From Haloferula rosea (GTDB lineage: Bacteria > Verrucomicrobiota > Verrucomicrobiia > Verrucomicrobiales > Akkermansiaceae): a stretch of DNA of 64,000 nucleotides. The notes under the pieces are model-generated. The model was given only the letters and a program-made list of their open reading frames with translations, had not been told where the DNA came from and searched no databases. Location: positions 62,001 to 126,000 of the forward strand of contig NZ_JAENII010000003.1 in NCBI RefSeq assembly GCF_016595525.1. Reading direction: 5' to 3'. The translations under genes and the position numbers were made by a program. This document shows positions 1-64,000 of this stretch, piece after piece; position 1 is the first letter of the stretch; every line of letters begins with the position of its first letter.

Positions 1-2
1 CC

Positions 3-587
3 ACCCTCGGAGTGCAGATAGGCCCGGTTCTCGCCCTCCTCGGTGGCGGAGCCTTCATCATCGGCTTCGCCCTTCAGGATTCCCTGAGCAACTTCGCCAA
101 TGGCGTCATGCTGTTGATCTATCAGCCATTTGATGTGGGTGATGCCGTCGAGGTCGGGGGCATCTCGGGAAGTGTGGATTCGGTCAGTCTCGTCAACACC
201 ACCATCCGGACCTGGGACAACAAGGTCGTCCTCGTTCCGAACAAGAACGTCTGGGGACAGACCATCACCAACATCAATGCGGCGGGCGAACGCCGCGTCG
301 ACATGGTATTCGGCATCGGCTACGACGACGACATCGACAAGGCCCAGGCCATTCTCGAGAAAATCGTCTCCGAAACCGAAGGCGTGCTCGAAGAACCGGC
401 CACCACCATCAAGATGCACGAACTTGCCGATTCATCAGTCAACTTCGTCTGCCGTCCTTGGGCCAAGTCCGCCGATTACTGGGCCGTCCACTGGAGCATC
501 ACCAAGCGTGTGAAGCAGGAGTTCGACGCTGCGGGGATCAGCATTCCCTACCCACAAACGGACATCCACCTGCACAAGGTCGAGTGA
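3..587 (+). CDS. MscS-family mechanosensitive channel, C-terminal part
   Basis: Open reading frame already running at the window edge, so the N-terminal membrane segments lie outside. What remains begins with the glycine/alanine-rich pore helix (GGGAFIIGFALQDSLSNFA), continues into the beta domain (QPFDVGDAVEVGGISGSV, then TTIRTWDNKVVLVPN and the K-N-x-V-W-G-Q-T-I-T-N stretch), and ends with the alpha/beta C-terminal domain. This order is diagnostic of small-conductance mechanosensitive channels, inner-membrane proteins that release solutes on hypo-osmotic shock. The stop at 585-587 is followed by a convergent sulfatase gene. Which MscS subfamily it belongs to (short MscS or a longer YbdG/MscK type) cannot be told without the missing 5' part. 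Confidence 0.93.
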   Translation, partial: TLGVQIGPVLALLGGGAFIIGFALQDSLSNFANGVMLLIYQPFDVGDAVEVGGISGSVDSVSLVNTTIRTWDNKVVLVPNKNVWGQTITNINAAGERRVDMVFGIGYDDDIDKAQAILEKIVSETEGVLEEPATTIKMHELADSSVNFVCRPWAKSADYWAVHWSITKRVKQEFDAAGISIPYPQTDIHLHKVE

Positions 588-601
588 TTCATCGTGCCGC
601 C

Positions 602-627
602 GGCCACGCACCGATCAGCGCGTGGCC
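602..627. terminator. Possible bidirectional terminator hairpin
   Basis: Perfect 8-bp inverted repeat (GGCCACGC/GCGTGGCC, loop of 10) in the gap between the convergent MscS and sulfatase genes. No T-run follows on either strand, so intrinsic termination is only suggested by position. Confidence 0.3.
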
Positions 628-696
628 AGGCACACTGAATCTCCACGGCGGGACACTTGCCTGACCTCGCCGGGAGGAGATTCGCGGCCGATCAAC

Positions 697-2121
697 TCAG
701 AGCAGGTCGGGGTAGACCGACCTCAGATCCAACGGATCCGACATCTCTTCCTGCAGGGCAAGCAGTCCTGCAAAGAGACGCTTCGCGAGACGCTTGCCCT
801 CTGCAGTCCCGTAGAGGTCGTTCATCTCATGCGGATCGGCATTCAGGTCGAACACGCGGGCCACCTCGGCAGCAGGGTAAAGGATGAGCTTCTTGCCTTC
901 CATCTCGATCATGCGCTGTGAATTCATGTAGGCACCGTAGACCGCCTTGGTCCGCTTGGGCCGCCCTTGCCAGAATGGGACCAGCGAATCGAAGTCCACG
1001 GATTCCGGCACCTCCGCACCAGCGAGTTCGAGGGTGGTGGGCATCACATCCTGCAGGTAAATCGGCTCCCGGGTCACCTTGCCCGCTGGAATCCCGGGAC
1101 CAGCGATGAGGAAGGGAACGCGAACCGACGCATCATAGAGGTTCTGCTTTCCGAGCAAGCCGTGCTCTCCGCAGGACAACCCATGGTCGGCGGTGAAACA
1201 GATGAAGGTCTCCTTCGCGGCCGGACTGGCGTCCAGCTGATCGAGGATCCTGCCGATCTGCGCATCGAGGTGGGTGATGATCGCGTAGTACTCCCGGCGA
1301 TGAGTCTTGACCGCGAACGGGGTGCGCGGCGAGGGAGCCAACCTTTCATCCCTCAACGACTGGGGTGCCTTCATCGGCTTCCGATAAGGATACACCGGCA
1401 GGAAGTTCTTGGGCAGTTCGATCCGGTCGAGCGGATACTGGTCAAGGATCTCCTGAGGCGCCTGACGCGGGTCATGGGGAGCATTGAATGCCAGATACAT
1501 GAACCACGGACGATCGTCCTCGGCAGCGAGAAAATGGCCGAAGTCATCGGCGATGACCTCGCTCCAGTGTTTGCCTCCCTCCCAGAATCCACCCTCCTTC
1601 GGGTCGGAGGCACTCCAAGGGTCCGGCCTGCCCTCCACAGGTCGCTCATACGCATTCTTACCATCTTTGGGCATCCCACCCGGACGTTCATTGCGGATCT
1701 GCTCGAAGACACCGTCGGCATCCATCTGCATGTGCCATTTGCCGGAGAAGCAGGTGCGGTATCCTTGCTTGGCCATCAGTTGGGCCCAGGTCCGGTCTTT
1801 GGCGACATAGTCCTTTTCCAGGGTTTTCTCCGCGGCTTTCGCCTTCCACAGCTGCTTGCCCGTATTCAGCATCGTCCGACTGGCCACACAGATGGCCCCG
1901 TGCCAGCCACCCGAGTTGTAGGCATGACTGAAGGTCATCCCGCGCGCCGCGAGGCGATCAAGATTCGGAGTGTCGATGTCCTCGTCGGACAGTGCATTCA
2001 CCGCCTTCCAGGTCATGTCATCGGCGAAAAGAAACAGGACATTCGGGGTCGAGGAGGCGCGTAGGCCCACCAGACCCAGGACAAGTAGAGACAGGATAAG
2101 TCGAATCATGGAGCTGAGCAT
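697..2121 (-). CDS. Secreted S1-family sulfatase
   Basis: Exported sulfatase of 474 residues, probably removing sulfate esters from algal or host glycans in the periplasm. An N-terminal signal peptide (RLILSLLVLGLVGL) precedes the conserved NVLFLFADD metal-binding start (D34, D35). The formylglycine site reads C-V-A-S-R at residues 78-82, a C-x-A-x-R variant of the usual C-x-P-x-R, followed by TMLNTG. Later family motifs include GKWHMQ, the NAPHDPRQAP stretch and TADHGLSCGEHGLLGK. The Cys form needs a maturase (anSME or FGE) encoded elsewhere. An in-frame ATG at 2109 is an alternative start that would also give a good signal peptide. The substrate cannot be deduced. Confidence 0.93.
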   Translation of the reverse strand: MLSSMIRLILSLLVLGLVGLRASSTPNVLFLFADDMTWKAVNALSDEDIDTPNLDRLAARGMTFSHAYNSGGWHGAICVASRTMLNTGKQLWKAKAAEKTLEKDYVAKDRTWAQLMAKQGYRTCFSGKWHMQMDADGVFEQIRNERPGGMPKDGKNAYERPVEGRPDPWSASDPKEGGFWEGGKHWSEVIADDFGHFLAAEDDRPWFMYLAFNAPHDPRQAPQEILDQYPLDRIELPKNFLPVYPYRKPMKAPQSLRDERLAPSPRTPFAVKTHRREYYAIITHLDAQIGRILDQLDASPAAKETFICFTADHGLSCGEHGLLGKQNLYDASVRVPFLIAGPGIPAGKVTREPIYLQDVMPTTLELAGAEVPESVDFDSLVPFWQGRPKRTKAVYGAYMNSQRMIEMEGKKLILYPAAEVARVFDLNADPHEMNDLYGTAEGKRLAKRLFAGLLALQEEMSDPLDLRSVYPDLL

Positions 2122-2298
2122 ACGTGAGCAGCATCCCCCTCTCCATCATCAACCCCAAGAAAATCCAGCCTCTCCCGTTTGAAGGGTTGAACGGCGGTGC
2201 GGATGCGGAAACCCGCATCGCCGGGAGTTTCCGCAAATCCATTGAGAACGGAGGACACCCGGTCCACCGCTCCAAAACCTTCGACCCCACGATTTGCC

Positions 2299-3777
2299 AT
2301 GAGCCTCCACGTCCCAATCACCCCCGAAGCACGCGCTGCTCTTCGACGTCAAAGACGGACCTCGAAAGCCGTCAGCTTCGTCGTCGCCGTCATCGGCACC
2401 ACCGTCGTGGCCTGTGTGATGGGCCTGCTCCTCATCCCCGGTCAGACCTCATGCGGCTACTACCCTGTTCCCTATTGCCCACTCCCCGAGGTGACATGCA
2501 GCTTGCCCGCCCCCAAACCTACCTTGATCGATCGGCCACCGCGCGCACCCAGCAACCGCCCCGTGCCGCTGATTGCAAGGGCCCTGCCGACACCCCTGAG
2601 CATCCCCGTGGTATTCACCCCCGCCATGGAATCGGACGAATTCGGCACGGGTGACGACTTCCACGAGGGCATGGGCAACGACGATCAGATGGGCCAGGGA
2701 ATCACCATCCCCTACGTCTCCCGCAAGCGATGCTCGAAGGCCGACCGGCTGCAGCTTCTGGAAGAGGGAGGCGCCGCCGCCGAGGTGGATGAATCGGTGA
2801 TTCAGGCACTCCGCTATCTCAAGTCCACCCAGGCCAGGGACGGAAGCTGGGGAAGCAAACACAAGACCGCGATGACCGGTCTCGCCCTCCTCGCTTACCT
2901 CGGCCACTGCGAAACCGCGCTGAGCGAAGAGTTCGGCGACTCCTGCCTCCGGGCCATCACCTATCTGGTCGACATCGGAATGAAACACGATGGAAGGCTG
3001 GTGAGCGACACGACAGCGCGTCACTGGCCCTACGAACAGGCCATCGGCACCTACGCGCTTGCCGAGGCCGAAACCTTTCACCGGGCCCTTGCGATCGACA
3101 TTCCCATGCTTCGCGACACCGTGGCCAGCGCTGGACAATTCATCATCGACCACCAGCACCCCACGGGAGGCTGGGACTACCACTACGACAGATCCAGTAG
3201 CCGTGGCGGCGACCTGTCCATCACCGGGTGGCATCTGCAGGCCTTGAAGGCCTGCAAACACAGCGGGATCGACTTCCGGAACCTGCGCAACTGCGTCACC
3301 CGCGCGATCGACTACGTCGAGTTACGGCAGGCACCGGACGGAGGCTTCGGCTACACGGGGACCCAGCCCGCCGACGGCACATCCGCCGCGAGCCTGACCG
3401 GCGTGGGCATGCTGTCCCTCCAGATCTGGGGCCAGCACGCCAAGCCCACGGTGAAAAAGGGAGCCGACTACGCAAGTGACCATCTGGAATTCAAATGGGA
3501 ATCCCAGCAATGCGATCTGTATGCACACTACTACCTGTCCCAGGCCATGTTCCGACACGGCGGCACGGAGTGGTCAACCTACCAGGCCAGCGTGCTGAAG
3601 GATCTCCCCCTGCATCAGAACGCCGACGGATCCTGGCCGGTGCCCGGGGGCGGTCAGAAGCCCGCTGCGGTGGGAGCCCTGTTTGCCGATGACTCCGAAG
3701 AGGGAAAGCTTTACCGGACCACTCTCGCCACGCTCATGCTTGAGGTTTACTACCGCTACCTGCCCTCCATGCGATGA
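2299..3777 (+). CDS. Membrane-anchored prenyltransferase/squalene-cyclase-like repeat protein
   Basis: Protein of 492 residues. A short basic N-terminus (MSLHVPITPEARAALRRQRR) leads into one transmembrane helix (about residues 25-47), then a proline-rich linker, then an alpha/alpha-toroid domain with at least four prenyltransferase/squalene-oxidase-type repeats: KSTQARDGSWGS, DHQHPTGGWDYHY, RQAPDGGFGYTG and HQNADGSWPVPGGG. No D-x-D-D-T-A cyclase acid motif is visible, so a sterol or hopene cyclase reaction is not supported. Such toroid proteins, anchored by one helix, are common in Planctomycetes and Verrucomicrobia and have no assigned function. The upstream in-frame start at 2197 would add an unlikely hydrophilic extension; the ATG at 2299 was chosen because it begins right before the helix. 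Confidence 0.82.
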   Translation: MSLHVPITPEARAALRRQRRTSKAVSFVVAVIGTTVVACVMGLLLIPGQTSCGYYPVPYCPLPEVTCSLPAPKPTLIDRPPRAPSNRPVPLIARALPTPLSIPVVFTPAMESDEFGTGDDFHEGMGNDDQMGQGITIPYVSRKRCSKADRLQLLEEGGAAAEVDESVIQALRYLKSTQARDGSWGSKHKTAMTGLALLAYLGHCETALSEEFGDSCLRAITYLVDIGMKHDGRLVSDTTARHWPYEQAIGTYALAEAETFHRALAIDIPMLRDTVASAGQFIIDHQHPTGGWDYHYDRSSSRGGDLSITGWHLQALKACKHSGIDFRNLRNCVTRAIDYVELRQAPDGGFGYTGTQPADGTSAASLTGVGMLSLQIWGQHAKPTVKKGADYASDHLEFKWESQQCDLYAHYYLSQAMFRHGGTEWSTYQASVLKDLPLHQNADGSWPVPGGGQKPAAVGALFADDSEEGKLYRTTLATLMLEVYYRYLPSMR

Positions 3778-3850
3778 ACGGACCGTGCCGCGAGGATGCC
3801 AAATCGTGACAGTCCGAGAAGATTGGGCCAAACCTCGCCGTAGTCGCCCC

Positions 3851-4543
3851 ATGCTGCGCTCCATTCTCTTCCTCATTGCATCCTTGGCCGCTGTCGCCGA
3901 ACCCACCTTCAAACCTCTCTTCGACGGCAAGTCACTCACCGGTTGGGACGGGGATCCCACCTACTGGAGAGTCGAGAACGGCTGCATTGTCGGCGAAGTG
4001 ACTCCCGAAACCCTCCTCGACCGGAACTCGTTCCTCATCTGGCAGGGTGGAGAGCCCGCAAACTTCGAACTCGAAGTCGAGTATCGCGTCTCCGCCAGGG
4101 GCAACTCCGGGATCAACTACCGCAGCAAGCCGACTCCGAACGTCAAATGGGCGTTGACCGGCTATCAAGGGGACATCGAAGGAGGTGATCGCTGGACTGG
4201 CCAGAACTACGAAGAGCGTGGCCGCAAGTTCCTCGCCTACCGGGGACAAAGCGTCGTTCTCAAACCCAGCGAGAATCCCGAGCTCATCAAGGAACTCGGA
4301 GACCCCGCGGAACTGCAGAAGAGCGTCAAAAAGGAGGATTGGAACCTCTACCGCATCGTCGCTGACGGCCCTCTCCTCCGCCACTACGTGAACGGCGTGC
4401 TGATGAGCGAAGTCAGGGACCTGGACCCTGAAAACCGCACTGGAAAGGGCCGGATCGGTGTTCAGGTCCATGTGGGTCCACCGATGAAGATCGAGTATCG
4501 AGCCATCCGCTTGAAAGAGCTCGGGCCCGGGAAGAAAAAATAA
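3851..4543 (+). CDS. Secreted DUF1080 (3-keto-disaccharide hydrolase-like) protein
   Basis: A 230-residue protein with a signal peptide (MLRSILFLIASLAAVAEP) and a single DUF1080 concanavalin-like domain (PF06439). Typical motifs are FKPLFDGKSLTGWDGD near the N-terminus, YWRVENGCIVGE, NFELEVEYRVS, GNSGINYRS and the C-terminal GRIGVQVHVGPPMKIEYRAIR. The family is greatly expanded in Verrucomicrobia and Planctomycetes; some members hydrolyse 3-keto-glycosides. The longer frame beginning at 3683 overlaps the preceding gene and would bury the signal peptide, so the ATG at 3851 is preferred. It lies 73 bases after the repeat protein and may be co-transcribed with it. Confidence 0.9.
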   Translation: MLRSILFLIASLAAVAEPTFKPLFDGKSLTGWDGDPTYWRVENGCIVGEVTPETLLDRNSFLIWQGGEPANFELEVEYRVSARGNSGINYRSKPTPNVKWALTGYQGDIEGGDRWTGQNYEERGRKFLAYRGQSVVLKPSENPELIKELGDPAELQKSVKKEDWNLYRIVADGPLLRHYVNGVLMSEVRDLDPENRTGKGRIGVQVHVGPPMKIEYRAIRLKELGPGKKK

Positions 4544-4624
4544 CGCCCATTCCGTCTCTTTTCCCCTTGCCAAAGCCCCCCCTCCGCTCCAAAAAACCCG
4601 CCCCATCCCAGCGGGGTGGAACAA

Positions 4625-4691
<67 letters not shown>

Positions 4692-4710
<19 letters not shown>

Positions 4711-5050
4711 CTCCTTTCCTCTTTGATGGAAAGTATTGCATGCCCCAGAGGGGTCGACCCATTCAGGATTCGAACGCCGTTCGATTGCAGCGGTCTTCCA
4801 CGAAGACCAACACCCAACACAGGTCGCGGCGCGACCACCATCCGGCAACGCCGGAGCGGAGCGAAGGCAATCCAGCCCTGCCCACCACTCCTTTCCTCTT
4901 TGATGGAAAGTATCGCATGCCCCAGAGGCGTCGACCCATTCAGGATTCGAACGCCGTTCGATTGCAGCAGTCTTCCACGAAGACCAACACCCAACACAGG
5001 TCGCGGCGCGACCACCATCCGGCAACGCCGGAGCGGAGCGAAGGCAATCC
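4692..5050 (+). repeat. Tandem 177-bp direct repeat including the tRNA-Tyr 3' end
   Basis: Two adjacent copies, 4692-4868 and 4869-5045, with about four mismatches, followed by the first five bases of a third copy (5046-5050). Each copy starts with the last 19 bases of tRNA-Tyr including CCA, then a 158-base tail. The tail of copy 1 holds three perfect short hairpins in a row (4792-4808, 4822-4836, 4841-4855) and the palindrome GGGTCGACCC (4751-4760). This accounts for the whole gene-free stretch 4711-5078; frames crossing it are not genes. Copy 2 loses the base of the first hairpin (GGTCTTC to AGTCTTC). Confidence 0.93.
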
Positions 5051-5078
5051 CTCCGTCCCTCGCCGAATCGCCGGACGC

Positions 5079-6128
5079 CTAACTTCCCGGAGCCCGGGCG
5101 ATGCTTTCCCGCGGGACGAACAAGGTGGGGATCACCACTTGGCGTGGCGTCGCTGATACCGAGTCGCCGCCCTCGATACGCTCAAGCAGAAGATCGGCGG
5201 CCCCTTGAGTGATCATGCGATACCGCTGGCGGATCGATGACAGTGTCAGCGGAAGGTAGGAACAAAGCGGGACATCATCCACGCCCACCACCGACAGATC
5301 TTCCGGCACGCTCAGCCCAGCTTCGCGGGCTGCCCGCATGGAGCCGATGGCCGCCAGGTCATTCATCGCGATCAATGCCGTCGGGCGATTGTCCGGACGC
5401 TCCGCCAGGAAGGAAGCGAAGGACTCACGGGCGCTTTCGATCGAGTGACCGCAGCGCAGCACATCGATGTTCGATTGGGGCACACCATGGACGGCCAGAA
5501 GCGATTGGAATAGCTGGGGCCGCGAACCGCTGTCCTGGCCTTCAGCCAGCGCGGAAAGGAACGCGAAGCGCCGATGGCCCAACTCATGCAACGCAGAGAT
5601 CGCCTGAGTCAGCCCTTGGGTGAAATCCGACAGCACCGCATCCACGGGCAAGGCGGGTTCAGGCACTCCGTTGCCCAGGGCGACAATGGGAGACTTCGCC
5701 GCAAAACAGGCGGACAGATCCTCTCGGAAGACCTCGTTGTCACTGAGCCAAACGACCGTGCCATCCACTTCCAAATCACGGATGTCACGCATCAAGCGCT
5801 TTTCACGAACCACGCTGGAGCGGCAGTTCTCAATGATCAAATCGTAGTTCTTGGCTTCGACCGCGCTCTCCAGTTCATCGGCGATCGTCGAGAAGAACGG
5901 GTTGGTCAGATCCTGGAGCAATAGCCCGATGGAATGATAACGCCCCGATTGAAGCGCCCTCGCCGTCTTGGATGGCCGATAGCCCAAATCCTTCGCTGCC
6001 GCAAAGACCCTCGCTTCGGTCTCTTTGGACGCCCAAGAATTCGGCCGCCGATTGAGGATGGTCGAAGCCGTGTTCACGGCCACACCGGCGCGCTCGGCGA
6101 CATCTTTTAGGCGGACTTTCTGACTCAT
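5079..6128 (-). CDS. LacI-family transcriptional regulator
   Basis: A 349-residue DNA-binding regulator. The N-terminal LacI helix-turn-helix reads VRLKDVAERAGVAVNTASTI with the hinge region LGYRPSKTARALQSG near residues 50-65. It is followed by a periplasmic-binding-protein-like effector domain that starts SIGLLLQDLTNPFFS and includes ALIAMNDLAAIGSMRA and VVGVDDVPLCSYLPL. Family members bind sugars or related ligands and repress catabolic operons. The neighbouring sulfatase, DUF1080 and BNR-type genes are plausible targets, but no operator could be identified. Start ATG at 6126-6128 agrees with the usual family N-terminus. Confidence 0.95.
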   Translation of the reverse strand: MSQKVRLKDVAERAGVAVNTASTILNRRPNSWASKETEARVFAAAKDLGYRPSKTARALQSGRYHSIGLLLQDLTNPFFSTIADELESAVEAKNYDLIIENCRSSVVREKRLMRDIRDLEVDGTVVWLSDNEVFREDLSACFAAKSPIVALGNGVPEPALPVDAVLSDFTQGLTQAISALHELGHRRFAFLSALAEGQDSGSRPQLFQSLLAVHGVPQSNIDVLRCGHSIESARESFASFLAERPDNRPTALIAMNDLAAIGSMRAAREAGLSVPEDLSVVGVDDVPLCSYLPLTLSSIRQRYRMITQGAADLLLERIEGGDSVSATPRQVVIPTLFVPRESIARAPGS

Positions 6129-6222
6129 GTGGGCAGCATTCTAGGAACCTGGGGCAACTTCATGCAAGCCACAGAATTTCCCTAGCCACACAAGCCGATC
6201 CCTGCCAAAAACCGCCCATCCC

Positions 6223-6306
6223 GCCGGGGTGGTGGAATTGGTAGACACGCCAGGTTTAGGTTCTGGTGAGCTTTTGCTCGTGCAGGTTCAAGTCCTGTCC
6301 CCGGTA
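6223..6306 (+). tRNA. tRNA-Leu (TAG), CCA not encoded
   Basis: Class II tRNA. The acceptor GCCGGGG pairs with CCCCGGT, the anticodon stem CCAGG/TCTGG encloses loop TTTAGGT (anticodon TAG), with a variable arm and T-loop GGTTCAAGTCC. The bases after the discriminator A6306 are CTT, so CCA must be added enzymatically, unlike the other three tRNAs in this window. Confidence 0.94.
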
Positions 6307-6439
6307 CTTTGTTGGACTTCTGTTGGAGTCCCGCCCGCACGAGACGCTCCCGCTGTCTACCATTGGGCCCCCTGCTACGGGAGCTACGGCCTCGACTTGC
6401 TGAAAGGCTTACCCGCAGAAGACACGTAAAGCCACCAAC

Positions 6440-7411
6440 ATGAATCGATTCCTTACTGGTATCCCCTTTTGCCTGACGGCGATCCTGTCGTTTGCAGCCG
6501 ACATCCCGGACCACGCGCCCGAGGACCTCCTCATGTTGGAAAGCTCCGAAGCCAAGATCGGGATTGATCGCGCGAAGGGAGCCTCGATCACCTGGTTGTC
6601 ATGGAACGGCTATCCCAACAACACGGTCAACCTTTACGATCCCGGACGCCTGATCCAACAGTCCTACTATGCCGGCAAGCGACTGGATCGACGTGCCGAC
6701 GGGCAGACGCCCTCCTGGTCGCCGTGGTCATGGAATCCGATCCAAGGTGGCGGCACCGGCTCATGGGCCCGGGTGACCCGGTTCGAACACCGAAAGGACC
6801 GTGGCCTCCTCTTTGGTGAAACCATCCCAAAACTCTGGGACATGCCTGACGAGGAAGCGCAGGCAATCATGCGGCAATGGACCCGCTTCGAGAAAGACAT
6901 GCCTCGCGTGGTCGTGGTGAAGAACCAACTGGTGTGCAAGCGCGAGCCCACCGATCGGTGGGGACCCGCCCACCCGAGTCCCCAAGAACTCCCCGCCTGC
7001 TACTTCACCCGGAACTTCGACACCTTCAAGAGCTACCAGGGCGAGCAGCGCTGGAACACACTCAGCCAGAAGGCCGGGCCACCGTGGGGACGCACCAAGC
7101 CTCCTCTCAAGGCCATGGCCTGTTTCAACAAGGAGGGTCAGGGCATCGCCATCTACAGCCCCGCATCTGGCGAAACCTGGAACTTCGGCCCCCATGTCAA
7201 CGCGCCCTCCAAGGATCCAAAAGGCGGCCCCTGCGTCCACATCGCACCCGTCGGCCGCGTGCGTCTCGGTCCACGCTCGACCTACGAATATCGCTACTGG
7301 CTGATCGTCGGGACTCAGGCTCAGATCACCTCTGATCTGGACCGACTGATCCAGTCCTACTCATCCGAACGCGGAACGCTCACCGAACCGGGAGCGAAAA
7401 GCGCGGACTGA
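6440..7411 (+). CDS. Secreted protein of unknown function
   Basis: A 323-residue protein with a signal peptide (MNRFLTGIPFCLTAILSFAA) and one long, tryptophan-rich, probably beta-rich domain. Visible motifs are KGASITWLSWNGYPNN, the PGRLIQQSYYAGKRLDR stretch, SWSPWSWNPIQGGG and ETWNFGPHVNAPS. The early part resembles the sugar-mutarotase-like or beta-sandwich secreted proteins often found beside sulfatases and DUF1080 proteins in Verrucomicrobia, but no catalytic residues can be assigned. It lies between tRNA-Leu and the BNR-type gene and is read in the same direction as the latter (56-base gap), so co-expression is likely. Confidence 0.78.
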   Translation: MNRFLTGIPFCLTAILSFAADIPDHAPEDLLMLESSEAKIGIDRAKGASITWLSWNGYPNNTVNLYDPGRLIQQSYYAGKRLDRRADGQTPSWSPWSWNPIQGGGTGSWARVTRFEHRKDRGLLFGETIPKLWDMPDEEAQAIMRQWTRFEKDMPRVVVVKNQLVCKREPTDRWGPAHPSPQELPACYFTRNFDTFKSYQGEQRWNTLSQKAGPPWGRTKPPLKAMACFNKEGQGIAIYSPASGETWNFGPHVNAPSKDPKGGPCVHIAPVGRVRLGPRSTYEYRYWLIVGTQAQITSDLDRLIQSYSSERGTLTEPGAKSAD

Positions 7412-7467
7412 CATGCGCTGACCTTCCCTTGAAACGACAGTCTCGACGCAACACGACTCCTGGACAC

Positions 7468-8802
7468 ATGCGCATTCTTCCCCGTCTCTTGTCAGGTCCC
7501 CTTGCAGGGCTTCTGGCATTCCCGCTGGTCGTCCTCGGTGATGCCGCACCGCCCGATGCCGAGAATCTCCGAACCAGCGTGGTGGCGAAGAACGGCATGC
7601 CCAGGAACATCGTCACGCCCGGTGCCCAGTGGAACTTTGGCCCCGGATCCCTGTGGACCCACCGCGGCTGGCAGTACGCAGCCTATTGGGACGAGCAGTG
7701 CCAGGTATCGGTCGCCCGGAGGAAACTTCCGGTCGGCGAGTGGTCAACCCTTTCGCTGCCCGACTACCAGCGGACCAAGAACCTCAACCGAGGGAAAGGT
7801 GGCGCCAAGTCCCAAGGCTTTGGAGACGGACACGAGAAGGTCTCCATGGGCATCTCACCGGATGGGGTGATCCATTTGTCCTTCGACCATCACCTGTCGA
7901 CCCTGCGCTACCGTGCTACCCGGACGGGCGTCGCCAATGCCCCCGAAAAGCACCCGTGGACCCCCACCCTCTTCGGTCCTGTTCAGGATCACCTGGGTGG
8001 CGAGCCGATCACGAGCGTGACCTACCCGAGCTTCACCACCGATGGAGCCCATTTCACCCTCTACCTGCGCCTGAACGGCGGCTCCGGTAGTGCTGATTCC
8101 CACTACTTCCAATACGCCGATGGCCGATGGCAGGATGCGTCCCCGACATCAGGCAAGCTGATCGACAAACACTGGAGCGGTGGAAACCGAACGGTGAACG
8201 CCTATCTTCACGGTCCCGTGTCCCAAGGGGGGCGGCTCCACCTCACCTGGTGCTGGAGGGATACGCCCGACTCACGCACCAACCACGACCTGTGCTACGC
8301 CTTCAGCGACGATCATGGGTCGACATGGAAGAACAACGAGGGGCAAACCATCGGGGTCATCGGCAGGAAGTTCATCACCGCCGACTCCCCCGGAGTGACC
8401 GCCGTCAAAATTCCACCGGGAACTTCATACCTGAATGGAGGTTCCATGACCGTGGATGCGACCGGCCGCGTCCACGTCCTGAAGAAGGGGCCGAACCGGA
8501 AGCCCACCTACTTCACCCGTGATCCGAAGTCGGGCACATGGCGCCATCAGGACACGACCCGACTGGGCAAATTGGTTGCCGGTCGGAATGACGAACTTTT
8601 CATTGTGGCGGAAGACGGCCTGTGGAAGACATCGGCCAGCCGCTTTGGAGGGCTTGAGCCGGTCTTCACCGACATGGAGCGCTACTTCAGCGACAGCAAG
8701 ATGGGCCTCGATTCATCCCGACTCGCCCACGATGGATGGATCTCCGTGATCGGCCAACGCGGCAGGACCATCACCGTGATCGACTACAAGGTCAGTCACT
8801 AA
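7468..8802 (+). CDS. Secreted BNR_4-type repeat protein, possible polysaccharide-active enzyme
   Basis: A 444-residue protein with a signal peptide (MRILPRLLSGPLAGLLAFPL) and a predicted seven-bladed propeller. Family landmarks are WQYAAYWDEQCQVSVARRKL, then KVSMGISPDGVIHLSFDHH with STLRYRAT, TYPSFTTDGAHFTLYLR, YAFSDDHGSTW and a later NDELFIVAEDGLWK blade. This matches the BNR_4 group, some members of which are linked to polysaccharide lyase activity; the reaction here is not established. A TTG-started version from 7429 would add 13 residues before the signal peptide, so the ATG at 7468 was chosen. A transcription terminator candidate lies about 160 bases downstream but serves the opposite strand. 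Confidence 0.84.
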   Translation: MRILPRLLSGPLAGLLAFPLVVLGDAAPPDAENLRTSVVAKNGMPRNIVTPGAQWNFGPGSLWTHRGWQYAAYWDEQCQVSVARRKLPVGEWSTLSLPDYQRTKNLNRGKGGAKSQGFGDGHEKVSMGISPDGVIHLSFDHHLSTLRYRATRTGVANAPEKHPWTPTLFGPVQDHLGGEPITSVTYPSFTTDGAHFTLYLRLNGGSGSADSHYFQYADGRWQDASPTSGKLIDKHWSGGNRTVNAYLHGPVSQGGRLHLTWCWRDTPDSRTNHDLCYAFSDDHGSTWKNNEGQTIGVIGRKFITADSPGVTAVKIPPGTSYLNGGSMTVDATGRVHVLKKGPNRKPTYFTRDPKSGTWRHQDTTRLGKLVAGRNDELFIVAEDGLWKTSASRFGGLEPVFTDMERYFSDSKMGLDSSRLAHDGWISVIGQRGRTITVIDYKVSH

Positions 8803-8960
8803 GGATCTTGAAGCCGGGCTAAATCCAGCACCAATTACCTGCGAGGACCCATCCGGACAATCGTCGTGACACTCCTTGCCTATCCCTTCAGCCATAGTCG
8901 GGAAGAAGTGCGAAGTGCTCTTCCATCTTTCACGGGCACCTCGCACCACACCGCGGACAC

Positions 8961-8996
8961 AAAACGACCGAGGCTCCCTTGCGGATGCCTCGGTCG
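8961..8996 (-). terminator. Rho-independent terminator of the respiratory operon
   Basis: Perfect 10-bp stem CGACCGAGGC/GCCTCGGTCG (8965-8974 with 8987-8996), loop of 12, followed on the minus strand by TTTT (8964-8961). It sits 24 bases after the last gene of the operon (coxB, stop at 9020). The rest of 8803-9019 shows nothing further. Confidence 0.78.
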
Positions 8997-9019
8997 CGAA
9001 AAAAGGAGATCTTGATCAA

Positions 9020-9814
9020 TCAACGACTTGCCGTCGCATCCTTGGGAGCATTGCGCTTCAGGGCACCTGCTGTCTGATCGGCATACCAATCGTCGTAGGC
9101 CTTCTGGGACACGACTTCCATCTGCCCGGCCATGTTGCCATGACCTTCACCGCACAGCTGCGCGCAGACCACGGATGTCTCAAGTTCCTTGTTGGGCGTG
9201 AACCACATCGGAATGCTGCGTCCGGGGATGGCGTCCTGCTGGATGCGCATCGGAACGATCGCGTAATTGTGGATCACGTCGTTGGAGGTGATCATGAGGA
9301 TTGCCGGACGATCCTTGGGGATCTTCAACACCGAGGTGGTGAAGTCATCCATCGCATTCGGATCATCGAGATCGATTCCGGGGTCGCTGGCCGAAGTCTT
9401 GGAGCGGTGGTCGATCCGACCGAACTTGCCATCTTCACCCGGGTAGTGATAGGTCCAGCCGAACTGCCAGCCGATCACGCGAACCCGCACGGGATCCTGC
9501 TTCTGGACGGTCTCGAAGGTATCGGTACGCTCTTTCCAGAGCGGGAAAGCGAAGCCGAGAAGAAGCACCGCTTCAAGGATCACGATCCCGATCTCAAGGT
9601 GGCTGGAGACGTGGTTACGGACCCCGTAGTAGGACGCCTTGGGATTTGCCGATTGGCGGAACCGGACCAGGCAATACAGGAAGAACAGGGTCCAACCGAC
9701 GAACAGTGCAATCATCAGCCAGTGAACCACATCGATCATGTGATCAACGCGGCCACCATGGGCGGCAAAGTTTTCAGGGATGCCGAGAAATTTCGAGGGA
9801 CTCAGGGAGTTCAT
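9020..9814 (-). CDS. coxB: Cytochrome c oxidase subunit II (CuA subunit)
   Basis: A 264-residue subunit that accepts electrons from cytochrome c through a binuclear CuA centre. Two transmembrane helices (about 26-50 and 72-92) are followed by a periplasmic cupredoxin domain beginning VRVIGWQFGWTYHYPG. CuA ligands are visible as H182, C217, C221, H225 and M228 (CAQLCGEGHGNM); the position often occupied by Glu between the cysteines is Gln. There is no fused cytochrome c domain, so the oxidase is of aa3 rather than caa3 build. It is the last gene of the operon, separated from subunit I by subunits III and IV and two small genes, an unusual position because subunit II normally precedes subunit I. 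Confidence 0.96.
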   Translation of the reverse strand: MNSLSPSKFLGIPENFAAHGGRVDHMIDVVHWLMIALFVGWTLFFLYCLVRFRQSANPKASYYGVRNHVSSHLEIGIVILEAVLLLGFAFPLWKERTDTFETVQKQDPVRVRVIGWQFGWTYHYPGEDGKFGRIDHRSKTSASDPGIDLDDPNAMDDFTTSVLKIPKDRPAILMITSNDVIHNYAIVPMRIQQDAIPGRSIPMWFTPNKELETSVVCAQLCGEGHGNMAGQMEVVSQKAYDDWYADQTAGALKRNAPKDATASR

Positions 9815-9838
9815 GAAGATGGAAAATGGGCGGGAAGA

Positions 9839-10036
9839 TCAGGCGGTGAAATCGTCGCGCAGCTCGGGATCGAGGTCGGCCTCGCCGCGACGAATGATGC
9901 GCACCATGAGGAAGCCGATCCCCCCCAGAATGGGAAGAAGCACCCCAAGCATGAAAAGGATGGCGTAGCCTGCCGCGTTGTCGTCGGAGACGAAGTTGTT
10001 GGCGCAGGTCGAACAGGCGAGAAACGAATCAATCAT
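9839..10036 (-). CDS. Small membrane protein with a CxxC motif, in oxidase operon
   Basis: A 65-residue protein (MIDSFLACSTCANNFVSD...) with a CxxC pair at C8 and C11 just before a single transmembrane helix (about 24-46), then a charged tail (RRGEADLDPELRDDF). It is read between subunit II and another small membrane protein with gaps of 24 and 3 bases, so it is clearly part of the operon. No known family was recognised. Metal delivery, assembly or an accessory oxidase subunit are possibilities suggested only by position and by the paired cysteines. Confidence 0.78.
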   Translation of the reverse strand: MIDSFLACSTCANNFVSDDNAAGYAILFMLGVLLPILGGIGFLMVRIIRRGEADLDPELRDDFTA

Positions 10037-10039
10037 GGC

Positions 10040-10240
10040 TCAAAGTAGGATTTTGCGGGCTTTCTTGTAAAAATACACTCCGTAGATCGGCATGCCCACG
10101 AGGCCGATCAGGCCGAGGATTCCAAGCCCCGTGACGACACCATCACGCTCCTGCGCGAACCCGAACGCCCACGCCGCGAGAAACGCAAACATCAGGGTGG
10201 TCACGGTCACGAATACGATGTGAAAAGCTCGAAGGGACAT
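10040..10240 (-). CDS. Small two-helix membrane protein in oxidase operon
   Basis: A 66-residue protein with two predicted transmembrane helices (about 7-28 and 36-57) and a basic C-terminus (YFYKKARKILL). It begins MSLRAFHIVFVTVTTLMFAF. It sits 44 bases after subunit IV and 3 bases before the CxxC protein. It has no recognised domain; an accessory oxidase subunit or assembly factor is the likeliest role by context. Its start ATG (10238-10240) has no Shine-Dalgarno sequence, in keeping with most genes here. Confidence 0.76.
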   Translation of the reverse strand: MSLRAFHIVFVTVTTLMFAFLAAWAFGFAQERDGVVTGLGILGLIGLVGMPIYGVYFYKKARKILL

Positions 10241-10284
10241 GGCAGTGGGAATCTAGAGCGGCAGAAGATTTGGCAAAATGAAAA

Positions 10285-10650
10285 CTACTCACTGACGGCC
10301 TCGGATGTCGGGCCACCCAGGCGGAAACCTTCATATTCGATCGGATCTCCCTTCGCGAGGAAGATCAGGGCGACCATGGCGACGGCAAAGAAGATGCCGA
10401 ATCCGAAGGTCCAGTAAACCCATGCCTTCTCGTGGTTGAGGTGCATGAAGATGAGGGCCACGAGCGTGGCCTTCGCCGTGGCAATCAAGAGACCGAGGAT
10501 CATGTCCGCCTTGTCAAAACCATGCCCACCGATGTCCATGGCGGGCACGGTCGCCACCATCACGGTGAGCACGGTGCCCACGAACAGGGCTGCGCCGATG
10601 ATCAGGTAGAGCTTGATGGACTTCTTGATGTCTTCTGGGGAGTCAGCCAT
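10285..10650 (-). CDS. Cytochrome c oxidase subunit IV (CoxD-like)
   Basis: A 121-residue integral membrane protein with three predicted helices: KLYLIIGAALFVGTVLTVMV, the stretch ILGLLIATAKATLVALIFMHL, and WTFGFGIFFAVAMVALIFL. The motif A-T-A-K-A-x-L-V-x-x-x-F-M-H-L is the signature of the bacterial oxidase subunit IV family (COX4_pro). The subunit is thought to stabilise the oxidase and has no redox centre. It follows subunit III by 52 bases and is transcribed with it. Confidence 0.92.
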   Translation of the reverse strand: MADSPEDIKKSIKLYLIIGAALFVGTVLTVMVATVPAMDIGGHGFDKADMILGLLIATAKATLVALIFMHLNHEKAWVYWTFGFGIFFAVAMVALIFLAKGDPIEYEGFRLGGPTSEAVSE

Positions 10651-10702
10651 TGGAGTCAGAAATTGGAGATTGGATAATGAAAATCACGACCAGACGGTCG
10701 AA

Positions 10703-12535
10703 TCACATGAGGTAGAAAATCGGGAATGCGAAGATCCAGACGAGGTCGACGAAGTGCCAGAACAGGCCTCCGACTTCCACCCGGTTGGCGAGCCACTCGG
10801 GATTGCTGAGATACATCTTCCGCCCGAAGAACAGGTAGTATCCGAGGACGATGGCACCACCGATGACGTGCAGGCCGTGCAGACCGGTAATCGTGAAGTA
10901 GATCGCGTAGTAGGTGTTCCACTTCGGGGTGAACTTGGAATCCAGGGCCACTTCCTCGCGGGGAACCACGATATGTGGGAACTTACGGATTTCGTAGTTC
11001 GGCCCCTTGAAGTGCTCGCTGAGCTTCATGGTCACCTTCGGCGGGGAGAACTTGCCCTCACCCACCTCGACCTGATCCAGCGGGGTTTCCATGTAGTAGG
11101 CAATCTCCTGCCATCCCATGCGGTAGCGGTCCTTGTGGGTCGGGACTCGCTTGGGTGTCACGCCGTCTTTCTCGAAGCCGTAGTGCTCGGTGAGGTTCTT
11201 CTCGAGTTGCCCGACCGCCTTCTGATGTTTCTCCCAGAGTTCTGCGACAATCGGATTCTCCTTCACCAACCAGCTCTCGGCGATCGCGACGAGCGGATCC
11301 TGGTTCTTCTCCTCGGCAATCATGACGAGGTGCTGGAAGTCGATGCCATCCACGTAGTGGAAATGCATGGCGCTGTCGGCATACTCCCCCTTCAGGGCGG
11401 TGCCGTCACGCAGGGCAATGTCGGTGTTTCCGACCGCATAGTCCGTGATCACGTCGTGGCTCTTGTAGCGAACCAACAGCGGTTTGCTCGCCTTGAAGGT
11501 AACGGCGGGCGCCTCAGGAAGTGCGATCTCGGTGTAGGTCTTGTCCTTGAGTTTCACGTCTTCGAACGATCCATCCGCCATCTTCACGGAAGCAATCGAC
11601 ACATCCGTCGCCATCCGTGCACGCATGCCGGCCTTCCAGCGTGCGTATGCCTTGTCACGCTCCTCGGGCGACAACTCGAAGGCCTTGGGGAACTCGGAGG
11701 CGAAGGCCGCTTCGCCGAGTAGATTCTTTTCCTTCACCTCAGCCTTCTTGATCGACCAGGCTTCGCGCAAATAGGCGGTCCGCTTCTTGGCGTTGAACCC
11801 GCGGTTCTCCAGATGGGCGTCCCGCAGCTTGGCAAGTAGATCAAGAGAGAGAGCTTCCCCTTCCGCAACCACCTTGTCCTCGTCGGTCTCGGCGATGCCC
11901 GGACGGTTCAGATCGAAGCCGGTGGCGAGTGTCAGCTGGACGCCTTGCGCTTCCGCTTCCGCAAGCATGGTTTCGACCCATGGCTTGTAGTAGCGCGCGA
12001 GGTCGAAGGTCACTTCAGAAACCTCGATGCGGTGGCGATTGGCTTCCACGGTATTCCCCATGGCGTCCTTGATCTTTTCTCCACCGTGACCGTGATCATC
12101 ACCATGTGCTTGCTCGTCGTGGGCACGCTCGTAATCGATGTGACCCTCGACCACCGAGTAGTCCGCGAGACGGGCTGCCTGGTGGTGGAACTTCACATTG
12201 TACTCGATGCCCTTGAACACCATGAAGATGGCGGCGCAGGCCACCGTGATGCCCATGAACAACTGGAACTTCGCCCACTGGCGCATCTTCAGCGAGGCCC
12301 AGGCAAAAACGACGGTGACCGACGAGGCGATCAGGATGAACGTGTTCAACAGGCCCGGCAACACGGGCAGCGTGCGTTCCGGCCACGGGTAGTCGGCTCC
12401 GATCCGGAGGAAGACATAGGCGGAGAACAGGCCACCGAAGAGCATGACTTCGGAAGCAAGGAACAGCCAGATGGCGATCTTCGAGTTGAAGAGGCCGGTG
12501 TCCTTACGCGGGGTGACAACAAAAGGGATTTCCAT
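10703..12535 (-). CDS. coxC: Cytochrome c oxidase subunit III with a ~415-residue insertion
   Basis: The 610-residue product is about three times the usual five-helix subunit III (about 200 residues). Helices 1-3 are normal (KIAIWLFLASEVMLFGGLFS, NTFILIASSVTVVFAWASLK, then GITVACAAIFMVFKGIEY to about residue 112), and helices 4-5 resume at residue 539 (YYAIYFTITGLHGLHVIGG; GLFWHFVDLVWIFAFPIFYL). Between them lies a hydrophilic, charged, cysteine-free insertion (about residues 120-537; bases about 10923-12178), with a His-rich start (HGDDHGHGGEK) and helical, Glu/Lys-rich sections. By subunit III topology the insertion should face the periplasm. The frame is open throughout, so this is not a frameshift artefact. 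Function of the insertion is unknown. Confidence 0.93.
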   Translation of the reverse strand: MEIPFVVTPRKDTGLFNSKIAIWLFLASEVMLFGGLFSAYVFLRIGADYPWPERTLPVLPGLLNTFILIASSVTVVFAWASLKMRQWAKFQLFMGITVACAAIFMVFKGIEYNVKFHHQAARLADYSVVEGHIDYERAHDEQAHGDDHGHGGEKIKDAMGNTVEANRHRIEVSEVTFDLARYYKPWVETMLAEAEAQGVQLTLATGFDLNRPGIAETDEDKVVAEGEALSLDLLAKLRDAHLENRGFNAKKRTAYLREAWSIKKAEVKEKNLLGEAAFASEFPKAFELSPEERDKAYARWKAGMRARMATDVSIASVKMADGSFEDVKLKDKTYTEIALPEAPAVTFKASKPLLVRYKSHDVITDYAVGNTDIALRDGTALKGEYADSAMHFHYVDGIDFQHLVMIAEEKNQDPLVAIAESWLVKENPIVAELWEKHQKAVGQLEKNLTEHYGFEKDGVTPKRVPTHKDRYRMGWQEIAYYMETPLDQVEVGEGKFSPPKVTMKLSEHFKGPNYEIRKFPHIVVPREEVALDSKFTPKWNTYYAIYFTITGLHGLHVIGGAIVLGYYLFFGRKMYLSNPEWLANRVEVGGLFWHFVDLVWIFAFPIFYLM

Positions 12536-12577
12536 TTCCAGTGGGAAGGTCAGTGATGTTCTACAAGGAGGCCCGGA

Positions 12578-14467
12578 TCAGTGCTCGGCGGGTTTCTCTT
12601 CCTCCTTTTGCGGCTGGTCCGCCTTGCGCTTGGGCTCTTCCCACTGTGGGAAGAAGTCCTCGTCATGATCGGGACGGCTATACTCATAGGGCCCGCGATA
12701 GACGACCGGTTCGGTGGTGAAGTTGCCGTGGCCCGGAGGAGTCGGCGTCGCCCACTCGAGCGTCGTCGCATTCCACGGGTTGTCGCTGGTCACCTTCTTG
12801 CCGATGAACTTGCTCATCACGAGGTTGATGAGGAAAGGAACCTGGGCGAGGGCCATGAACCACGCGCCGTAGGACATGAGAATGTTCAGGTCGATGTGCT
12901 CGGCGACGGTGGAACCGAAGACGTTGGCACTGTCGGGAGACTTGGCCAGGTAGGCATCGCCACCGTTGTACCAGCGGCGGTGGAAACCTGCCATGCCCTG
13001 CGTGAGCATCGGGAAGAAGATCAGGTTCATGCAGATCAGGCTCGGCCAGAAGTGCAGGTGGCTGAGCCAGCTGCTCATTTGGCGACCCGTGATCTTCGGA
13101 TACCAGTGATACACCCCGGCGAAGAGGCCGAAGAGGATGCCGGGGGCAACCACGTAGTGGAAGTGGCCGATCACATAGTAGGTGTCGTGCAGGTGCAGGT
13201 CCACGAGGTTGAAGGCGAGCGGAAGGCCGGTCAGGCCCCCGATGCCGAACATTGGCAGGAACGCACATGCCCAGATCATGGCCGGTGTGAAGCGGATCGA
13301 ACCGCCCCACAGCGAAATGATCAGGGAAGTCAGCAGAATGACCGACGGAACCGAAATCAACACCGTGGTGGTCTGAAACCAGGTCGAGACGATCGGCCCC
13401 ATTCCTGTCAAATACATGTGGTGGGCCCAAACGACGAACGAAAGGAAACCCAGGACAATCACGCCATAAACCATGCCCTTGTAGCCCCAGAGCGGCTTGC
13501 GGGTGTTGGCTGGAATGATCTCCGCCACACAGGCGATGGCAGGAAGTAGCAGGACGTAAACCTCGGGGTGACCAAGGAACCAGAAAAGGTGCTGGAACAG
13601 CAGCGGTGATCCACCACCGGACAACTCCAGGAGACCCTCCGCCTTCGTGTAGAGGCCAGACGGCATGAAGAACGAGGAGCCAGCAACCCGGTCCATGAGC
13701 TGCATGATGCCTGCGGCTTCAAGAGGAGGGAAAGCAAGGAGGAGGAGGAAACCCGTCACCAGCATCGCCCAGACGAAGAACGGCATGCGCATCCAGGTCA
13801 GTCCCCGGGCACGCAGGTTGATGATGGTGGTGATGAAATTGACCGAACCCAGAAGGGACGATGTGATCAGCAGCACGAGGCCAAGCAACCACTGTGTCTG
13901 CCCCGCGAGCCACTGGTTGACGATCTGCGCATCGGCAATGCCCGCCAAGGGAGAGTAGTTCGTCCAACCGGACTTGGCCGCACCGGATTCCATGAAGAAC
14001 GAGAAGCACATCAGCAATCCACCCGCGAGGTAGATCCAGTAGCTCATCATGTTGAGTTTCGGGAAGGCCATGTCGGGAGCACCGATCTGCAGGGGTGTGA
14101 CGTAGTTGCCGAACGCACCGAAGCCCAGCGGCACCACACCGAGGAAAACCATGATGGTGCCGTGCATCGCACCGAACATGTTGTAGGTCTCACCGGTCAC
14201 CTTGCCGTCCTGCAGCCAGCGGGCTTTCCAATCTTCCGTGAAAATCCAGCTCATCCAGCCGGGCAGAGGCTCGTGCGGGAAAGCGATGCTCCAGCGCATC
14301 ACCATCATCAGGTAGAAGCCGAAAAGCAGGAACAGTCCGGCGGTGATGCCGTACTGCAGACCGATCATTTTGTGGTCCGTCGAGAAGATATACTTTCTGA
14401 TGAACCCCGGGTCGTGGTGGTCATCGTGGTGGCCGTGATCGTCGGCGTGGGTGGCTGAGGCACTCAT
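12578..14467 (-). CDS. ctaD: Cytochrome c oxidase subunit I (aa3-type)
   Basis: Catalytic subunit of a heme-copper oxidase (629 residues, about 12 helices), reducing O2 and pumping protons at the inner membrane. Every ligand is present: H102 and H437 for low-spin heme, H435 for high-spin heme, H300, H349 and H350 for CuB, and Y304 for the His-Tyr crosslink. The GHPEVY motif carries E302, as in A1-type proton-pumping oxidases. The N-terminus is His/Asp-rich (HADDHGHHDDHHDP), possibly metal-binding. It precedes subunit III by 42 bases. Its intact active site contrasts with the CcoN-like protein encoded upstream in the same operon. Confidence 0.97.
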   Translation of the reverse strand: MSASATHADDHGHHDDHHDPGFIRKYIFSTDHKMIGLQYGITAGLFLLFGFYLMMVMRWSIAFPHEPLPGWMSWIFTEDWKARWLQDGKVTGETYNMFGAMHGTIMVFLGVVPLGFGAFGNYVTPLQIGAPDMAFPKLNMMSYWIYLAGGLLMCFSFFMESGAAKSGWTNYSPLAGIADAQIVNQWLAGQTQWLLGLVLLITSSLLGSVNFITTIINLRARGLTWMRMPFFVWAMLVTGFLLLLAFPPLEAAGIMQLMDRVAGSSFFMPSGLYTKAEGLLELSGGGSPLLFQHLFWFLGHPEVYVLLLPAIACVAEIIPANTRKPLWGYKGMVYGVIVLGFLSFVVWAHHMYLTGMGPIVSTWFQTTTVLISVPSVILLTSLIISLWGGSIRFTPAMIWACAFLPMFGIGGLTGLPLAFNLVDLHLHDTYYVIGHFHYVVAPGILFGLFAGVYHWYPKITGRQMSSWLSHLHFWPSLICMNLIFFPMLTQGMAGFHRRWYNGGDAYLAKSPDSANVFGSTVAEHIDLNILMSYGAWFMALAQVPFLINLVMSKFIGKKVTSDNPWNATTLEWATPTPPGHGNFTTEPVVYRGPYEYSRPDHDEDFFPQWEEPKRKADQPQKEEEKPAEH

Positions 14468-14592
14468 TTAGATGGAAAGGTTGGGAGTGAACGCAGGATA
14501 GGCGGTTTGGAAAGCAAAAAATGCGGAGTCGTATTGGCTAATTCCCCATGAAATGTCACATTCCCCTACCAGCGGTTCGGGTAGGAAGGGTT

Positions 14593-15354
14593 TCAGCCCT
14601 CGGTTTCGACAGGTTCGAGGGTGATGGGGTCGAGCATTGTGCTCGGGTCCAGAGGTTCGCCAGGAAGCATCTTGGCGTGATCGGCGGAAAGTTCGTCTGC
14701 ACTGGTCGGTGCCCCTGCATTCGCACGGGCTTCGGAAATCGCAATCGCTTCTGCAGCCATTTCGCTGGTCACCACATCGCCCACGGAATTGCCGAAGGAG
14801 TTGCGGACATAGGTCATGACCGCGGCGAGGTCCGTGGGACTCATGCCAATGCCTTGGGCAGGCATCACACCCCAGTTCTTGCCGGTGCTGCTTGGGCCGC
14901 TGAGACCGTTGAGCACGATCATCGCGAACTTCTGGGTATCACCGACCACCCAGTCGGATCCGGCCAACGCAGGGTAAGCTCCCCCACCCTTGCCGTCCGG
15001 AGCGTGGCAACCGATGCACTTGCCGTAAATCTTTTCGCCCTTGGCCATGTAGACCTTCAAGGCCTCGGCAGGTGGAGGACCCGCTGAATCACCGCCATCG
15101 AGCGCGGCACGGACGTATCCGGGACGGACCGTCTCGTCGTAGTTGAACAAGGTGCCGGCACTTCCAAGTGCCAGACCGGCAATCAAAAGAATGAAGGCGC
15201 AGGCGCCGAATACCCACAGGGACATCGGCTCGCGACCCCCTTCGTCGACGTGCTTCTCACGCTGAACCGCTGCGGCATCGCGAACGGTCCGGTCGTGCGA
15301 CTCGGTGACGTTGAGCGACTCGTCGAGATCAGGCTTATTGGAGGAATCTTGCAT
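14593..15354 (-). CDS. Membrane-anchored monoheme cytochrome c (between CcoO-like and CtaD)
   Basis: A 253-residue protein with an N-terminal cytoplasmic stretch, one transmembrane helix (about 45-67), and a periplasmic class I cytochrome c domain with a CIGCH heme site (about residues 113-117), GMSPTDLAAVMTYVRNSFGN near the C-terminal helix, and a long acidic tail. It probably carries electrons between the alternative complex III side and the oxidase. It lies 13 bases after the CcoO-like gene and 125 bases before ctaD. It resembles the other operon cytochrome (17597-18403) in architecture and C-terminal motif, suggesting an ancient duplication. Confidence 0.92.
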   Translation of the reverse strand: MQDSSNKPDLDESLNVTESHDRTVRDAAAVQREKHVDEGGREPMSLWVFGACAFILLIAGLALGSAGTLFNYDETVRPGYVRAALDGGDSAGPPPAEALKVYMAKGEKIYGKCIGCHAPDGKGGGAYPALAGSDWVVGDTQKFAMIVLNGLSGPSSTGKNWGVMPAQGIGMSPTDLAAVMTYVRNSFGNSVGDVVTSEMAAEAIAISEARANAGAPTSADELSADHAKMLPGEPLDPSTMLDPITLEPVETEG

Positions 15355-15367
15355 GGAAACGGATTGC

Positions 15368-16072
15368 TTAACCTTCCTGGTTGCTGGTGGCAGGGGCGTA
15401 GTTCATCGACGCCGGCACCGGGTCGTCGTGCTTGAGGGACATGAGATAGTCAACCAGGGCGCGTGCCTGGTCTCCGGGGACCACCTCATAGCCATCCTCG
15501 GTCGGCACATCGAGGGCCGCCTCGGACTTCTGACCGGTGATCTTCCGGGTCTCGAAAAGGAAGCTGAACGAGGGGCAGGACGACCAATCCGTCAGCGCTG
15601 GAATCAATCGTGGATTGTAGAGGTGCTTGTAGAGATACCCCTTCGCATCCGCGCCGTAATTCGCTTCCATACGCAGCCCCACATTCATCAGGTCCGGTCC
15701 GAGACGAGTGACACCGATCTGCGCGAAATCAAGGCCGATGTAGTCGAAGACATTCGACTCGCGTCGCGTGTCACCACGCTCTGGGTCAGCCTTCAGTCCA
15801 CCGAAGTCAGGACGGCCGAGATCATTGCCGGCATAGGTGGGGCGCACGACCTGAGTGTGACACTGGTAGCAGCCGTTGGCGGCATAGACGTTCGCTCCGT
15901 TCACGACACGACCGGCCCGCTTCGGGTGGTAGATCCCCTCTTGGGCATCGATCCCCTCCTCAAAGGAAACGGGCGACGGATTACGGAGCTTGAAGAACGG
16001 AACGACCACCATGGCCAGCCAGGCGAGGCCGAAGCTGGCGGTGAGACCGATGGCAAATTGACGGAAGGTCAT
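15368..16072 (-). CDS. CcoO-like monoheme cytochrome c subunit (cbb3 subunit II homologue)
   Basis: A 234-residue protein with one N-terminal transmembrane helix and a periplasmic cytochrome c domain. Family motifs are GRVVNGANVYAANGCYQCHT with heme site C68-Y-Q-C71-H72, VVRPTYAGNDLGRP, and RLGPDLMNVGLRM, whose Met129 is a likely axial ligand. In true cbb3 oxidases CcoO hands electrons to CcoN. Here the CcoN-like partner lacks its active site, so this cytochrome may pass electrons to another acceptor. The gene follows the CcoN-like gene by 27 bases. Confidence 0.93.
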   Translation of the reverse strand: MTFRQFAIGLTASFGLAWLAMVVVPFFKLRNPSPVSFEEGIDAQEGIYHPKRAGRVVNGANVYAANGCYQCHTQVVRPTYAGNDLGRPDFGGLKADPERGDTRRESNVFDYIGLDFAQIGVTRLGPDLMNVGLRMEANYGADAKGYLYKHLYNPRLIPALTDWSSCPSFSFLFETRKITGQKSEAALDVPTEDGYEVVPGDQARALVDYLMSLKHDDPVPASMNYAPATSNQEG

Positions 16073-16099
16073 GGCAGGAAAAAGGGAGACGTGGAAATT

Positions 16100-17584
16100 T
16101 CAGTGAACCATGGAACCCGCGTTGTCGATGTCCCCTTCGGGACCGTGCGGGTTGTCGTGATGCGGGTCGACCAGCAGGGTCGGGTGCGAACTACGACGAC
16201 CGAGACGCAGCCACATCAGCGTGAGGTGGAGGAAGAAGAAGACGTTCGAGATCAGGAGGAAACTCCAGGCCACGGTCGTGGCCAAAGCGTAGGGGCTGGC
16301 GAAGCCGGCAGCATTGTACCACGGCTGCGTGAAGTCTTCCTGACCCACTCCCTGCATGAGCCCACCGAATAGTGCGACGAGCACGACGACGCTGACGCCG
16401 TAGATGGACAGGAAGAAGTGCATCTTGATGAGACGGCGGGAAAGCCACTCACGACGCGTGATGCGAGGCACGATGAAGTAGATGGCACCGAAAGCGATGA
16501 AGCTGAAGAAGCCGTAGATGCCCAGCACCTCGAAGCCGTAGCCGGAAATCGTGAACTGGGTGATCGAGATGATCTTGGGGGCGTTCAGAACCACGCTGGC
16601 GAGGCCGAAAACGAGCAGGAAGATCAGACCCCAAACCGTGAAACGAAGCGTGGGGCTTTCGTTGACCGTCTTCAGATCGGTCGCTGCCGTCTTCAGCAGG
16701 TTGATCCCGGCCATGGCGGCGGGCACGGCGAACAGGATCGCGGCAAATGCGCCGAGGTAAGGAAGGAAGTTCGGGATCGGCGCACCGGTCATCTTCTGAA
16801 GTCCGGCCCATGGCGCGACGATGGCCAGCGTCCAGAATCCGATCAGGGACAGGGAGTAGTTGTAAACCGGACGACCGAGCACCTTCGGCACGAGGTAGTA
16901 GGCCATGGCGATGCCGACCGGCGCGAAGAAGAGCAGCAGCATGGCGGAGCGGAACCAGGCGTTCACTCCTGCAGCGCCCAGCGGGCTGCCGCCAAAGCCA
17001 TGCACGAGGAAGTGCGATGAGCCGAAGAACCATGGGAACCAGATCAGCGCGGCGAGCAGATACCACTGGGAGATGTAGGTGTGACCGGCGGGGCGGACCT
17101 TGAACTGAACCATCGACCAGATCGCGATGCCGATGTAGGCCAGCAGCATGGGCATCCACGCGAAGGAAGGCATCTCCATCCATGGCATCCCGGTCCCGCC
17201 ACCGGCAAAGATGCCGATGATGCCGAGCGACAGGGCGAAGTTCCAAACGTGGCCTGCGACCAGGATGGTGCCGGCATTCCGGCAGGTCTGACGCGAAAGG
17301 CGGGCCATCAGCCAGATCATCATGCCGAAGGCTGCCTGGCAGCCCCATCCGTAGATCAATGCGGCCTGGTGCGCGGCGTTGACACGACCGTAGGTCATCC
17401 ATGAGCAGTCGCCGAGGTAGTCGGGGCTCGTGACTTTCGCATTCGATACGATGCCGAGAAGAATGGCCACCGCCAACCAGGCGGCACCACTGGTGAAGAA
17501 GAACATCACCGGGTGGCGCAATGAGCGGTCGATCGACGCGCGCAGCACACCATCCTTGTCGTAGTTGGGATCAGGAACGGACAT
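16100..17584 (-). CDS. CcoN-like subunit lacking heme b3, CuB and most heme b ligands
   Basis: A 494-residue polytopic membrane protein with clear cbb3 subunit I similarity: AHQAALIYGWG, the MAYYLVPKVLGRPVYNYSLS stretch, and the region ending AIYFIVPRI. An ungapped comparison with recalled classical CcoN motifs shows the ligands replaced. The CuB His of WWYGHNAV aligns with S213, the crosslinked Tyr with A257, the HH pair with Q263 and K264, and the HVH heme ligands with F351 and V353. Only H72 (low-spin heme, helix 2) remains. The frame is full-length and uninterrupted, so this looks like a selected, non-catalytic protein. It cannot be a normal O2-reducing oxidase. Confidence 0.93.
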   Translation of the reverse strand: MSVPDPNYDKDGVLRASIDRSLRHPVMFFFTSGAAWLAVAILLGIVSNAKVTSPDYLGDCSWMTYGRVNAAHQAALIYGWGCQAAFGMMIWLMARLSRQTCRNAGTILVAGHVWNFALSLGIIGIFAGGGTGMPWMEMPSFAWMPMLLAYIGIAIWSMVQFKVRPAGHTYISQWYLLAALIWFPWFFGSSHFLVHGFGGSPLGAAGVNAWFRSAMLLLFFAPVGIAMAYYLVPKVLGRPVYNYSLSLIGFWTLAIVAPWAGLQKMTGAPIPNFLPYLGAFAAILFAVPAAMAGINLLKTAATDLKTVNESPTLRFTVWGLIFLLVFGLASVVLNAPKIISITQFTISGYGFEVLGIYGFFSFIAFGAIYFIVPRITRREWLSRRLIKMHFFLSIYGVSVVVLVALFGGLMQGVGQEDFTQPWYNAAGFASPYALATTVAWSFLLISNVFFFLHLTLMWLRLGRRSSHPTLLVDPHHDNPHGPEGDIDNAGSMVH

Positions 17585-17596
17585 GGTCAGAAAAGG

Positions 17597-18403
17597 TCAG
17601 GGGGCCGGAAGGAGGTCGGCTTCGGTCAGCATCGGCTTACCGATTTCGGAACGCAGCGCCTTCACCTGCTCGGGAAGGACGGGAGGGGCCGAGTTGCCGA
17701 AGGAATTGCGAACGTAGGTGAGCACGGCAGCGACGTCCTCGTCGGAGCTCGCGGCACCCATGGGAGCCATGGGAGCGGGGAAATTGTACTCCTTGCCCGA
17801 CACCGTGATGGGACCGGTCAAGCCACGCATCTGGATCCGGATCAGGTTCGACACGGGGCCAGTCACCCAGTTGGAATTGGCAAGCGGTGGACCGACAGGG
17901 CCGCCTTCGCCATTCATGCCATGACAGGCCATGCAGATCATGTAACCGGCCTTGCCCTTCTCCATCACCGCGGGATCGGGAGCCGTGCCGGCTTCAGGAG
18001 TCATCGCATCCACCGCACCGTAGTCGGTATCGGAAGGGGCATTCGCCAGAGCTTCGGCAGCCGCCGAACCCGGAATGACCTGGGCCGGATCGTCCACCTT
18101 GGTCGGCTGGGATGCCAGCAATTGGGAACCGATGAAATCGTAGATGTCGGAAGGCTTCGCCTGGACCGTTTCGGCACCATCGTCCGCCTTCTTCCACTCC
18201 AGGTTGGCGGCTTGAGCGGATTCGACGTCGTTGCTGATCTTGAGGCGGTTCAGTCTGGCTGCTTCCTCGAGCGGATCCTCGCCATCACCACCACCCGCGA
18301 CCAGACGGACGATGATCAGGACGACGAAGAACAGGGAGATCACGCCGATCCCCCACCAGAAGGCGGCGAATCGGATGAGTGGATTGTCACGGGTTGGCTC
18401 CAT
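17597..18403 (-). CDS. Membrane-anchored monoheme cytochrome c (between ActF and CcoN-like)
   Basis: A 268-residue protein with an N-terminal transmembrane helix (about 8-35), an Ala/Asp-rich linker of about 100 residues, and a C-terminal cytochrome c domain. The heme site is CMACH, followed by GEGGPVGPPLANSNW, and the last helix reads VLTYVRNSFGNSAPP. Position between alternative complex III and the CcoN-like gene, together with the anchor, recalls CcoP (cbb3 subunit III), but CcoP usually has two hemes and this has one. It probably shuttles electrons within the periplasmic face of the respiratory assembly. Confidence 0.91.
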   Translation of the reverse strand: MEPTRDNPLIRFAAFWWGIGVISLFFVVLIIVRLVAGGGDGEDPLEEAARLNRLKISNDVESAQAANLEWKKADDGAETVQAKPSDIYDFIGSQLLASQPTKVDDPAQVIPGSAAAEALANAPSDTDYGAVDAMTPEAGTAPDPAVMEKGKAGYMICMACHGMNGEGGPVGPPLANSNWVTGPVSNLIRIQMRGLTGPITVSGKEYNFPAPMAPMGAASSDEDVAAVLTYVRNSFGNSAPPVLPEQVKALRSEIGKPMLTEADLLPAP

Positions 18404-18447
18404 GAAATTGAGTGGTCGTGGGATGAATGAAGGAAATGAGGGTCAGC

Positions 18448-19785
18448 TCAGTTCGAGACGTTGGCGGACTCGAGGATGCGGGGGTCGCGGTTCGGGTAGA
18501 GGTTGTTCTGACCGAGTGAGCGGAGATAAAAGAAAACGAAACCGGAACCGATCGTGATGAAGGCGAGGATATCACCGAGGAAGGCACCGGGGATCGTGGT
18601 TTCGACGTCTCCATAGACGTCAGGGAGCATGTTCATCAGGGAGATGGAGCGCTCCGGGATGGCGATCAGGTAGTGATCGAGGATGTGCATGACGAGCGTG
18701 TAGACCGCCATCAGGCTGAGGGTCTTCGGGTTCCGCTTCAGCCAGGCCTGCAGGAGGATGACGAAGGGCACCACGAAGTGGAAAACCACCAGAGCCATCA
18801 TGCCGATGTTCCAGCCACCGGTGTTACGGATGAGGAAGTATTTCGTTTCCTCCGTGATGTTCGCATACCAGATCAGGAAATACTGGGAGAAGGTGACGTA
18901 GGCCCAGAAAATGGTGAACGCGAGGAGCAGCTTGCCCTTGATGTGGAAGTGCTCGGGGGTGACGACCTTCTTCATGTAGCCCGCCCGCTGGAGCAGAGCG
19001 ACGGTGATGATGATCACGGCCATCGAGTTCAGCGCGGAACCTGCGAACAGGTAGACGCCCCACATGGTGGAGAACCACGTGTAGTCCAGACCCTTGAGCC
19101 AGTCGAAACCGGCGAAGGTGATGGTGATCGCGAAGATGATCAAGGTGTAGGTCGAATGGAAGCGGGCACGGAACAGGCGGGATGTGCCCGGATTCGGATC
19201 GGTATCCTGGGCGACCGACAGCTTGCGCAGGCCGAGGATCACCGCGCTCAGACCGATGAAGTAGAAGATGAAGCGACCATACCAGAACGGGATGTTGAGG
19301 TACCAGTGCTTCAGGTAGAGCAGGTGGTCGTGCGGATCACCGGTGTGGTGCAGGGCTTCCTTCACGGAATACTCACCCCCGTGGGTATCGAGTCCACGGT
19401 GCATGTTCATCCACTCGTAGAGATACTGCTGGACGTTCGGAATCAGAAGCGGGATGGCGAAGATGAACATCCAGGGATACACGGCGCCGAGGTTCTCGAA
19501 CACGCGGCGGACGGATGTCCCCCACCCCGAGTTGGAGACGTTGTGAAGCAGCGTCCAGAAGCATCCACCCACCGCAAGGGTGAAGAAGAAGAACAGGGCG
19601 AAGACCCAGGAATAGGCGTAGTTGGCCGTCCAGGTTTCCTTGGGACCAAACAGCAGGATCGCGCTGACGATGGAAAGCAGCAGCGACACGCCGCCGGCGA
19701 TCATCTTGATCTTATCGACTTTGGCGCTCTTCAGACGCTCCCCATCGGGGGCGACGTCAGCGGAGGTGACAATGTGGGATGCCAT
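18448..19785 (-). CDS. actF: Alternative complex III membrane subunit ActF
   Basis: A 445-residue polytopic membrane protein of the quinol:cytochrome c oxidoreductase (ACIII). It is NrfD/PsrC-related, paralogous to ActC, with about ten predicted helices. Recognisable stretches are NVSNSGWGTSVRRVFE, the NIPFWYGRFIFYFIGLSAV helix, FAGFDWLKGLDYTWFSTMWG and AFTIFWAYVTFSQYFLIWYA. It contributes to the membrane core. The gene follows actE by 15 bases and is the last of the canonical act series; no actG was seen. Confidence 0.94.
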   Translation of the reverse strand: MASHIVTSADVAPDGERLKSAKVDKIKMIAGGVSLLLSIVSAILLFGPKETWTANYAYSWVFALFFFFTLAVGGCFWTLLHNVSNSGWGTSVRRVFENLGAVYPWMFIFAIPLLIPNVQQYLYEWMNMHRGLDTHGGEYSVKEALHHTGDPHDHLLYLKHWYLNIPFWYGRFIFYFIGLSAVILGLRKLSVAQDTDPNPGTSRLFRARFHSTYTLIIFAITITFAGFDWLKGLDYTWFSTMWGVYLFAGSALNSMAVIIITVALLQRAGYMKKVVTPEHFHIKGKLLLAFTIFWAYVTFSQYFLIWYANITEETKYFLIRNTGGWNIGMMALVVFHFVVPFVILLQAWLKRNPKTLSLMAVYTLVMHILDHYLIAIPERSISLMNMLPDVYGDVETTIPGAFLGDILAFITIGSGFVFFYLRSLGQNNLYPNRDPRILESANVSN

Positions 19786-19800
19786 GGTGAAAAGGGAAAG

Positions 19801-20490
19801 TTAGTTGGCGGCTTGGGAGGCTTCGTAGGCGGCCTTGACCTTCGGGTCGGCGAGCGGCGCCTTGCGGGCGATCTGGAGGGCGCGGACATAGGCGACCACG
19901 GCCCAGCGATCGCGGACGGAGATGTTGTGCTTGTAGCCACCCATGTTGCCCTTGCCGTTGGCGATGACGTCGTAGAGACGACCATCCGGGTAGGCGGCCT
20001 GGCCGAAGTTATCGAGGGTCAGATTGGCGACACCGGGGACACCGAAGCTCGTGGTGATGCCGAGGCCGTCCCCGGACGCTCCGTGGCATGGCATGCAGTT
20101 GATGTCGTAAACTTCTTCGCCGCGGCGGAGGAAGGCTTCGACGTTCTCTTCGTTCAGCTCAAGCTCCCCGGGCATGCCGTTCGAGAAGTATCCCTCGATA
20201 CCACCGGTGTAGTAGTATCCGGTCTCACCGCCGAATTCGTATTCATGGATGCCGCCGAGCTTGTTGTCTCCATCGGCAAGGAAACCGACGGGTTGGGTGC
20301 CGTCGACAGGCTCGCGCGACCCCACGCCATCGGCGAAGAAGTCACTGGGCACCTGATGCATGACCTTGTCCTGGTCATCCATGTCGGGGAACAGGCGGAT
20401 CGGAGTCTTGGCCGTCTTGTCCCCGCGCATCGGAAGGAGGCCGATGACGAGGGCTGCGATGATCGCGTAGGCGAGGAAGAAGTATTTCAC
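19801..20490 (-). CDS. actE: Alternative complex III monoheme cytochrome c subunit ActE
   Basis: A 229-residue periplasmic cytochrome c tethered by an N-terminal hydrophobic segment (KYFFLAYAIIAALVIGLL). The heme site is CMPCH in NCMPCHGASGDGLGI, with a later NMGGYKHNISVRDRWAVVAY region supplying the Met side of the heme and the closing helix. In ACIII it is the electron exit toward cytochrome c or oxidase. Start codon is GTG (complement of 20488-20490). Flanked by actD and actF with gaps of 24 and 15 bases. Confidence 0.94.
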   Translation of the reverse strand: MKYFFLAYAIIAALVIGLLPMRGDKTAKTPIRLFPDMDDQDKVMHQVPSDFFADGVGSREPVDGTQPVGFLADGDNKLGGIHEYEFGGETGYYYTGGIEGYFSNGMPGELELNEENVEAFLRRGEEVYDINCMPCHGASGDGLGITTSFGVPGVANLTLDNFGQAAYPDGRLYDVIANGKGNMGGYKHNISVRDRWAVVAYVRALQIARKAPLADPKVKAAYEASQAAN

Positions 20491-20514
20491 GGGATGAAAG
20501 GAAATGGGATTGGG

Positions 20515-21069
20515 TCAGCCTTCTTCTTCAACGAGCTCGATGTTCGAGCCACCGATCTCCTCGAGGAGCGACTTGGTGGCGTCGGGGCTGAATTTCGGGT
20601 CACGCGCTTCGATCGCGATGAAGAACGCGTCGTCGGTGGTGCGGTGGAACTGCTTGCTGGCGAACAGCGGGTGGTTCAGGCGTGGCAGCTTCATGAGGGC
20701 CAGCAGGCCGAAGAGCACGGTGAAACCGGAGAACAGGATGGTCAGCTCGAACATCACCGGGAAGAAGGCCGGGATGGTGAAGATGTTCACCGGCTTGGCC
20801 TGGACGACGGTCGGGTAGATCAGGACCTGGGTCGAGTAAGCCAGAAGGAAGGCGGTCAGGGTGCCGGTGGCACCGCCGAAAAACACCAGCCATGGAAGGA
20901 TGGAACGCTTCATGCCCATGGCGCCGTCAAGCCCGTGGATGGGATAGGGCGAATGGCAGTCCCACTTGCGGAAACCGGCATCGCGCACTTTCTCGGCCGC
21001 CTTGTAGAGGGCAGAGGCGCTCTTGAACTCGGCGAGGTAGCCGTAAACTCGTTTGCGTGTGGTGCTCAC
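20515..21069 (-). CDS. actD: Alternative complex III subunit ActD (DUF3341)
   Basis: A 184-residue protein with the DUF3341 signature: an N-terminal regulatory-like fold (YGYLAEFKSASALYKAAEKV, then GFRKWDCHSPYPIHGLDGAM) followed by two transmembrane helices (around 58-80 and 100-125) and an acidic C-terminal domain ending DDAFFIAIEARD. In ACIII structures ActD packs against ActC and has no redox centre. Start codon is GTG at 21067-21069. It is 29 bases after actC. Confidence 0.94.
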   Translation of the reverse strand: MSTTRKRVYGYLAEFKSASALYKAAEKVRDAGFRKWDCHSPYPIHGLDGAMGMKRSILPWLVFFGGATGTLTAFLLAYSTQVLIYPTVVQAKPVNIFTIPAFFPVMFELTILFSGFTVLFGLLALMKLPRLNHPLFASKQFHRTTDDAFFIAIEARDPKFSPDATKSLLEEIGGSNIELVEEEG

Positions 21070-21098
21070 TGTGAAAAGTCGTTCGGAATTCGCGTGTT

Positions 21099-22583
21099 TC
21101 AGGCCTTGGCCGTCTCGTTGCCGGACAGCTCCTGCTGATAGGCTGCGATGGGTTCGGTCCCTTCGTCCGGATGATCCTCGTGATCATCATGATGCGGATC
21201 AGACTCGGGCAGGGTCCACTTCACTTCCGCAATGTTGATGCAGGGAAGGAAACGGAGGAAGAGGAGGAAGAGCGTGAGGAACATCCCGATCGTGCCGACG
21301 AAGAGGAGTTGGTCCTGACCACTCGGGGAGTAGTATTTCCAATCACCCGGCAGCCACATGCGGGACAAGGTGGTGACGATGATCACGAAGCGCTCGAACC
21401 ACATGCCGCAGTTCACACACATCGCCACGGCCATCACGACCCACAGGTTCTCACGGCACCAGCGGAACCAGAAGATCTGCGGCGAGAGGACGTTCAGACC
21501 CATCATCCAGAAGTAGGCCCAGTTGAACGGACCGGAAATCCGGTATTTGAAGGCTTCCATCTCGAACTTGGCTCCCGAGTAGAAGGCCACGAAGAGCTCC
21601 ATCAGGTAGGCGTAACCGACGATCGTGCCGGTCAGCAGGATGATCTTCGCCATGTTGTCGATGTGCTTCATCGTGATCAGGTCCTGAAGACCGTAGATGA
21701 AGCGGGCCGGAATCATGATGGTCAGCACCATCGCAAAGCCACCGAAGATGGCGCCCGCCACAAAGTAGGGCGGGAAGATGGTGGTGTGCCAACCCGGCAC
21801 GACCGAGGTGGCGAAGTCGAAGGACACGACCGAGTGCACGGAGAGCACCAGTGGTGTGGAAAGGGCGGCCAGAAGGAGGTAGGCCATCTCGTAGTGGCTC
21901 CACTGGCGGTTGCCGCCACGCCAACCGAGCGAGAACAGTCCGTAGAGGAACTTGCGCAGGCCGGGCTTGCAGCGATCGCGGATGGTCGCGAGGTCAGGCA
22001 CCATGCCGAGGTACCAGAAGATGAGGGAAACGGTGAAGTAGGTGGACACCGCGAACACGTCCCAAAGAAGCGGTGACTTGAAGTTCTGCCAGATCGCGTT
22101 GGCGTTCGGGATCGGAGCGAGGAACCAGGCCATCCAGACACGGCCGACGTGGAAGGCCGGGAAGATGCCCGCGCACATCACGGCGAAGATCGTCATGGCT
22201 TCGGCCGCCCGGTTGATCGAGGTCCGCCAGTTCTGACGGGTCAGGAAGAGAATCGCGGAAATCAGCGTTCCAGCGTGTCCGATACCGATCCAGAACACGA
22301 AATTCACGATCGGCCATCCCCACATCACACGGTTCGTGTTTCCCCACACACCGACACCGGTCGAGACGAGGTGAAACAGGCCACCACCCACGCCGACGGC
22401 GGCAATGAGGGCGCTGGGAAGGAACAGCAACCACCAGAGGAATGGCTGGCGGTTCTCGAGGACGCCGCAAATCCGCTCGGTGATCCAGTGATAGGAGCGA
22501 CCGTTGAGGATCAGCTTCTCACGCTTGAGAACGGGAAGCTTCGGGCCTTGCTGGGCAGTTTTGGTTTCGGTGGCAGTGGCCAT
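21099..22583 (-). CDS. actC: Alternative complex III membrane subunit ActC (NrfD/PsrC-like)
   Basis: A 494-residue polytopic membrane protein of the NrfD/PsrC family, with about ten helices, which forms the main quinol-oxidising membrane subunit next to ActB. Characteristic stretches are [20 protein letters not shown], the [19 protein letters not shown] region, [12 protein letters not shown]-like loop ([18 protein letters not shown]), and [20 protein letters not shown]. The C-terminus is acidic and His/Asp-rich ([15 protein letters not shown]). It lies 39 bases after actB. Confidence 0.95.
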
Positions 22584-22622
22584 CTTTCAGAAAGTTGGGG
22601 ATCGGATGAGGACGAACTTCGA

Positions 22623-25600
22623 TCAGTGCATGTTGATCGTGGCTTTGCCGATCAGTTCGGCACCCGGCATGTCGGCATTCGGATTCTTGACCCGTGCGAG
22701 GTAACTCGTCCGTGGTCGGGTTCCGATGTATTGAAGGAGGTCGTAGTTCCGCTCGATGCCTTTCGAGCGCACCATGCGGCTCTTGTCCTCGTCGAGGAGG
22801 TTGCCGAAGGAGATCGCATCCGCCGGGCAGGCTTCCTGGCAGGCCACCTTCACGGAGTCCACCGGGATGCGCAGCGTGTTGACGCCGATTTCAGTCGCGG
22901 TCGAGTCACCGGTGGCAAGAGCCGCCTGCTTTTGTCCACGCTTCTGGCGGATCGTCGAGTCCTTGAGGCGTTGCACGCAGTAGGTGCACTTTTCCATCAC
23001 ACCCCGCATCCGGACGGACACGTTCGGGTTGCGTTGGAGGTGGGCGGAAGTGCCGACGGTCTTCTCGCCGAGCGGGCCACGGTAGAGGTTGTGGGCGACC
23101 AGCGGGTTGCGCTTGTTGTAGTCGAAGAAGTTGAAGCGACGCGCCTTGTACGGGCAGTTGTTCGCGCAATAGCGGGTGCCGATGCAGCGGTTGTAGGCCA
23201 TGGCGTTGAGGCCGTCCTCGGTGTGGACCGTGGCGTTGACCGGGCAGACCGTTTCACAGGGAGCGGATTCGCACTGCACACAGGCGACCGGCTGCGGAAT
23301 CATCTCCATGTTCTCTTCGTCGAACACCGGCTTGTCGTTCTCATCGACCACACCATGACCGTGGTCGTCGGTGAGTTGCTGCGAGGCAAAGTAGCGATCC
23401 ATGCGGATCCAGTGCATCTCACGCCCCTTCGCAAGCTGCTCCTTGCCGACGATCGGGATGTTGTTTTCCGACTGACAGGCGACCAGGCAGGCGTTGCAGC
23501 CCATGCAGGAGGTCAGGTCGATGGACATGCCCCACTGGTGGAGCTTGTCGCTGAGGAGTGAGTTGCCCTCGCGGTCCTCGGACTTGTAGAGCGACACGTT
23601 TGGAGGGGCATGGGAGTCCATCCCGTGCTTCTTCACCTTGGAGAGCTGCTTCTCGAAATCACCCTTCTTCTTGTCGGCCATCGTCGACACCTCACGGGCG
23701 AGGGCACGGCCATACATCGAGTGGTGCTCCTGGACCGCAGCAAGCGTGTAGGCCTTGCCGGTCTTGGCCGGAGCGGCGTCAAGCGCGGCGAAATATGGAT
23801 TGCCCATGCTGCGCAGCGGATAGGCATCGAAGCCGGTATTCACGCCGACCTGGCCGACGTGGGCTTCGTTCGCGGTGCTGCGGCCGAGTTCGTCATCGGC
23901 ATTGAACCCCTGACCGTAGCCAAGGGAAACGATCACCGTGTTCTCGGCCTGACCGAAACCGATCTGGACCGGCACTTCGATGGTGGTGCCGTTCACACTC
24001 AGGCTGATGAGCTTGCCGGTGCGGTGCTCCCCTTCCCCATCGGGCGGGACGGCGGAAGTCGGGGTTTCAAGGGGCACGACTTCCTCGTAAAGCCCGAGTT
24101 CCTTGGCGGTTTTCGGTGCGATGAGGGCCACGTTGTCCCAAGAGATTTTCGAGGTCGGATCCGGAGCTTCCTGAAGCCAGCCATTGTCGATCCAGCGACC
24201 GTCGTAGATCGAGCCGTCGGTGGCGAAGATCACTTCGATCTTGTCGCTTTCAGGCTGTGCCTTCTGCGCCTTGGTCAGGGCGGCAGCGTCGAGATTCGGA
24301 GTGCCTGCTTCGTACTTCGAATCGGCGAGGAAACCTTCGCGGAGAAGGGTTTTCCATGCCTCTTCCTTGTCACCCGCAAGATCTGAGAAGGTCTTGCGAA
24401 CTTCGGTGTAGGCGGGGGATGCCGCTTCTTCCTCACCTTCGCCGGTGAGCAGCTTGCCATCATCGGAAAGCAGAGCACTCAGCACTTCAAGCTCGCTGGC
24501 GCACTCGTCGTAGAGTGGCAGGATCATCGGCTGCACGATGGTGTAGACCCCCGTCGAGGTGCGCGCATCCGACCAACTCTCAAGGTAGTGGGCCGCGGGC
24601 ACGTGCCAGGTCGAGGCGTGCGCCGTGGCGTCGGTGCGCAGACCGAAGTGGATGCTGGTCTTCGCCTTGGCGAGTGCTTCACCGAACTTGAGGTCGGCGG
24701 GAGCGTCGTAAACGGGGTTGGACGGGGTGAAGAAGAGCACGTGCTCGACGACTCCACCGAGATCCTTCTGCAGTTGGACGATGTCACCGAGGCCTTGGGC
24801 GTCGGTCTTGACCACCTGAAGTGCCTTGGCGGCGCCCACGGAACCAAGCTTGGCATTGATCGCCGCAGCGAGGTGATGCACTGCTTCCGGAGCACGCGAA
24901 CCCGCCACCACGATGGCCTTCTCGCCGCTGGCCTTGAGATCCTTGGCCATGGCATCGATCCATGCGGCAGAACGTCCCTGAGCCGGCTTGCCCTCGACCG
25001 CCTTGAGCACTTCCTGAGCGACGGCTACCAGTTCGCTGGGCTTCACGCGCAGGCGGTGATCCGCCATGCCGCCGGTCAGCGAGAAATTGCTTTCCACCTG
25101 ATACAGGCGATTCATGCCATCGGCGCTCGGCTTGTTCTTGTAGTCCTTCCCTTCCGGCTTGCGGCGATCGAAGAACGGAGTGATCGGACCGACCGGGTCG
25201 AGTCCGGCGAAGTCACAGTCGAGGGAAAGAATGCGGTCGGCCTTGGCGAAATCGGCCACCAGACGCTGCCCGTCACCCACTGCCTTGTGAGCTTCTCCTT
25301 CGAGGGCTTCGTAGGCGTAGAACTTGGCGTTCGTGAAGGTGGAACCCAATTCCTTCACCAGGCGCGCACGCGACGGTGAGTCATCGCGACCAAACACGAA
25401 GCCGATCTTGGCGCTCTTGTCGGCGGCCAGCGCGGCGAATGCCTTCTCGAACTCGGCACGGCCCGAGGGCTTGCCACCCTTCAGCACGCGGCGCGAGCGC
25501 GACGGCGAGTAAAGATCGAGCACGGAGGCCTGAGCAAACGAATCGGTGCCGACCTTCTCGGGATGCGAGGTATTCGGAGCCAGCTTGGTCGGACGGCCTT

Positions 25601-25964
25601 CGAAGCTCGTCACCACCAGCGGCGTCGCTCCGTGAGCACGCGGGAAACTGGAGGCGTAATAGGTCGCCTTCCCGGGGATGACCCACTCGGGAGCATTCGC
25701 GTAGGGAAGGATGTAGCTTTCCGGGCGACGGCAGGCGGCCATACCGAAGCCAGCCAGCGCGGTCGAAGCACCCATCAGCTTGAGGAACGAACGACGCGAG
25801 GTCTCGGCCTCGGACTCGTCGGCCATCTCAGCGGCTCCCTGGGGAAATTCACGTTCCAGCCAATTGCGGAAATCGGCGGTGTTTTCGAGCTGTCCGACAC
25901 TACGCCACGAGACAGTTTTCTCGTCGGCGGGGAGGTCGGGGTGTTGCCAGATGCGTTTGCTCAT
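22623..25964 (-). CDS. actB: Alternative complex III iron-sulfur subunit ActB
   Basis: An 1113-residue peripheral protein: a molybdopterin-oxidoreductase-like domain without a recognisable cofactor role, fused to a ferredoxin-like iron-sulfur domain (from about residue 810). The N-terminus carries a Tat-like signal, [13 protein letters not shown] (55-67), ending at C78 in a lipobox-like setting (MAAC). Cluster cysteines lie in [52 protein letters not shown], and the late CTYCVQRL and [13 protein letters not shown] pairs. This layout fits a [3Fe-4S]/[4Fe-4S] wire leading from quinol to ActA. It follows actA by 20 bases. Confidence 0.95.
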
Positions 25965-25984
25965 GGGTCGGCGAAAGTAAGAAA

Positions 25985-26707
25985 TCAGTGGTGGCAGGTG
26001 GCGCAGGACTCACGCGGCGTGACCTGCCACATTTCTTTGAGCTTGAGGCCCAAATCCTTGGTCGTCGTTACTCCAAGGCGTTCGGCGTTGGTCACACCAT
26101 TGACCTCCTTGGCGAGATACTTTTCAGGGTCATACTCGAGGTTGTAGACCTCCTCGAGCGGACGGAGGTGCTCCTCAGGCGCACGGTGACACTCGAGACA
26201 CCAGCCCATCGACAGATTCTGATCCTGATACACGACTTCCATCTGGTCGACGCGGCCGTGGCAGCTCTGACAGGAAATCCCGCGGTTCAAGTGAGCGGAG
26301 TGGTTGAAATACACGTAGTCCGGCGTCTTGTGGATGCGGACCCACTCGATCGGCTTGCCGAAATCGGGGTGCTTGAGAAGCGGATCCATCCGGTTGCGCA
26401 GCGGCTGAAGCTTCGGGCTGTCCTTCTGCACGTGCTGGTGGCAGTTCCAGCAGGTATTCGAGGTCGGCACGTTCGAGTGACCCGAAACATCGACGAAGGA
26501 GTGACAGTAGCGGCAGTCCAAGCCGAGTTGCTCCACGTGGATCCGGTGCGAAAACGGAATCGGCTGCGAGGGCTGGTAACCGACAGCGAGCGTTTTGGGA
26601 GTTGCGTAATACGTAAAGCCCGCCACCACGCCTGCCCCGAGGGCTCCGACGCAGATCGCGATCTTGAACGGAAGGAAGTTGGTCCAGCGCGGGAAAATGT
26701 TGGCCAT
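25985..26707 (-). CDS. actA: Alternative complex III pentaheme cytochrome c subunit ActA
   Basis: A 240-residue protein with an N-terminal membrane anchor (FKIAICVGALGAGVVAGFTY) and five CxxCH heme sites: CRYCH, CWNCH, CQSCH, CLECH and CATCH, the usual number for ActA. It takes electrons from the iron-sulfur clusters of ActB and passes them to ActE. First gene of the respiratory operon. The ATG at 26705-26707 is preferred over an upstream in-frame GTG at 26764, because that GTG lies inside the palindromic operator and would put 19 polar residues before the anchor. Confidence 0.95.
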   Translation of the reverse strand: MANIFPRWTNFLPFKIAICVGALGAGVVAGFTYYATPKTLAVGYQPSQPIPFSHRIHVEQLGLDCRYCHSFVDVSGHSNVPTSNTCWNCHQHVQKDSPKLQPLRNRMDPLLKHPDFGKPIEWVRIHKTPDYVYFNHSAHLNRGISCQSCHGRVDQMEVVYQDQNLSMGWCLECHRAPEEHLRPLEEVYNLEYDPEKYLAKEVNGVTNAERLGVTTTKDLGLKLKEMWQVTPRESCATCHH

Positions 26708-26748
26708 GACGGTCGTCGAAAGATGCTCAGCGGGGGGAAACTGGGGGC

Positions 26749-26766
26749 TTGTGAAAAATTTCACAA
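26749..26766. promoter_or_regulatory. Rex-type (or CRP-like) operator upstream of the respiratory operon
   Basis: The 18-base sequence TTGTGAAAAATTTCACAA is a perfect match to the Rex operator consensus TTGTGAAN4TTCACAA. It is the core of a 10+10 inverted repeat (26747-26768). The same site matches the CRP/FNR-superfamily pattern TGTGA-N6-TCACA. It sits 42 bases before the actA ATG. Rex represses respiratory genes when NAD+ is high relative to NADH, which fits an operon of electron-transport genes. No Rex or CRP gene is in the window, so the cognate factor is unknown. Confidence 0.72.
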
Positions 26767-26885
26767 GCGATTTCCAGCCCTCTTGGAGGAGGTCCGCCGA
26801 GAGGCGGGCGAGTGTGCAAACGAGACCCCAACTGACAACCGGAAAAAGGGGCCAACTGGAATTTTTTCAGATTCTTTCCATTGCA

Positions 26886-27251
26886 CTACGCGTTTTCCCG
26901 CGCAGAGTGGCCAGTTTCGCTTATTGAGACCCAATTGAGACCGGTCGCGGACCTCCATTTCCGGAATTCCGCGAACTGTTCCTTCTTCGGCAACTCCTTC
27001 CGCGAAGGGTCTTCCTCGAGAAACTCCTGAAACAGCTGCTTCTTCTCTTTCACGTCGGTTTTCCGCTCCTCGAGCGCTTCCTGCGCGGCTCGTGGACCAA
27101 GCTCCGGCTCCCCTGCCCGGGTAGATGCCTTGCGTTCGAGACGCTTGAGCCGACGCCCCTGGCGAAGCTGCCCGATCAGCAGCAGGAGCTGCAACACCGC
27201 GACGACTGAAAGAAGCACCCAGAGAGTCGTGGGTAACAGCACAGGATCCAT
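26886..27251 (-). CDS. Small membrane protein with coiled-coil tail, unknown
   Basis: A 121-residue protein. One transmembrane helix near the N-terminus (PTTLWVLLSVVAVLQLLLLI) is followed by a basic stretch (RQGRRLKRLERKAS) and a long, charged, probably coiled-coil tail (GPRAAQEALEERKTDVKEKK). No family was recognised. It lies 178 bases before the actA start on the same strand, with the Rex-like palindrome in between, so it is likely outside the respiratory operon. The ATG at 27251 is used instead of an upstream GTG at 27260. Confidence 0.66.
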   Translation of the reverse strand: MDPVLLPTTLWVLLSVVAVLQLLLLIGQLRQGRRLKRLERKASTRAGEPELGPRAAQEALEERKTDVKEKKQLFQEFLEEDPSRKELPKKEQFAEFRKWRSATGLNWVSISETGHSARENA

Positions 27252-27370
27252 GGTTGGCACAAGGGAATGCTATCGCATGCGGTCCACCCGCCAAGCGGGA
27301 AACAAGAAGCTCTCCTCGGAAACCTTGCCCGACCCTCTGAGCTCCGCGCTTCCTGCCACCACCCGAAGAC

Positions 27371-28921
27371 CTATCCCTCACGGTGCAGGCTCACCAGGCT
27401 CACCGTGCCCTGCGGGATCCCATCGAAATAGGTCAGCGAGAACAGCCCCAGACCAATCGCGAGAACAAGCGCCGCACCGACGATTCGAGCCCGAAGAGCA
27501 AAACGAGCCTCCCCTTCCCCGTCCAGCTTCCGATCGATCGCATGTCTACCGAGGATGGCGAGGATGCCGATTCCCGACATGGCGACGGCCATCCCTGCAG
27601 AAATCGCGACGACCAGAAGGATCGCCGGACCGAGCAGATCATTGGCCATGCCGAACAGCAGGACGAGCAGAGCACCGGTACAGGGCACACTTCCGACGGC
27701 GAGCGCAAGCCAGCCGCTCATTCCCTTCGATGGTTTCTCAGCGGCTTCACACGCTGCGCACGAGTGATGATGACCATGGTCTGCATGCGAGTGAACCCGG
27801 CTCCCGGCCCGCACGGCCTTCCACAGCATCCAGCCGCCGATGAGTGCGATGAACGCGTAGCTGACAAGCTTCACGGCGCGGTAATTGGAAGGCGCGGCTC
27901 CTGTCGTTTGACGCACAGCGAAGTCCATCACCCAGACGACGATGATCGCGGAAAGGACGTGGAAAACGGCGATCTTGGTGCCCATGGCGACGCCTCGACC
28001 CAGGTTGCCGCCCTCGCCAACGAAGTAGGAAATCACGACCGCCTTGCCGTGGCCGGGGCCGAGGGTGTGGACGAGGCCGTAGAGGAAGGCCACCAGCAGG
28101 CCGGTCCACAGTGGCCCGGACGACTCGCGGTCCCGGATCGAGCTCATGGTCTTGGTGAACATCAGCGAGACCCGGGTTTGCCAGGATTGCCAGAAGCCGT
28201 GCCCCTTCATCGCCTCCGCAGGCACCTCGACCTGGGCGAGCGTGTCCGAATCGGATGCCGAGTACGGTGAGATCCGATCGGTCGTCATGGTGTAGGCGAC
28301 CTTCACGACCGCACTGCCATCGACGAGGAACAGGTTGTATTCGGCAGGCTTGAGCTCGATTTTTCCTTCGATCCACATCGGAGCGAAGGGTCCCTGATCT
28401 TCAATCCCCTCCGGAACGGTGACATGCACCATTTGGTTCGGCGGCGGAGGTGGGGTGTGGATGCAGGCACCGACCCAGGGAACGAGCAGGAACTCGACGA
28501 TCCCCTTGTTCCCACTTTGCAGCGGCAGCACGTAACCGGGGATGCGGACCTCGCTGCCGTCGATGCCGGCATCGACCTGCTCGGCGCGCCGTTTCCGGTC
28601 TTGGGCGACTCGTTCCCGTTGGGAAAGGATCCAATCGACGTCGATCCCCTCGGCCTCGAACTCGGCGACGAGTCTCTTCTCCTGCTTTGCACTCTCCCCA
28701 TCAGCATCGATCGCGTCACGCTCCCGGAGCATCCGGTAACGGGCGATCAAGCCAAGTTCATGAAGCTGCGACTCGGTCAGTTCGGCGAAGGGGTCGTCGA
28801 ACTTGACCGGATCACTCGGAAGCAAGTCCTCCCATCGGATCTCGCGCGCACCTTCCGCTGTGACCGCGGATGAGAAGACGGCGAAGCCCGCAAGGAGGAG
28901 CAGCCCGATTACCGTCGGCAT
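27371..28921 (-). CDS. DUF3299 domain fused to NicO/RcnA-like metal transporter
   Basis: A 516-residue fusion. After a signal peptide comes a periplasmic region (about 25-250) with a DUF3299 core (RIPGYVLPLQSGNKGIVEFL, then PWVGACIHTPPPPPNQMVHV). From about residue 265 there is a NicO-type nickel/cobalt transporter of six to seven helices, with VHTLGPGHGKAVVISYFVG, a His/Cys-rich loop (HSHADHGHHHSCAACEAAEK) and AVGSVPCTGALLVLLFGM. The pair of H/P-G-H-G-K and P-C-T-G motifs is typical of NicO transporters. Start overlaps the upstream amidohydrolase stop (TGATG at 28919-28923), implying translational coupling. Metal specificity and the role of DUF3299 are unknown. Confidence 0.88.
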   Translation of the reverse strand: MPTVIGLLLLAGFAVFSSAVTAEGAREIRWEDLLPSDPVKFDDPFAELTESQLHELGLIARYRMLRERDAIDADGESAKQEKRLVAEFEAEGIDVDWILSQRERVAQDRKRRAEQVDAGIDGSEVRIPGYVLPLQSGNKGIVEFLLVPWVGACIHTPPPPPNQMVHVTVPEGIEDQGPFAPMWIEGKIELKPAEYNLFLVDGSAVVKVAYTMTTDRISPYSASDSDTLAQVEVPAEAMKGHGFWQSWQTRVSLMFTKTMSSIRDRESSGPLWTGLLVAFLYGLVHTLGPGHGKAVVISYFVGEGGNLGRGVAMGTKIAVFHVLSAIIVVWVMDFAVRQTTGAAPSNYRAVKLVSYAFIALIGGWMLWKAVRAGSRVHSHADHGHHHSCAACEAAEKPSKGMSGWLALAVGSVPCTGALLVLLFGMANDLLGPAILLVVAISAGMAVAMSGIGILAILGRHAIDRKLDGEGEARFALRARIVGAALVLAIGLGLFSLTYFDGIPQGTVSLVSLHREG

Positions 28922-30315
28922 CAGTCCTTTACGGCGTTCTTGTAGATCACCCCGTCCTTCATGATCAGGTCGAAGTTCTTCTCGGGATCACCGACGAGGT
29001 CGAGGTTCTCGAGCGGATTGCCATCGACGAGGATGATGTCGGCATAGGCGCCTTCTTCGATCACCCCAATAGGCCCCAGAGGATAGGGCGTCAGCTTGCC
29101 CGAAAGCTTCAGCAGCTCGGCGTTGTCGTAGGTCGCCATCTTCAAGGCCTCGAAGGGCGTGAACCATTTCTGCAACTTCGCCAGCTGGGCACCCTGACGC
29201 TTGGCCAGGTCGGCACTGAAGAGCGTGTCGGTGCCGAAGGCGATCTTCACTCCCAGCTCCTTCGCGTGCTTGTAGACGAAGTCCGTGCCGTTGGTGACGA
29301 AATCGTATTTCTCCTTCTGGAACTCGTTCAGCGCGGGCGCATCCTCGTCGTCGAGGAAGGGCTGCATGCTGAGCCAGGTGCCCTCCTTTTTCATCCGCTT
29401 GAGCGTTTCCAGCGTGGCCATGTGGCCGTGCTCGACGCAGGCGACACCGGCATCGATCGAGTGGTTGACCGCTTCGTCGTTGATCGCGTGGGTGTGGACG
29501 TAGGTTCCCCAGTTCTCGGCCACTTCGACCGCTGCCTTCAACTCATCCAGAGTGAACTGCTTGGTGTGAATGGGGTCGTAGGCGGACGTTACACCGCCAC
29601 CCGCCATCAGTTTGATCTGCGTGGCGCCCTGCATCAGGTTCTCGCGGGTGCGTTTGATGACTTCGGGCAGGCCGTCCGCAATGTAGAACATGTTCTCCCT
29701 CTCGAACGAATGGAGGTGGCCGGTCGGAGTGGGAAGGTCCCGGGTCATGCGGAAATCCATGTGACCCGAGGTCTGCGAAATCGCAGGCCCCGATGGGAAC
29801 ACCCTCGGACCAGGGATCAAACCGTTGTTCGTGGCACGGGCGATGTCGAACATGGGCCCGGCCGCATCGCGGACGGTTGTGAATCCGCGGTAGAGCGCGT
29901 CGCGCTGCGCGACCGACGTGAGCAGGTTCCAGTAGCCCTCGTTGGTCGTCATGAGTTCGGGGATCGTGGCCGTCGCATAGACGCCGTGCCAGTGGGCGTC
30001 GATCAGCCCGGGCATCAGGGTGTGGCCCTTGGCCTCGATCTCGAAGCTCCCGTGGGGTGCTTTCAGATCGGGGGCGATCTTCTTGATTAGCTGGCCTGAG
30101 ATCAGCACGTCCGCCGTGATCAGATCAGGCTCATGGCCATTGAAGATCTTGGCGCCGCGGATGACGACATTTTCATAACGGACCGCAGGTCCATGATCAT
30201 GACCGTGAACGATTTCTCCGCCGGGCGCGAGAGCGATGGGCTCGTGGGCGTGGCCGCTTGAGGCCACCACTGCGAGGCTCATGCCCGACAGAATTGCTTT
30301 GGTTGTATTTTTCAT
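28921..30315 (-). CDS. Secreted amidohydrolase
   Basis: A 464-residue metal-dependent hydrolase with a signal peptide (MKNTTKAILSGMSLAVVAS) and a His-rich N-terminus (IVHGHDHG). The TIM-barrel motifs are in order: PGLIDAHWHG (metal His pair), an IKLMAGGG lysine segment, VHTHAIND, VEHGHMAT and the FGTDT aspartate, ending in a composite beta domain. It belongs to the imidazolonepropionase/prolidase-like amidohydrolases. The ATG at 30315 has a good Shine-Dalgarno sequence (AAAGGA, 7 bases upstream), which decides against the ATG at 30339. The substrate cannot be inferred from the sequence. Confidence 0.92.
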   Translation of the reverse strand: MKNTTKAILSGMSLAVVASSGHAHEPIALAPGGEIVHGHDHGPAVRYENVVIRGAKIFNGHEPDLITADVLISGQLIKKIAPDLKAPHGSFEIEAKGHTLMPGLIDAHWHGVYATATIPELMTTNEGYWNLLTSVAQRDALYRGFTTVRDAAGPMFDIARATNNGLIPGPRVFPSGPAISQTSGHMDFRMTRDLPTPTGHLHSFERENMFYIADGLPEVIKRTRENLMQGATQIKLMAGGGVTSAYDPIHTKQFTLDELKAAVEVAENWGTYVHTHAINDEAVNHSIDAGVACVEHGHMATLETLKRMKKEGTWLSMQPFLDDEDAPALNEFQKEKYDFVTNGTDFVYKHAKELGVKIAFGTDTLFSADLAKRQGAQLAKLQKWFTPFEALKMATYDNAELLKLSGKLTPYPLGPIGVIEEGAYADIILVDGNPLENLDLVGDPEKNFDLIMKDGVIYKNAVKD

Positions 30316-30429
30316 GGTTGGTCCTTTCGGTTTCGTCATCAGGTGCTGGTCTGATGGATGTCTGCTGCTGGAAATTCGCCAGTTTCCCGAGATGTTTTTC
30401 TCCGAAATCTTGCGTAGGGTTGGGGAGAA

Positions 30430-31938
30430 TCAGAAGTAGTAGAAGATGCCGGTCTGGACCCTCTGAGCGGTGCCGCTGCGGCCGTTGACGAGTTCCTGTT
30501 CGCCCAGAATGAGTTCGATACCGACACGGATCTGGTCGTTGAAATCGTAGATGACATTGCCGTTGAAAGCCCAGCCATTTTGGATGCTGGTGGGCGGGAG
30601 CAACCCGGTGGAACCCAGGCGTGCATAGGCGAATCCGAAGTTGCTGGAGAACTTCTCGGTCCACTCGAGGTGCAGACCGATATTGGCGTTCCAGGAGGTG
30701 ACGTTCACCACGTCTCCGGTCGGATCAAGGACGGCGTTTGGGGTGCCGGCATTGCCGAATGTGAGGATCTGGCGAGGCGCTCCCTCGCCGTAGGATCCAC
30801 CGAAGCCGAGATAGTGGGTGTTGTCATCGCTCAGGTAAATCCGGCTGCCGGTAGCGATGTTCCAGCGCAGTTCCCTGTCATCGCCCGTCGCTCCGATCCC
30901 GTCCCAGCGGTTTTCACCGACCGAGCCGCCGAGCATGATCAGTCCGTGGTCCCAGTTGTAACCGATGCGCCCGGCGAGCACGGGGAAGTTCGAACGGGAG
31001 GTGCCAGTGAGCCCGGAGGGATTGGAGATGCCGGTGTCATCGAAGTCCTCCAGCGCGACCGCCCAGTCGAAGTTGCTGTCGATTTCCTGCTCCCAGCGCA
31101 CCTGGACCGTCCGCCCGCCGAAGAGCGAGTCACCGGCGGCGAAGTCGAGGAACAGAGGCAACTGCCGTAGCTCCGTGAGGGTGGTCCAAGTCTGGCCGAC
31201 GAGCAGATTCCCGTATTGGAAGTAGGCGTGGCGAAGGCGTGGGTTGGAATCGTTGGAACCACCGAAAAAGTCGAACTCGGTGAAGAACTTGCTTTCCGGT
31301 TGGCCCGGCGAGGTGTTGCGGACCTCGAAGTTGAAGCGGGTCTCGCGCATCTGGAACTCGCTGTAGCTGCCCGGCTGGGGCGTGCCACTGACCGGGATCT
31401 GCGAAATCAGGAACTGGCTCGGGTCGCCGCTGCCGGAGAAATCATGGATCAGGTCGACCTTGGCGTAGCCGCCGAAGGAAAAGCGCCAGTCGGAGCCGAA
31501 GAGCGGCACGGACTTGAGGAAGTCTCCGTCGGTGAACTCCTCGCCACGTCCAAGACCGGCGATGGGCTGGACATCGAGGATATCCTCATCGTCCGCCTCA
31601 GGCAGAGTGGTTGGCGTGTGCTCGATCTTCGGGGTTGGAGCCACCGCCATGCCGGCCTTCGGGCCACCGTATGCGGGCGGAGGGGGCTGGGTGTTCCGGG
31701 TTGGTCTCGGAGTGGTCTCAAGCGCAGCGGGTGGCGTGGTCGCCAGAGAATCGACGAGGGTCTCAAGTCGCTCCAACTGCTGAGCCTGCTGCTGGAGACG
31801 GTTTTCCTGTTCCTCGAGCTGCTTGCGCTGGCGGGCGATCTCCTGACGGAGTGCCTCAACGTCGGTGTCCTCCGCCAGAGCCCCAATACTTACCGAAAGC
31901 ATTATGCATGGGATCAGAATCCGATGGTTCGTGGACAT
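30430..31938 (-). CDS. DcaP-like outer-membrane porin
   Basis: A 502-residue outer-membrane protein. A signal peptide (about residues 1-22) is followed by a coiled coil (EALRQEIARQRKQLEEQENR and further, to about residue 65), a proline-rich spacer and a beta-barrel beginning SDWRFSFGGYAKVDLIHDFS. The FNFEVRNTSP, FTEFDFFGG, LRHAYFQYGNLLVGQTWTTL series is the signature of DcaP-type porins, trimeric channels for dicarboxylates and similar anions. The barrel ends in YYF, a typical C-terminal Phe. The ATG at 31938 was chosen because it starts just before the signal peptide. It lies between two other envelope genes of the locus. Confidence 0.9.
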   Translation of the reverse strand: MSTNHRILIPCIMLSVSIGALAEDTDVEALRQEIARQRKQLEEQENRLQQQAQQLERLETLVDSLATTPPAALETTPRPTRNTQPPPPAYGGPKAGMAVAPTPKIEHTPTTLPEADDEDILDVQPIAGLGRGEEFTDGDFLKSVPLFGSDWRFSFGGYAKVDLIHDFSGSGDPSQFLISQIPVSGTPQPGSYSEFQMRETRFNFEVRNTSPGQPESKFFTEFDFFGGSNDSNPRLRHAYFQYGNLLVGQTWTTLTELRQLPLFLDFAAGDSLFGGRTVQVRWEQEIDSNFDWAVALEDFDDTGISNPSGLTGTSRSNFPVLAGRIGYNWDHGLIMLGGSVGENRWDGIGATGDDRELRWNIATGSRIYLSDDNTHYLGFGGSYGEGAPRQILTFGNAGTPNAVLDPTGDVVNVTSWNANIGLHLEWTEKFSSNFGFAYARLGSTGLLPPTSIQNGWAFNGNVIYDFNDQIRVGIELILGEQELVNGRSGTAQRVQTGIFYYF

Positions 31939-31972
31939 GTCGATGAGCTGGAGAAAGCGGTTCCTCGTGTGT

Positions 31973-32872
31973 CTAGTTTCCGCGGATCCACTTTTCAACG
32001 AAGTTGTTGACGACCGGAGTGACGTTGAACCCGATCATCCAGTCCGAACCGAAATTCTCGGGACGCTCGATATAGTAATTGATCTCAGCTTGGAGCTTGA
32101 CCGGAGTTTTGCCGAACATGACGGTCTTACCCACGGTCAAATTCAAGGGGATGGTCCACTCATTGCTCTTCCAGTTGTAATTCATGATGGGTGTGGTTCC
32201 CACCGTCCACCCGCCGCCCGGGAGGAAGTTCAAAAAGACCTGCATCTGCGACGTGTTAAATTCCCCGTCGCGCCAACCGGCCACGTTCCACTGGTGACTG
32301 GGGAAGATGCCGTAAACGCCCCAATCTTCGAACTTCGCCAACAGCAACTCAGGCCCAAGTCGCACCTGACCTCCGGCGATGCGGCTGTCGGTTGCGGAAG
32401 GCAGGGTGCCGACCATCCCGACAGCCCATAGGAAGCCGTTGGACTCGGTCACTCCGTATCCGATGTCGAACCCGATGTCTCCCAGAGCGGTGACGCCTTC
32501 CCAACTCGTCGTCGCGGGATCAAAAACCGGCTGCTCGAACAGTAACGGAAAAGCCGGCCTGACGAAAAGGTTCGCCTTACCACCCGATGAGGTTGGTTCG
32601 AGCGAAAAGGGAAAGACCGGTTGGAACAAGAGCGTGAAATTGTCCTGGCTCGCCGAGCCCGGGATGGTCCCATCGTAGAAACGATACTGGTTCTTGAAGG
32701 TCAGACTGGCCAGAGAGTTGTTGGGATTGGCGAGTTCGCGGGCGATCTCATCGGCGGTCTTCTCTGGAGCTGGCTCATTGACGAGCGGATAAGCCGCATT
32801 TTGCGCCCACGATCCGGTTGAGAGACCCAGGCCGATAGCGAGTGTGAAAATGGGGTGATATGGCAATTTCAT
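31973..32872 (-). CDS. Outer-membrane beta-barrel protein, probable transporter
   Basis: A 299-residue protein with a signal peptide (MKLPYHPIFTLAIGLGLSTG) followed by a repeated-strand barrel (FKNQYRFYDGTIPGSASQDN; FTLLFQPVFPFSLEP; ANLFVRPAFPLLFEQPVFDP). The closing part, VKLQAEINYYIERPENFGSD, resembles the channel-like outer-membrane proteins often called neuromedin U or phenol-degradation-type barrels, though a precise family is uncertain. The ATG at 32872 overlaps the stop of the upstream gene (ATGA), so it is translationally coupled to it. Confidence 0.8.
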   Translation of the reverse strand: MKLPYHPIFTLAIGLGLSTGSWAQNAAYPLVNEPAPEKTADEIARELANPNNSLASLTFKNQYRFYDGTIPGSASQDNFTLLFQPVFPFSLEPTSSGGKANLFVRPAFPLLFEQPVFDPATTSWEGVTALGDIGFDIGYGVTESNGFLWAVGMVGTLPSATDSRIAGGQVRLGPELLLAKFEDWGVYGIFPSHQWNVAGWRDGEFNTSQMQVFLNFLPGGGWTVGTTPIMNYNWKSNEWTIPLNLTVGKTVMFGKTPVKLQAEINYYIERPENFGSDWMIGFNVTPVVNNFVEKWIRGN

Positions 32873-33153
32873 GATGGTGCTAATTCCGCGTTTTTCGAGG
32901 GGACTGAATGTGATTCCGCATCCGCCGCTTCGACATTGATGCACTCGACCGAGATGATCGGAAGCTGGAGGTCGTAGAGGGAATTGAGGAGGCCGCTGAG
33001 CGCGGCCTGATCGATGAGGCGTCCCACCAACACACCGACCGGAGTTTCACCGTTGGCGGTGATCTCGCTGAGGTTCAGTCCATCGAGATGCCTGACGAGT
33101 TTCTCGTCAAGTTTGCCCTGAACCGTGATCCGGTAGATGGCCGGGACCGACAT
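32869..33153 (-). CDS. Small protein of unknown function
   Basis: A 94-residue soluble protein starting MSVPAIYRITVQGKLDEKLV, with a predicted alternating beta-alpha-beta pattern (IYRITVQGKL..., GETPVGVLVGRLIDQAALSG, LLNSLYDLQLPIISVECINV). The stretch VGVLVGRLIDQAALSGLLNSLYDL is typical of small sensory or ligand-binding domains of about 90 residues found beside regulators, but no family was recognised with confidence. Alternative upstream start at 33180. It overlaps the next gene by four bases and follows the MalT-like regulator by 114 bases, so it probably belongs to the same regulated locus. Confidence 0.62.
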   Translation of the reverse strand: MSVPAIYRITVQGKLDEKLVRHLDGLNLSEITANGETPVGVLVGRLIDQAALSGLLNSLYDLQLPIISVECINVEAADAESHSVPSKNAELAPS

Positions 33154-33267
33154 GTTCAGTGAGTGGCTGCTTCCGATCATCGGGTCTAGAAATACCGGAA
33201 ACCTCACCGAGGCGCATGGCCCGAAATGGTGCAAATGAGGGTGCAGGTTGGCCCCGGTTGCGCATGA

Positions 33268-36024
33268 CTACGGGAGTATCCCCAGTCCCGACGCTTTGGC
33301 GACCGCCTCTTTACGGCCATGCACACCCAGTTTCCCGTAGATGTTGCTGAGGTGGCGCTTCACCGTTACCGGAGAGATGAAGAGCTTGTCCGCGATCTCC
33401 CGGTTGTTGTGGCGCTTCGAGACATGGATGAGGATCTCGTATTCCCGCTTGGAGAGCGCGTCAACGAATGAGCCAGCCGGTGGCTTGGGAACGTCAACCA
33501 CCATAACCGTGCCCGAACTCGCCGACGGAACCGACTTTGCACGCACGATGCTCCCGATGTAGGCGATCCCCTCCTCGTCGAGTTCGAGCCTTTGGAGCAG
33601 GCTCAAGAGGGCGGGCACAGTGGCCGCGATATCGGCGAAGACACGGACTGCTCCGCCGGGCTGGGCGAGGCGCAGGGCCTCCCGTAGGTTCGCGAGAGCC
33701 CAATCGCCTTGACCCCTTGCATCATGCCAGAGAGCGCGCAGGACAAGCAGCTCGAAGTGGGCAGCCACCGAGTTCATCTCAGCCGCCGTGCTCACGGTCC
33801 TTTCGAGAATCTCACCCGCTTTCTGCAAACTCTCTGCGGTATTGCTCGCCAGCAGGATCTGCACGGGGATGCCGGCGAAATCGTCGAGCAGATTCGCACC
33901 GAAGGGCTGTGTGCCGTGGGAGTCCACCCAGGCAAGCGCTTCACAGAGGCGTCCTTCCCGCAGAGCAACGAGGGCTTTCGTCGATTCGTAGCAGAAGACG
34001 GCTCGGGGAGCTTTGTGGCGATGCAGAAATTGGTTCATCGGCCCGAGCAGTTCCCGCGCTTCCCCAACCAGGCCCCGGGCTAGCCGGATCATCACCTCCA
34101 GTCGCCGATGGAGAAGGAAGTCCTGGGGGTTGGCGAGCAGAGCATCGTCGTCCCGCTCCGCACAAAATCCCGCCGCTTCTTCGAGGTGGTTCAGCTCATA
34201 GCTCGCCCATGCGGACTGAAGTCGCGCGTTGACGGCATAGACCCGGAACCCGTGTTCCCGGCAGTGGTCAAAGAAGGGTCCGGCGCACTCGCTAAGGCGG
34301 CGAGCGTCTCCAAGGTGGAAATTCAGGTGACACTCGGAGTGGAAGGTTTCCGGATACGGCGCCCCAGCCTCCTCCAGATCCCACCGAATCCGCTCGATCG
34401 AACCTCGGGCCAAGGCAACATCACCAAGCGCTCGGTAGGCATTACTGAGCGGCAGGCACAGCAATCCGCGCAATTCAGTCTCCTCCGGCCACAATTGATC
34501 GAGTATGCCCTCAACGAGAGCCACGATCTTCTCCCACTTCTTCTGCGCGGCCAAATCGAAGGTTCGTGTCCATACCAAGACTCCGCGGAGATAAAGACCC
34601 AGCCTCGCATCCCCATCGAATCCCGCGAGGGCTTCTTCAAGACGATCGGCCGTTTCACGTGCTTCCGCCATGCGGACGGCTTGGGTCAACTGAATGCAGC
34701 GTTCGCCCAGCAGCACCGGGTGGGACTCGACTACCGACGGCGGAACCTTTGAGAACCAACGCCGGATCCGGGCTCCGTCGGGGGGATTCTCCAGATTCGA
34801 GATCTGCTCGACCAGGAGCTTGCTCACCCCCTCGAGATCATCGGCCTTGAGGAAATGATCAATCGCTTCGGCGATCAGCTTTTGGGAAGCAAACCACATC
34901 GCCACGCGCCGATGAATAGCTCGGACTTCCTCCGACGAGTGGCGCGTCTTCAACTCGGCCCACAGCGCATTCTGGAACAAGTGATGGAAACGGAACCAAC
35001 CGCTTTGCCTGTCGAGGGGGATCACGAAGAGATCGGAGGCCAACAGCCAATCGAGGAAGTCCTGCCCTTCCAGCCCCGGAAACAGCGCGGCGCACAAATC
35101 GAGGTTGAAGCGATCCACCACCGATAACCTGAGCATGGCCGCCAGTCGTTCATCATCGATTTGGTCGAAGATCCCCTCAATCAGGAAGTTGCTGATCAAG
35201 GCTGGCGCCGAAGGAATCCTGCTTGTGAATTCCGCGACTTCCTCGGCATCGCGCAGCGCCAAGGCGAGCAGGCGGAGGGCCACCGGCCAGCCATCGAGGC
35301 GCCGGAGGGCCAGATCCATCAGCTTTGCCGGATCGGTCACCGGAAAGTTGGCTTCCACGAAGGTGCCGACCTCCTCCTCGCTGAATCGGAGGTCACCAAG
35401 GCGGATCTCGTTCATGTGACCCTGCCTGCGATGGCGATTCAGGAGGATCGGTGGGTCCCGACGAGTGACGAGGACCAGATGGAAGTTGGAAGGAGGTCGG
35501 GCAAGGAACCGATCCAGGAGGTCGCGGATTCCTTGGTGGCTCAGGAAGTGGAAGTCGTCCACGACCAGATGCATGCGGCTTTCCATCTTCAGCAACTCGT
35601 TGCTGAACAGGCGAACGACATCGTCGACATCGGGGAGGTCGTCCAAGCTCGCAAGTCTGGCGGACTCTTCGCACGCGCCCGGTAAAGCAACCTGGATCGC
35701 ACTGACTACATGGAGGAAAAATGCCTCGGGATTGTTGTCGGCCGGGTCAGCTGAGTACCAGGCTGTCCTTTCGGAGGGATCGAAACTTGCCATCCACTGA
35801 CTGACCAGCGTGCTCTTGCCATATCCTGCGGGGGCGGAGACCAGAGTGAGCGGTACCTTCTTTCCCTCATCCAGTCGGGCCAGCAATCTTGGTCGAGCGA
35901 TGACATCGTGAGGCAGTTCCGGCCGGAAGAGCTTGGTGAGAACGACTCTGGATTCGATGGGCAATGCGTCTCGAGTGTATGGTTCGCGGTAGCTAAACTC
36001 CGAGCCCGTCCGGCGACAAGTCAT
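33268..36024 (-). CDS. MalT-like LuxR-family ATP-dependent transcriptional activator
   Basis: A 918-residue STAND-type regulator. The NTPase begins at residue 32 with a Walker A motif APAGYGKST (64-72), and the Walker B stretch lies near LVVDDFHFLSH. A long helical-repeat sensor region follows, and the C-terminus carries a LuxR-type DNA-binding domain (LSKREYEILIHVSKRHNNRE; ISPVTVKRHLSNIYGKLGVH). MalT-type activators bind ligand and ATP, oligomerise and recruit RNA polymerase. It lies just upstream of the porin, amidohydrolase and transporter genes on the same strand, so they are its likely targets. The 209 bases before its start (36025-36233) hold no gene. Confidence 0.95.
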   Translation of the reverse strand: MTCRRTGSEFSYREPYTRDALPIESRVVLTKLFRPELPHDVIARPRLLARLDEGKKVPLTLVSAPAGYGKSTLVSQWMASFDPSERTAWYSADPADNNPEAFFLHVVSAIQVALPGACEESARLASLDDLPDVDDVVRLFSNELLKMESRMHLVVDDFHFLSHQGIRDLLDRFLARPPSNFHLVLVTRRDPPILLNRHRRQGHMNEIRLGDLRFSEEEVGTFVEANFPVTDPAKLMDLALRRLDGWPVALRLLALALRDAEEVAEFTSRIPSAPALISNFLIEGIFDQIDDERLAAMLRLSVVDRFNLDLCAALFPGLEGQDFLDWLLASDLFVIPLDRQSGWFRFHHLFQNALWAELKTRHSSEEVRAIHRRVAMWFASQKLIAEAIDHFLKADDLEGVSKLLVEQISNLENPPDGARIRRWFSKVPPSVVESHPVLLGERCIQLTQAVRMAEARETADRLEEALAGFDGDARLGLYLRGVLVWTRTFDLAAQKKWEKIVALVEGILDQLWPEETELRGLLCLPLSNAYRALGDVALARGSIERIRWDLEEAGAPYPETFHSECHLNFHLGDARRLSECAGPFFDHCREHGFRVYAVNARLQSAWASYELNHLEEAAGFCAERDDDALLANPQDFLLHRRLEVMIRLARGLVGEARELLGPMNQFLHRHKAPRAVFCYESTKALVALREGRLCEALAWVDSHGTQPFGANLLDDFAGIPVQILLASNTAESLQKAGEILERTVSTAAEMNSVAAHFELLVLRALWHDARGQGDWALANLREALRLAQPGGAVRVFADIAATVPALLSLLQRLELDEEGIAYIGSIVRAKSVPSASSGTVMVVDVPKPPAGSFVDALSKREYEILIHVSKRHNNREIADKLFISPVTVKRHLSNIYGKLGVHGRKEAVAKASGLGILP

Positions 36025-36233
36025 TAGCCCGAGGATGACCTTCTATTCGTCAGGAGTTGGTCAGCATGGGATCAGTGCCGAAGTTCAAACACCCAGCCCT
36101 GATCCACGCGCAACACGCACGCGTCCCCCATCGACTGCAACGGCTCCATCGGATTCGGCTGGGGAGATCCTGATGCCGTCGTTGCACGCACAACAAGATC
36201 CAACAAATGATGGCAGGCAGCCACGCCCTCGAC

Positions 36234-36710
36234 CTACACGGTCTTCTTGGAAATCGAGCGGGCGTGCTTCCACCCCGGGATGGCGCGGAAGACGAAATAG
36301 GTGGCCAGGACCAGCACGACATCGGTCGGCGTCCATAGAATCACGGGAAACCAGTATTCGCCCCACGGGAGTTTCCCGAATGGAGACAGCCAGTTGATCC
36401 CACCCGCGATGGCATCGCAGAATAGATGAAACAGATAGGCCAGTGATCCCGCCAGCACGAGACGCTTGGGACATCGGTCCTTCCAGACAATTGCCACCAG
36501 GATGAGCACCAGCGTCATTCCGACCCACGCGGGCAAACCGTGCGACCAACTCGTCTGCCGGGCTGTCAGCGTCAGATGAGGATCGAGCAGGTCCGGCGCG
36601 GCCCCGCACAGACCGACCACCACCAACTGCTTGCCGGAAAGCCTCCCTTTCCCCCGCAGGCACGCATGCGCGATGAGCAGCGGGGCCAGTCCATGGGTGA
36701 CGGTATTCAC
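36234..36710 (-). CDS. YdjM-like membrane-bound metal-dependent hydrolase
   Basis: A 158-residue inner-membrane protein of the YdjM/LexA-regulated hydrolase family (PF04307). It starts MNTVTHGLAPLLIAHACL, with a H-G motif in the first helix, then APDLLDPHLTLTARQTSWSH and a later SLAYLFHLFCDAIAGGINWL helix; the His and Asp residues of these segments are the family's metal-binding positions. It has four to five helices. The physiological substrate is not known for the family. It is a separate unit from the LuxR gene. Confidence 0.87.
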   Translation of the reverse strand: MNTVTHGLAPLLIAHACLRGKGRLSGKQLVVVGLCGAAPDLLDPHLTLTARQTSWSHGLPAWVGMTLVLILVAIVWKDRCPKRLVLAGSLAYLFHLFCDAIAGGINWLSPFGKLPWGEYWFPVILWTPTDVVLVLATYFVFRAIPGWKHARSISKKTV

Positions 36711-36809
36711 CCGTTCATTTCAACGGATTACCAAGCCCTGTCGAGTTCTCTCGAACCTCATGTCATACGGCCTTCGCGCGGAAGAATGGCAGGACACGGT
36801 TCGCTCCCG

Positions 36810-37739
36810 TCACCACTCGATCCCCACCCCCTCTTCGGGGATGAGCACCTTGTCGCTCAGCCCGAGACGGTCCGCCTCCTGGAGCAAACGATCGACCGGT
36901 TCGTGGAGCGGTTCATTTCCGAGCGGAAAGGTGCCGTAGTGCATGGGAATCATCACCTTCGCGCCGATCTCCGCGAAGGCACGGACGGCCTCCTCGGGGT
37001 TCAGGTGCACGTCTCTGCCACTAGGGGCATCGTAGGCCCCGATGGGCATCAGGGCGACGTCGATCCCCGGATGCCGCCGCCCGATTTCGCCGAAGCCATC
37101 GAACCACGCCGAATCGCCGCAGTGAAACACACTCTTTCCGCCGGCTTCGATCAGATAGCCACCGTAGTCGCGGTGGGTGTCGTGCAAGTACCTCGCTCCC
37201 CAATGGTGGCTCGGAGTGTGGACGATGTGCAGCTCGTCCAGCTCGAGACGCTCCCACACCTTCATTTCGTGGACACTCGGAAATCCCAGCTTGCGCACCA
37301 GCGATCCGCTTCCCTTCGGGACCACGATCCCATCGCGTGCCTCGAGCACCTTGAGGCTGGGCTTGTGGAGATGGTCGAAGTGCGCGTGCGTGACGAGGAC
37401 GAGATCCAGCTCGGGAATGCGGTTCAGCGGCAGCCCGGGCTGACGCTGACGACGCACGAAGCCATGCCATTTCGCCCAGTTCGGATCGATCATCAGCGAA
37501 TGACCCGCGAATTGCAGGAAGAACCCCGCATGTCCGACCCAGGTCACCCGGACGGATCCATCCGGTGGCGAAGTCAACTCAGGCGACTTCACCGCCCCGT
37601 CCGGACGCCGGAACATCCCCGGCACGATCCGGTGGCGGAAGAACTTGTAGTTCCTCTGCGGCCATCCCTTCTGCGGCATCAGACCCGAATAACGGGCTTC
37701 CGGCCGCACAGGTGGCTGATCCTGGTCCTGGGATTCCAT
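36810..37739 (-). CDS. MBL-fold metallohydrolase (UlaG/NAPE-PLD-like)
   Basis: A 309-residue metallo-beta-lactamase-fold enzyme. The signature H-x-H-x-D-H appears as THAHFDHLHKPSL, with HWGARYLHDTHRDYGG, FHCGDSAWFDGFGEI, and IPMHYGTFPLGNEPLHEP supplying the remaining metal ligands and the C-terminal His. The fold and the WVGHAGFFLQFAGHSLMIDP opening resemble the UlaG and NAPE-PLD groups, which act on phosphoesters, lactones or phospholipids. The ATG at 37739 was preferred because the longer frame would overlap the pyrF end. The gap to pyrF is 19 bases, so both may be co-transcribed. Confidence 0.92.
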   Translation of the reverse strand: MESQDQDQPPVRPEARYSGLMPQKGWPQRNYKFFRHRIVPGMFRRPDGAVKSPELTSPPDGSVRVTWVGHAGFFLQFAGHSLMIDPNWAKWHGFVRRQRQPGLPLNRIPELDLVLVTHAHFDHLHKPSLKVLEARDGIVVPKGSGSLVRKLGFPSVHEMKVWERLELDELHIVHTPSHHWGARYLHDTHRDYGGYLIEAGGKSVFHCGDSAWFDGFGEIGRRHPGIDVALMPIGAYDAPSGRDVHLNPEEAVRAFAEIGAKVMIPMHYGTFPLGNEPLHEPVDRLLQEADRLGLSDKVLIPEEGVGIEW

Positions 37740-37758
37740 CGTCACACCCCGATGAAGA

Positions 37759-38535
37759 TCAGCCTTGGTAAGCCGCCGCAATCTTGTCCGCCCAATCCGC
37801 AGCGCGCTGCGCGAAACTCCGGTCATCACCGGCGTAGGAAATCCCGCGCGAGACATTGATCACATCCGGTGCGGATCGACCCGCCGCGGCCAACGAAGCA
37901 AGGTCGCCACCCTGCGCACCCAGACCGGGCACCAGCAATGGAGCATCCGGCATCTTCGCGAGCACCCCGGCGGCATTCGTCAGGCCGACGACATAGCCGA
38001 CATCCGTCGCATTCTCCTCGGCAAGAGAGCGCTCTCCCAGTGCAGTCACCAGTTCGAAAACCGAGCGACCGTCGGCGAGTGATTGGCGCTGGAAGTCAGC
38101 CGACCCGGGGTTGGATGTCACCGCGAGCAGGTAGATCCCCTTCCCTTCCCAGCCAAGGAAGGGCTCGATGGAATCGTAGCCGAGAAACGGATTGAGGGTC
38201 ACCGCATCGACCTTCCAATGGGAAAAGTAACTATGGGCATAGTATTTCTGGGTTTCCCCGATATCGCTGCGCTTCGCATCGAGAATCACCGGCACCTCGT
38301 CGGGCATCTGCTCGAGCAGTTCCCCGAGCATCTCGATGCCCCGCAGACCCATGGCCTCGAAATACGCCATGTTCGGTTTGAAGGCCGCCGCCCGCTCCCA
38401 GGTCTCCGCCACCAGCTTCTTGAGGAAATCCGGCACGGCGTCGATTCCGTCGTCCCCGGGCCGGGGGTCGATCCCGACGCACAGCCGGGATCCGGTCGTT
38501 TCAATACGGGCTTGCAGGCGTTCGGCGTAGCGCAT
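37759..38535 (-). CDS. pyrF: Orotidine 5'-phosphate decarboxylase
   Basis: A 258-residue type-2 OMP decarboxylase catalysing the last step of UMP synthesis (OMP to UMP plus CO2) in the cytoplasm. The catalytic array is D-A-K-R-S-D-I-G-E-T at residues 86-95 (D86, K88, D91). Supporting motifs are VGIDPRPGDD near the start, FKPNMAYFEAMG, TLNPFLGYDSIEPFL, and VINVSRGISYAG toward the end. The ATG at 38535 agrees with the usual short N-terminus; the frame opens further at 38562. It is the first gene of a unit with the MBL-fold gene. Confidence 0.95.
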   Translation of the reverse strand: MRYAERLQARIETTGSRLCVGIDPRPGDDGIDAVPDFLKKLVAETWERAAAFKPNMAYFEAMGLRGIEMLGELLEQMPDEVPVILDAKRSDIGETQKYYAHSYFSHWKVDAVTLNPFLGYDSIEPFLGWEGKGIYLLAVTSNPGSADFQRQSLADGRSVFELVTALGERSLAEENATDVGYVVGLTNAAGVLAKMPDAPLLVPGLGAQGGDLASLAAAGRSAPDVINVSRGISYAGDDRSFAQRAADWADKIAAAYQG

Positions 38536-38675
38536 GGCCTGATGATTGGCCCAGCAATCCAATCAGGTCAACCTGCGGCGGCATTTTCGCCTCCGACGGG
38601 GCGGCAAAAAATTGTCCCGACCCTCGCCAGCCTCCCACTCCGGGTGCCCCCTTCGCTTCCGCACCAATGGAGCCT

Positions 38676-39146
38676 TCAGGTCGAAAGCCGCATTCTGGAG
38701 CCTGCGAACAGTCGCTTTTTACGGAAGCTGTCCGAGAGCATCAGGAAGACGAGACTGCCGAGCTGGACCACGAGCAGCCACATCTTCGCGGTCTGCCCGA
38801 GCTCGAAAAACTTGCCGAAACACCCACAATCGGGCTCAAAGCCCAAAGCCATGGCCTGGCCGTTGACGAACAGAAACAGAAGCGTCAGCCCGATCATCAG
38901 GCGGACGGCCCCACGGTTCAGCCATCCCGTGACAAGGCACAGGCCGGCAATGACCTCGAGCCAGACGACGACATAGGCCACGGGAAGGTTCCACGGGTCG
39001 AGCAGGATGCGGAACTCCGCGACCTGCCGCGAAAACTCGACCACTCCGACCCGGAGCAGCTTGTCGAGGCCAATGGAAAGAAACCAGACCCCGAGCAGCA
39101 CCCGGAAGCTCAGGACGGTGTAATCCAGTGGTGTCTTGGGTTGCAT
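38676..39146 (-). CDS. DoxX/MauE-like membrane protein
   Basis: A 156-residue inner-membrane protein with four helices. The order is: LSFRVLLGVWFLSIGLDKLL, then a second at AYVVVWLEVIAGLCLVTGWL, third at AVRLMIGLTLLFLFVNGQAM and a last one before the basic tail. Between helices 3 and 4 is PDCGCFGKF, the paired-cysteine C-G-C-F-G motif typical of the MauE/DoxX-like family, which is associated with disulfide or quinol chemistry. It has no obvious operon partner; the start at ATG 39146 is supported by the N-terminal helix beginning shortly after. Confidence 0.84.
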   Translation of the reverse strand: MQPKTPLDYTVLSFRVLLGVWFLSIGLDKLLRVGVVEFSRQVAEFRILLDPWNLPVAYVVVWLEVIAGLCLVTGWLNRGAVRLMIGLTLLFLFVNGQAMALGFEPDCGCFGKFFELGQTAKMWLLVVQLGSLVFLMLSDSFRKKRLFAGSRMRLST

Positions 39147-39236
39147 CGACCTGAAGACTACCGGATCCCGCGACCCACTACCAAGCGCAGACTTCACCGG
39201 GTTCGCCCCCGCCCACGAGGCCCGGATCCCGCCCAC

Positions 39237-41243
39237 CTAGGACTCGGGCGTCACCACCACCCGGTAGAACATCCGTGATGAGTTCGCGTCGTCAGTGATC
39301 TGCCCTTGCAGCCCGTTCCCGGGAAGGGGCGAGGCGGTGAGATCGTTCCAGCCGCTCAGATCGGCTGACTTCTGGGGCTGATACTGGAATCCGACCTGGG
39401 TTTCCCAGCTCAACGTGACGGTATCGGTTTCCACATCCAGACGAGTGGTCGGAATCAGGATCACGGGTGAACCCACCACCCGTTCGAGCCCAAACTCCTG
39501 GTTGGCACTGGCCGCCGCCGTTTGTTGCTCCAAATGGGCACCGTCACCGGATTGTCCCGCGGGGATGCCCCATGACAGACCGCTACCCACGAACTTGAAT
39601 CGAAACGTCCCGTTGGGCTGAGGGGCCAGATGGAGGCCATGCGTCTCCCCGGATTCAGCAGCGAACAATCGGGTGTCCGTCCCCGGCGCGGATTCCTCCG
39701 GGGCCACCCCGATCACCCGAGGCAGCGCGCTCAGGCTCGCAGCCTTCAGCGCCGCCGTGTCTCCACCGATGAACCGCCACCGGAACGGAGGTGAGTCGGA
39801 CCACGCCTGCTGGACGATGGAGGTGCCCAGCGCGTTCTCCCCATTCTGGAGACCGAGGTATTTGCCCGAGGATGTGCGAATGTGGTAGTCGCCCCAGGGC
39901 AGCAGTCGCCAATGCTGGTGATGTCCGTTCGTATCGGTGTTCTGCTGGATCTTCGCGTTGTTGGCCAACGAGGCGTTCTCCACCTCCAGCACCAGATCGC
40001 TGCCCTCGTTGCGCAGTTTGAAATACCCATCCCCCGCGTCCTCCAGCACGAATTGCTGGGACGGATGGTCCCCCAGGTCATCCCTGCAAACCAACCGCGC
40101 GCCCGCCACCGTCGATTCCCCTTCGATGCTTGCACACTTGCTGCTGACCCATGACTGGATGCGGAACGCCTCTCCACCGGGCGTGGTCGCCAGCGCCCAG
40201 CGATGATTCGGTGCGGTCACCGTGAGCGGCCACTGGTTGATGGCGGCCCCCTCGTTGCGGTTCACTCCGCTCAGATCCATGGCCATGCCACTGTGCCGGT
40301 TGACGAGGTGGAAATAGGCCGGATGGGCCACCGGCCTGCCCACGGGATCATTCGTTCGGTAGATCAATTCGGCCCGGGTGGCATCGACGAAGTCCATCAC
40401 GACCACTCCGAAGCGCCCGCTCGGATTCTCCGTGAAGTAGGTTTCGAGCTTCGGATTCATGAAGTCCGACACCGTTGGAATGCTCGGAATCCCGAACAAC
40501 CCGCTCTTGTAGCCACTGGAAAAATTCACATAAAGCGTATCCGCCCCACCGAAGCCGGCTTCAGCCAGCAAGGCCTCGACCGCACTCCACTTGTCGTCAT
40601 TACTAGGAACCACGTAGCGATCCTGAACACGCAACCTTCCCGTTTGATTGAAGCTCGTGTTGTCGGGCCAGACCGAGGCATTGATACCCTTCGGGGTCGA
40701 CGACGCACCGAAGCGCCTGAACAGGACGATCTTGCCGCGCGCCTCATCCAGCGTCGGGACCTCCCACCCCAACTTCCAGCGACCCGGATTCTGCGCCACA
40801 TAGCTGTCGAAGGTGGCCTCGAAGGAGCGCGTGTTTCCGGAAGCCTGATACTCCTGCTTCACGCTCATGATCACCGTCTCTCCGGGATTGGCATCGAGGA
40901 AAGCCAGCACATCCGTGAGAACATCCGTGAAGTTGATGTTCTGATAGACCTGCCCGTGGTGAATCGTGAAGGAGTCGTTCAAATGGCGGCAGCGGATATC
41001 GAGAAAGCGGACGCCAATGGCCAGTTGCTCACCGATGGTCAGGTTCTGACAGATCGCAGTTCCGGGAAATGGCTCGAACCGGGCACCCGAGTCGTGCGTT
41101 CCGGGAATCGACAACTGACTCAGCGGCAAGTCTCCGTCCAACGAGCTCATCCAGTCGTTCCCGGCGGCTGACGCCACAACCCGGCCCGCCAGCGCGAACA
41201 GCATGGAGCAGAAGATGGGGAGTAGGAGGTGCCTCACGACCAT
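39237..41243 (-). CDS. Secreted PI-PLC-domain protein with ricin-type lectin region
   Basis: A 668-residue secreted protein: signal peptide (HLLLPIFCSMLFALAGRVVA), then a phosphatidylinositol-specific phospholipase C X domain (about 30-310) with catalytic His in SIPGTHDSGARF (H50, D51), FLDIRCRHLND, and IHHGQVY (H95/H96). Beta-trefoil ricin-type repeats follow (about 325-480; for example YFHLVNRHSGMAMDLSG, KCASIEGESTVAGARLVCRD, the QFVLEDAGDGYFKLRNE repeat). The last part looks like a C-terminal beta domain. It likely cleaves phosphatidylinositol or glycolipids while the lectin part binds glycans. A longer frame runs upstream into the divergent gene but lacks a signal peptide; the ATG at 41243 begins the signal sequence. 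Confidence 0.9.
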   Translation of the reverse strand: MVVRHLLLPIFCSMLFALAGRVVASAAGNDWMSSLDGDLPLSQLSIPGTHDSGARFEPFPGTAICQNLTIGEQLAIGVRFLDIRCRHLNDSFTIHHGQVYQNINFTDVLTDVLAFLDANPGETVIMSVKQEYQASGNTRSFEATFDSYVAQNPGRWKLGWEVPTLDEARGKIVLFRRFGASSTPKGINASVWPDNTSFNQTGRLRVQDRYVVPSNDDKWSAVEALLAEAGFGGADTLYVNFSSGYKSGLFGIPSIPTVSDFMNPKLETYFTENPSGRFGVVVMDFVDATRAELIYRTNDPVGRPVAHPAYFHLVNRHSGMAMDLSGVNRNEGAAINQWPLTVTAPNHRWALATTPGGEAFRIQSWVSSKCASIEGESTVAGARLVCRDDLGDHPSQQFVLEDAGDGYFKLRNEGSDLVLEVENASLANNAKIQQNTDTNGHHQHWRLLPWGDYHIRTSSGKYLGLQNGENALGTSIVQQAWSDSPPFRWRFIGGDTAALKAASLSALPRVIGVAPEESAPGTDTRLFAAESGETHGLHLAPQPNGTFRFKFVGSGLSWGIPAGQSGDGAHLEQQTAAASANQEFGLERVVGSPVILIPTTRLDVETDTVTLSWETQVGFQYQPQKSADLSGWNDLTASPLPGNGLQGQITDDANSSRMFYRVVVTPES

Positions 41244-41369
41244 GGACCTTCGCGGAAATCCGCGCGGATGCCAGTCTTTGCTCCTGTCCGATTCTGAGGA
41301 AACGATGGTCTGATCCGAAAGCATCGGTTTCGTTTCGCGATCGCCCGTGATTTCCGCTAGGGTCGCGGG

Positions 41370-42026
41370 ATGAAGGCTCTGGTCAACCTCTTGGCGGTTT
41401 TGCTGCCCCTCCTCCCCGGGACCCTCGAGGCAGGATCCCTGCGACACGCCAAGCCGGACACAAAAAGCTACGAATTTCAGGATGGCGACATCGTCTTCCA
41501 GGGAAATGCCTGCCCTCAGAGCGACGCGGTCCGCGCGGCCACCGACTCCCGATTCACCCACTGCGGCGTGGTCTTTTCCCACGAAGGAAAGTGGATGGTC
41601 ATGGAGGCGATCCACCCGGTGCAGATCACCCCGCTGAAGCAATTCGTCGACCGCAGTCTGCCGGACACCTTCCACGCCATGCGGCTCCGGAATGCGCCGG
41701 ACAAGACCAGCATCGCTCAGGCAAAGGCATGGGCGACCCGGCAAGCCGGCTTGCCATACGATTTGAAATTCCAGTGGGACGATGAGGCATTGTACTGCTC
41801 CGAATTTGTCTGGAAGCTCTATGACCGGGCGGGAGTGCGTCTGTGCAAGACACGCAGCTTCAAGAACTACAAGCTGGATTCCCCGGTCGTGAAGCGGGTC
41901 ATCGACCAGCGCTACGGCGGCATCCACAACCTACCACCCGACGAACCGGTTGTCGCCCCTTCCGACCTCGCCGCCTCCCCCTTGCTGGTCGAGGTGCCAC
42001 ATGCGGGCGGAAAGAAGCTGCGCTAG
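41370..42026 (+). CDS. YiiX-like permuted papain-fold cysteine hydrolase
   Basis: A 218-residue exported protein of the YiiX/YebB (PF05708) family, a permuted NlpC/P60-type fold. A signal peptide (ALVNLLAVLLPLLPG) precedes the catalytic His (H64 in SRFTHCGVVFSHEG) and nucleophile Cys (C143 in ALYCSEFVWKLYDRAG), in that reversed order typical of permuted members. The family acts on peptidoglycan or lipid-linked bonds; the substrate is unknown here. It is read divergently from the PI-PLC gene over a 126-base gap. Confidence 0.9.
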   Translation: MKALVNLLAVLLPLLPGTLEAGSLRHAKPDTKSYEFQDGDIVFQGNACPQSDAVRAATDSRFTHCGVVFSHEGKWMVMEAIHPVQITPLKQFVDRSLPDTFHAMRLRNAPDKTSIAQAKAWATRQAGLPYDLKFQWDDEALYCSEFVWKLYDRAGVRLCKTRSFKNYKLDSPVVKRVIDQRYGGIHNLPPDEPVVAPSDLAASPLLVEVPHAGGKKLR

Positions 42027-42090
42027 CGCCTCTCGGATACAGACCACCTTCAGTATTGGACGTCGGCCCAGCAGCGTTCAGTGTCCGCAC

Positions 42091-43233
42091 GTGTCCGTCA
42101 CCGAACTCCTCCAACAACTCGTCCGAATCCCTTCGGTCAATCCCGACAATAGCCCGGGAACCGACCAAGTCGGAGAAGCCCGCCTCGCCGAATTCCTCGG
42201 AGAATGGCTCAGGGACCTGGGAGCGCATGTCGAGATCGAGGAGATCCTCCCGGGACGACCGAATCTGATCGCCCGTTTCGGCCCCATGGATGACCGGCCG
42301 CGCATCCTGCTGGGACCCCATCTTGATACGGTCGGCGTCGAGGGCATGACCATCGACCCATTCGCCGCCGACATCCGGGATGGGAAAATGTGGGGCCGTG
42401 GCACGTCCGACACCAAAGGGCCGATGGCCGCCATGCTCTGGGGGCTTCAACAGCACGCCGCGCTGCTCGAGAGCGCTCCGGTCGCCGTCGATTTTGTCGC
42501 CTTCATGGGTGAGGAAAGCGGGCAATGGGGATCGAAGCGCTTCGCCGAACAGCATGCGGACGACTACGAATTCGCCATCGTCGGCGAACCCACATCGCTC
42601 GATGTGGTTCACACCACCAAGGGTTCGATGTGGGCCACCCTGCGGACCACCGGCAAGGCCGCACATTCGTCCCAACCCGAGCGCGGCGAGAATGCGGTGA
42701 TGAAGCTCGCCCGCGCGCTCGACCGGATCGAAACCCGGCTTTCGCGCACGCTCGCCGAGTTCACGCATCCGGTGCTCGGGCATTCCACCCTCAACGTGGG
42801 CGTGATCCGCGGTGGCACCCGGCCGAACATCGTGCCCGACTGGGCGGAGGCCGAAATCGACATCCGCACCACCCCCTCCCTTCGCGATGCCGGCGGGCCC
42901 TTGAGGGTGCTGCAGGAAGAAGTCGTGGTGACCGGCGTGGAGATCGTCGACCCCCATGACAATCCGCCGATGGAAACCGACACCTCCCACCCGTGGATCA
43001 AACGCATCCAATCGGTGCGCCCCGCAAGCTCCTGCGTGGGTGCTCCATGGTTCTCGGACGCCGCCCACCTCGCCGCCAGAGGCTTGCCGTCGGTGTGCCT
43101 CGGGCCGGGATCCATCGATCAGGCCCATACGGCCGATGAATTCATCGAGCTCAAGGCACTCGAAGAAGGCGCTGAGTTCTTCAGCCAGTTCATTCAGGCG
43201 ACCGTGACCCATCCCCCATCCCCGATTGCATGA
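42091..43233 (+). CDS. M20-family metallopeptidase/deacylase (ArgE/DapE-like)
   Basis: A 380-residue cytoplasmic zinc hydrolase. It shows the M20 ligand set: GPHLDTVG, the GRGTSDTKGPMA bridging Asp, MGEESG, VGEPTS and a C-terminal Gln-Ala-His in GSIDQAHTADEF. The central dimerisation domain carries TGKAAHSSQPERGENA and THPVLGHSTLNVGVIRGGTR. Such proteins are acetylornithine deacetylases, succinyl-diaminopimelate desuccinylases or carboxypeptidases; which one is not clear. The start is a GTG at 42091 (VSVTELLQQLVRIPSVNPD), because the longer frame from 41950 overlaps the YiiX gene and is out of register with the family N-terminus. The stop overlaps the prmC start (ATGA). Confidence 0.88.
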   Translation: MSVTELLQQLVRIPSVNPDNSPGTDQVGEARLAEFLGEWLRDLGAHVEIEEILPGRPNLIARFGPMDDRPRILLGPHLDTVGVEGMTIDPFAADIRDGKMWGRGTSDTKGPMAAMLWGLQQHAALLESAPVAVDFVAFMGEESGQWGSKRFAEQHADDYEFAIVGEPTSLDVVHTTKGSMWATLRTTGKAAHSSQPERGENAVMKLARALDRIETRLSRTLAEFTHPVLGHSTLNVGVIRGGTRPNIVPDWAEAEIDIRTTPSLRDAGGPLRVLQEEVVVTGVEIVDPHDNPPMETDTSHPWIKRIQSVRPASSCVGAPWFSDAAHLAARGLPSVCLGPGSIDQAHTADEFIELKALEEGAEFFSQFIQATVTHPPSPIA

Positions 43234-44078
43234 CCACCGTTCTGGAGATTCTCGACAAGGGCACCGCCTATCTGGAGAAACGCGGCATCGCAGAGGCGCG
43301 GCGCAACATGCAGATGTTGGTCGCCCACCAACTCGATTGCACCCGCATGGACCTCTACCTGCGCTTCGACGAGCCGATTCCCGAGGAGCAACTCGAACCC
43401 CTCCGCACCGCCCTCAAGAAGCGCGGTGAGGGCGTCCCCGTGCAGCACTTGATGGGAACCGTGTTTTTCCGCGCCCACGAGTTCAAGACCGACGCCCGGG
43501 CGCTGATTCCCCGCCCCGAAACGGAGGAACTGGCGGAATGGCTGGCCAAGAACGTCAGCCTCGGAGCCGAAGCCGAAGTCCTCGACATGGGCTGCGGCTC
43601 CGGCGTGCTCGGTCTGTCACTGGCGACGGATTTCCCCACAGCGAAGGTCACCCTGGCCGACGTGTCCGCCGATGCCCTCACCCTCGCCCGCGAGAATGCC
43701 GCATTCACTGGCCTGGAGGACGTTGAGTTCGTCGAATCCGACCTCTTCACGGGCTTGGCCGGGCGAAGCTTCGACCTCATCGTCGCCAATCTTCCCTACG
43801 TGCCCGACGGCGAGCGCAGCACGGTGGCCATCGAAGTCCGCCACGACCCCGAACTCGCGCTCTACTCAGGAAAAGACGGACTCGACCTGATCCGACGCTT
43901 TATCCCCGAAGCACTCAGCCATTTGAAACCCAACGGATGGCTGGCCCTCGAAATCGGACACGATCAATCGGCTGCCGTCGAAGCACTGATGACTCGCGCG
44001 GGACTGAGGGACGTCTTGACCCTGAACGACCTCTCTGGCATTCCCCGTTTCCCGATTGCGCGGGCCCCCGAAGCCTAG
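43230..44078 (+). CDS. prmC: Peptide chain release factor N5-glutamine methyltransferase
   Basis: A 282-residue SAM-dependent methyltransferase that methylates the Gln of the GGQ motif of release factors RF1 and RF2. An N-terminal helical domain (LEILDKGTAYLEKRGIAEAR) is followed by the Rossmann domain with LIPRPETEELAEW, the glycine motif MGCGSGVLGLSLATDFP (about 120-136), and the active-site loop FDLIVANLPYVPDGE. The canonical N-P-P-Y reads N-L-P-Y (187-190). It starts four bases inside the preceding M20 gene (ATGA overlap), suggesting coupled translation. Confidence 0.92.
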   Translation: MTTVLEILDKGTAYLEKRGIAEARRNMQMLVAHQLDCTRMDLYLRFDEPIPEEQLEPLRTALKKRGEGVPVQHLMGTVFFRAHEFKTDARALIPRPETEELAEWLAKNVSLGAEAEVLDMGCGSGVLGLSLATDFPTAKVTLADVSADALTLARENAAFTGLEDVEFVESDLFTGLAGRSFDLIVANLPYVPDGERSTVAIEVRHDPELALYSGKDGLDLIRRFIPEALSHLKPNGWLALEIGHDQSAAVEALMTRAGLRDVLTLNDLSGIPRFPIARAPEA

Positions 44079-44106
44079 CATCCCACTTCCTTCCCGACTT
44101 TTCCCA

Positions 44107-45378
44107 ATGGACAAACTCCTCGTTCACGGCGGCACTCCCATCCACGGCGCCATCACGATCTCCGGCTCGAAGAATGCTTCACTCCCGATTCTCGCCGCCA
44201 CGCTCCTGACCGAGGACGACTGCGTCATCCGCAAGGTGCCCGATGTCTCGGACGCCAACTACATGGTGCAGATCCTGACCGGCCTCGGCGCCGACGTGGA
44301 GCGCTTCTCCGGCACCGTCCGGGTGAACGCGGAAAAGATTTCCGACACCGCTCCCTACGACATCGTTCGTCGCATGCGCGCATCCGTCTGCATGATGGGC
44401 CCGCTCCTCGCGCGCAAGCACCGCTGCGTGGTCGCCCTCCCCGGGGGCTGCGTCATCGGGGACCGCCCGATCGACCTGCACATCCGCGGGCTTGAGGCAC
44501 TGGGTGCCAAGCATGAAGTCGAGGGAGGCAACGTCATCCTGTCCGCCCCGGACGGACTGAAGGGTGCCACCATCGACCTCTGTGGTGACAATGGACCGAC
44601 CGTGCTGGGCACCGACAACGTCATGATGGCGGCCACGCTCGCCGAAGGCACCACCACCATCACCTCGGCCGCTTGCGAGCCTGAAGTCGTCGACCTCGCT
44701 GACTTCCTCAATGCCATGGGTGCCAAGGTTCGTGGCGCAGGCACGCCCGTGATCACCATCGAAGGCGTGAAAAAACTCCATGGCTGCGTGCACGCCGTCA
44801 TCCCGGACCGGATCGAAGCCGGCACCTTCATGGTCGCCGCCGCCCTGGCTGGAGAAGGCGTCACCCTGCGCCGTGTGCGCGAAGGGCATCTCGTATCCAT
44901 CACAAGCGCCCTGCGCAAGGCCGGGCACCAGGTCCACTTCAACGACAACGGCGACGCCTGCACGATCCATCGTGGCGACACCCCGATGCCCGCCGAGATC
45001 GTGACTGAACCCTACCCGGGCTACCCGACCGACATGCAGGCCCAGATGACCGCCCTGTTCGCCACCACCCCCGGCACCAGCGTGGTGGTCGATACGATTT
45101 TCCCCCAGCGCTTCATGCACTGCGCCGAGCTCAAACGCATGGGCGCCGACATCCACGTGGCCGATGGGAAAGCCATGATCACCGGCGTCGAGAAGCTCTC
45201 TGCCGCTCCGGTCATGGCCAGTGACCTGCGTGCCTCCGCGGCCCTCGTCCTGGCAGCCCTCACTGCCGAAGGCACCACCGAGATCAACCGCCTCTATCAC
45301 ATCGACCGTGGCTACGAGCACATTGATGAGAAACTCGAGGCCCTCGGCGCCAATGTCGAACGCGTCCGCGAAGGCTGA
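44107..45378 (+). CDS. murA: UDP-N-acetylglucosamine 1-carboxyvinyltransferase
   Basis: A 423-residue enzyme catalysing the first committed step of peptidoglycan synthesis, transfer of enolpyruvate from PEP to UDP-GlcNAc. The active residues match the E. coli numbering exactly: K22 in GSKNAS and C115 in LPGGCVIGDRP. The fosfomycin-target cysteine is present, so fosfomycin sensitivity is expected at this enzyme. Other motifs are the PYDIVRRMRASVCMMGPLL region and FPQRFMHCAELKRMGAD. The ATG at 44107 gives the family N-terminus MDKLLVHGGTPIHG. It follows prmC by 28 bases. Confidence 0.97.
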   Translation: MDKLLVHGGTPIHGAITISGSKNASLPILAATLLTEDDCVIRKVPDVSDANYMVQILTGLGADVERFSGTVRVNAEKISDTAPYDIVRRMRASVCMMGPLLARKHRCVVALPGGCVIGDRPIDLHIRGLEALGAKHEVEGGNVILSAPDGLKGATIDLCGDNGPTVLGTDNVMMAATLAEGTTTITSAACEPEVVDLADFLNAMGAKVRGAGTPVITIEGVKKLHGCVHAVIPDRIEAGTFMVAAALAGEGVTLRRVREGHLVSITSALRKAGHQVHFNDNGDACTIHRGDTPMPAEIVTEPYPGYPTDMQAQMTALFATTPGTSVVVDTIFPQRFMHCAELKRMGADIHVADGKAMITGVEKLSAAPVMASDLRASAALVLAALTAEGTTEINRLYHIDRGYEHIDEKLEALGANVERVREG

Positions 45379-45382
45379 GGTC

Positions 45383-45426
45383 CTTCCCGACTGAACTCCG
45401 CAAGCCGGAGAACCAAGACCGGGAAG
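45383..45426. terminator. Nested hairpins between convergent murA and glycosyltransferase genes
   Basis: Outer arms CTTCCCG/CGGGAAG enclose an inner CTCCG/CGGAG stem. No T-run follows on either strand. Position between convergent genes suggests a shared terminator, but the evidence is weak. Confidence 0.3.
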
Positions 45427-45452
45427 CCCTTGGCGCCGCCTCCTTTCCGGTT

Positions 45453-46529
45453 CTAACCCACGAGGGTCCGGTAGATGCCCACAATCTTGTCGGCCGCAGC
45501 GCGCCATGTCGCGGCGTCGGCCTCTTCCCTCACCCTCCGACCCAGGTCCGCACGCCGGGATTCATCCCGCAGCAGCTCCATGATGCGCGATGCGAATCCA
45601 TTCACGTCACCGACGCCCACCACCGGATTCGACCGCAGCACTTCGCTCACACCAGCTTGGCCGGAAAGGACCGTCGGCACGCCGAACTGGGCGGCTTCCA
45701 GCGCGACCAACCCGAAGGGTTCGGAACGCGAAGGCATGCAACATACCGTGGTGCGGGCGAGAAGTTCCTGAATCTCGGATCGTTCGAGAAAACCCGGGAA
45801 ACGGATACGATCCGCGAAAGGAGAATGAGCCACCCGCTCCCGCAGGGCGTCGAGAAGGACGCCCCTCCCCGCCATGACGAACTCCACATGCGGCAACCGT
45901 GCCGCCACTTGGAAAGCCGCGTCCAAAAACACATCGGGAGCCTTCTGCCCGGTCATCCGCCCCATGAAAAGCACGCAAGGTCCGGGCACCTCGGCCCTCG
46001 ATGCGTTCACCTCGGTGACCCCGTTATGGACGATCCGAATCTTGCCTGGATCCACCCCGTAGTGGTCCACCGCCATGCGCGCCGTGTACTGGCTGACGAC
46101 GATCACCCGATCAGCCGCATGCATGCCTTCTCTTTCGATTCCCTGGATCCAGGATGAACCGGATGGGCCGGATCGATCGATCTCCAATGAGTGGATGTGG
46201 GCTACAAACGGAATGCCCCTCTCCGCTTGAATGCTCATTGCGGCGGGAAACGACATCCAGTCATGGGCATGGATCAGCCCGGCGTTCGCCTGCTGATCCA
46301 GGATCTCCCGGGTAAAGGCATCCACCCGTTCACCGAGGTCTCCGAGATCATCCCCTTCATAAGCTCCGACCTGCTCACCGGACGCCACGACCCGGAGATC
46401 CACCAAACCCTTCAACTCCTCCGCCAAGCCCGCGCACGCCACTCCGAGACCACCGGTCAGCATCGGGGGGAACTCCCAGCACGGCATGAGAACATTCAAT
46501 CGAGAAACCACTCCCGACACCCTGACCAT
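45453..46529 (-). CDS. GT4-family glycosyltransferase
   Basis: A 358-residue GT-B fold glycosyltransferase of family 4. N-terminal domain: MPCWEFPPMLTGGLG with the glycine loop, then the DWMSFPAAM acceptor region. C-terminal donor domain: VLFMGRMTGQKAPDVFLDAA and the E-x7-E signature of retaining enzymes in SRSEPFGLVALEAAQFG. The overall look (glycogen/starch-synthase-like opening) suggests use of a nucleotide sugar to extend a cell-surface or storage glycan; the acceptor is unknown. It is convergent with murA. The ATG at 46529 was used; a GTG or longer start upstream would run into the rpoC terminator. Confidence 0.9.
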   Translation of the reverse strand: MVRVSGVVSRLNVLMPCWEFPPMLTGGLGVACAGLAEELKGLVDLRVVASGEQVGAYEGDDLGDLGERVDAFTREILDQQANAGLIHAHDWMSFPAAMSIQAERGIPFVAHIHSLEIDRSGPSGSSWIQGIEREGMHAADRVIVVSQYTARMAVDHYGVDPGKIRIVHNGVTEVNASRAEVPGPCVLFMGRMTGQKAPDVFLDAAFQVAARLPHVEFVMAGRGVLLDALRERVAHSPFADRIRFPGFLERSEIQELLARTTVCCMPSRSEPFGLVALEAAQFGVPTVLSGQAGVSEVLRSNPVVGVGDVNGFASRIMELLRDESRRADLGRRVREEADAATWRAAADKIVGIYRTLVG

Positions 46530-46548
46530 CCCCCCATGCCCGGAAAGC

Positions 46549-46582
46549 AAAAAAGGCCGACCCCGTGTCACGGGGCCGGCCT
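46549..46582 (-). terminator. Rho-independent terminator of rpoC
   Basis: On the minus strand the hairpin GGCCG...CCCCGTG/CACGGGG...CGGCC (12 pairs with one mismatch) is followed by TTTTTT at 46554-46549. It begins 20 bases after the rpoC stop, the textbook layout for the end of the rpoBC operon. Confidence 0.88.
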
Positions 46583-46601
46583 GGAATGGAATACGCTTCG
46601 A

Positions 46602-50807
<4,206 letters not shown>

Positions 50808-50840
50808 GATAAGTGATGGGTCGTAATTGGGGTTGGCGGA

Positions 50841-54788
<3,948 letters not shown>

Positions 54789-54819
54789 GGTGTCTAGGGT
54801 AGTTGCGGATGCGTAATAA

Positions 54820-54844
54820 GCCCGGACCGCAAAGGCGGCCGGGC
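54820..54844 (-). promoter_or_regulatory. Candidate rplL-rpoB attenuator hairpin
   Basis: On the minus strand a GC-rich hairpin, GCCCGG-CCGC / GCGG-CCGGGC with a one-base bulge and a four-base loop, is followed by TTATTA. It sits about 30 bases before the rpoB start. Partial termination between rplL and rpoB is known in other bacteria, where it sets the ratio of ribosomal protein to polymerase subunits. Confidence 0.5.
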
Positions 54845-54936
54845 AATGTTTCTACAGAGAGTTGGAGCGGGAGTCCGGTATCGGCGAAAAAGGTCGTCGG
54901 TTGTCGATCGCTTTCGCCGAGATCGGGAATGGGTCC

Positions 54937-54962
54937 CGGGAGTCGCACGGATGCGACTCCCG
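54937..54962 (-). promoter_or_regulatory. Perfect hairpin between rplL and rpoB, possible processing site
   Basis: An 11-bp perfect stem (CGGGAGTCGCA/TGCGACTCCCG) with a four-base loop, 20 bases after the rplL stop. No T-run follows, so it is less like a terminator than like an RNA cleavage or stability element of the kind known between rplL and rpoB elsewhere. Confidence 0.5.
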
Positions 54963-54981
54963 AAACCACAAAACCATTGGA

Positions 54982-55362
54982 TTACTTGAGCTCGACCTTG
55001 GCGCCGACTTCTTCAAGCTTCTTCTTGGCCTCTTCGGCAGCGTCCTTGGCAGCGCCTTCAACGAGGGTGGAAGGAACGCCTTCAACCAATTTCTTGGCGT
55101 CAGCGAGACCCAGACCAGGAACAACTTCACGCACAGCCTTAATGGCTTGGATCTTGTTGCCGCCGCCGTCGGTGAGGACAACGTCGAATTCGGTCTTCTC
55201 TTCAGCAGCAGCACCAGCGTCCCCAGCAGGGGCAGCAGCCACAGCAGCCACGGGAGCAGCGGCGGAAACGCCCCACTCCTCTTCGAGATTCTTCACAAGT
55301 TCAGCAGCTTCCAGGACGGTAAGCTTACCCAGTTCTTCAGCAATTTTTGCAATATCAGCCAT
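54982..55362 (-). CDS. rplL: Ribosomal protein bL12 (L7/L12)
   Basis: A 126-residue ribosomal stalk protein. The N-terminal dimerisation helix pair begins [20 protein letters not shown]; an Ala/Pro-rich hinge ([20 protein letters not shown]) follows, and the C-terminal domain contains [20 protein letters not shown] and [20 protein letters not shown]. The gene has a strong Shine-Dalgarno sequence (AAAGGAG, 8 bases before the ATG), rare in this window, in line with the need for several L12 copies per ribosome. Spaced 138 bases from rplJ. Confidence 0.97.
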
Positions 55363-55500
55363 TTTGTTTCTCCTTTGCGGTATCGACGCACCCGGAGGCC
55401 TCCGGACATTTAAGAAACGCGACCGCGTTTCCGACGAGGAACCATTGTGTGTTCAGGCAACAGGCGGAGACCCGCAGCCATCCATTCAGATTGTGTTGTA

Positions 55501-56013
55501 TTAGTCTTCGGACGGGAACTTCGCCTGGATGACCCGGGCGAGGGACGATGCCGGTTCGTTGATCGTGCGGACCAGCTTGGAAGCCGGTGCGTTGATCGTG
55601 GAAAGCAGGGTGGCAAGGAGCACTTCGCGGGACGGCAGTTCCGCGATGGCCTTGACCTGGGCTTCGTCGAGGATGTCTCCGTCGAGGATACCCAGCTTGA
55701 TGGCCGGCTTCTTGAATTCCTTTTCAAAGCTCTTGAGCACCTTGGCGGCGGCAGCCACATCGGCTTCACCGGTGATGAAGGCGGTCTGACCCACGAGCTT
55801 GTCACCTGTGTCGGGCAGACCTGCTTCGATGAGCGCCTTCTTCATGTAGGTGTTCTTGGCCACGTGGCACTCGGCGCCATTGTCGGCAAGACGGGTGCGG
55901 AGCTCGGAGAACTCGGGAACGGTCATGCCGGTGTATTCCACCACCAGCACGAATGGCGAGCTGTTGACCCGCTCGAGCAATTCGTCGAGGATGATCTTCT
56001 TGTCGGGATTCAT
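55501..56013 (-). CDS. rplJ: Ribosomal protein uL10
   Basis: A 170-residue protein of the ribosomal stalk base, which holds the L12 dimers. N-terminal rRNA-binding domain: KKIILDELLERVNSSPFVLV, EYTGMTVPEFSELRTRLADN, VAKNTYMKKALIEAG, then a central region TGEADVAAAAKVLKSFEKEF, and a C-terminal helix for L12 binding (PASSLARVIQAKFPSED). It starts 8 bases after rplA and no Shine-Dalgarno sequence is present. Confidence 0.96.
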   Translation of the reverse strand: MNPDKKIILDELLERVNSSPFVLVVEYTGMTVPEFSELRTRLADNGAECHVAKNTYMKKALIEAGLPDTGDKLVGQTAFITGEADVAAAAKVLKSFEKEFKKPAIKLGILDGDILDEAQVKAIAELPSREVLLATLLSTINAPASKLVRTINEPASSLARVIQAKFPSED

Positions 56014-56021
56014 GGTGGTAA

Positions 56022-56723
56022 TCAGTTGGTGGCGTAAAGGGAGGACTCAAGCGGCACGCCCGGGCACATGGCCGCGGCAACGGTGACGCTGCGGATGTAG
56101 TTGCCTTTCGCGGAAGCGGGCTTGGCACGCTTGACGCTTTCGATGAAGGCTTCGGCATTCTCGGCGAGGGCGCTTGCTTCGAAGGAAGCCTTGCCAATCG
56201 CACCGGAAACGTTGCCGTTCTTGTCGAGTTTGAAGTCAACGCGACCCGCCTTGACTTCACCCACGGCCTTTGCCGTATCGTCGGTCACGGTGCCGGTCTT
56301 TGGGTTCGGCATCAGGCCACGGGGGCCGAGAACACGGGCGATCTTCCGGACCTCGGTCATCGCTTCCGGAGTCGCGATGGCGACATCGAAATCGGTGAAT
56401 CCGCCCTGGACTTCCTTGATGAGCTCCTCGAAACCGACGTGCTCGGCTCCGGCTGCCTTGGCGGCCTCGGCGGCGGCGCCAGCGGCGAAGACGGCAACGC
56501 GGACGTTCTTACCCGTGCCGTGTGGCAGGGAGACTGATCCACGGACCATCTGGTCGCTCTTGCGGGGATCCACTCCAAGGTGGAAGGAAACGGTGACGGT
56601 GGGGTCGAACTTCGGTGCCGGGAACTTCTTCACGGTGCCGACAGCCTCTTCCAATCCGTAGGACTTGCCCTCTTCGATGAGAGCAGCGGCCTTCTGGTAG
56701 CGCTTGCTGCGATGCTTTGACAT
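56022..56723 (-). CDS. rplA: Ribosomal protein uL1
   Basis: A 233-residue L1-stalk protein. Starts MSKHRSKRYQKAAALIEEGK and includes FDPTVTVSFHLGVDPRKSDQ, the SLPHGTGKNVRVAVFA region, ATPEAMTEVRKIARVLGPRG and PNPKTGTVTDDTAKAVGEVK, the last two being the RNA-binding family signature. The ATG at 56723 is selected because the frame upstream is out of family. L1 can repress the rplKA operon by binding its mRNA in other bacteria; no such site was identified here. Spacing to rplK is 95 bases. Confidence 0.96.
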   Translation of the reverse strand: MSKHRSKRYQKAAALIEEGKSYGLEEAVGTVKKFPAPKFDPTVTVSFHLGVDPRKSDQMVRGSVSLPHGTGKNVRVAVFAAGAAAEAAKAAGAEHVGFEELIKEVQGGFTDFDVAIATPEAMTEVRKIARVLGPRGLMPNPKTGTVTDDTAKAVGEVKAGRVDFKLDKNGNVSGAIGKASFEASALAENAEAFIESVKRAKPASAKGNYIRSVTVAAAMCPGVPLESSLYATN

Positions 56724-56818
56724 GTTGTTTGGTCTGCAGTGCGGGCGGACCCCATGATGACGGGACCCTCCTGCGGTTTTCGGTGGCCACACCCGGAATG
56801 GACGCGACCTGAAAGGGA

Positions 56819-57247
<429 letters not shown>

Positions 57248-57290
57248 GATGTTTCGGGATTAGAGGTGGTGGTTTGTGAATGGGACGGGA

Positions 57291-57860
57291 TCAGGCACGT
57301 TCAACCTGCCAGTATTCGAGTTCGACCGGCGTTGCGCGGCCGAAAATGGTGACGGAAACACGGAGCTTGCCCTTCTCGGGGTCGATCTCCTCGACCACGC
57401 CGGTCTGGCTTTCGAACGGGCCATCCGCCACTTTGACGGAGTCCCCCACTTCGAAGCTGATTGCAGGGCGGACGCTTTCTTCGCGTTCCTTGATTTGGGA
57501 AAGCATGGCGTCAACCTCGCGTTGGCGCATGGGAATCGGACGATCCTTGGTTCCGGCAAAGCCGATCACACCGTCCATCTCCTTGATGAAGTACCAGGTC
57601 TTCTCGACGAGCTGGTTGTCTTCGGTGAGGAGGTTCATGTTGACGATGATGTAACCGGGGAAGAATTTCTTCTTGGTCTCGGTTTTCTTGCCCTTGCGGA
57701 TCTCGGAAACCATCTCCATCGGCACCAGCACGTCGAAAATGCAGTCGCCGAGTTCTTCGGCTTCTACCTGGCGGGCGATGCGGTTGCGAACCCTCTGCTC
57801 TTGGCCGGAGAGAACGTGAACCACGTACCACTGTTTTTCTGCTGGTGGGATGACGGGCAT
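57291..57860 (-). CDS. nusG: Transcription termination/antitermination factor NusG
   Basis: A 189-residue factor with an N-terminal NGN domain (KQWYVVHVLSGQEQRVRNRI, KKKFFPGYIIVNMNLLTEDN, VIGFAGTKDRPIPMRQREVD) and a C-terminal KOW domain (FEVGDSVKVADGPFESQTGV, VVEEIDPEKGKLRVSVTIFG). NGN binds RNA polymerase and KOW binds Rho or NusE. The ATG at 57860 was chosen over an open frame from 57980 that overlaps secE. It is 55 bases after secE. Confidence 0.96.
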   Translation of the reverse strand: MPVIPPAEKQWYVVHVLSGQEQRVRNRIARQVEAEELGDCIFDVLVPMEMVSEIRKGKKTETKKKFFPGYIIVNMNLLTEDNQLVEKTWYFIKEMDGVIGFAGTKDRPIPMRQREVDAMLSQIKEREESVRPAISFEVGDSVKVADGPFESQTGVVEEIDPEKGKLRVSVTIFGRATPVELEYWQVERA

Positions 57861-57915
57861 GGAAATGGATGGAAAAATCGATGACTCGCCGCGATGGGCG
57901 GGTCGAAATGTCGGC

Positions 57916-58143
57916 TCAGCTGCCGAGCTTGGTGAGGAAGAAGACGACCTGCGTGTGGACGATATCCCAGAGCGAGACAAATCCGGCGAGCAGGATCGCC
58001 GCGATCAGGACGACCACGGTGGAGTCGACCAGTTCCTTGTATTTCTTGAATCCCTTGATCTTGGGGTCGGACTCCCACGGCCAGTTGGCCTTGCGGAGTT
58101 CGCCTTTCACTTCACCAATGAATCTGGATGCTTTCGCGAACAT
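57916..58143 (-). CDS. secE: Preprotein translocase subunit SecE
   Basis: A 75-residue inner-membrane protein of the SecYEG channel. A short amphipathic N-terminal helix (ASRFIGEVKGELRKANWP, with the conserved E-x-K-x-W-P core), then a single transmembrane helix (TVVVLIAAILLAGFVSLWDI). The bacterial single-helix form agrees with the short length. The ATG at 58143 is used because upstream codons run into tRNA-Trp. It lies directly 5' to nusG, the conserved order. Confidence 0.93.
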   Translation of the reverse strand: MFAKASRFIGEVKGELRKANWPWESDPKIKGFKKYKELVDSTVVVLIAAILLAGFVSLWDIVHTQVVFFLTKLGS

Positions 58144-58170
58144 GGGGTCTTTCAGAAATAAGGGTAGGAA

Positions 58171-58246
58171 TGGCACGGCAGGAGGGACTTGAACCCGCAA
58201 CCGTCGGTTTTGGAAACCGATGCTCTACCAATTGAGCTACTGCCGT
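58171..58246 (-). tRNA. tRNA-Trp (CCA), CCA encoded
   Basis: Acceptor ACGGCAG pairs with CTGCCGT (seven pairs), discriminator G, encoded 3' CCA (complement of TGG at 58171-58173). The anticodon stem TCGGT/ACCGA encloses loop TTCCAAA (anticodon CCA). The position between tuf and secE is the standard bacterial arrangement. Confidence 0.97.
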
Positions 58247-58277
58247 AATTTAAAATGCTTCCTAGATGAGGCGATGG

Positions 58278-58311
58278 CGGGGCACCCCGGAACGGATTCC
58301 AGGATGCCCCG
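58278..58311 (-). promoter_or_regulatory. Long hairpin between tuf and tRNA-Trp
   Basis: A stem of about 15 pairs (outer CGGGGCA/TGCCCCG plus a G-T-containing inner part) with a four-base loop, between tuf (stop at 58371) and tRNA-Trp. No T-run follows on the minus strand; it could serve transcript processing between the tuf message and the tRNA. Confidence 0.35.
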
Positions 58312-58370
58312 AAAAAGATCAGGTCTCAGACCGTCGGAGTGGACCGACAACCTGAAGCCCAACGTGATGA

Positions 58371-59555
58371 TTAGTCAAGGATATCGGCAACACGTCCGGC
58401 ACCCACGGTGCGACCACCTTCGCGAATCGCGAAACGCATGGTCTTCTCCATGGCGATCGGAGTGATGAGCTCGACTTCCAGAGTGACGTTGTCACCAGGC
58501 ATGACCATCTCGACGCCGTCAGGCAGCTTGATGGAACCGGTCACGTCGGTCGTGCGGAAGTAGAACTGCGGACGGTAGTTGGAGAAGAATGGCGTGTGAC
58601 GACCACCTTCGTCCTTCGACAGAACGTAGATTTCGCAGGTGAACTGCTTGTGAGGAGTCACGGAACCAGGCTTCACGATGCACTGACCACGCTCGACGTC
58701 GTCCTTCTTGAGGCCACGGATCAGGAGACCCACGTTGTCGCCGGCACGACCTTCGTCGAGCAGCTTGCGGAACATTTCGATGTCCGTGACGGTGGTCTTC
58801 TGGGTGTCCTTGATGCCGACGATCTCGACTTCTTCCATCTTCTTGATGATGCCACGCTCGACACGACCGGTGCAGACGGTGCCACGACCTTCAATCGAGA
58901 ACACGTCTTCCACAGGCATGAGGAATGGCTGATCCACTGGGCGCTCTGGCTCAGGGATGTAGGAGTCAACGGCTTCCATCAACTTCATGATGTTGGCCTT
59001 GTGATCGGCGTCGCCTTCGAGAGCCTTGAGAGCGGAACCCTTGACGATCGGAATGTCGTCGCCTGGGAATTCGTAGGTCGAAAGAAGTTCGCGAACTTCC
59101 ATTTCGACGAGCTCGAGGAGCTCTTCGTCGTCCACCATGTCGACCTTGTTGAGGAAAACCACGAGGGCAGGAACACCCACCTGACGGGCGAGCAGGATGT
59201 GCTCACGAGTCTGAGGCATCGGGCCATCAGCGGCGGATACCACCAGGATGCCACCATCCATTTGGGCAGCACCGGTGATCATGTTCTTCACGTAGTCGGC
59301 GTGACCTGGGCAGTCGACGTGTGCGTAGTGACGATTTTCGGTTTCGTATTCCACGTGTGCGGTGGAAATGGTGATACCGCGCTCGCGCTCCTCGGGAGCA
59401 CCGTCGATTTCGTCGTATGCTTTTGCTTCTGCTCCGCCGTGTTCAGCGAGAGTATTGGTGATCGCGGCGGTGAGAGTGGTCTTACCGTGGTCGACGTGAC
59501 CGATGGTCCCGACGTTAACGTGGGGCTTGTTCCGCTCGAATGCTTCTTTGGCCAT
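58371..59555 (-). CDS. tuf: Elongation factor Tu
   Basis: A 394-residue translational GTPase that delivers aminoacyl-tRNA to the ribosome. GTPase motifs: GHVDHGKTT (G1), RGITI (G2), DCPGHADYV (G3), NKVDMVDD (G4) and the SALKALEG region (G5); then the beta-barrel domains 2 and 3, ending [13 protein letters not shown]. The ATG at 59555 is used; a longer frame from 59648 reads through the 5' leader. Between tRNA-Thr and tRNA-Trp, as usual for a second-type tuf locus. No Shine-Dalgarno sequence despite expected high expression. Confidence 0.98.
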
Positions 59556-59603
59556 AATGGTTGATGGTTCGCTTTGGACTGATGATCTCGTTTCTTTCGC
59601 CGC

Positions 59604-59678
59604 TGGAGCTTGTGGCGGGAATTGAACCCGCGACCTCACCCTTACCAAGGGTGTGCTCTACCCCTGAGCTACACAAGC
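59604..59678 (-). tRNA. tRNA-Thr (GGT), CCA encoded
   Basis: Acceptor GCTTGTG pairs with CACAAGC, discriminator T, encoded CCA (TGG at 59604-59606 on the plus strand). Anticodon stem CACCC/GGGTG encloses TTGGTAA (anticodon GGT). First gene of the tuf transcript. Confidence 0.97.
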
Positions 59679-60015
59679 GATCGACTAGTTGCTGATCCCA
59701 AACGCCCCGGATTGCACCCGTTGCCGCCAAGAAAGGTCGACTCAAGATTTCCTCGGGGCCCCGGGGAAAGCGGGCGGACGTTAACAAAGCCGATCACCCT
59801 GTCAAAAAAAAACGCGAAGGAAAGTTTTTTTCTCTCAAACCCCTGATTTATCAGGGATTCCAGCGCCATTTTTCCCGGTCGATTCCACACTCTCACGAAC
59901 ATCTCCCTCCCGATTTGCAGCTTCTCACTCCGAAAGCGTCCCCTGGAGCTCGGCAGCCACTTGGAATCGCCATCGACAGGACCCGACCGGGTCATTAGGA
60001 AAGCTGTAATTCCCC
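59679..60015. other. Intergenic divergent region, 337 bases
   Basis: Gene-free gap between tRNA-Thr (minus) and the unknown secreted protein at 60016 (plus). It is AT-richer than its surroundings, with A and T runs near 59804-59830 and a small hairpin CCCTGA-TTTA-TCAGGG (59841-59856). It holds the candidate tuf promoter. No ORF with coding features is seen. Confidence 0.7.
59777..59805 (-). promoter_or_regulatory. Candidate sigma-70 promoter of the tRNA-Thr/tuf operon
   Basis: A perfect -35 box TTGACA (minus strand, 59805-59800) lies about 100 bases before tRNA-Thr. With a 16-base spacer the -10 region reads TAACGT, which matches only half of TATAAT. The -35 match and location in the only gap upstream of a highly expressed operon support it; the weak -10 lowers confidence. 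Confidence 0.42.
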
Positions 60016-61308
60016 ATGGCTCTCATTTCGAAGCATACCCTGATGCGTGCGGCAGGCCCAACCTTGCTCCTGCTAGCCTCAGGGATCGTCATTCAACGGG
60101 TGTCTCCGGCGGGAAATCATCCAGAGATTGGGTCTGAGTCCACCGAACTTCATTCTTCCACGTGGAAGATCCATGAGCGCGATCGAAGCCCTGAACGTCG
60201 CCTCAGCCGTGAGGAAGTCGACGCGAAGGCCGCCGAGTGGTTCGAATTCCTCTTGGAGCGCTACCCCTGGCTCCAAGTGAACTTCCGGCAGGTTCCGGAT
60301 GCTGATAACGGTTTCCTGCTCTACCTCGAATTGCTCGAAGACTACCAGGGAGGCGCCGACGGCACCGCCCTCCCCCTTCCCGCACCGATCCTCTCGATGC
60401 TGGATGATCCAGAGAGTTTCAGCGCCGAGGTCCTGGCAAAATGGCTGGAGAACAACCAGGGCCTGATGGAAAGAATTCTCGCTGTGGCGGAGGCACCGGA
60501 TCGCTCGGTGAACGGCATGGCGCCCCGCGACATCAGCTTCATCGAAGCCAGACCGGCGGTTCAGATCGCGGATCTTCTGATGCTTGAAGCCCGCCTCAGT
60601 CTCAAGAACGGCGATCCAGGGAGGAGCATGCGGAACTACAAGGCCGCCATGAATCTGGCAGAACACTTCGACGGGATGGAAACCCCGTCTCTGTTCAGTA
60701 AGACCGTCGCCATCATCCTGCGGAACAACACGCATCAGCACTTTGTCCGGGAAGTCCTCCCGACCATCACCAACAATCCTGCCTCACTCGCGGATTGGCG
60801 GGTCGCCCTGCGACATGACGAGGAATTCTCCGACTCCATCAAGACACTTCGGACCGGTGAATGGCACATCTCCACCCGAAGCATGCTCCTTCCCGGCCTC
60901 GTATCCGACGGTGCCACCCTGGGAGAGACCGACATGAAGGTTCCCGACCCACAGGCCCTGCTCGATCTTCTCGCCGAGTCCCTTCGATCGGGATTCTCCC
61001 AGTTGTCCGAGAACGCATCCAGCGAATCGATCGTCCAAGCCTTCACCTTGGACCTTCCGAAAGCCACGCTCAGCCAGCAGGCCAACGAACTCGCATCGAT
61101 CTGTGAAGTCGGGTTCAAACCCTGGTTGCATGGGCTCAACCGCAACCGCACGTCGCTTGCCATGACGGACGCATTGATGGCCATCGCCCTCAACGAAGAG
61201 CCCGTGGTGGACCCGGTTTCCGGCGAACCGTTCCGTTGGGACCCGGACACCCGAACGCTTCATCCGCCAGCCGGCTCCGAGAACATCGAGTCGCTCGCCC
61301 TCCCCTAA
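60016..61308 (+). CDS. Exported protein of unknown function
   Basis: A 430-residue protein with an N-terminal signal/anchor (LMRAAGPTLLLLASGIVIQR) and a mainly helical body, including the acidic WFEFLLERYPWLQVNFRQVP stretch and TPR-like helices (QIADLLMLEARLSLKNGDPG, RSMRNYKAAMNLAEHFDGME). The C-terminal end, EPVVDPVSGEPFRWDPDTRT, is a D-P-x-S-G-x-P-F-x-x-D motif shared by some Planctomycete/Verrucomicrobia exported proteins of unknown function. No catalytic residues are recognised. Its stop overlaps that of the convergent YmdB-like gene by three to four bases. Confidence 0.72.
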   Translation: MALISKHTLMRAAGPTLLLLASGIVIQRVSPAGNHPEIGSESTELHSSTWKIHERDRSPERRLSREEVDAKAAEWFEFLLERYPWLQVNFRQVPDADNGFLLYLELLEDYQGGADGTALPLPAPILSMLDDPESFSAEVLAKWLENNQGLMERILAVAEAPDRSVNGMAPRDISFIEARPAVQIADLLMLEARLSLKNGDPGRSMRNYKAAMNLAEHFDGMETPSLFSKTVAIILRNNTHQHFVREVLPTITNNPASLADWRVALRHDEEFSDSIKTLRTGEWHISTRSMLLPGLVSDGATLGETDMKVPDPQALLDLLAESLRSGFSQLSENASSESIVQAFTLDLPKATLSQQANELASICEVGFKPWLHGLNRNRTSLAMTDALMAIALNEEPVVDPVSGEPFRWDPDTRTLHPPAGSENIESLALP

Positions 61309-62129
61309 CCGGCGTCCTGTTCCCCGCCACCGATCAGTCGGTTCAGGCGCTCAATCTTGAGGCATTTCCCCGTCTCGGGATCCAAGTCAGCAATCAAGCC
61401 ACACAAGCGCACCGGACCCTTGGCCACCGGGAAGCGGGTCGGCATGCCGGTTTTGAATCGCCACACCACGGATTCGTGGGCACGTCCCAGCACGGAATGG
61501 TCAGGACCGCACATGCCAGCATCTGTTAGGCAGCCGGTTCCCCCGGAGAGGATCCGCTCGTCGGCGGTCTGCACGTGGGTGTGGGTTCCCACCACCACGG
61601 AGGCCTTGCCTTCCAGAGCATAGCCCATGGCGATCTTCTCACTGGTCGTTTCCGCGTGGAAATCCACCAGCACCATCTTCACACCCTCCTCTTCGCGAAG
61701 GCGGTCGATCTCCGACTCCAGCAGGGTGAAGGGATTGTCCAGAGGAGGCTGAATGAAGGTTCTCCCCTGCCCTTGGAGGATGGCCACCTTTCCTTTGGCG
61801 GTTTCCAGCACGACGGATCCTTTCCCCGGGGTATCGGGTGGGTAATTGATGGGCCGCAGCACCCGGGGTTCCGTGGGGAGATATTCCACGATTTCCTGCT
61901 GGTCCCAGACATGATCACCCGTCGTGATGACCGCGGCTCCCGCCCGCAGCAGGTCGATCGCGATCCTCGGTGTAATGCCTCGGCCACCGGCCGCGTTTTC
62001 TCCATTCACGACGATGAAATCCAACCCGAGTTCCGCTTTTAAAACAGGTAGCTGCTCGATCACCGCTTTCCGGCCGGGTTCCCCGACGATATCGCCGAGA
62101 AACATGATGCGTAACGCGTCGTTCGTCAT
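61305..62129 (-). CDS. YmdB-like cyclic-nucleotide phosphodiesterase
   Basis: A 274-residue calcineurin-like phosphoesterase of the TIGR00282/YmdB family; Bacillus YmdB hydrolyses cyclic mononucleotides. Metal ligands are visible in FLGDIVGEPGRKAV, NGENAAGGRGIT, ITTGDHVWD, DFHAETTSEK and GTHTHVQTADERI, and these make the conserved five-motif core. Product length fits the family (about 265). The start is uncertain: ATG at 62129 (used) or ATG at 62141. It is divergent from the amidase gene. Confidence 0.92.
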   Translation of the reverse strand: MTNDALRIMFLGDIVGEPGRKAVIEQLPVLKAELGLDFIVVNGENAAGGRGITPRIAIDLLRAGAAVITTGDHVWDQQEIVEYLPTEPRVLRPINYPPDTPGKGSVVLETAKGKVAILQGQGRTFIQPPLDNPFTLLESEIDRLREEEGVKMVLVDFHAETTSEKIAMGYALEGKASVVVGTHTHVQTADERILSGGTGCLTDAGMCGPDHSVLGRAHESVVWRFKTGMPTRFPVAKGPVRLCGLIADLDPETGKCLKIERLNRLIGGGEQDAG

Positions 62130-62179
62130 GAGTGCCGCCATGGCAACCGCCCGTTGATCTTCCGCCAAGCAAATTCACC

Positions 62180-63538
62180 ATGAAGGGTTCACGCTCCACC
62201 ATTCCCCTGCTCCTCACCCTGGTGCTGGCAGTCGGTCTCATGGTGTGGATGGGCCGGGATCAACCGGCTCCTGACCCAAGCGATCCGAACGGGCCTTCAT
62301 CGGTCACAGACACCGACCCGGACAATTTGAATCCCCCATCGAAGCCGGATCTATCGACTGCCCCGCTCGGCCCCGCGCTTCCCGACCCCGAACCTCCGCT
62401 TTCACCACTGGCATCGACGCCGAAATGGGAGCTCCTCAACCGCTGGCAAGCCCGCGTCACACGGGCCGAGTTCCTCGACATGATGGAATCCGTGTTCACG
62501 GTCTCCTCATCCTGGCGGCAGTTCTTCCATCTCAGCGAGACCGACGTCCTGATCGAAACGGGGATCCCCGATGAGCGCTTCCGACTGCGCTTCGCCAAAC
62601 CGGACCTCGCACTGAGCAATCCACGAGGCTGGCGCACCGCCGAGGAACTCGGTCCTGCCCCGGAGGATAAACCACTCGACGGACTGCGGGTGGCGATCGA
62701 CCCCGGCCACATCGGCGGCGAGTGGGCGCGCATCGAAGAACGCTGGTTCCAGATCGGAACCGACACGCCTGTGCAGGAGGGAGACATGACCCTGCTGGTG
62801 GCCCAGTTGCTCAAACCCCGCCTTGAAGAGCTCGGCGCCGAGGTATCGATGGTGCGGGACCAACCCATCCCCGTCACCTCAAAGCGCCCGGCTTCCCTGA
62901 TCGATGAGGCCGGCTCGGGATCACCGGACTCACCTTCCAAACTCGCCGAGCGCTTGTTTTATCGCACCGCCGAGATCCGTGCCCGCGCCCACAAGGTGAA
63001 CAACACCATCCAACCCGACCTGGTGCTTTGTCTTCATTTCAATGCAGAAGCCTGGGGCGACCCGAACAAGCCGACCTTGGTTGATCGTCATCACTTCCAC
63101 CTGCTGCTCAATGGAGCCTACACTGACAGCGAGGTGGCCCTCGCCGACCAGCGCTATCAGATGGTGCGCAAAATTGTCGAAGGGACGCACCACGAAGAGT
63201 CCCGCCTCGCGAAGTCCGTCGCGGCCGCATTCGTCCAGGAAACCCGCCTTCCTCCCTACCTCTACGAGATCGATTCACGCCGCGCGGTGAACGTCGACGG
63301 CAACCCCTACCTATGGGCACGCAACCTGCTGGCCAACCGCCTCTACGATTGTCCCGTCCTGTTCCTCGAACCCTATGTAATGAATTCCAAGCAGGACTAC
63401 GTCCGCATCCAAGCTGGTGATTATGAAGGAGTCCGACCCGTCGGCGGCAAGCCGCTCCCCTCGATCTTCCGTGAGTATGCCACCGCTCTTGCCGACGGCC
63501 TTGGGAATTACTACCGCGAGGCGAGATCCACAGACTGA
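62180..63538 (+). CDS. Exported N-acetylmuramoyl-L-alanine amidase (Amidase_3)
   Basis: A 452-residue cell-wall hydrolase. An N-terminal hydrophobic anchor (RSTIPLLLTLVLAVGLMVWM) and a Pro/Asp-rich linker precede the catalytic domain. Zinc ligands are seen at H177 (AIDPGHIGGEWA), E200 (VQEGDMTLLVAQLL) and H286 (LVLCLHFNAEAWG); the catalytic Glu probably sits in LFLEPYVMNS near the C-terminus. Amidase_3 enzymes cleave the bond between MurNAc and the stem peptide during septum splitting. The ATG at 62180 is used because the longer frame from 62132 lies in the divergent gap. Confidence 0.9.
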   Translation: MKGSRSTIPLLLTLVLAVGLMVWMGRDQPAPDPSDPNGPSSVTDTDPDNLNPPSKPDLSTAPLGPALPDPEPPLSPLASTPKWELLNRWQARVTRAEFLDMMESVFTVSSSWRQFFHLSETDVLIETGIPDERFRLRFAKPDLALSNPRGWRTAEELGPAPEDKPLDGLRVAIDPGHIGGEWARIEERWFQIGTDTPVQEGDMTLLVAQLLKPRLEELGAEVSMVRDQPIPVTSKRPASLIDEAGSGSPDSPSKLAERLFYRTAEIRARAHKVNNTIQPDLVLCLHFNAEAWGDPNKPTLVDRHHFHLLLNGAYTDSEVALADQRYQMVRKIVEGTHHEESRLAKSVAAAFVQETRLPPYLYEIDSRRAVNVDGNPYLWARNLLANRLYDCPVLFLEPYVMNSKQDYVRIQAGDYEGVRPVGGKPLPSIFREYATALADGLGNYYREARSTD

Positions 63539-63540
63539 TG

Positions 63541-63588
63541 TCATCCCCGATAGGTCGGCGTTTGAGCTCCCGTTTAGATCGGGGATGA
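63541..63588 (+). promoter_or_regulatory. Inverted repeat covering the start of the cytochrome c gene
   Basis: A perfect 11-bp inverted repeat, TCATCCCCGAT (63541-63551) with ATCGGGGATGA (63578-63588), loop 26. It begins two bases after the amidase stop, and its right arm contains both the GGGG-type ribosome-binding stretch and the ATG (63585) of the next gene. It may act as a terminator for the amidase message or as a translation switch for the cytochrome gene. Confidence 0.55.
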
Positions 63589-64000
63589 TTCGACTTTGGT
63601 TCGGCCTGATGGCCACGCTCGCCTTCACCGCCTCCGCGCAGGATGGCGGACAGCTCTACGAGACGTACTGCGGTGCGTGCCATGCTGCGAACGGCGAAGG
63701 AGCGACGGGGGGACAGTTTCCTCCACTGGCCGGCAGCGAATGGGTCGATGGCCCCGCGGAACGCGCCATCCAGATCGTGCTGCACGGCCTCGAAGGCCCG
63801 GTCGAAGTCAGTGGCAAGCCCTTCAATCTCCTGATGCCCCCACAGGGAGCGATGCTCCCGGACGACCAGATCGCCGCCATCCTCACCTACGTCCGGTCCT
63901 CGTGGGGAAATTCAGCCGACAAGGTCACTCCGGCCATGGTGGCGAAGGCCCGTGCTGCCACCGCGGACCGTTCCAAGCCGTGGACAGCCCCCGAGATCCT
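63585..64000 (+). CDS. Small exported monoheme cytochrome c, partial
   Basis: Open to the window edge: signal peptide (MIRLWFGLMATLAFTASAQ) followed by a cytochrome c class I domain with heme site CGACH in LYETYCGACHAANGEGATGG, and the closing helix ILTYVRSSWGNSADKV. The later part resembles the C-terminal region of the two operon cytochromes (Y-V-R-x-S-x-G-N-S), so it belongs to the same subfamily, but is secreted without a membrane anchor. The 3' end is not in the window, so its length and any fused partner domain are unknown. Confidence 0.85.
   Translation, partial: MIRLWFGLMATLAFTASAQDGGQLYETYCGACHAANGEGATGGQFPPLAGSEWVDGPAERAIQIVLHGLEGPVEVSGKPFNLLMPPQGAMLPDDQIAAILTYVRSSWGNSADKVTPAMVAKARAATADRSKPWTAPEI

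Follow-up and report, generated by a model that had tools for sequence, protein, structure and literature searches.

The window, a stretch of 64,000 nucleotides from Haloferula rosea, carries a respiratory operon in which a relative of CcoN, the catalytic subunit of cbb3-type oxidases, keeps the predicted fold of that subunit and has lost nearly all of the residues that would bind its metals. The gene lies between those for alternative complex III (ACIII) and those for an aa3 oxidase, it is under purifying selection, intact forms occupy the same operon slot in sister lineages, and the state of the active site has changed repeatedly within the class. The identity of the operon as ACIII plus aa3, the intact sister forms and the recurrence of loss go beyond the initial annotation of the locus. 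We consider it likely that this pseudo-oxidase is kept as a membrane anchor that holds CcoO- and CcoP-like cytochromes against ACIII, with electrons passing on without any O2 chemistry.

A CcoN fold without its metal centre

The gene for the CcoN-like protein is real and its reading frame is uninterrupted (Table 1). The product matches Pfam COX1 (3.6e-38), the TIGR00780 ccoN family (E 3.8e-31; 108.5 bits, short of the curated cut-off of 583) and CcoN chains in the PDB (E 1.8e-21 and 4.3e-20). AlphaFold predicts a helical bundle (pLDDT 87.3, pTM 0.89) for which the top Foldseek match is cbb3 subunit I. Comparison with the CcoN of 3mk7 gave TM scores of 0.84 (query) and 0.89 (target) and an rmsd of 1.9 Å over 456 columns, at about 20% identity, and by this measure the model has the fold of a C-type haem-copper oxidase subunit I.

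Of the seven active-site residues, six metal-binding His and a cross-linked Tyr, H72 alone is retained, aligning with H60 of 3mk7. The CuB ligands H207, H257 and H258 of 3mk7 correspond to S213, Q263 and K264, the haem ligands H345 and H347 to F351 and V353, and the cross-linked Y251 to A257. The initial annotation had read the protein as a full-length relative of cbb3 subunit I with an intact frame and H72 as its sole remaining ligand; the searches, the structure prediction and the alignment bear this out, down to each residue assignment. Replacement ligands among the other histidines are ruled out by the alignment: H112, H191 and H195 vary among close relatives, and the counterpart of H389 in genuine CcoN is H384, a conserved histidine that is not a ligand. 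None of these four residues, whose placement at the metal sites had been named beforehand as evidence against the reading, is found there.

The likeness to cbb3 CcoN extends from the fold to the adjoining genes for CcoO-like and CcoP-like cytochromes; the difference lies in five missing metal ligands, the missing Tyr and a TIGR00780 score far under the cut-off. The protein resembles pseudoenzymes in general, in which catalytic residues are lost and the fold is kept under selection. We found no haem-copper oxidase among pseudoenzymes in the open-access literature searched, and no earlier description of an inactive CcoN in open-access literature.

An operon of ACIII, cytochromes and an aa3 oxidase

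The operon runs along the minus strand in the order ActA-B-C-D-E-F, an extra mono-haem cytochrome c, the CcoN-like and CcoO-like genes, a mono-haem cytochrome c, CoxA, CoxC, CoxD and CoxB. ActA to ActF are present in order, ActD and ActF being assigned by position and conservation only. The arrangement of ActA-F, CcoN-like gene, CcoO-like gene and cytochrome c is conserved class-wide, in keeping with the conserved operon position that had been noted initially; the extra cytochrome occurs mainly in the window's own family. The aa3 oxidase is intact, with both the CoxA active-site and the CoxB CuA motifs kept, and CoxB is the sole COX2 match in the genome. The same genome encodes a second, separate CcoN (L002) with all seven active-site residues, and no cytochrome bd oxidase was detected in it.

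Table 1. Genes of the respiratory operon, with positions in the window.
Feature	Position	Strand	Remarks
ActA, multihaem cytochrome of ACIII	25985..26764	-	five CxxCH in nearly all relatives
ActB of ACIII, molybdopterin-oxidoreductase-like with Fe-S	22623..25964	-	
ActC (NrfD family) of ACIII	21099..22583	-	basis of the reference tree
ActD-like subunit of ACIII	20515..21069	-	operon position
ActE-like mono-haem cytochrome c of ACIII	19801..20490	-	
ActF-like integral membrane subunit of ACIII	18448..19785	-	operon position; no Pfam match
Extra mono-haem cytochrome c	17597..18403	-	between ActF and CcoN-like genes
CcoN-like protein without metal ligands (pseudo-CcoN, CcoN fold)	16100..17584	-	494 aa
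CcoO-like mono-haem cytochrome c	15368..16072	-	CxxCH intact; axial Met replaced by Cys166
Membrane-anchored mono-haem cytochrome c	14593..15354	-	CcoP position
CoxA, aa3 subunit I	12578..14467	-	active-site motifs intact: GHPEVY, HHMY, HDTYYVIGHFH
CoxC, subunit III	10703..12535	-	610 aa; very large insert
CoxD, subunit IV	10285..10650	-	
CoxB, subunit II	9020..9814	-	CuA motif CAQLCGEGHGNM intact

ACIII and an aa3 oxidase are likewise paired in the supercomplex of Flavobacterium johnsoniae, in which they exchange electrons (PMC8552683, PMC8361435) and subunit III is the contact of aa3 with ACIII (PMC8361435); in the window the two are linked by co-localization of their genes. The Flavobacterium complex as described has no CcoNO-type module, whereas the window has the pseudo-CcoN/CcoO/cytochrome c block between its ACIII and aa3 genes. 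Almost all full-length ACIII operons of Verrucomicrobiales encode a CoxC of about 455–670 residues, versus 225–295 residues in the other listed loci. Elsewhere in the window, the minus strand encodes an 896-residue protein with a PI-PLC X domain and ricin-type lectin domains (39237-41927) and a 918-residue regulator of MalT-like TPR and LuxR type with an AAA domain (33268-36024).

The CcoO-like cytochrome had been called intact at the outset. This holds for its CxxCH motif and fails for the axial Met, the position of which aligns with Cys166. Cys occupies this position in 67 of 88 relatives drawn from the genus and named-genome searches, and Met is found at all 21 checked loci with an intact CcoN; CxxCH is kept throughout (45/45 lost and 21/21 intact loci). 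Judged from these residues, His/Cys ligation of the haem is possible in the cytochrome with Cys166.

Intact and lost copies in one operon slot

A homologue search across 388 genomes of the phylum found matches in 117, and we read the neighbourhoods of 106 ACIII-linked CcoN copies, scoring each for the seven active-site residues (six His ligands and the Tyr). All seven are present in 40 copies and three or fewer in 64, and two copies are part-way, L247 with six residues (HRYHHHH) and L250, from genome G525, with five (HHCSHHH). G525, which is split into 350 contigs, has no other PF00115 match.

The same substitutions were sought, as had been suggested, in 91 Verrucomicrobiales relatives, comprising 11 loci of the window's genus and 80 found when named genomes were scanned (Verrucomicrobiales-type records, among them Luteolibacter, Haloferula, Roseibacillus, Rubritalea, Persicirhabdus and Prosthecobacter). 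The active site is absent from all 91, and the loss of ligands in the window copy is thus not a matter of chance. H72 is present in 87 of these relatives, Q263 in 84 and K264 in 70, a conservation that hints at a specific role beyond that of a passive scaffold. Class-wide, the H72 equivalent is kept in 16 of the 64 lost copies, and the residues at the ligand positions of lost copies differ widely between lineages.

The intact ACIII-linked form is probably a working oxidase. In genomes G001 (99% complete) and G146 (98%) PF00115 matches nothing but the ACIII-linked CcoN, and the search for cytochrome bd gave no match, which suggests that the ancestral module probably was one as well. All seven residues were read in the copy from G001 (L061), a genome of the same genus as G146. 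An ACIII-linked copy is also the sole haem-copper match in G389, where it is intact (L257) and where weak bd-family matches occur as well. The genomes with a lost copy that were compared by eye with the PF00115 tables each have another strong haem-copper oxidase match.

Repeated loss under purifying selection

On a tree of ActC from 92 loci, in which the two part-way copies were scored as lost, the state of the active site changes at least 16 times, nine changes being forced by well-supported branches; these counts carry no direction. A single lost clade, and with it one ancient loss, is rejected on this tree (p = 4.9e-59). Since the regain of seven exact residues is implausible, the changes would be losses or replacements. 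In f3, f11 and f95, and for most of the tested f5 copies, a lost copy has its nearest intact counterpart within its own family, which argues against wholesale replacement. The exceptions are L264 in f11 and L073, L080 and L087 in f5; because the nearest intact copies of these last three come from other families, gene swaps may account for some clades, notably theirs. Within genus g32, intact L252 and lost L068 are 94% identical in ActC, 87% in ActF and 49% in the CcoN-like protein.

The CcoN-like protein's own tree gathers 63 lost copies into one clade, which is likely due to long-branch attraction, and could also reflect fewer losses together with gene swaps. With the first 66 copies, one ancient loss is marginally disfavoured on this tree (p = 0.035) and becomes acceptable once either L044 or L064 is left out. 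In the enlarged set L044 no longer nests among intact copies but joins the other lost ones, and we therefore do not count it as a clearly separate loss; L064, which both trees place within a group of intact copies, is the clearest separate case. Raw counts lean towards adjacent aa3 genes at lost loci (25 of 59, versus 6 of 33 intact loci), but comparison of independent pairs gave p = 1. Adjacent aa3 genes are thus uncorrelated with loss after phylogeny is considered, and replacement of CcoN by an aa3 oxidase of the same operon does not explain the losses in general.

Pairwise NG86 estimates of dN/dS for lost copies range from 0.02 to 0.19, like those of ActF, the CcoO-like gene and an intact pair (0.074), although dS exceeds 1 in several pairs and single values are rough. 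Taken together, the repeated change of state and the purifying selection indicate that the active site was lost again and again in a protein that was itself retained. Intact copies share 131 conserved positions, of which 63 persist in 70% or more of the lost copies and 34 are dropped. The kept set includes 27 positions that differ from canonical CcoN and so are typical of the ACIII branch; the dropped set includes every ligand and the equivalents of R57, E122, H337, T215, S240 and Y251. Several of these we take to be haem propionate contacts or part of the proton-channel lining in cbb3 structures. Lost copies diverge faster than ActC.

Verrucomicrobial methanotrophs

The pMMO/AMO family PF02461 was found in all 13 genomes of family code f4 and in none of 14 control genomes, identifying the f4 genomes as verrucomicrobial methanotrophs. 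Besides the ACIII-linked CcoN, the haem-copper matches inspected in f4 were a NorB-like protein and members of the A-type and of a ba3-like type. At the seven active-site positions, four of the five aligned f4 copies read SESSHFV and one reads ADAAHQT, and a structure model of one copy has the CcoN fold (TM 0.84–0.86).

Published accounts of verrucomicrobial methanotrophs place ACIII next to cbb3 genes or count cbb3 among the oxidases (PMC8498564, PMC11102522, PMC10205796), list it as one of three terminal oxidases (PMC8498564, PMC10205796) and, in the Kam1 genome paper, relate the cbb3 genes beside ACIII to a high affinity for oxygen (PMC6688271). The ACIII-associated C-type oxidase of Opitutaceae and verrucomicrobial methanotrophs (PMC8498564, PMC6688271, PMC11102522) shares with the window the order of ACIII followed by CcoNO-type genes. 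These papers treat the oxidase as working, whereas the pMMO-bearing genomes examined here have no binuclear centre in their ACIII-linked copy. The reported 'cbb3 oxidase next to ACIII' of methanotrophs appears to be such a dead copy, judged by setting our loci beside the published descriptions.

The CcoN-like search gave no match in G008, which belongs to f4 but to a different genus (g13); this agrees with a review according to which not all three oxidases occur in one of the species, Methylacidithermus pantelleriae. Near a NorB-like gene, G008 encodes a divergent haem-copper family protein of 485 residues (L157, 6410-7864; PF00115 about 136 bits).

Discussion

The protein in the window would derive from the catalytic subunit of an ACIII–cbb3 module that lost its haem b3–CuB centre and, in the window's lineage, the bis-His low-spin haem b site as well. 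The initial proposals of a non-oxidase and of a repurposed scaffold both fit what we observe, since the metal ligands and other pocket residues have been dropped selectively from a retained fold that is under purifying selection and keeps many of its conserved positions. What we infer beyond this concerns the physical complex, the electron route and the cofactor content of the module. The pseudo-CcoN would be retained as the membrane anchor of the CcoO-like and CcoP-like c-type cytochromes against ACIII. Electrons would pass from menaquinol through ActB, ActA and ActE of ACIII to the c haems of three cytochromes (CcoO-like, CcoP-like and extra), and onward to the CuA of the aa3 oxidase whose genes adjoin or to another acceptor elsewhere, the CcoN fold itself performing no O2 chemistry. 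Its retention between two respiratory machines across a large group, in the face of repeated loss of the site, suggests that it probably survives as a structural bridge.

It is unlikely, though worth weighing, that a single haem b is still held by H72, with five-fold coordination or some unusual distal ligand, and works as a relay of electrons across the membrane, a gas sensor or a quinol-reactive haem. The persistence of H72 in Verrucomicrobiales although the other ligand positions changed would suit such a haem, as would three copies of another family (L044, L241 and L243) that keep both low-spin haem b ligands. However, the position of V353 is I, V, L, T or M in Verrucomicrobiales, the conserved counterparts of R57, E122 and H337 have largely disappeared from the lost copies, and most lost copies class-wide do without H72 itself. 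We see hardly any chance of a different metal centre formed by non-His ligands or by H112, H191, H195 or H389: the window copy does have several further histidines, but the variability of the first three and the non-ligand counterpart of the fourth speak against it.

A quinone- or quinol-binding or ion-conducting subunit of ACIII is improbable. A multi-helix membrane fold beside a menaquinol oxidase, with the polar pair Q263-K264 conserved at former CuB ligand positions, could be read in this way, but we found no quinone-site signature in the CcoN-like protein and ACIII already contains ActC and ActF; the quinone-binding module offered initially as an alternative gains no support here. We give very little credence to a decaying relic carried along by the operon. 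Such a relic would account for the varied residues at the ligand positions and for divergence faster than that of ActC, but simple decay is rejected by the low dN/dS and by retention, both of the kept conserved positions and of an open reading frame, found at the same point of the operon in dozens of family codes.

With some reserve, we favour the view that the catalytic subunit of a terminal oxidase has turned into a non-catalytic structural part of a different respiratory complex, many times independently within one class, leaving a series of copies from working through part-dead to nearly ligand-free and a coupled change from Met to Cys in a partner cytochrome. Genome annotation labels these genes cbb3 oxidases, and physiology is then inferred from them; if the ACIII-adjacent copy cannot bind metals, the inferences about oxygen affinity and three oxidases need redoing. 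With a single operon slot that holds intact copies in some lineages and part-dead or dead ones in others, the transition from enzyme to scaffold would become testable, and with it the question of what CcoN does besides catalysis.
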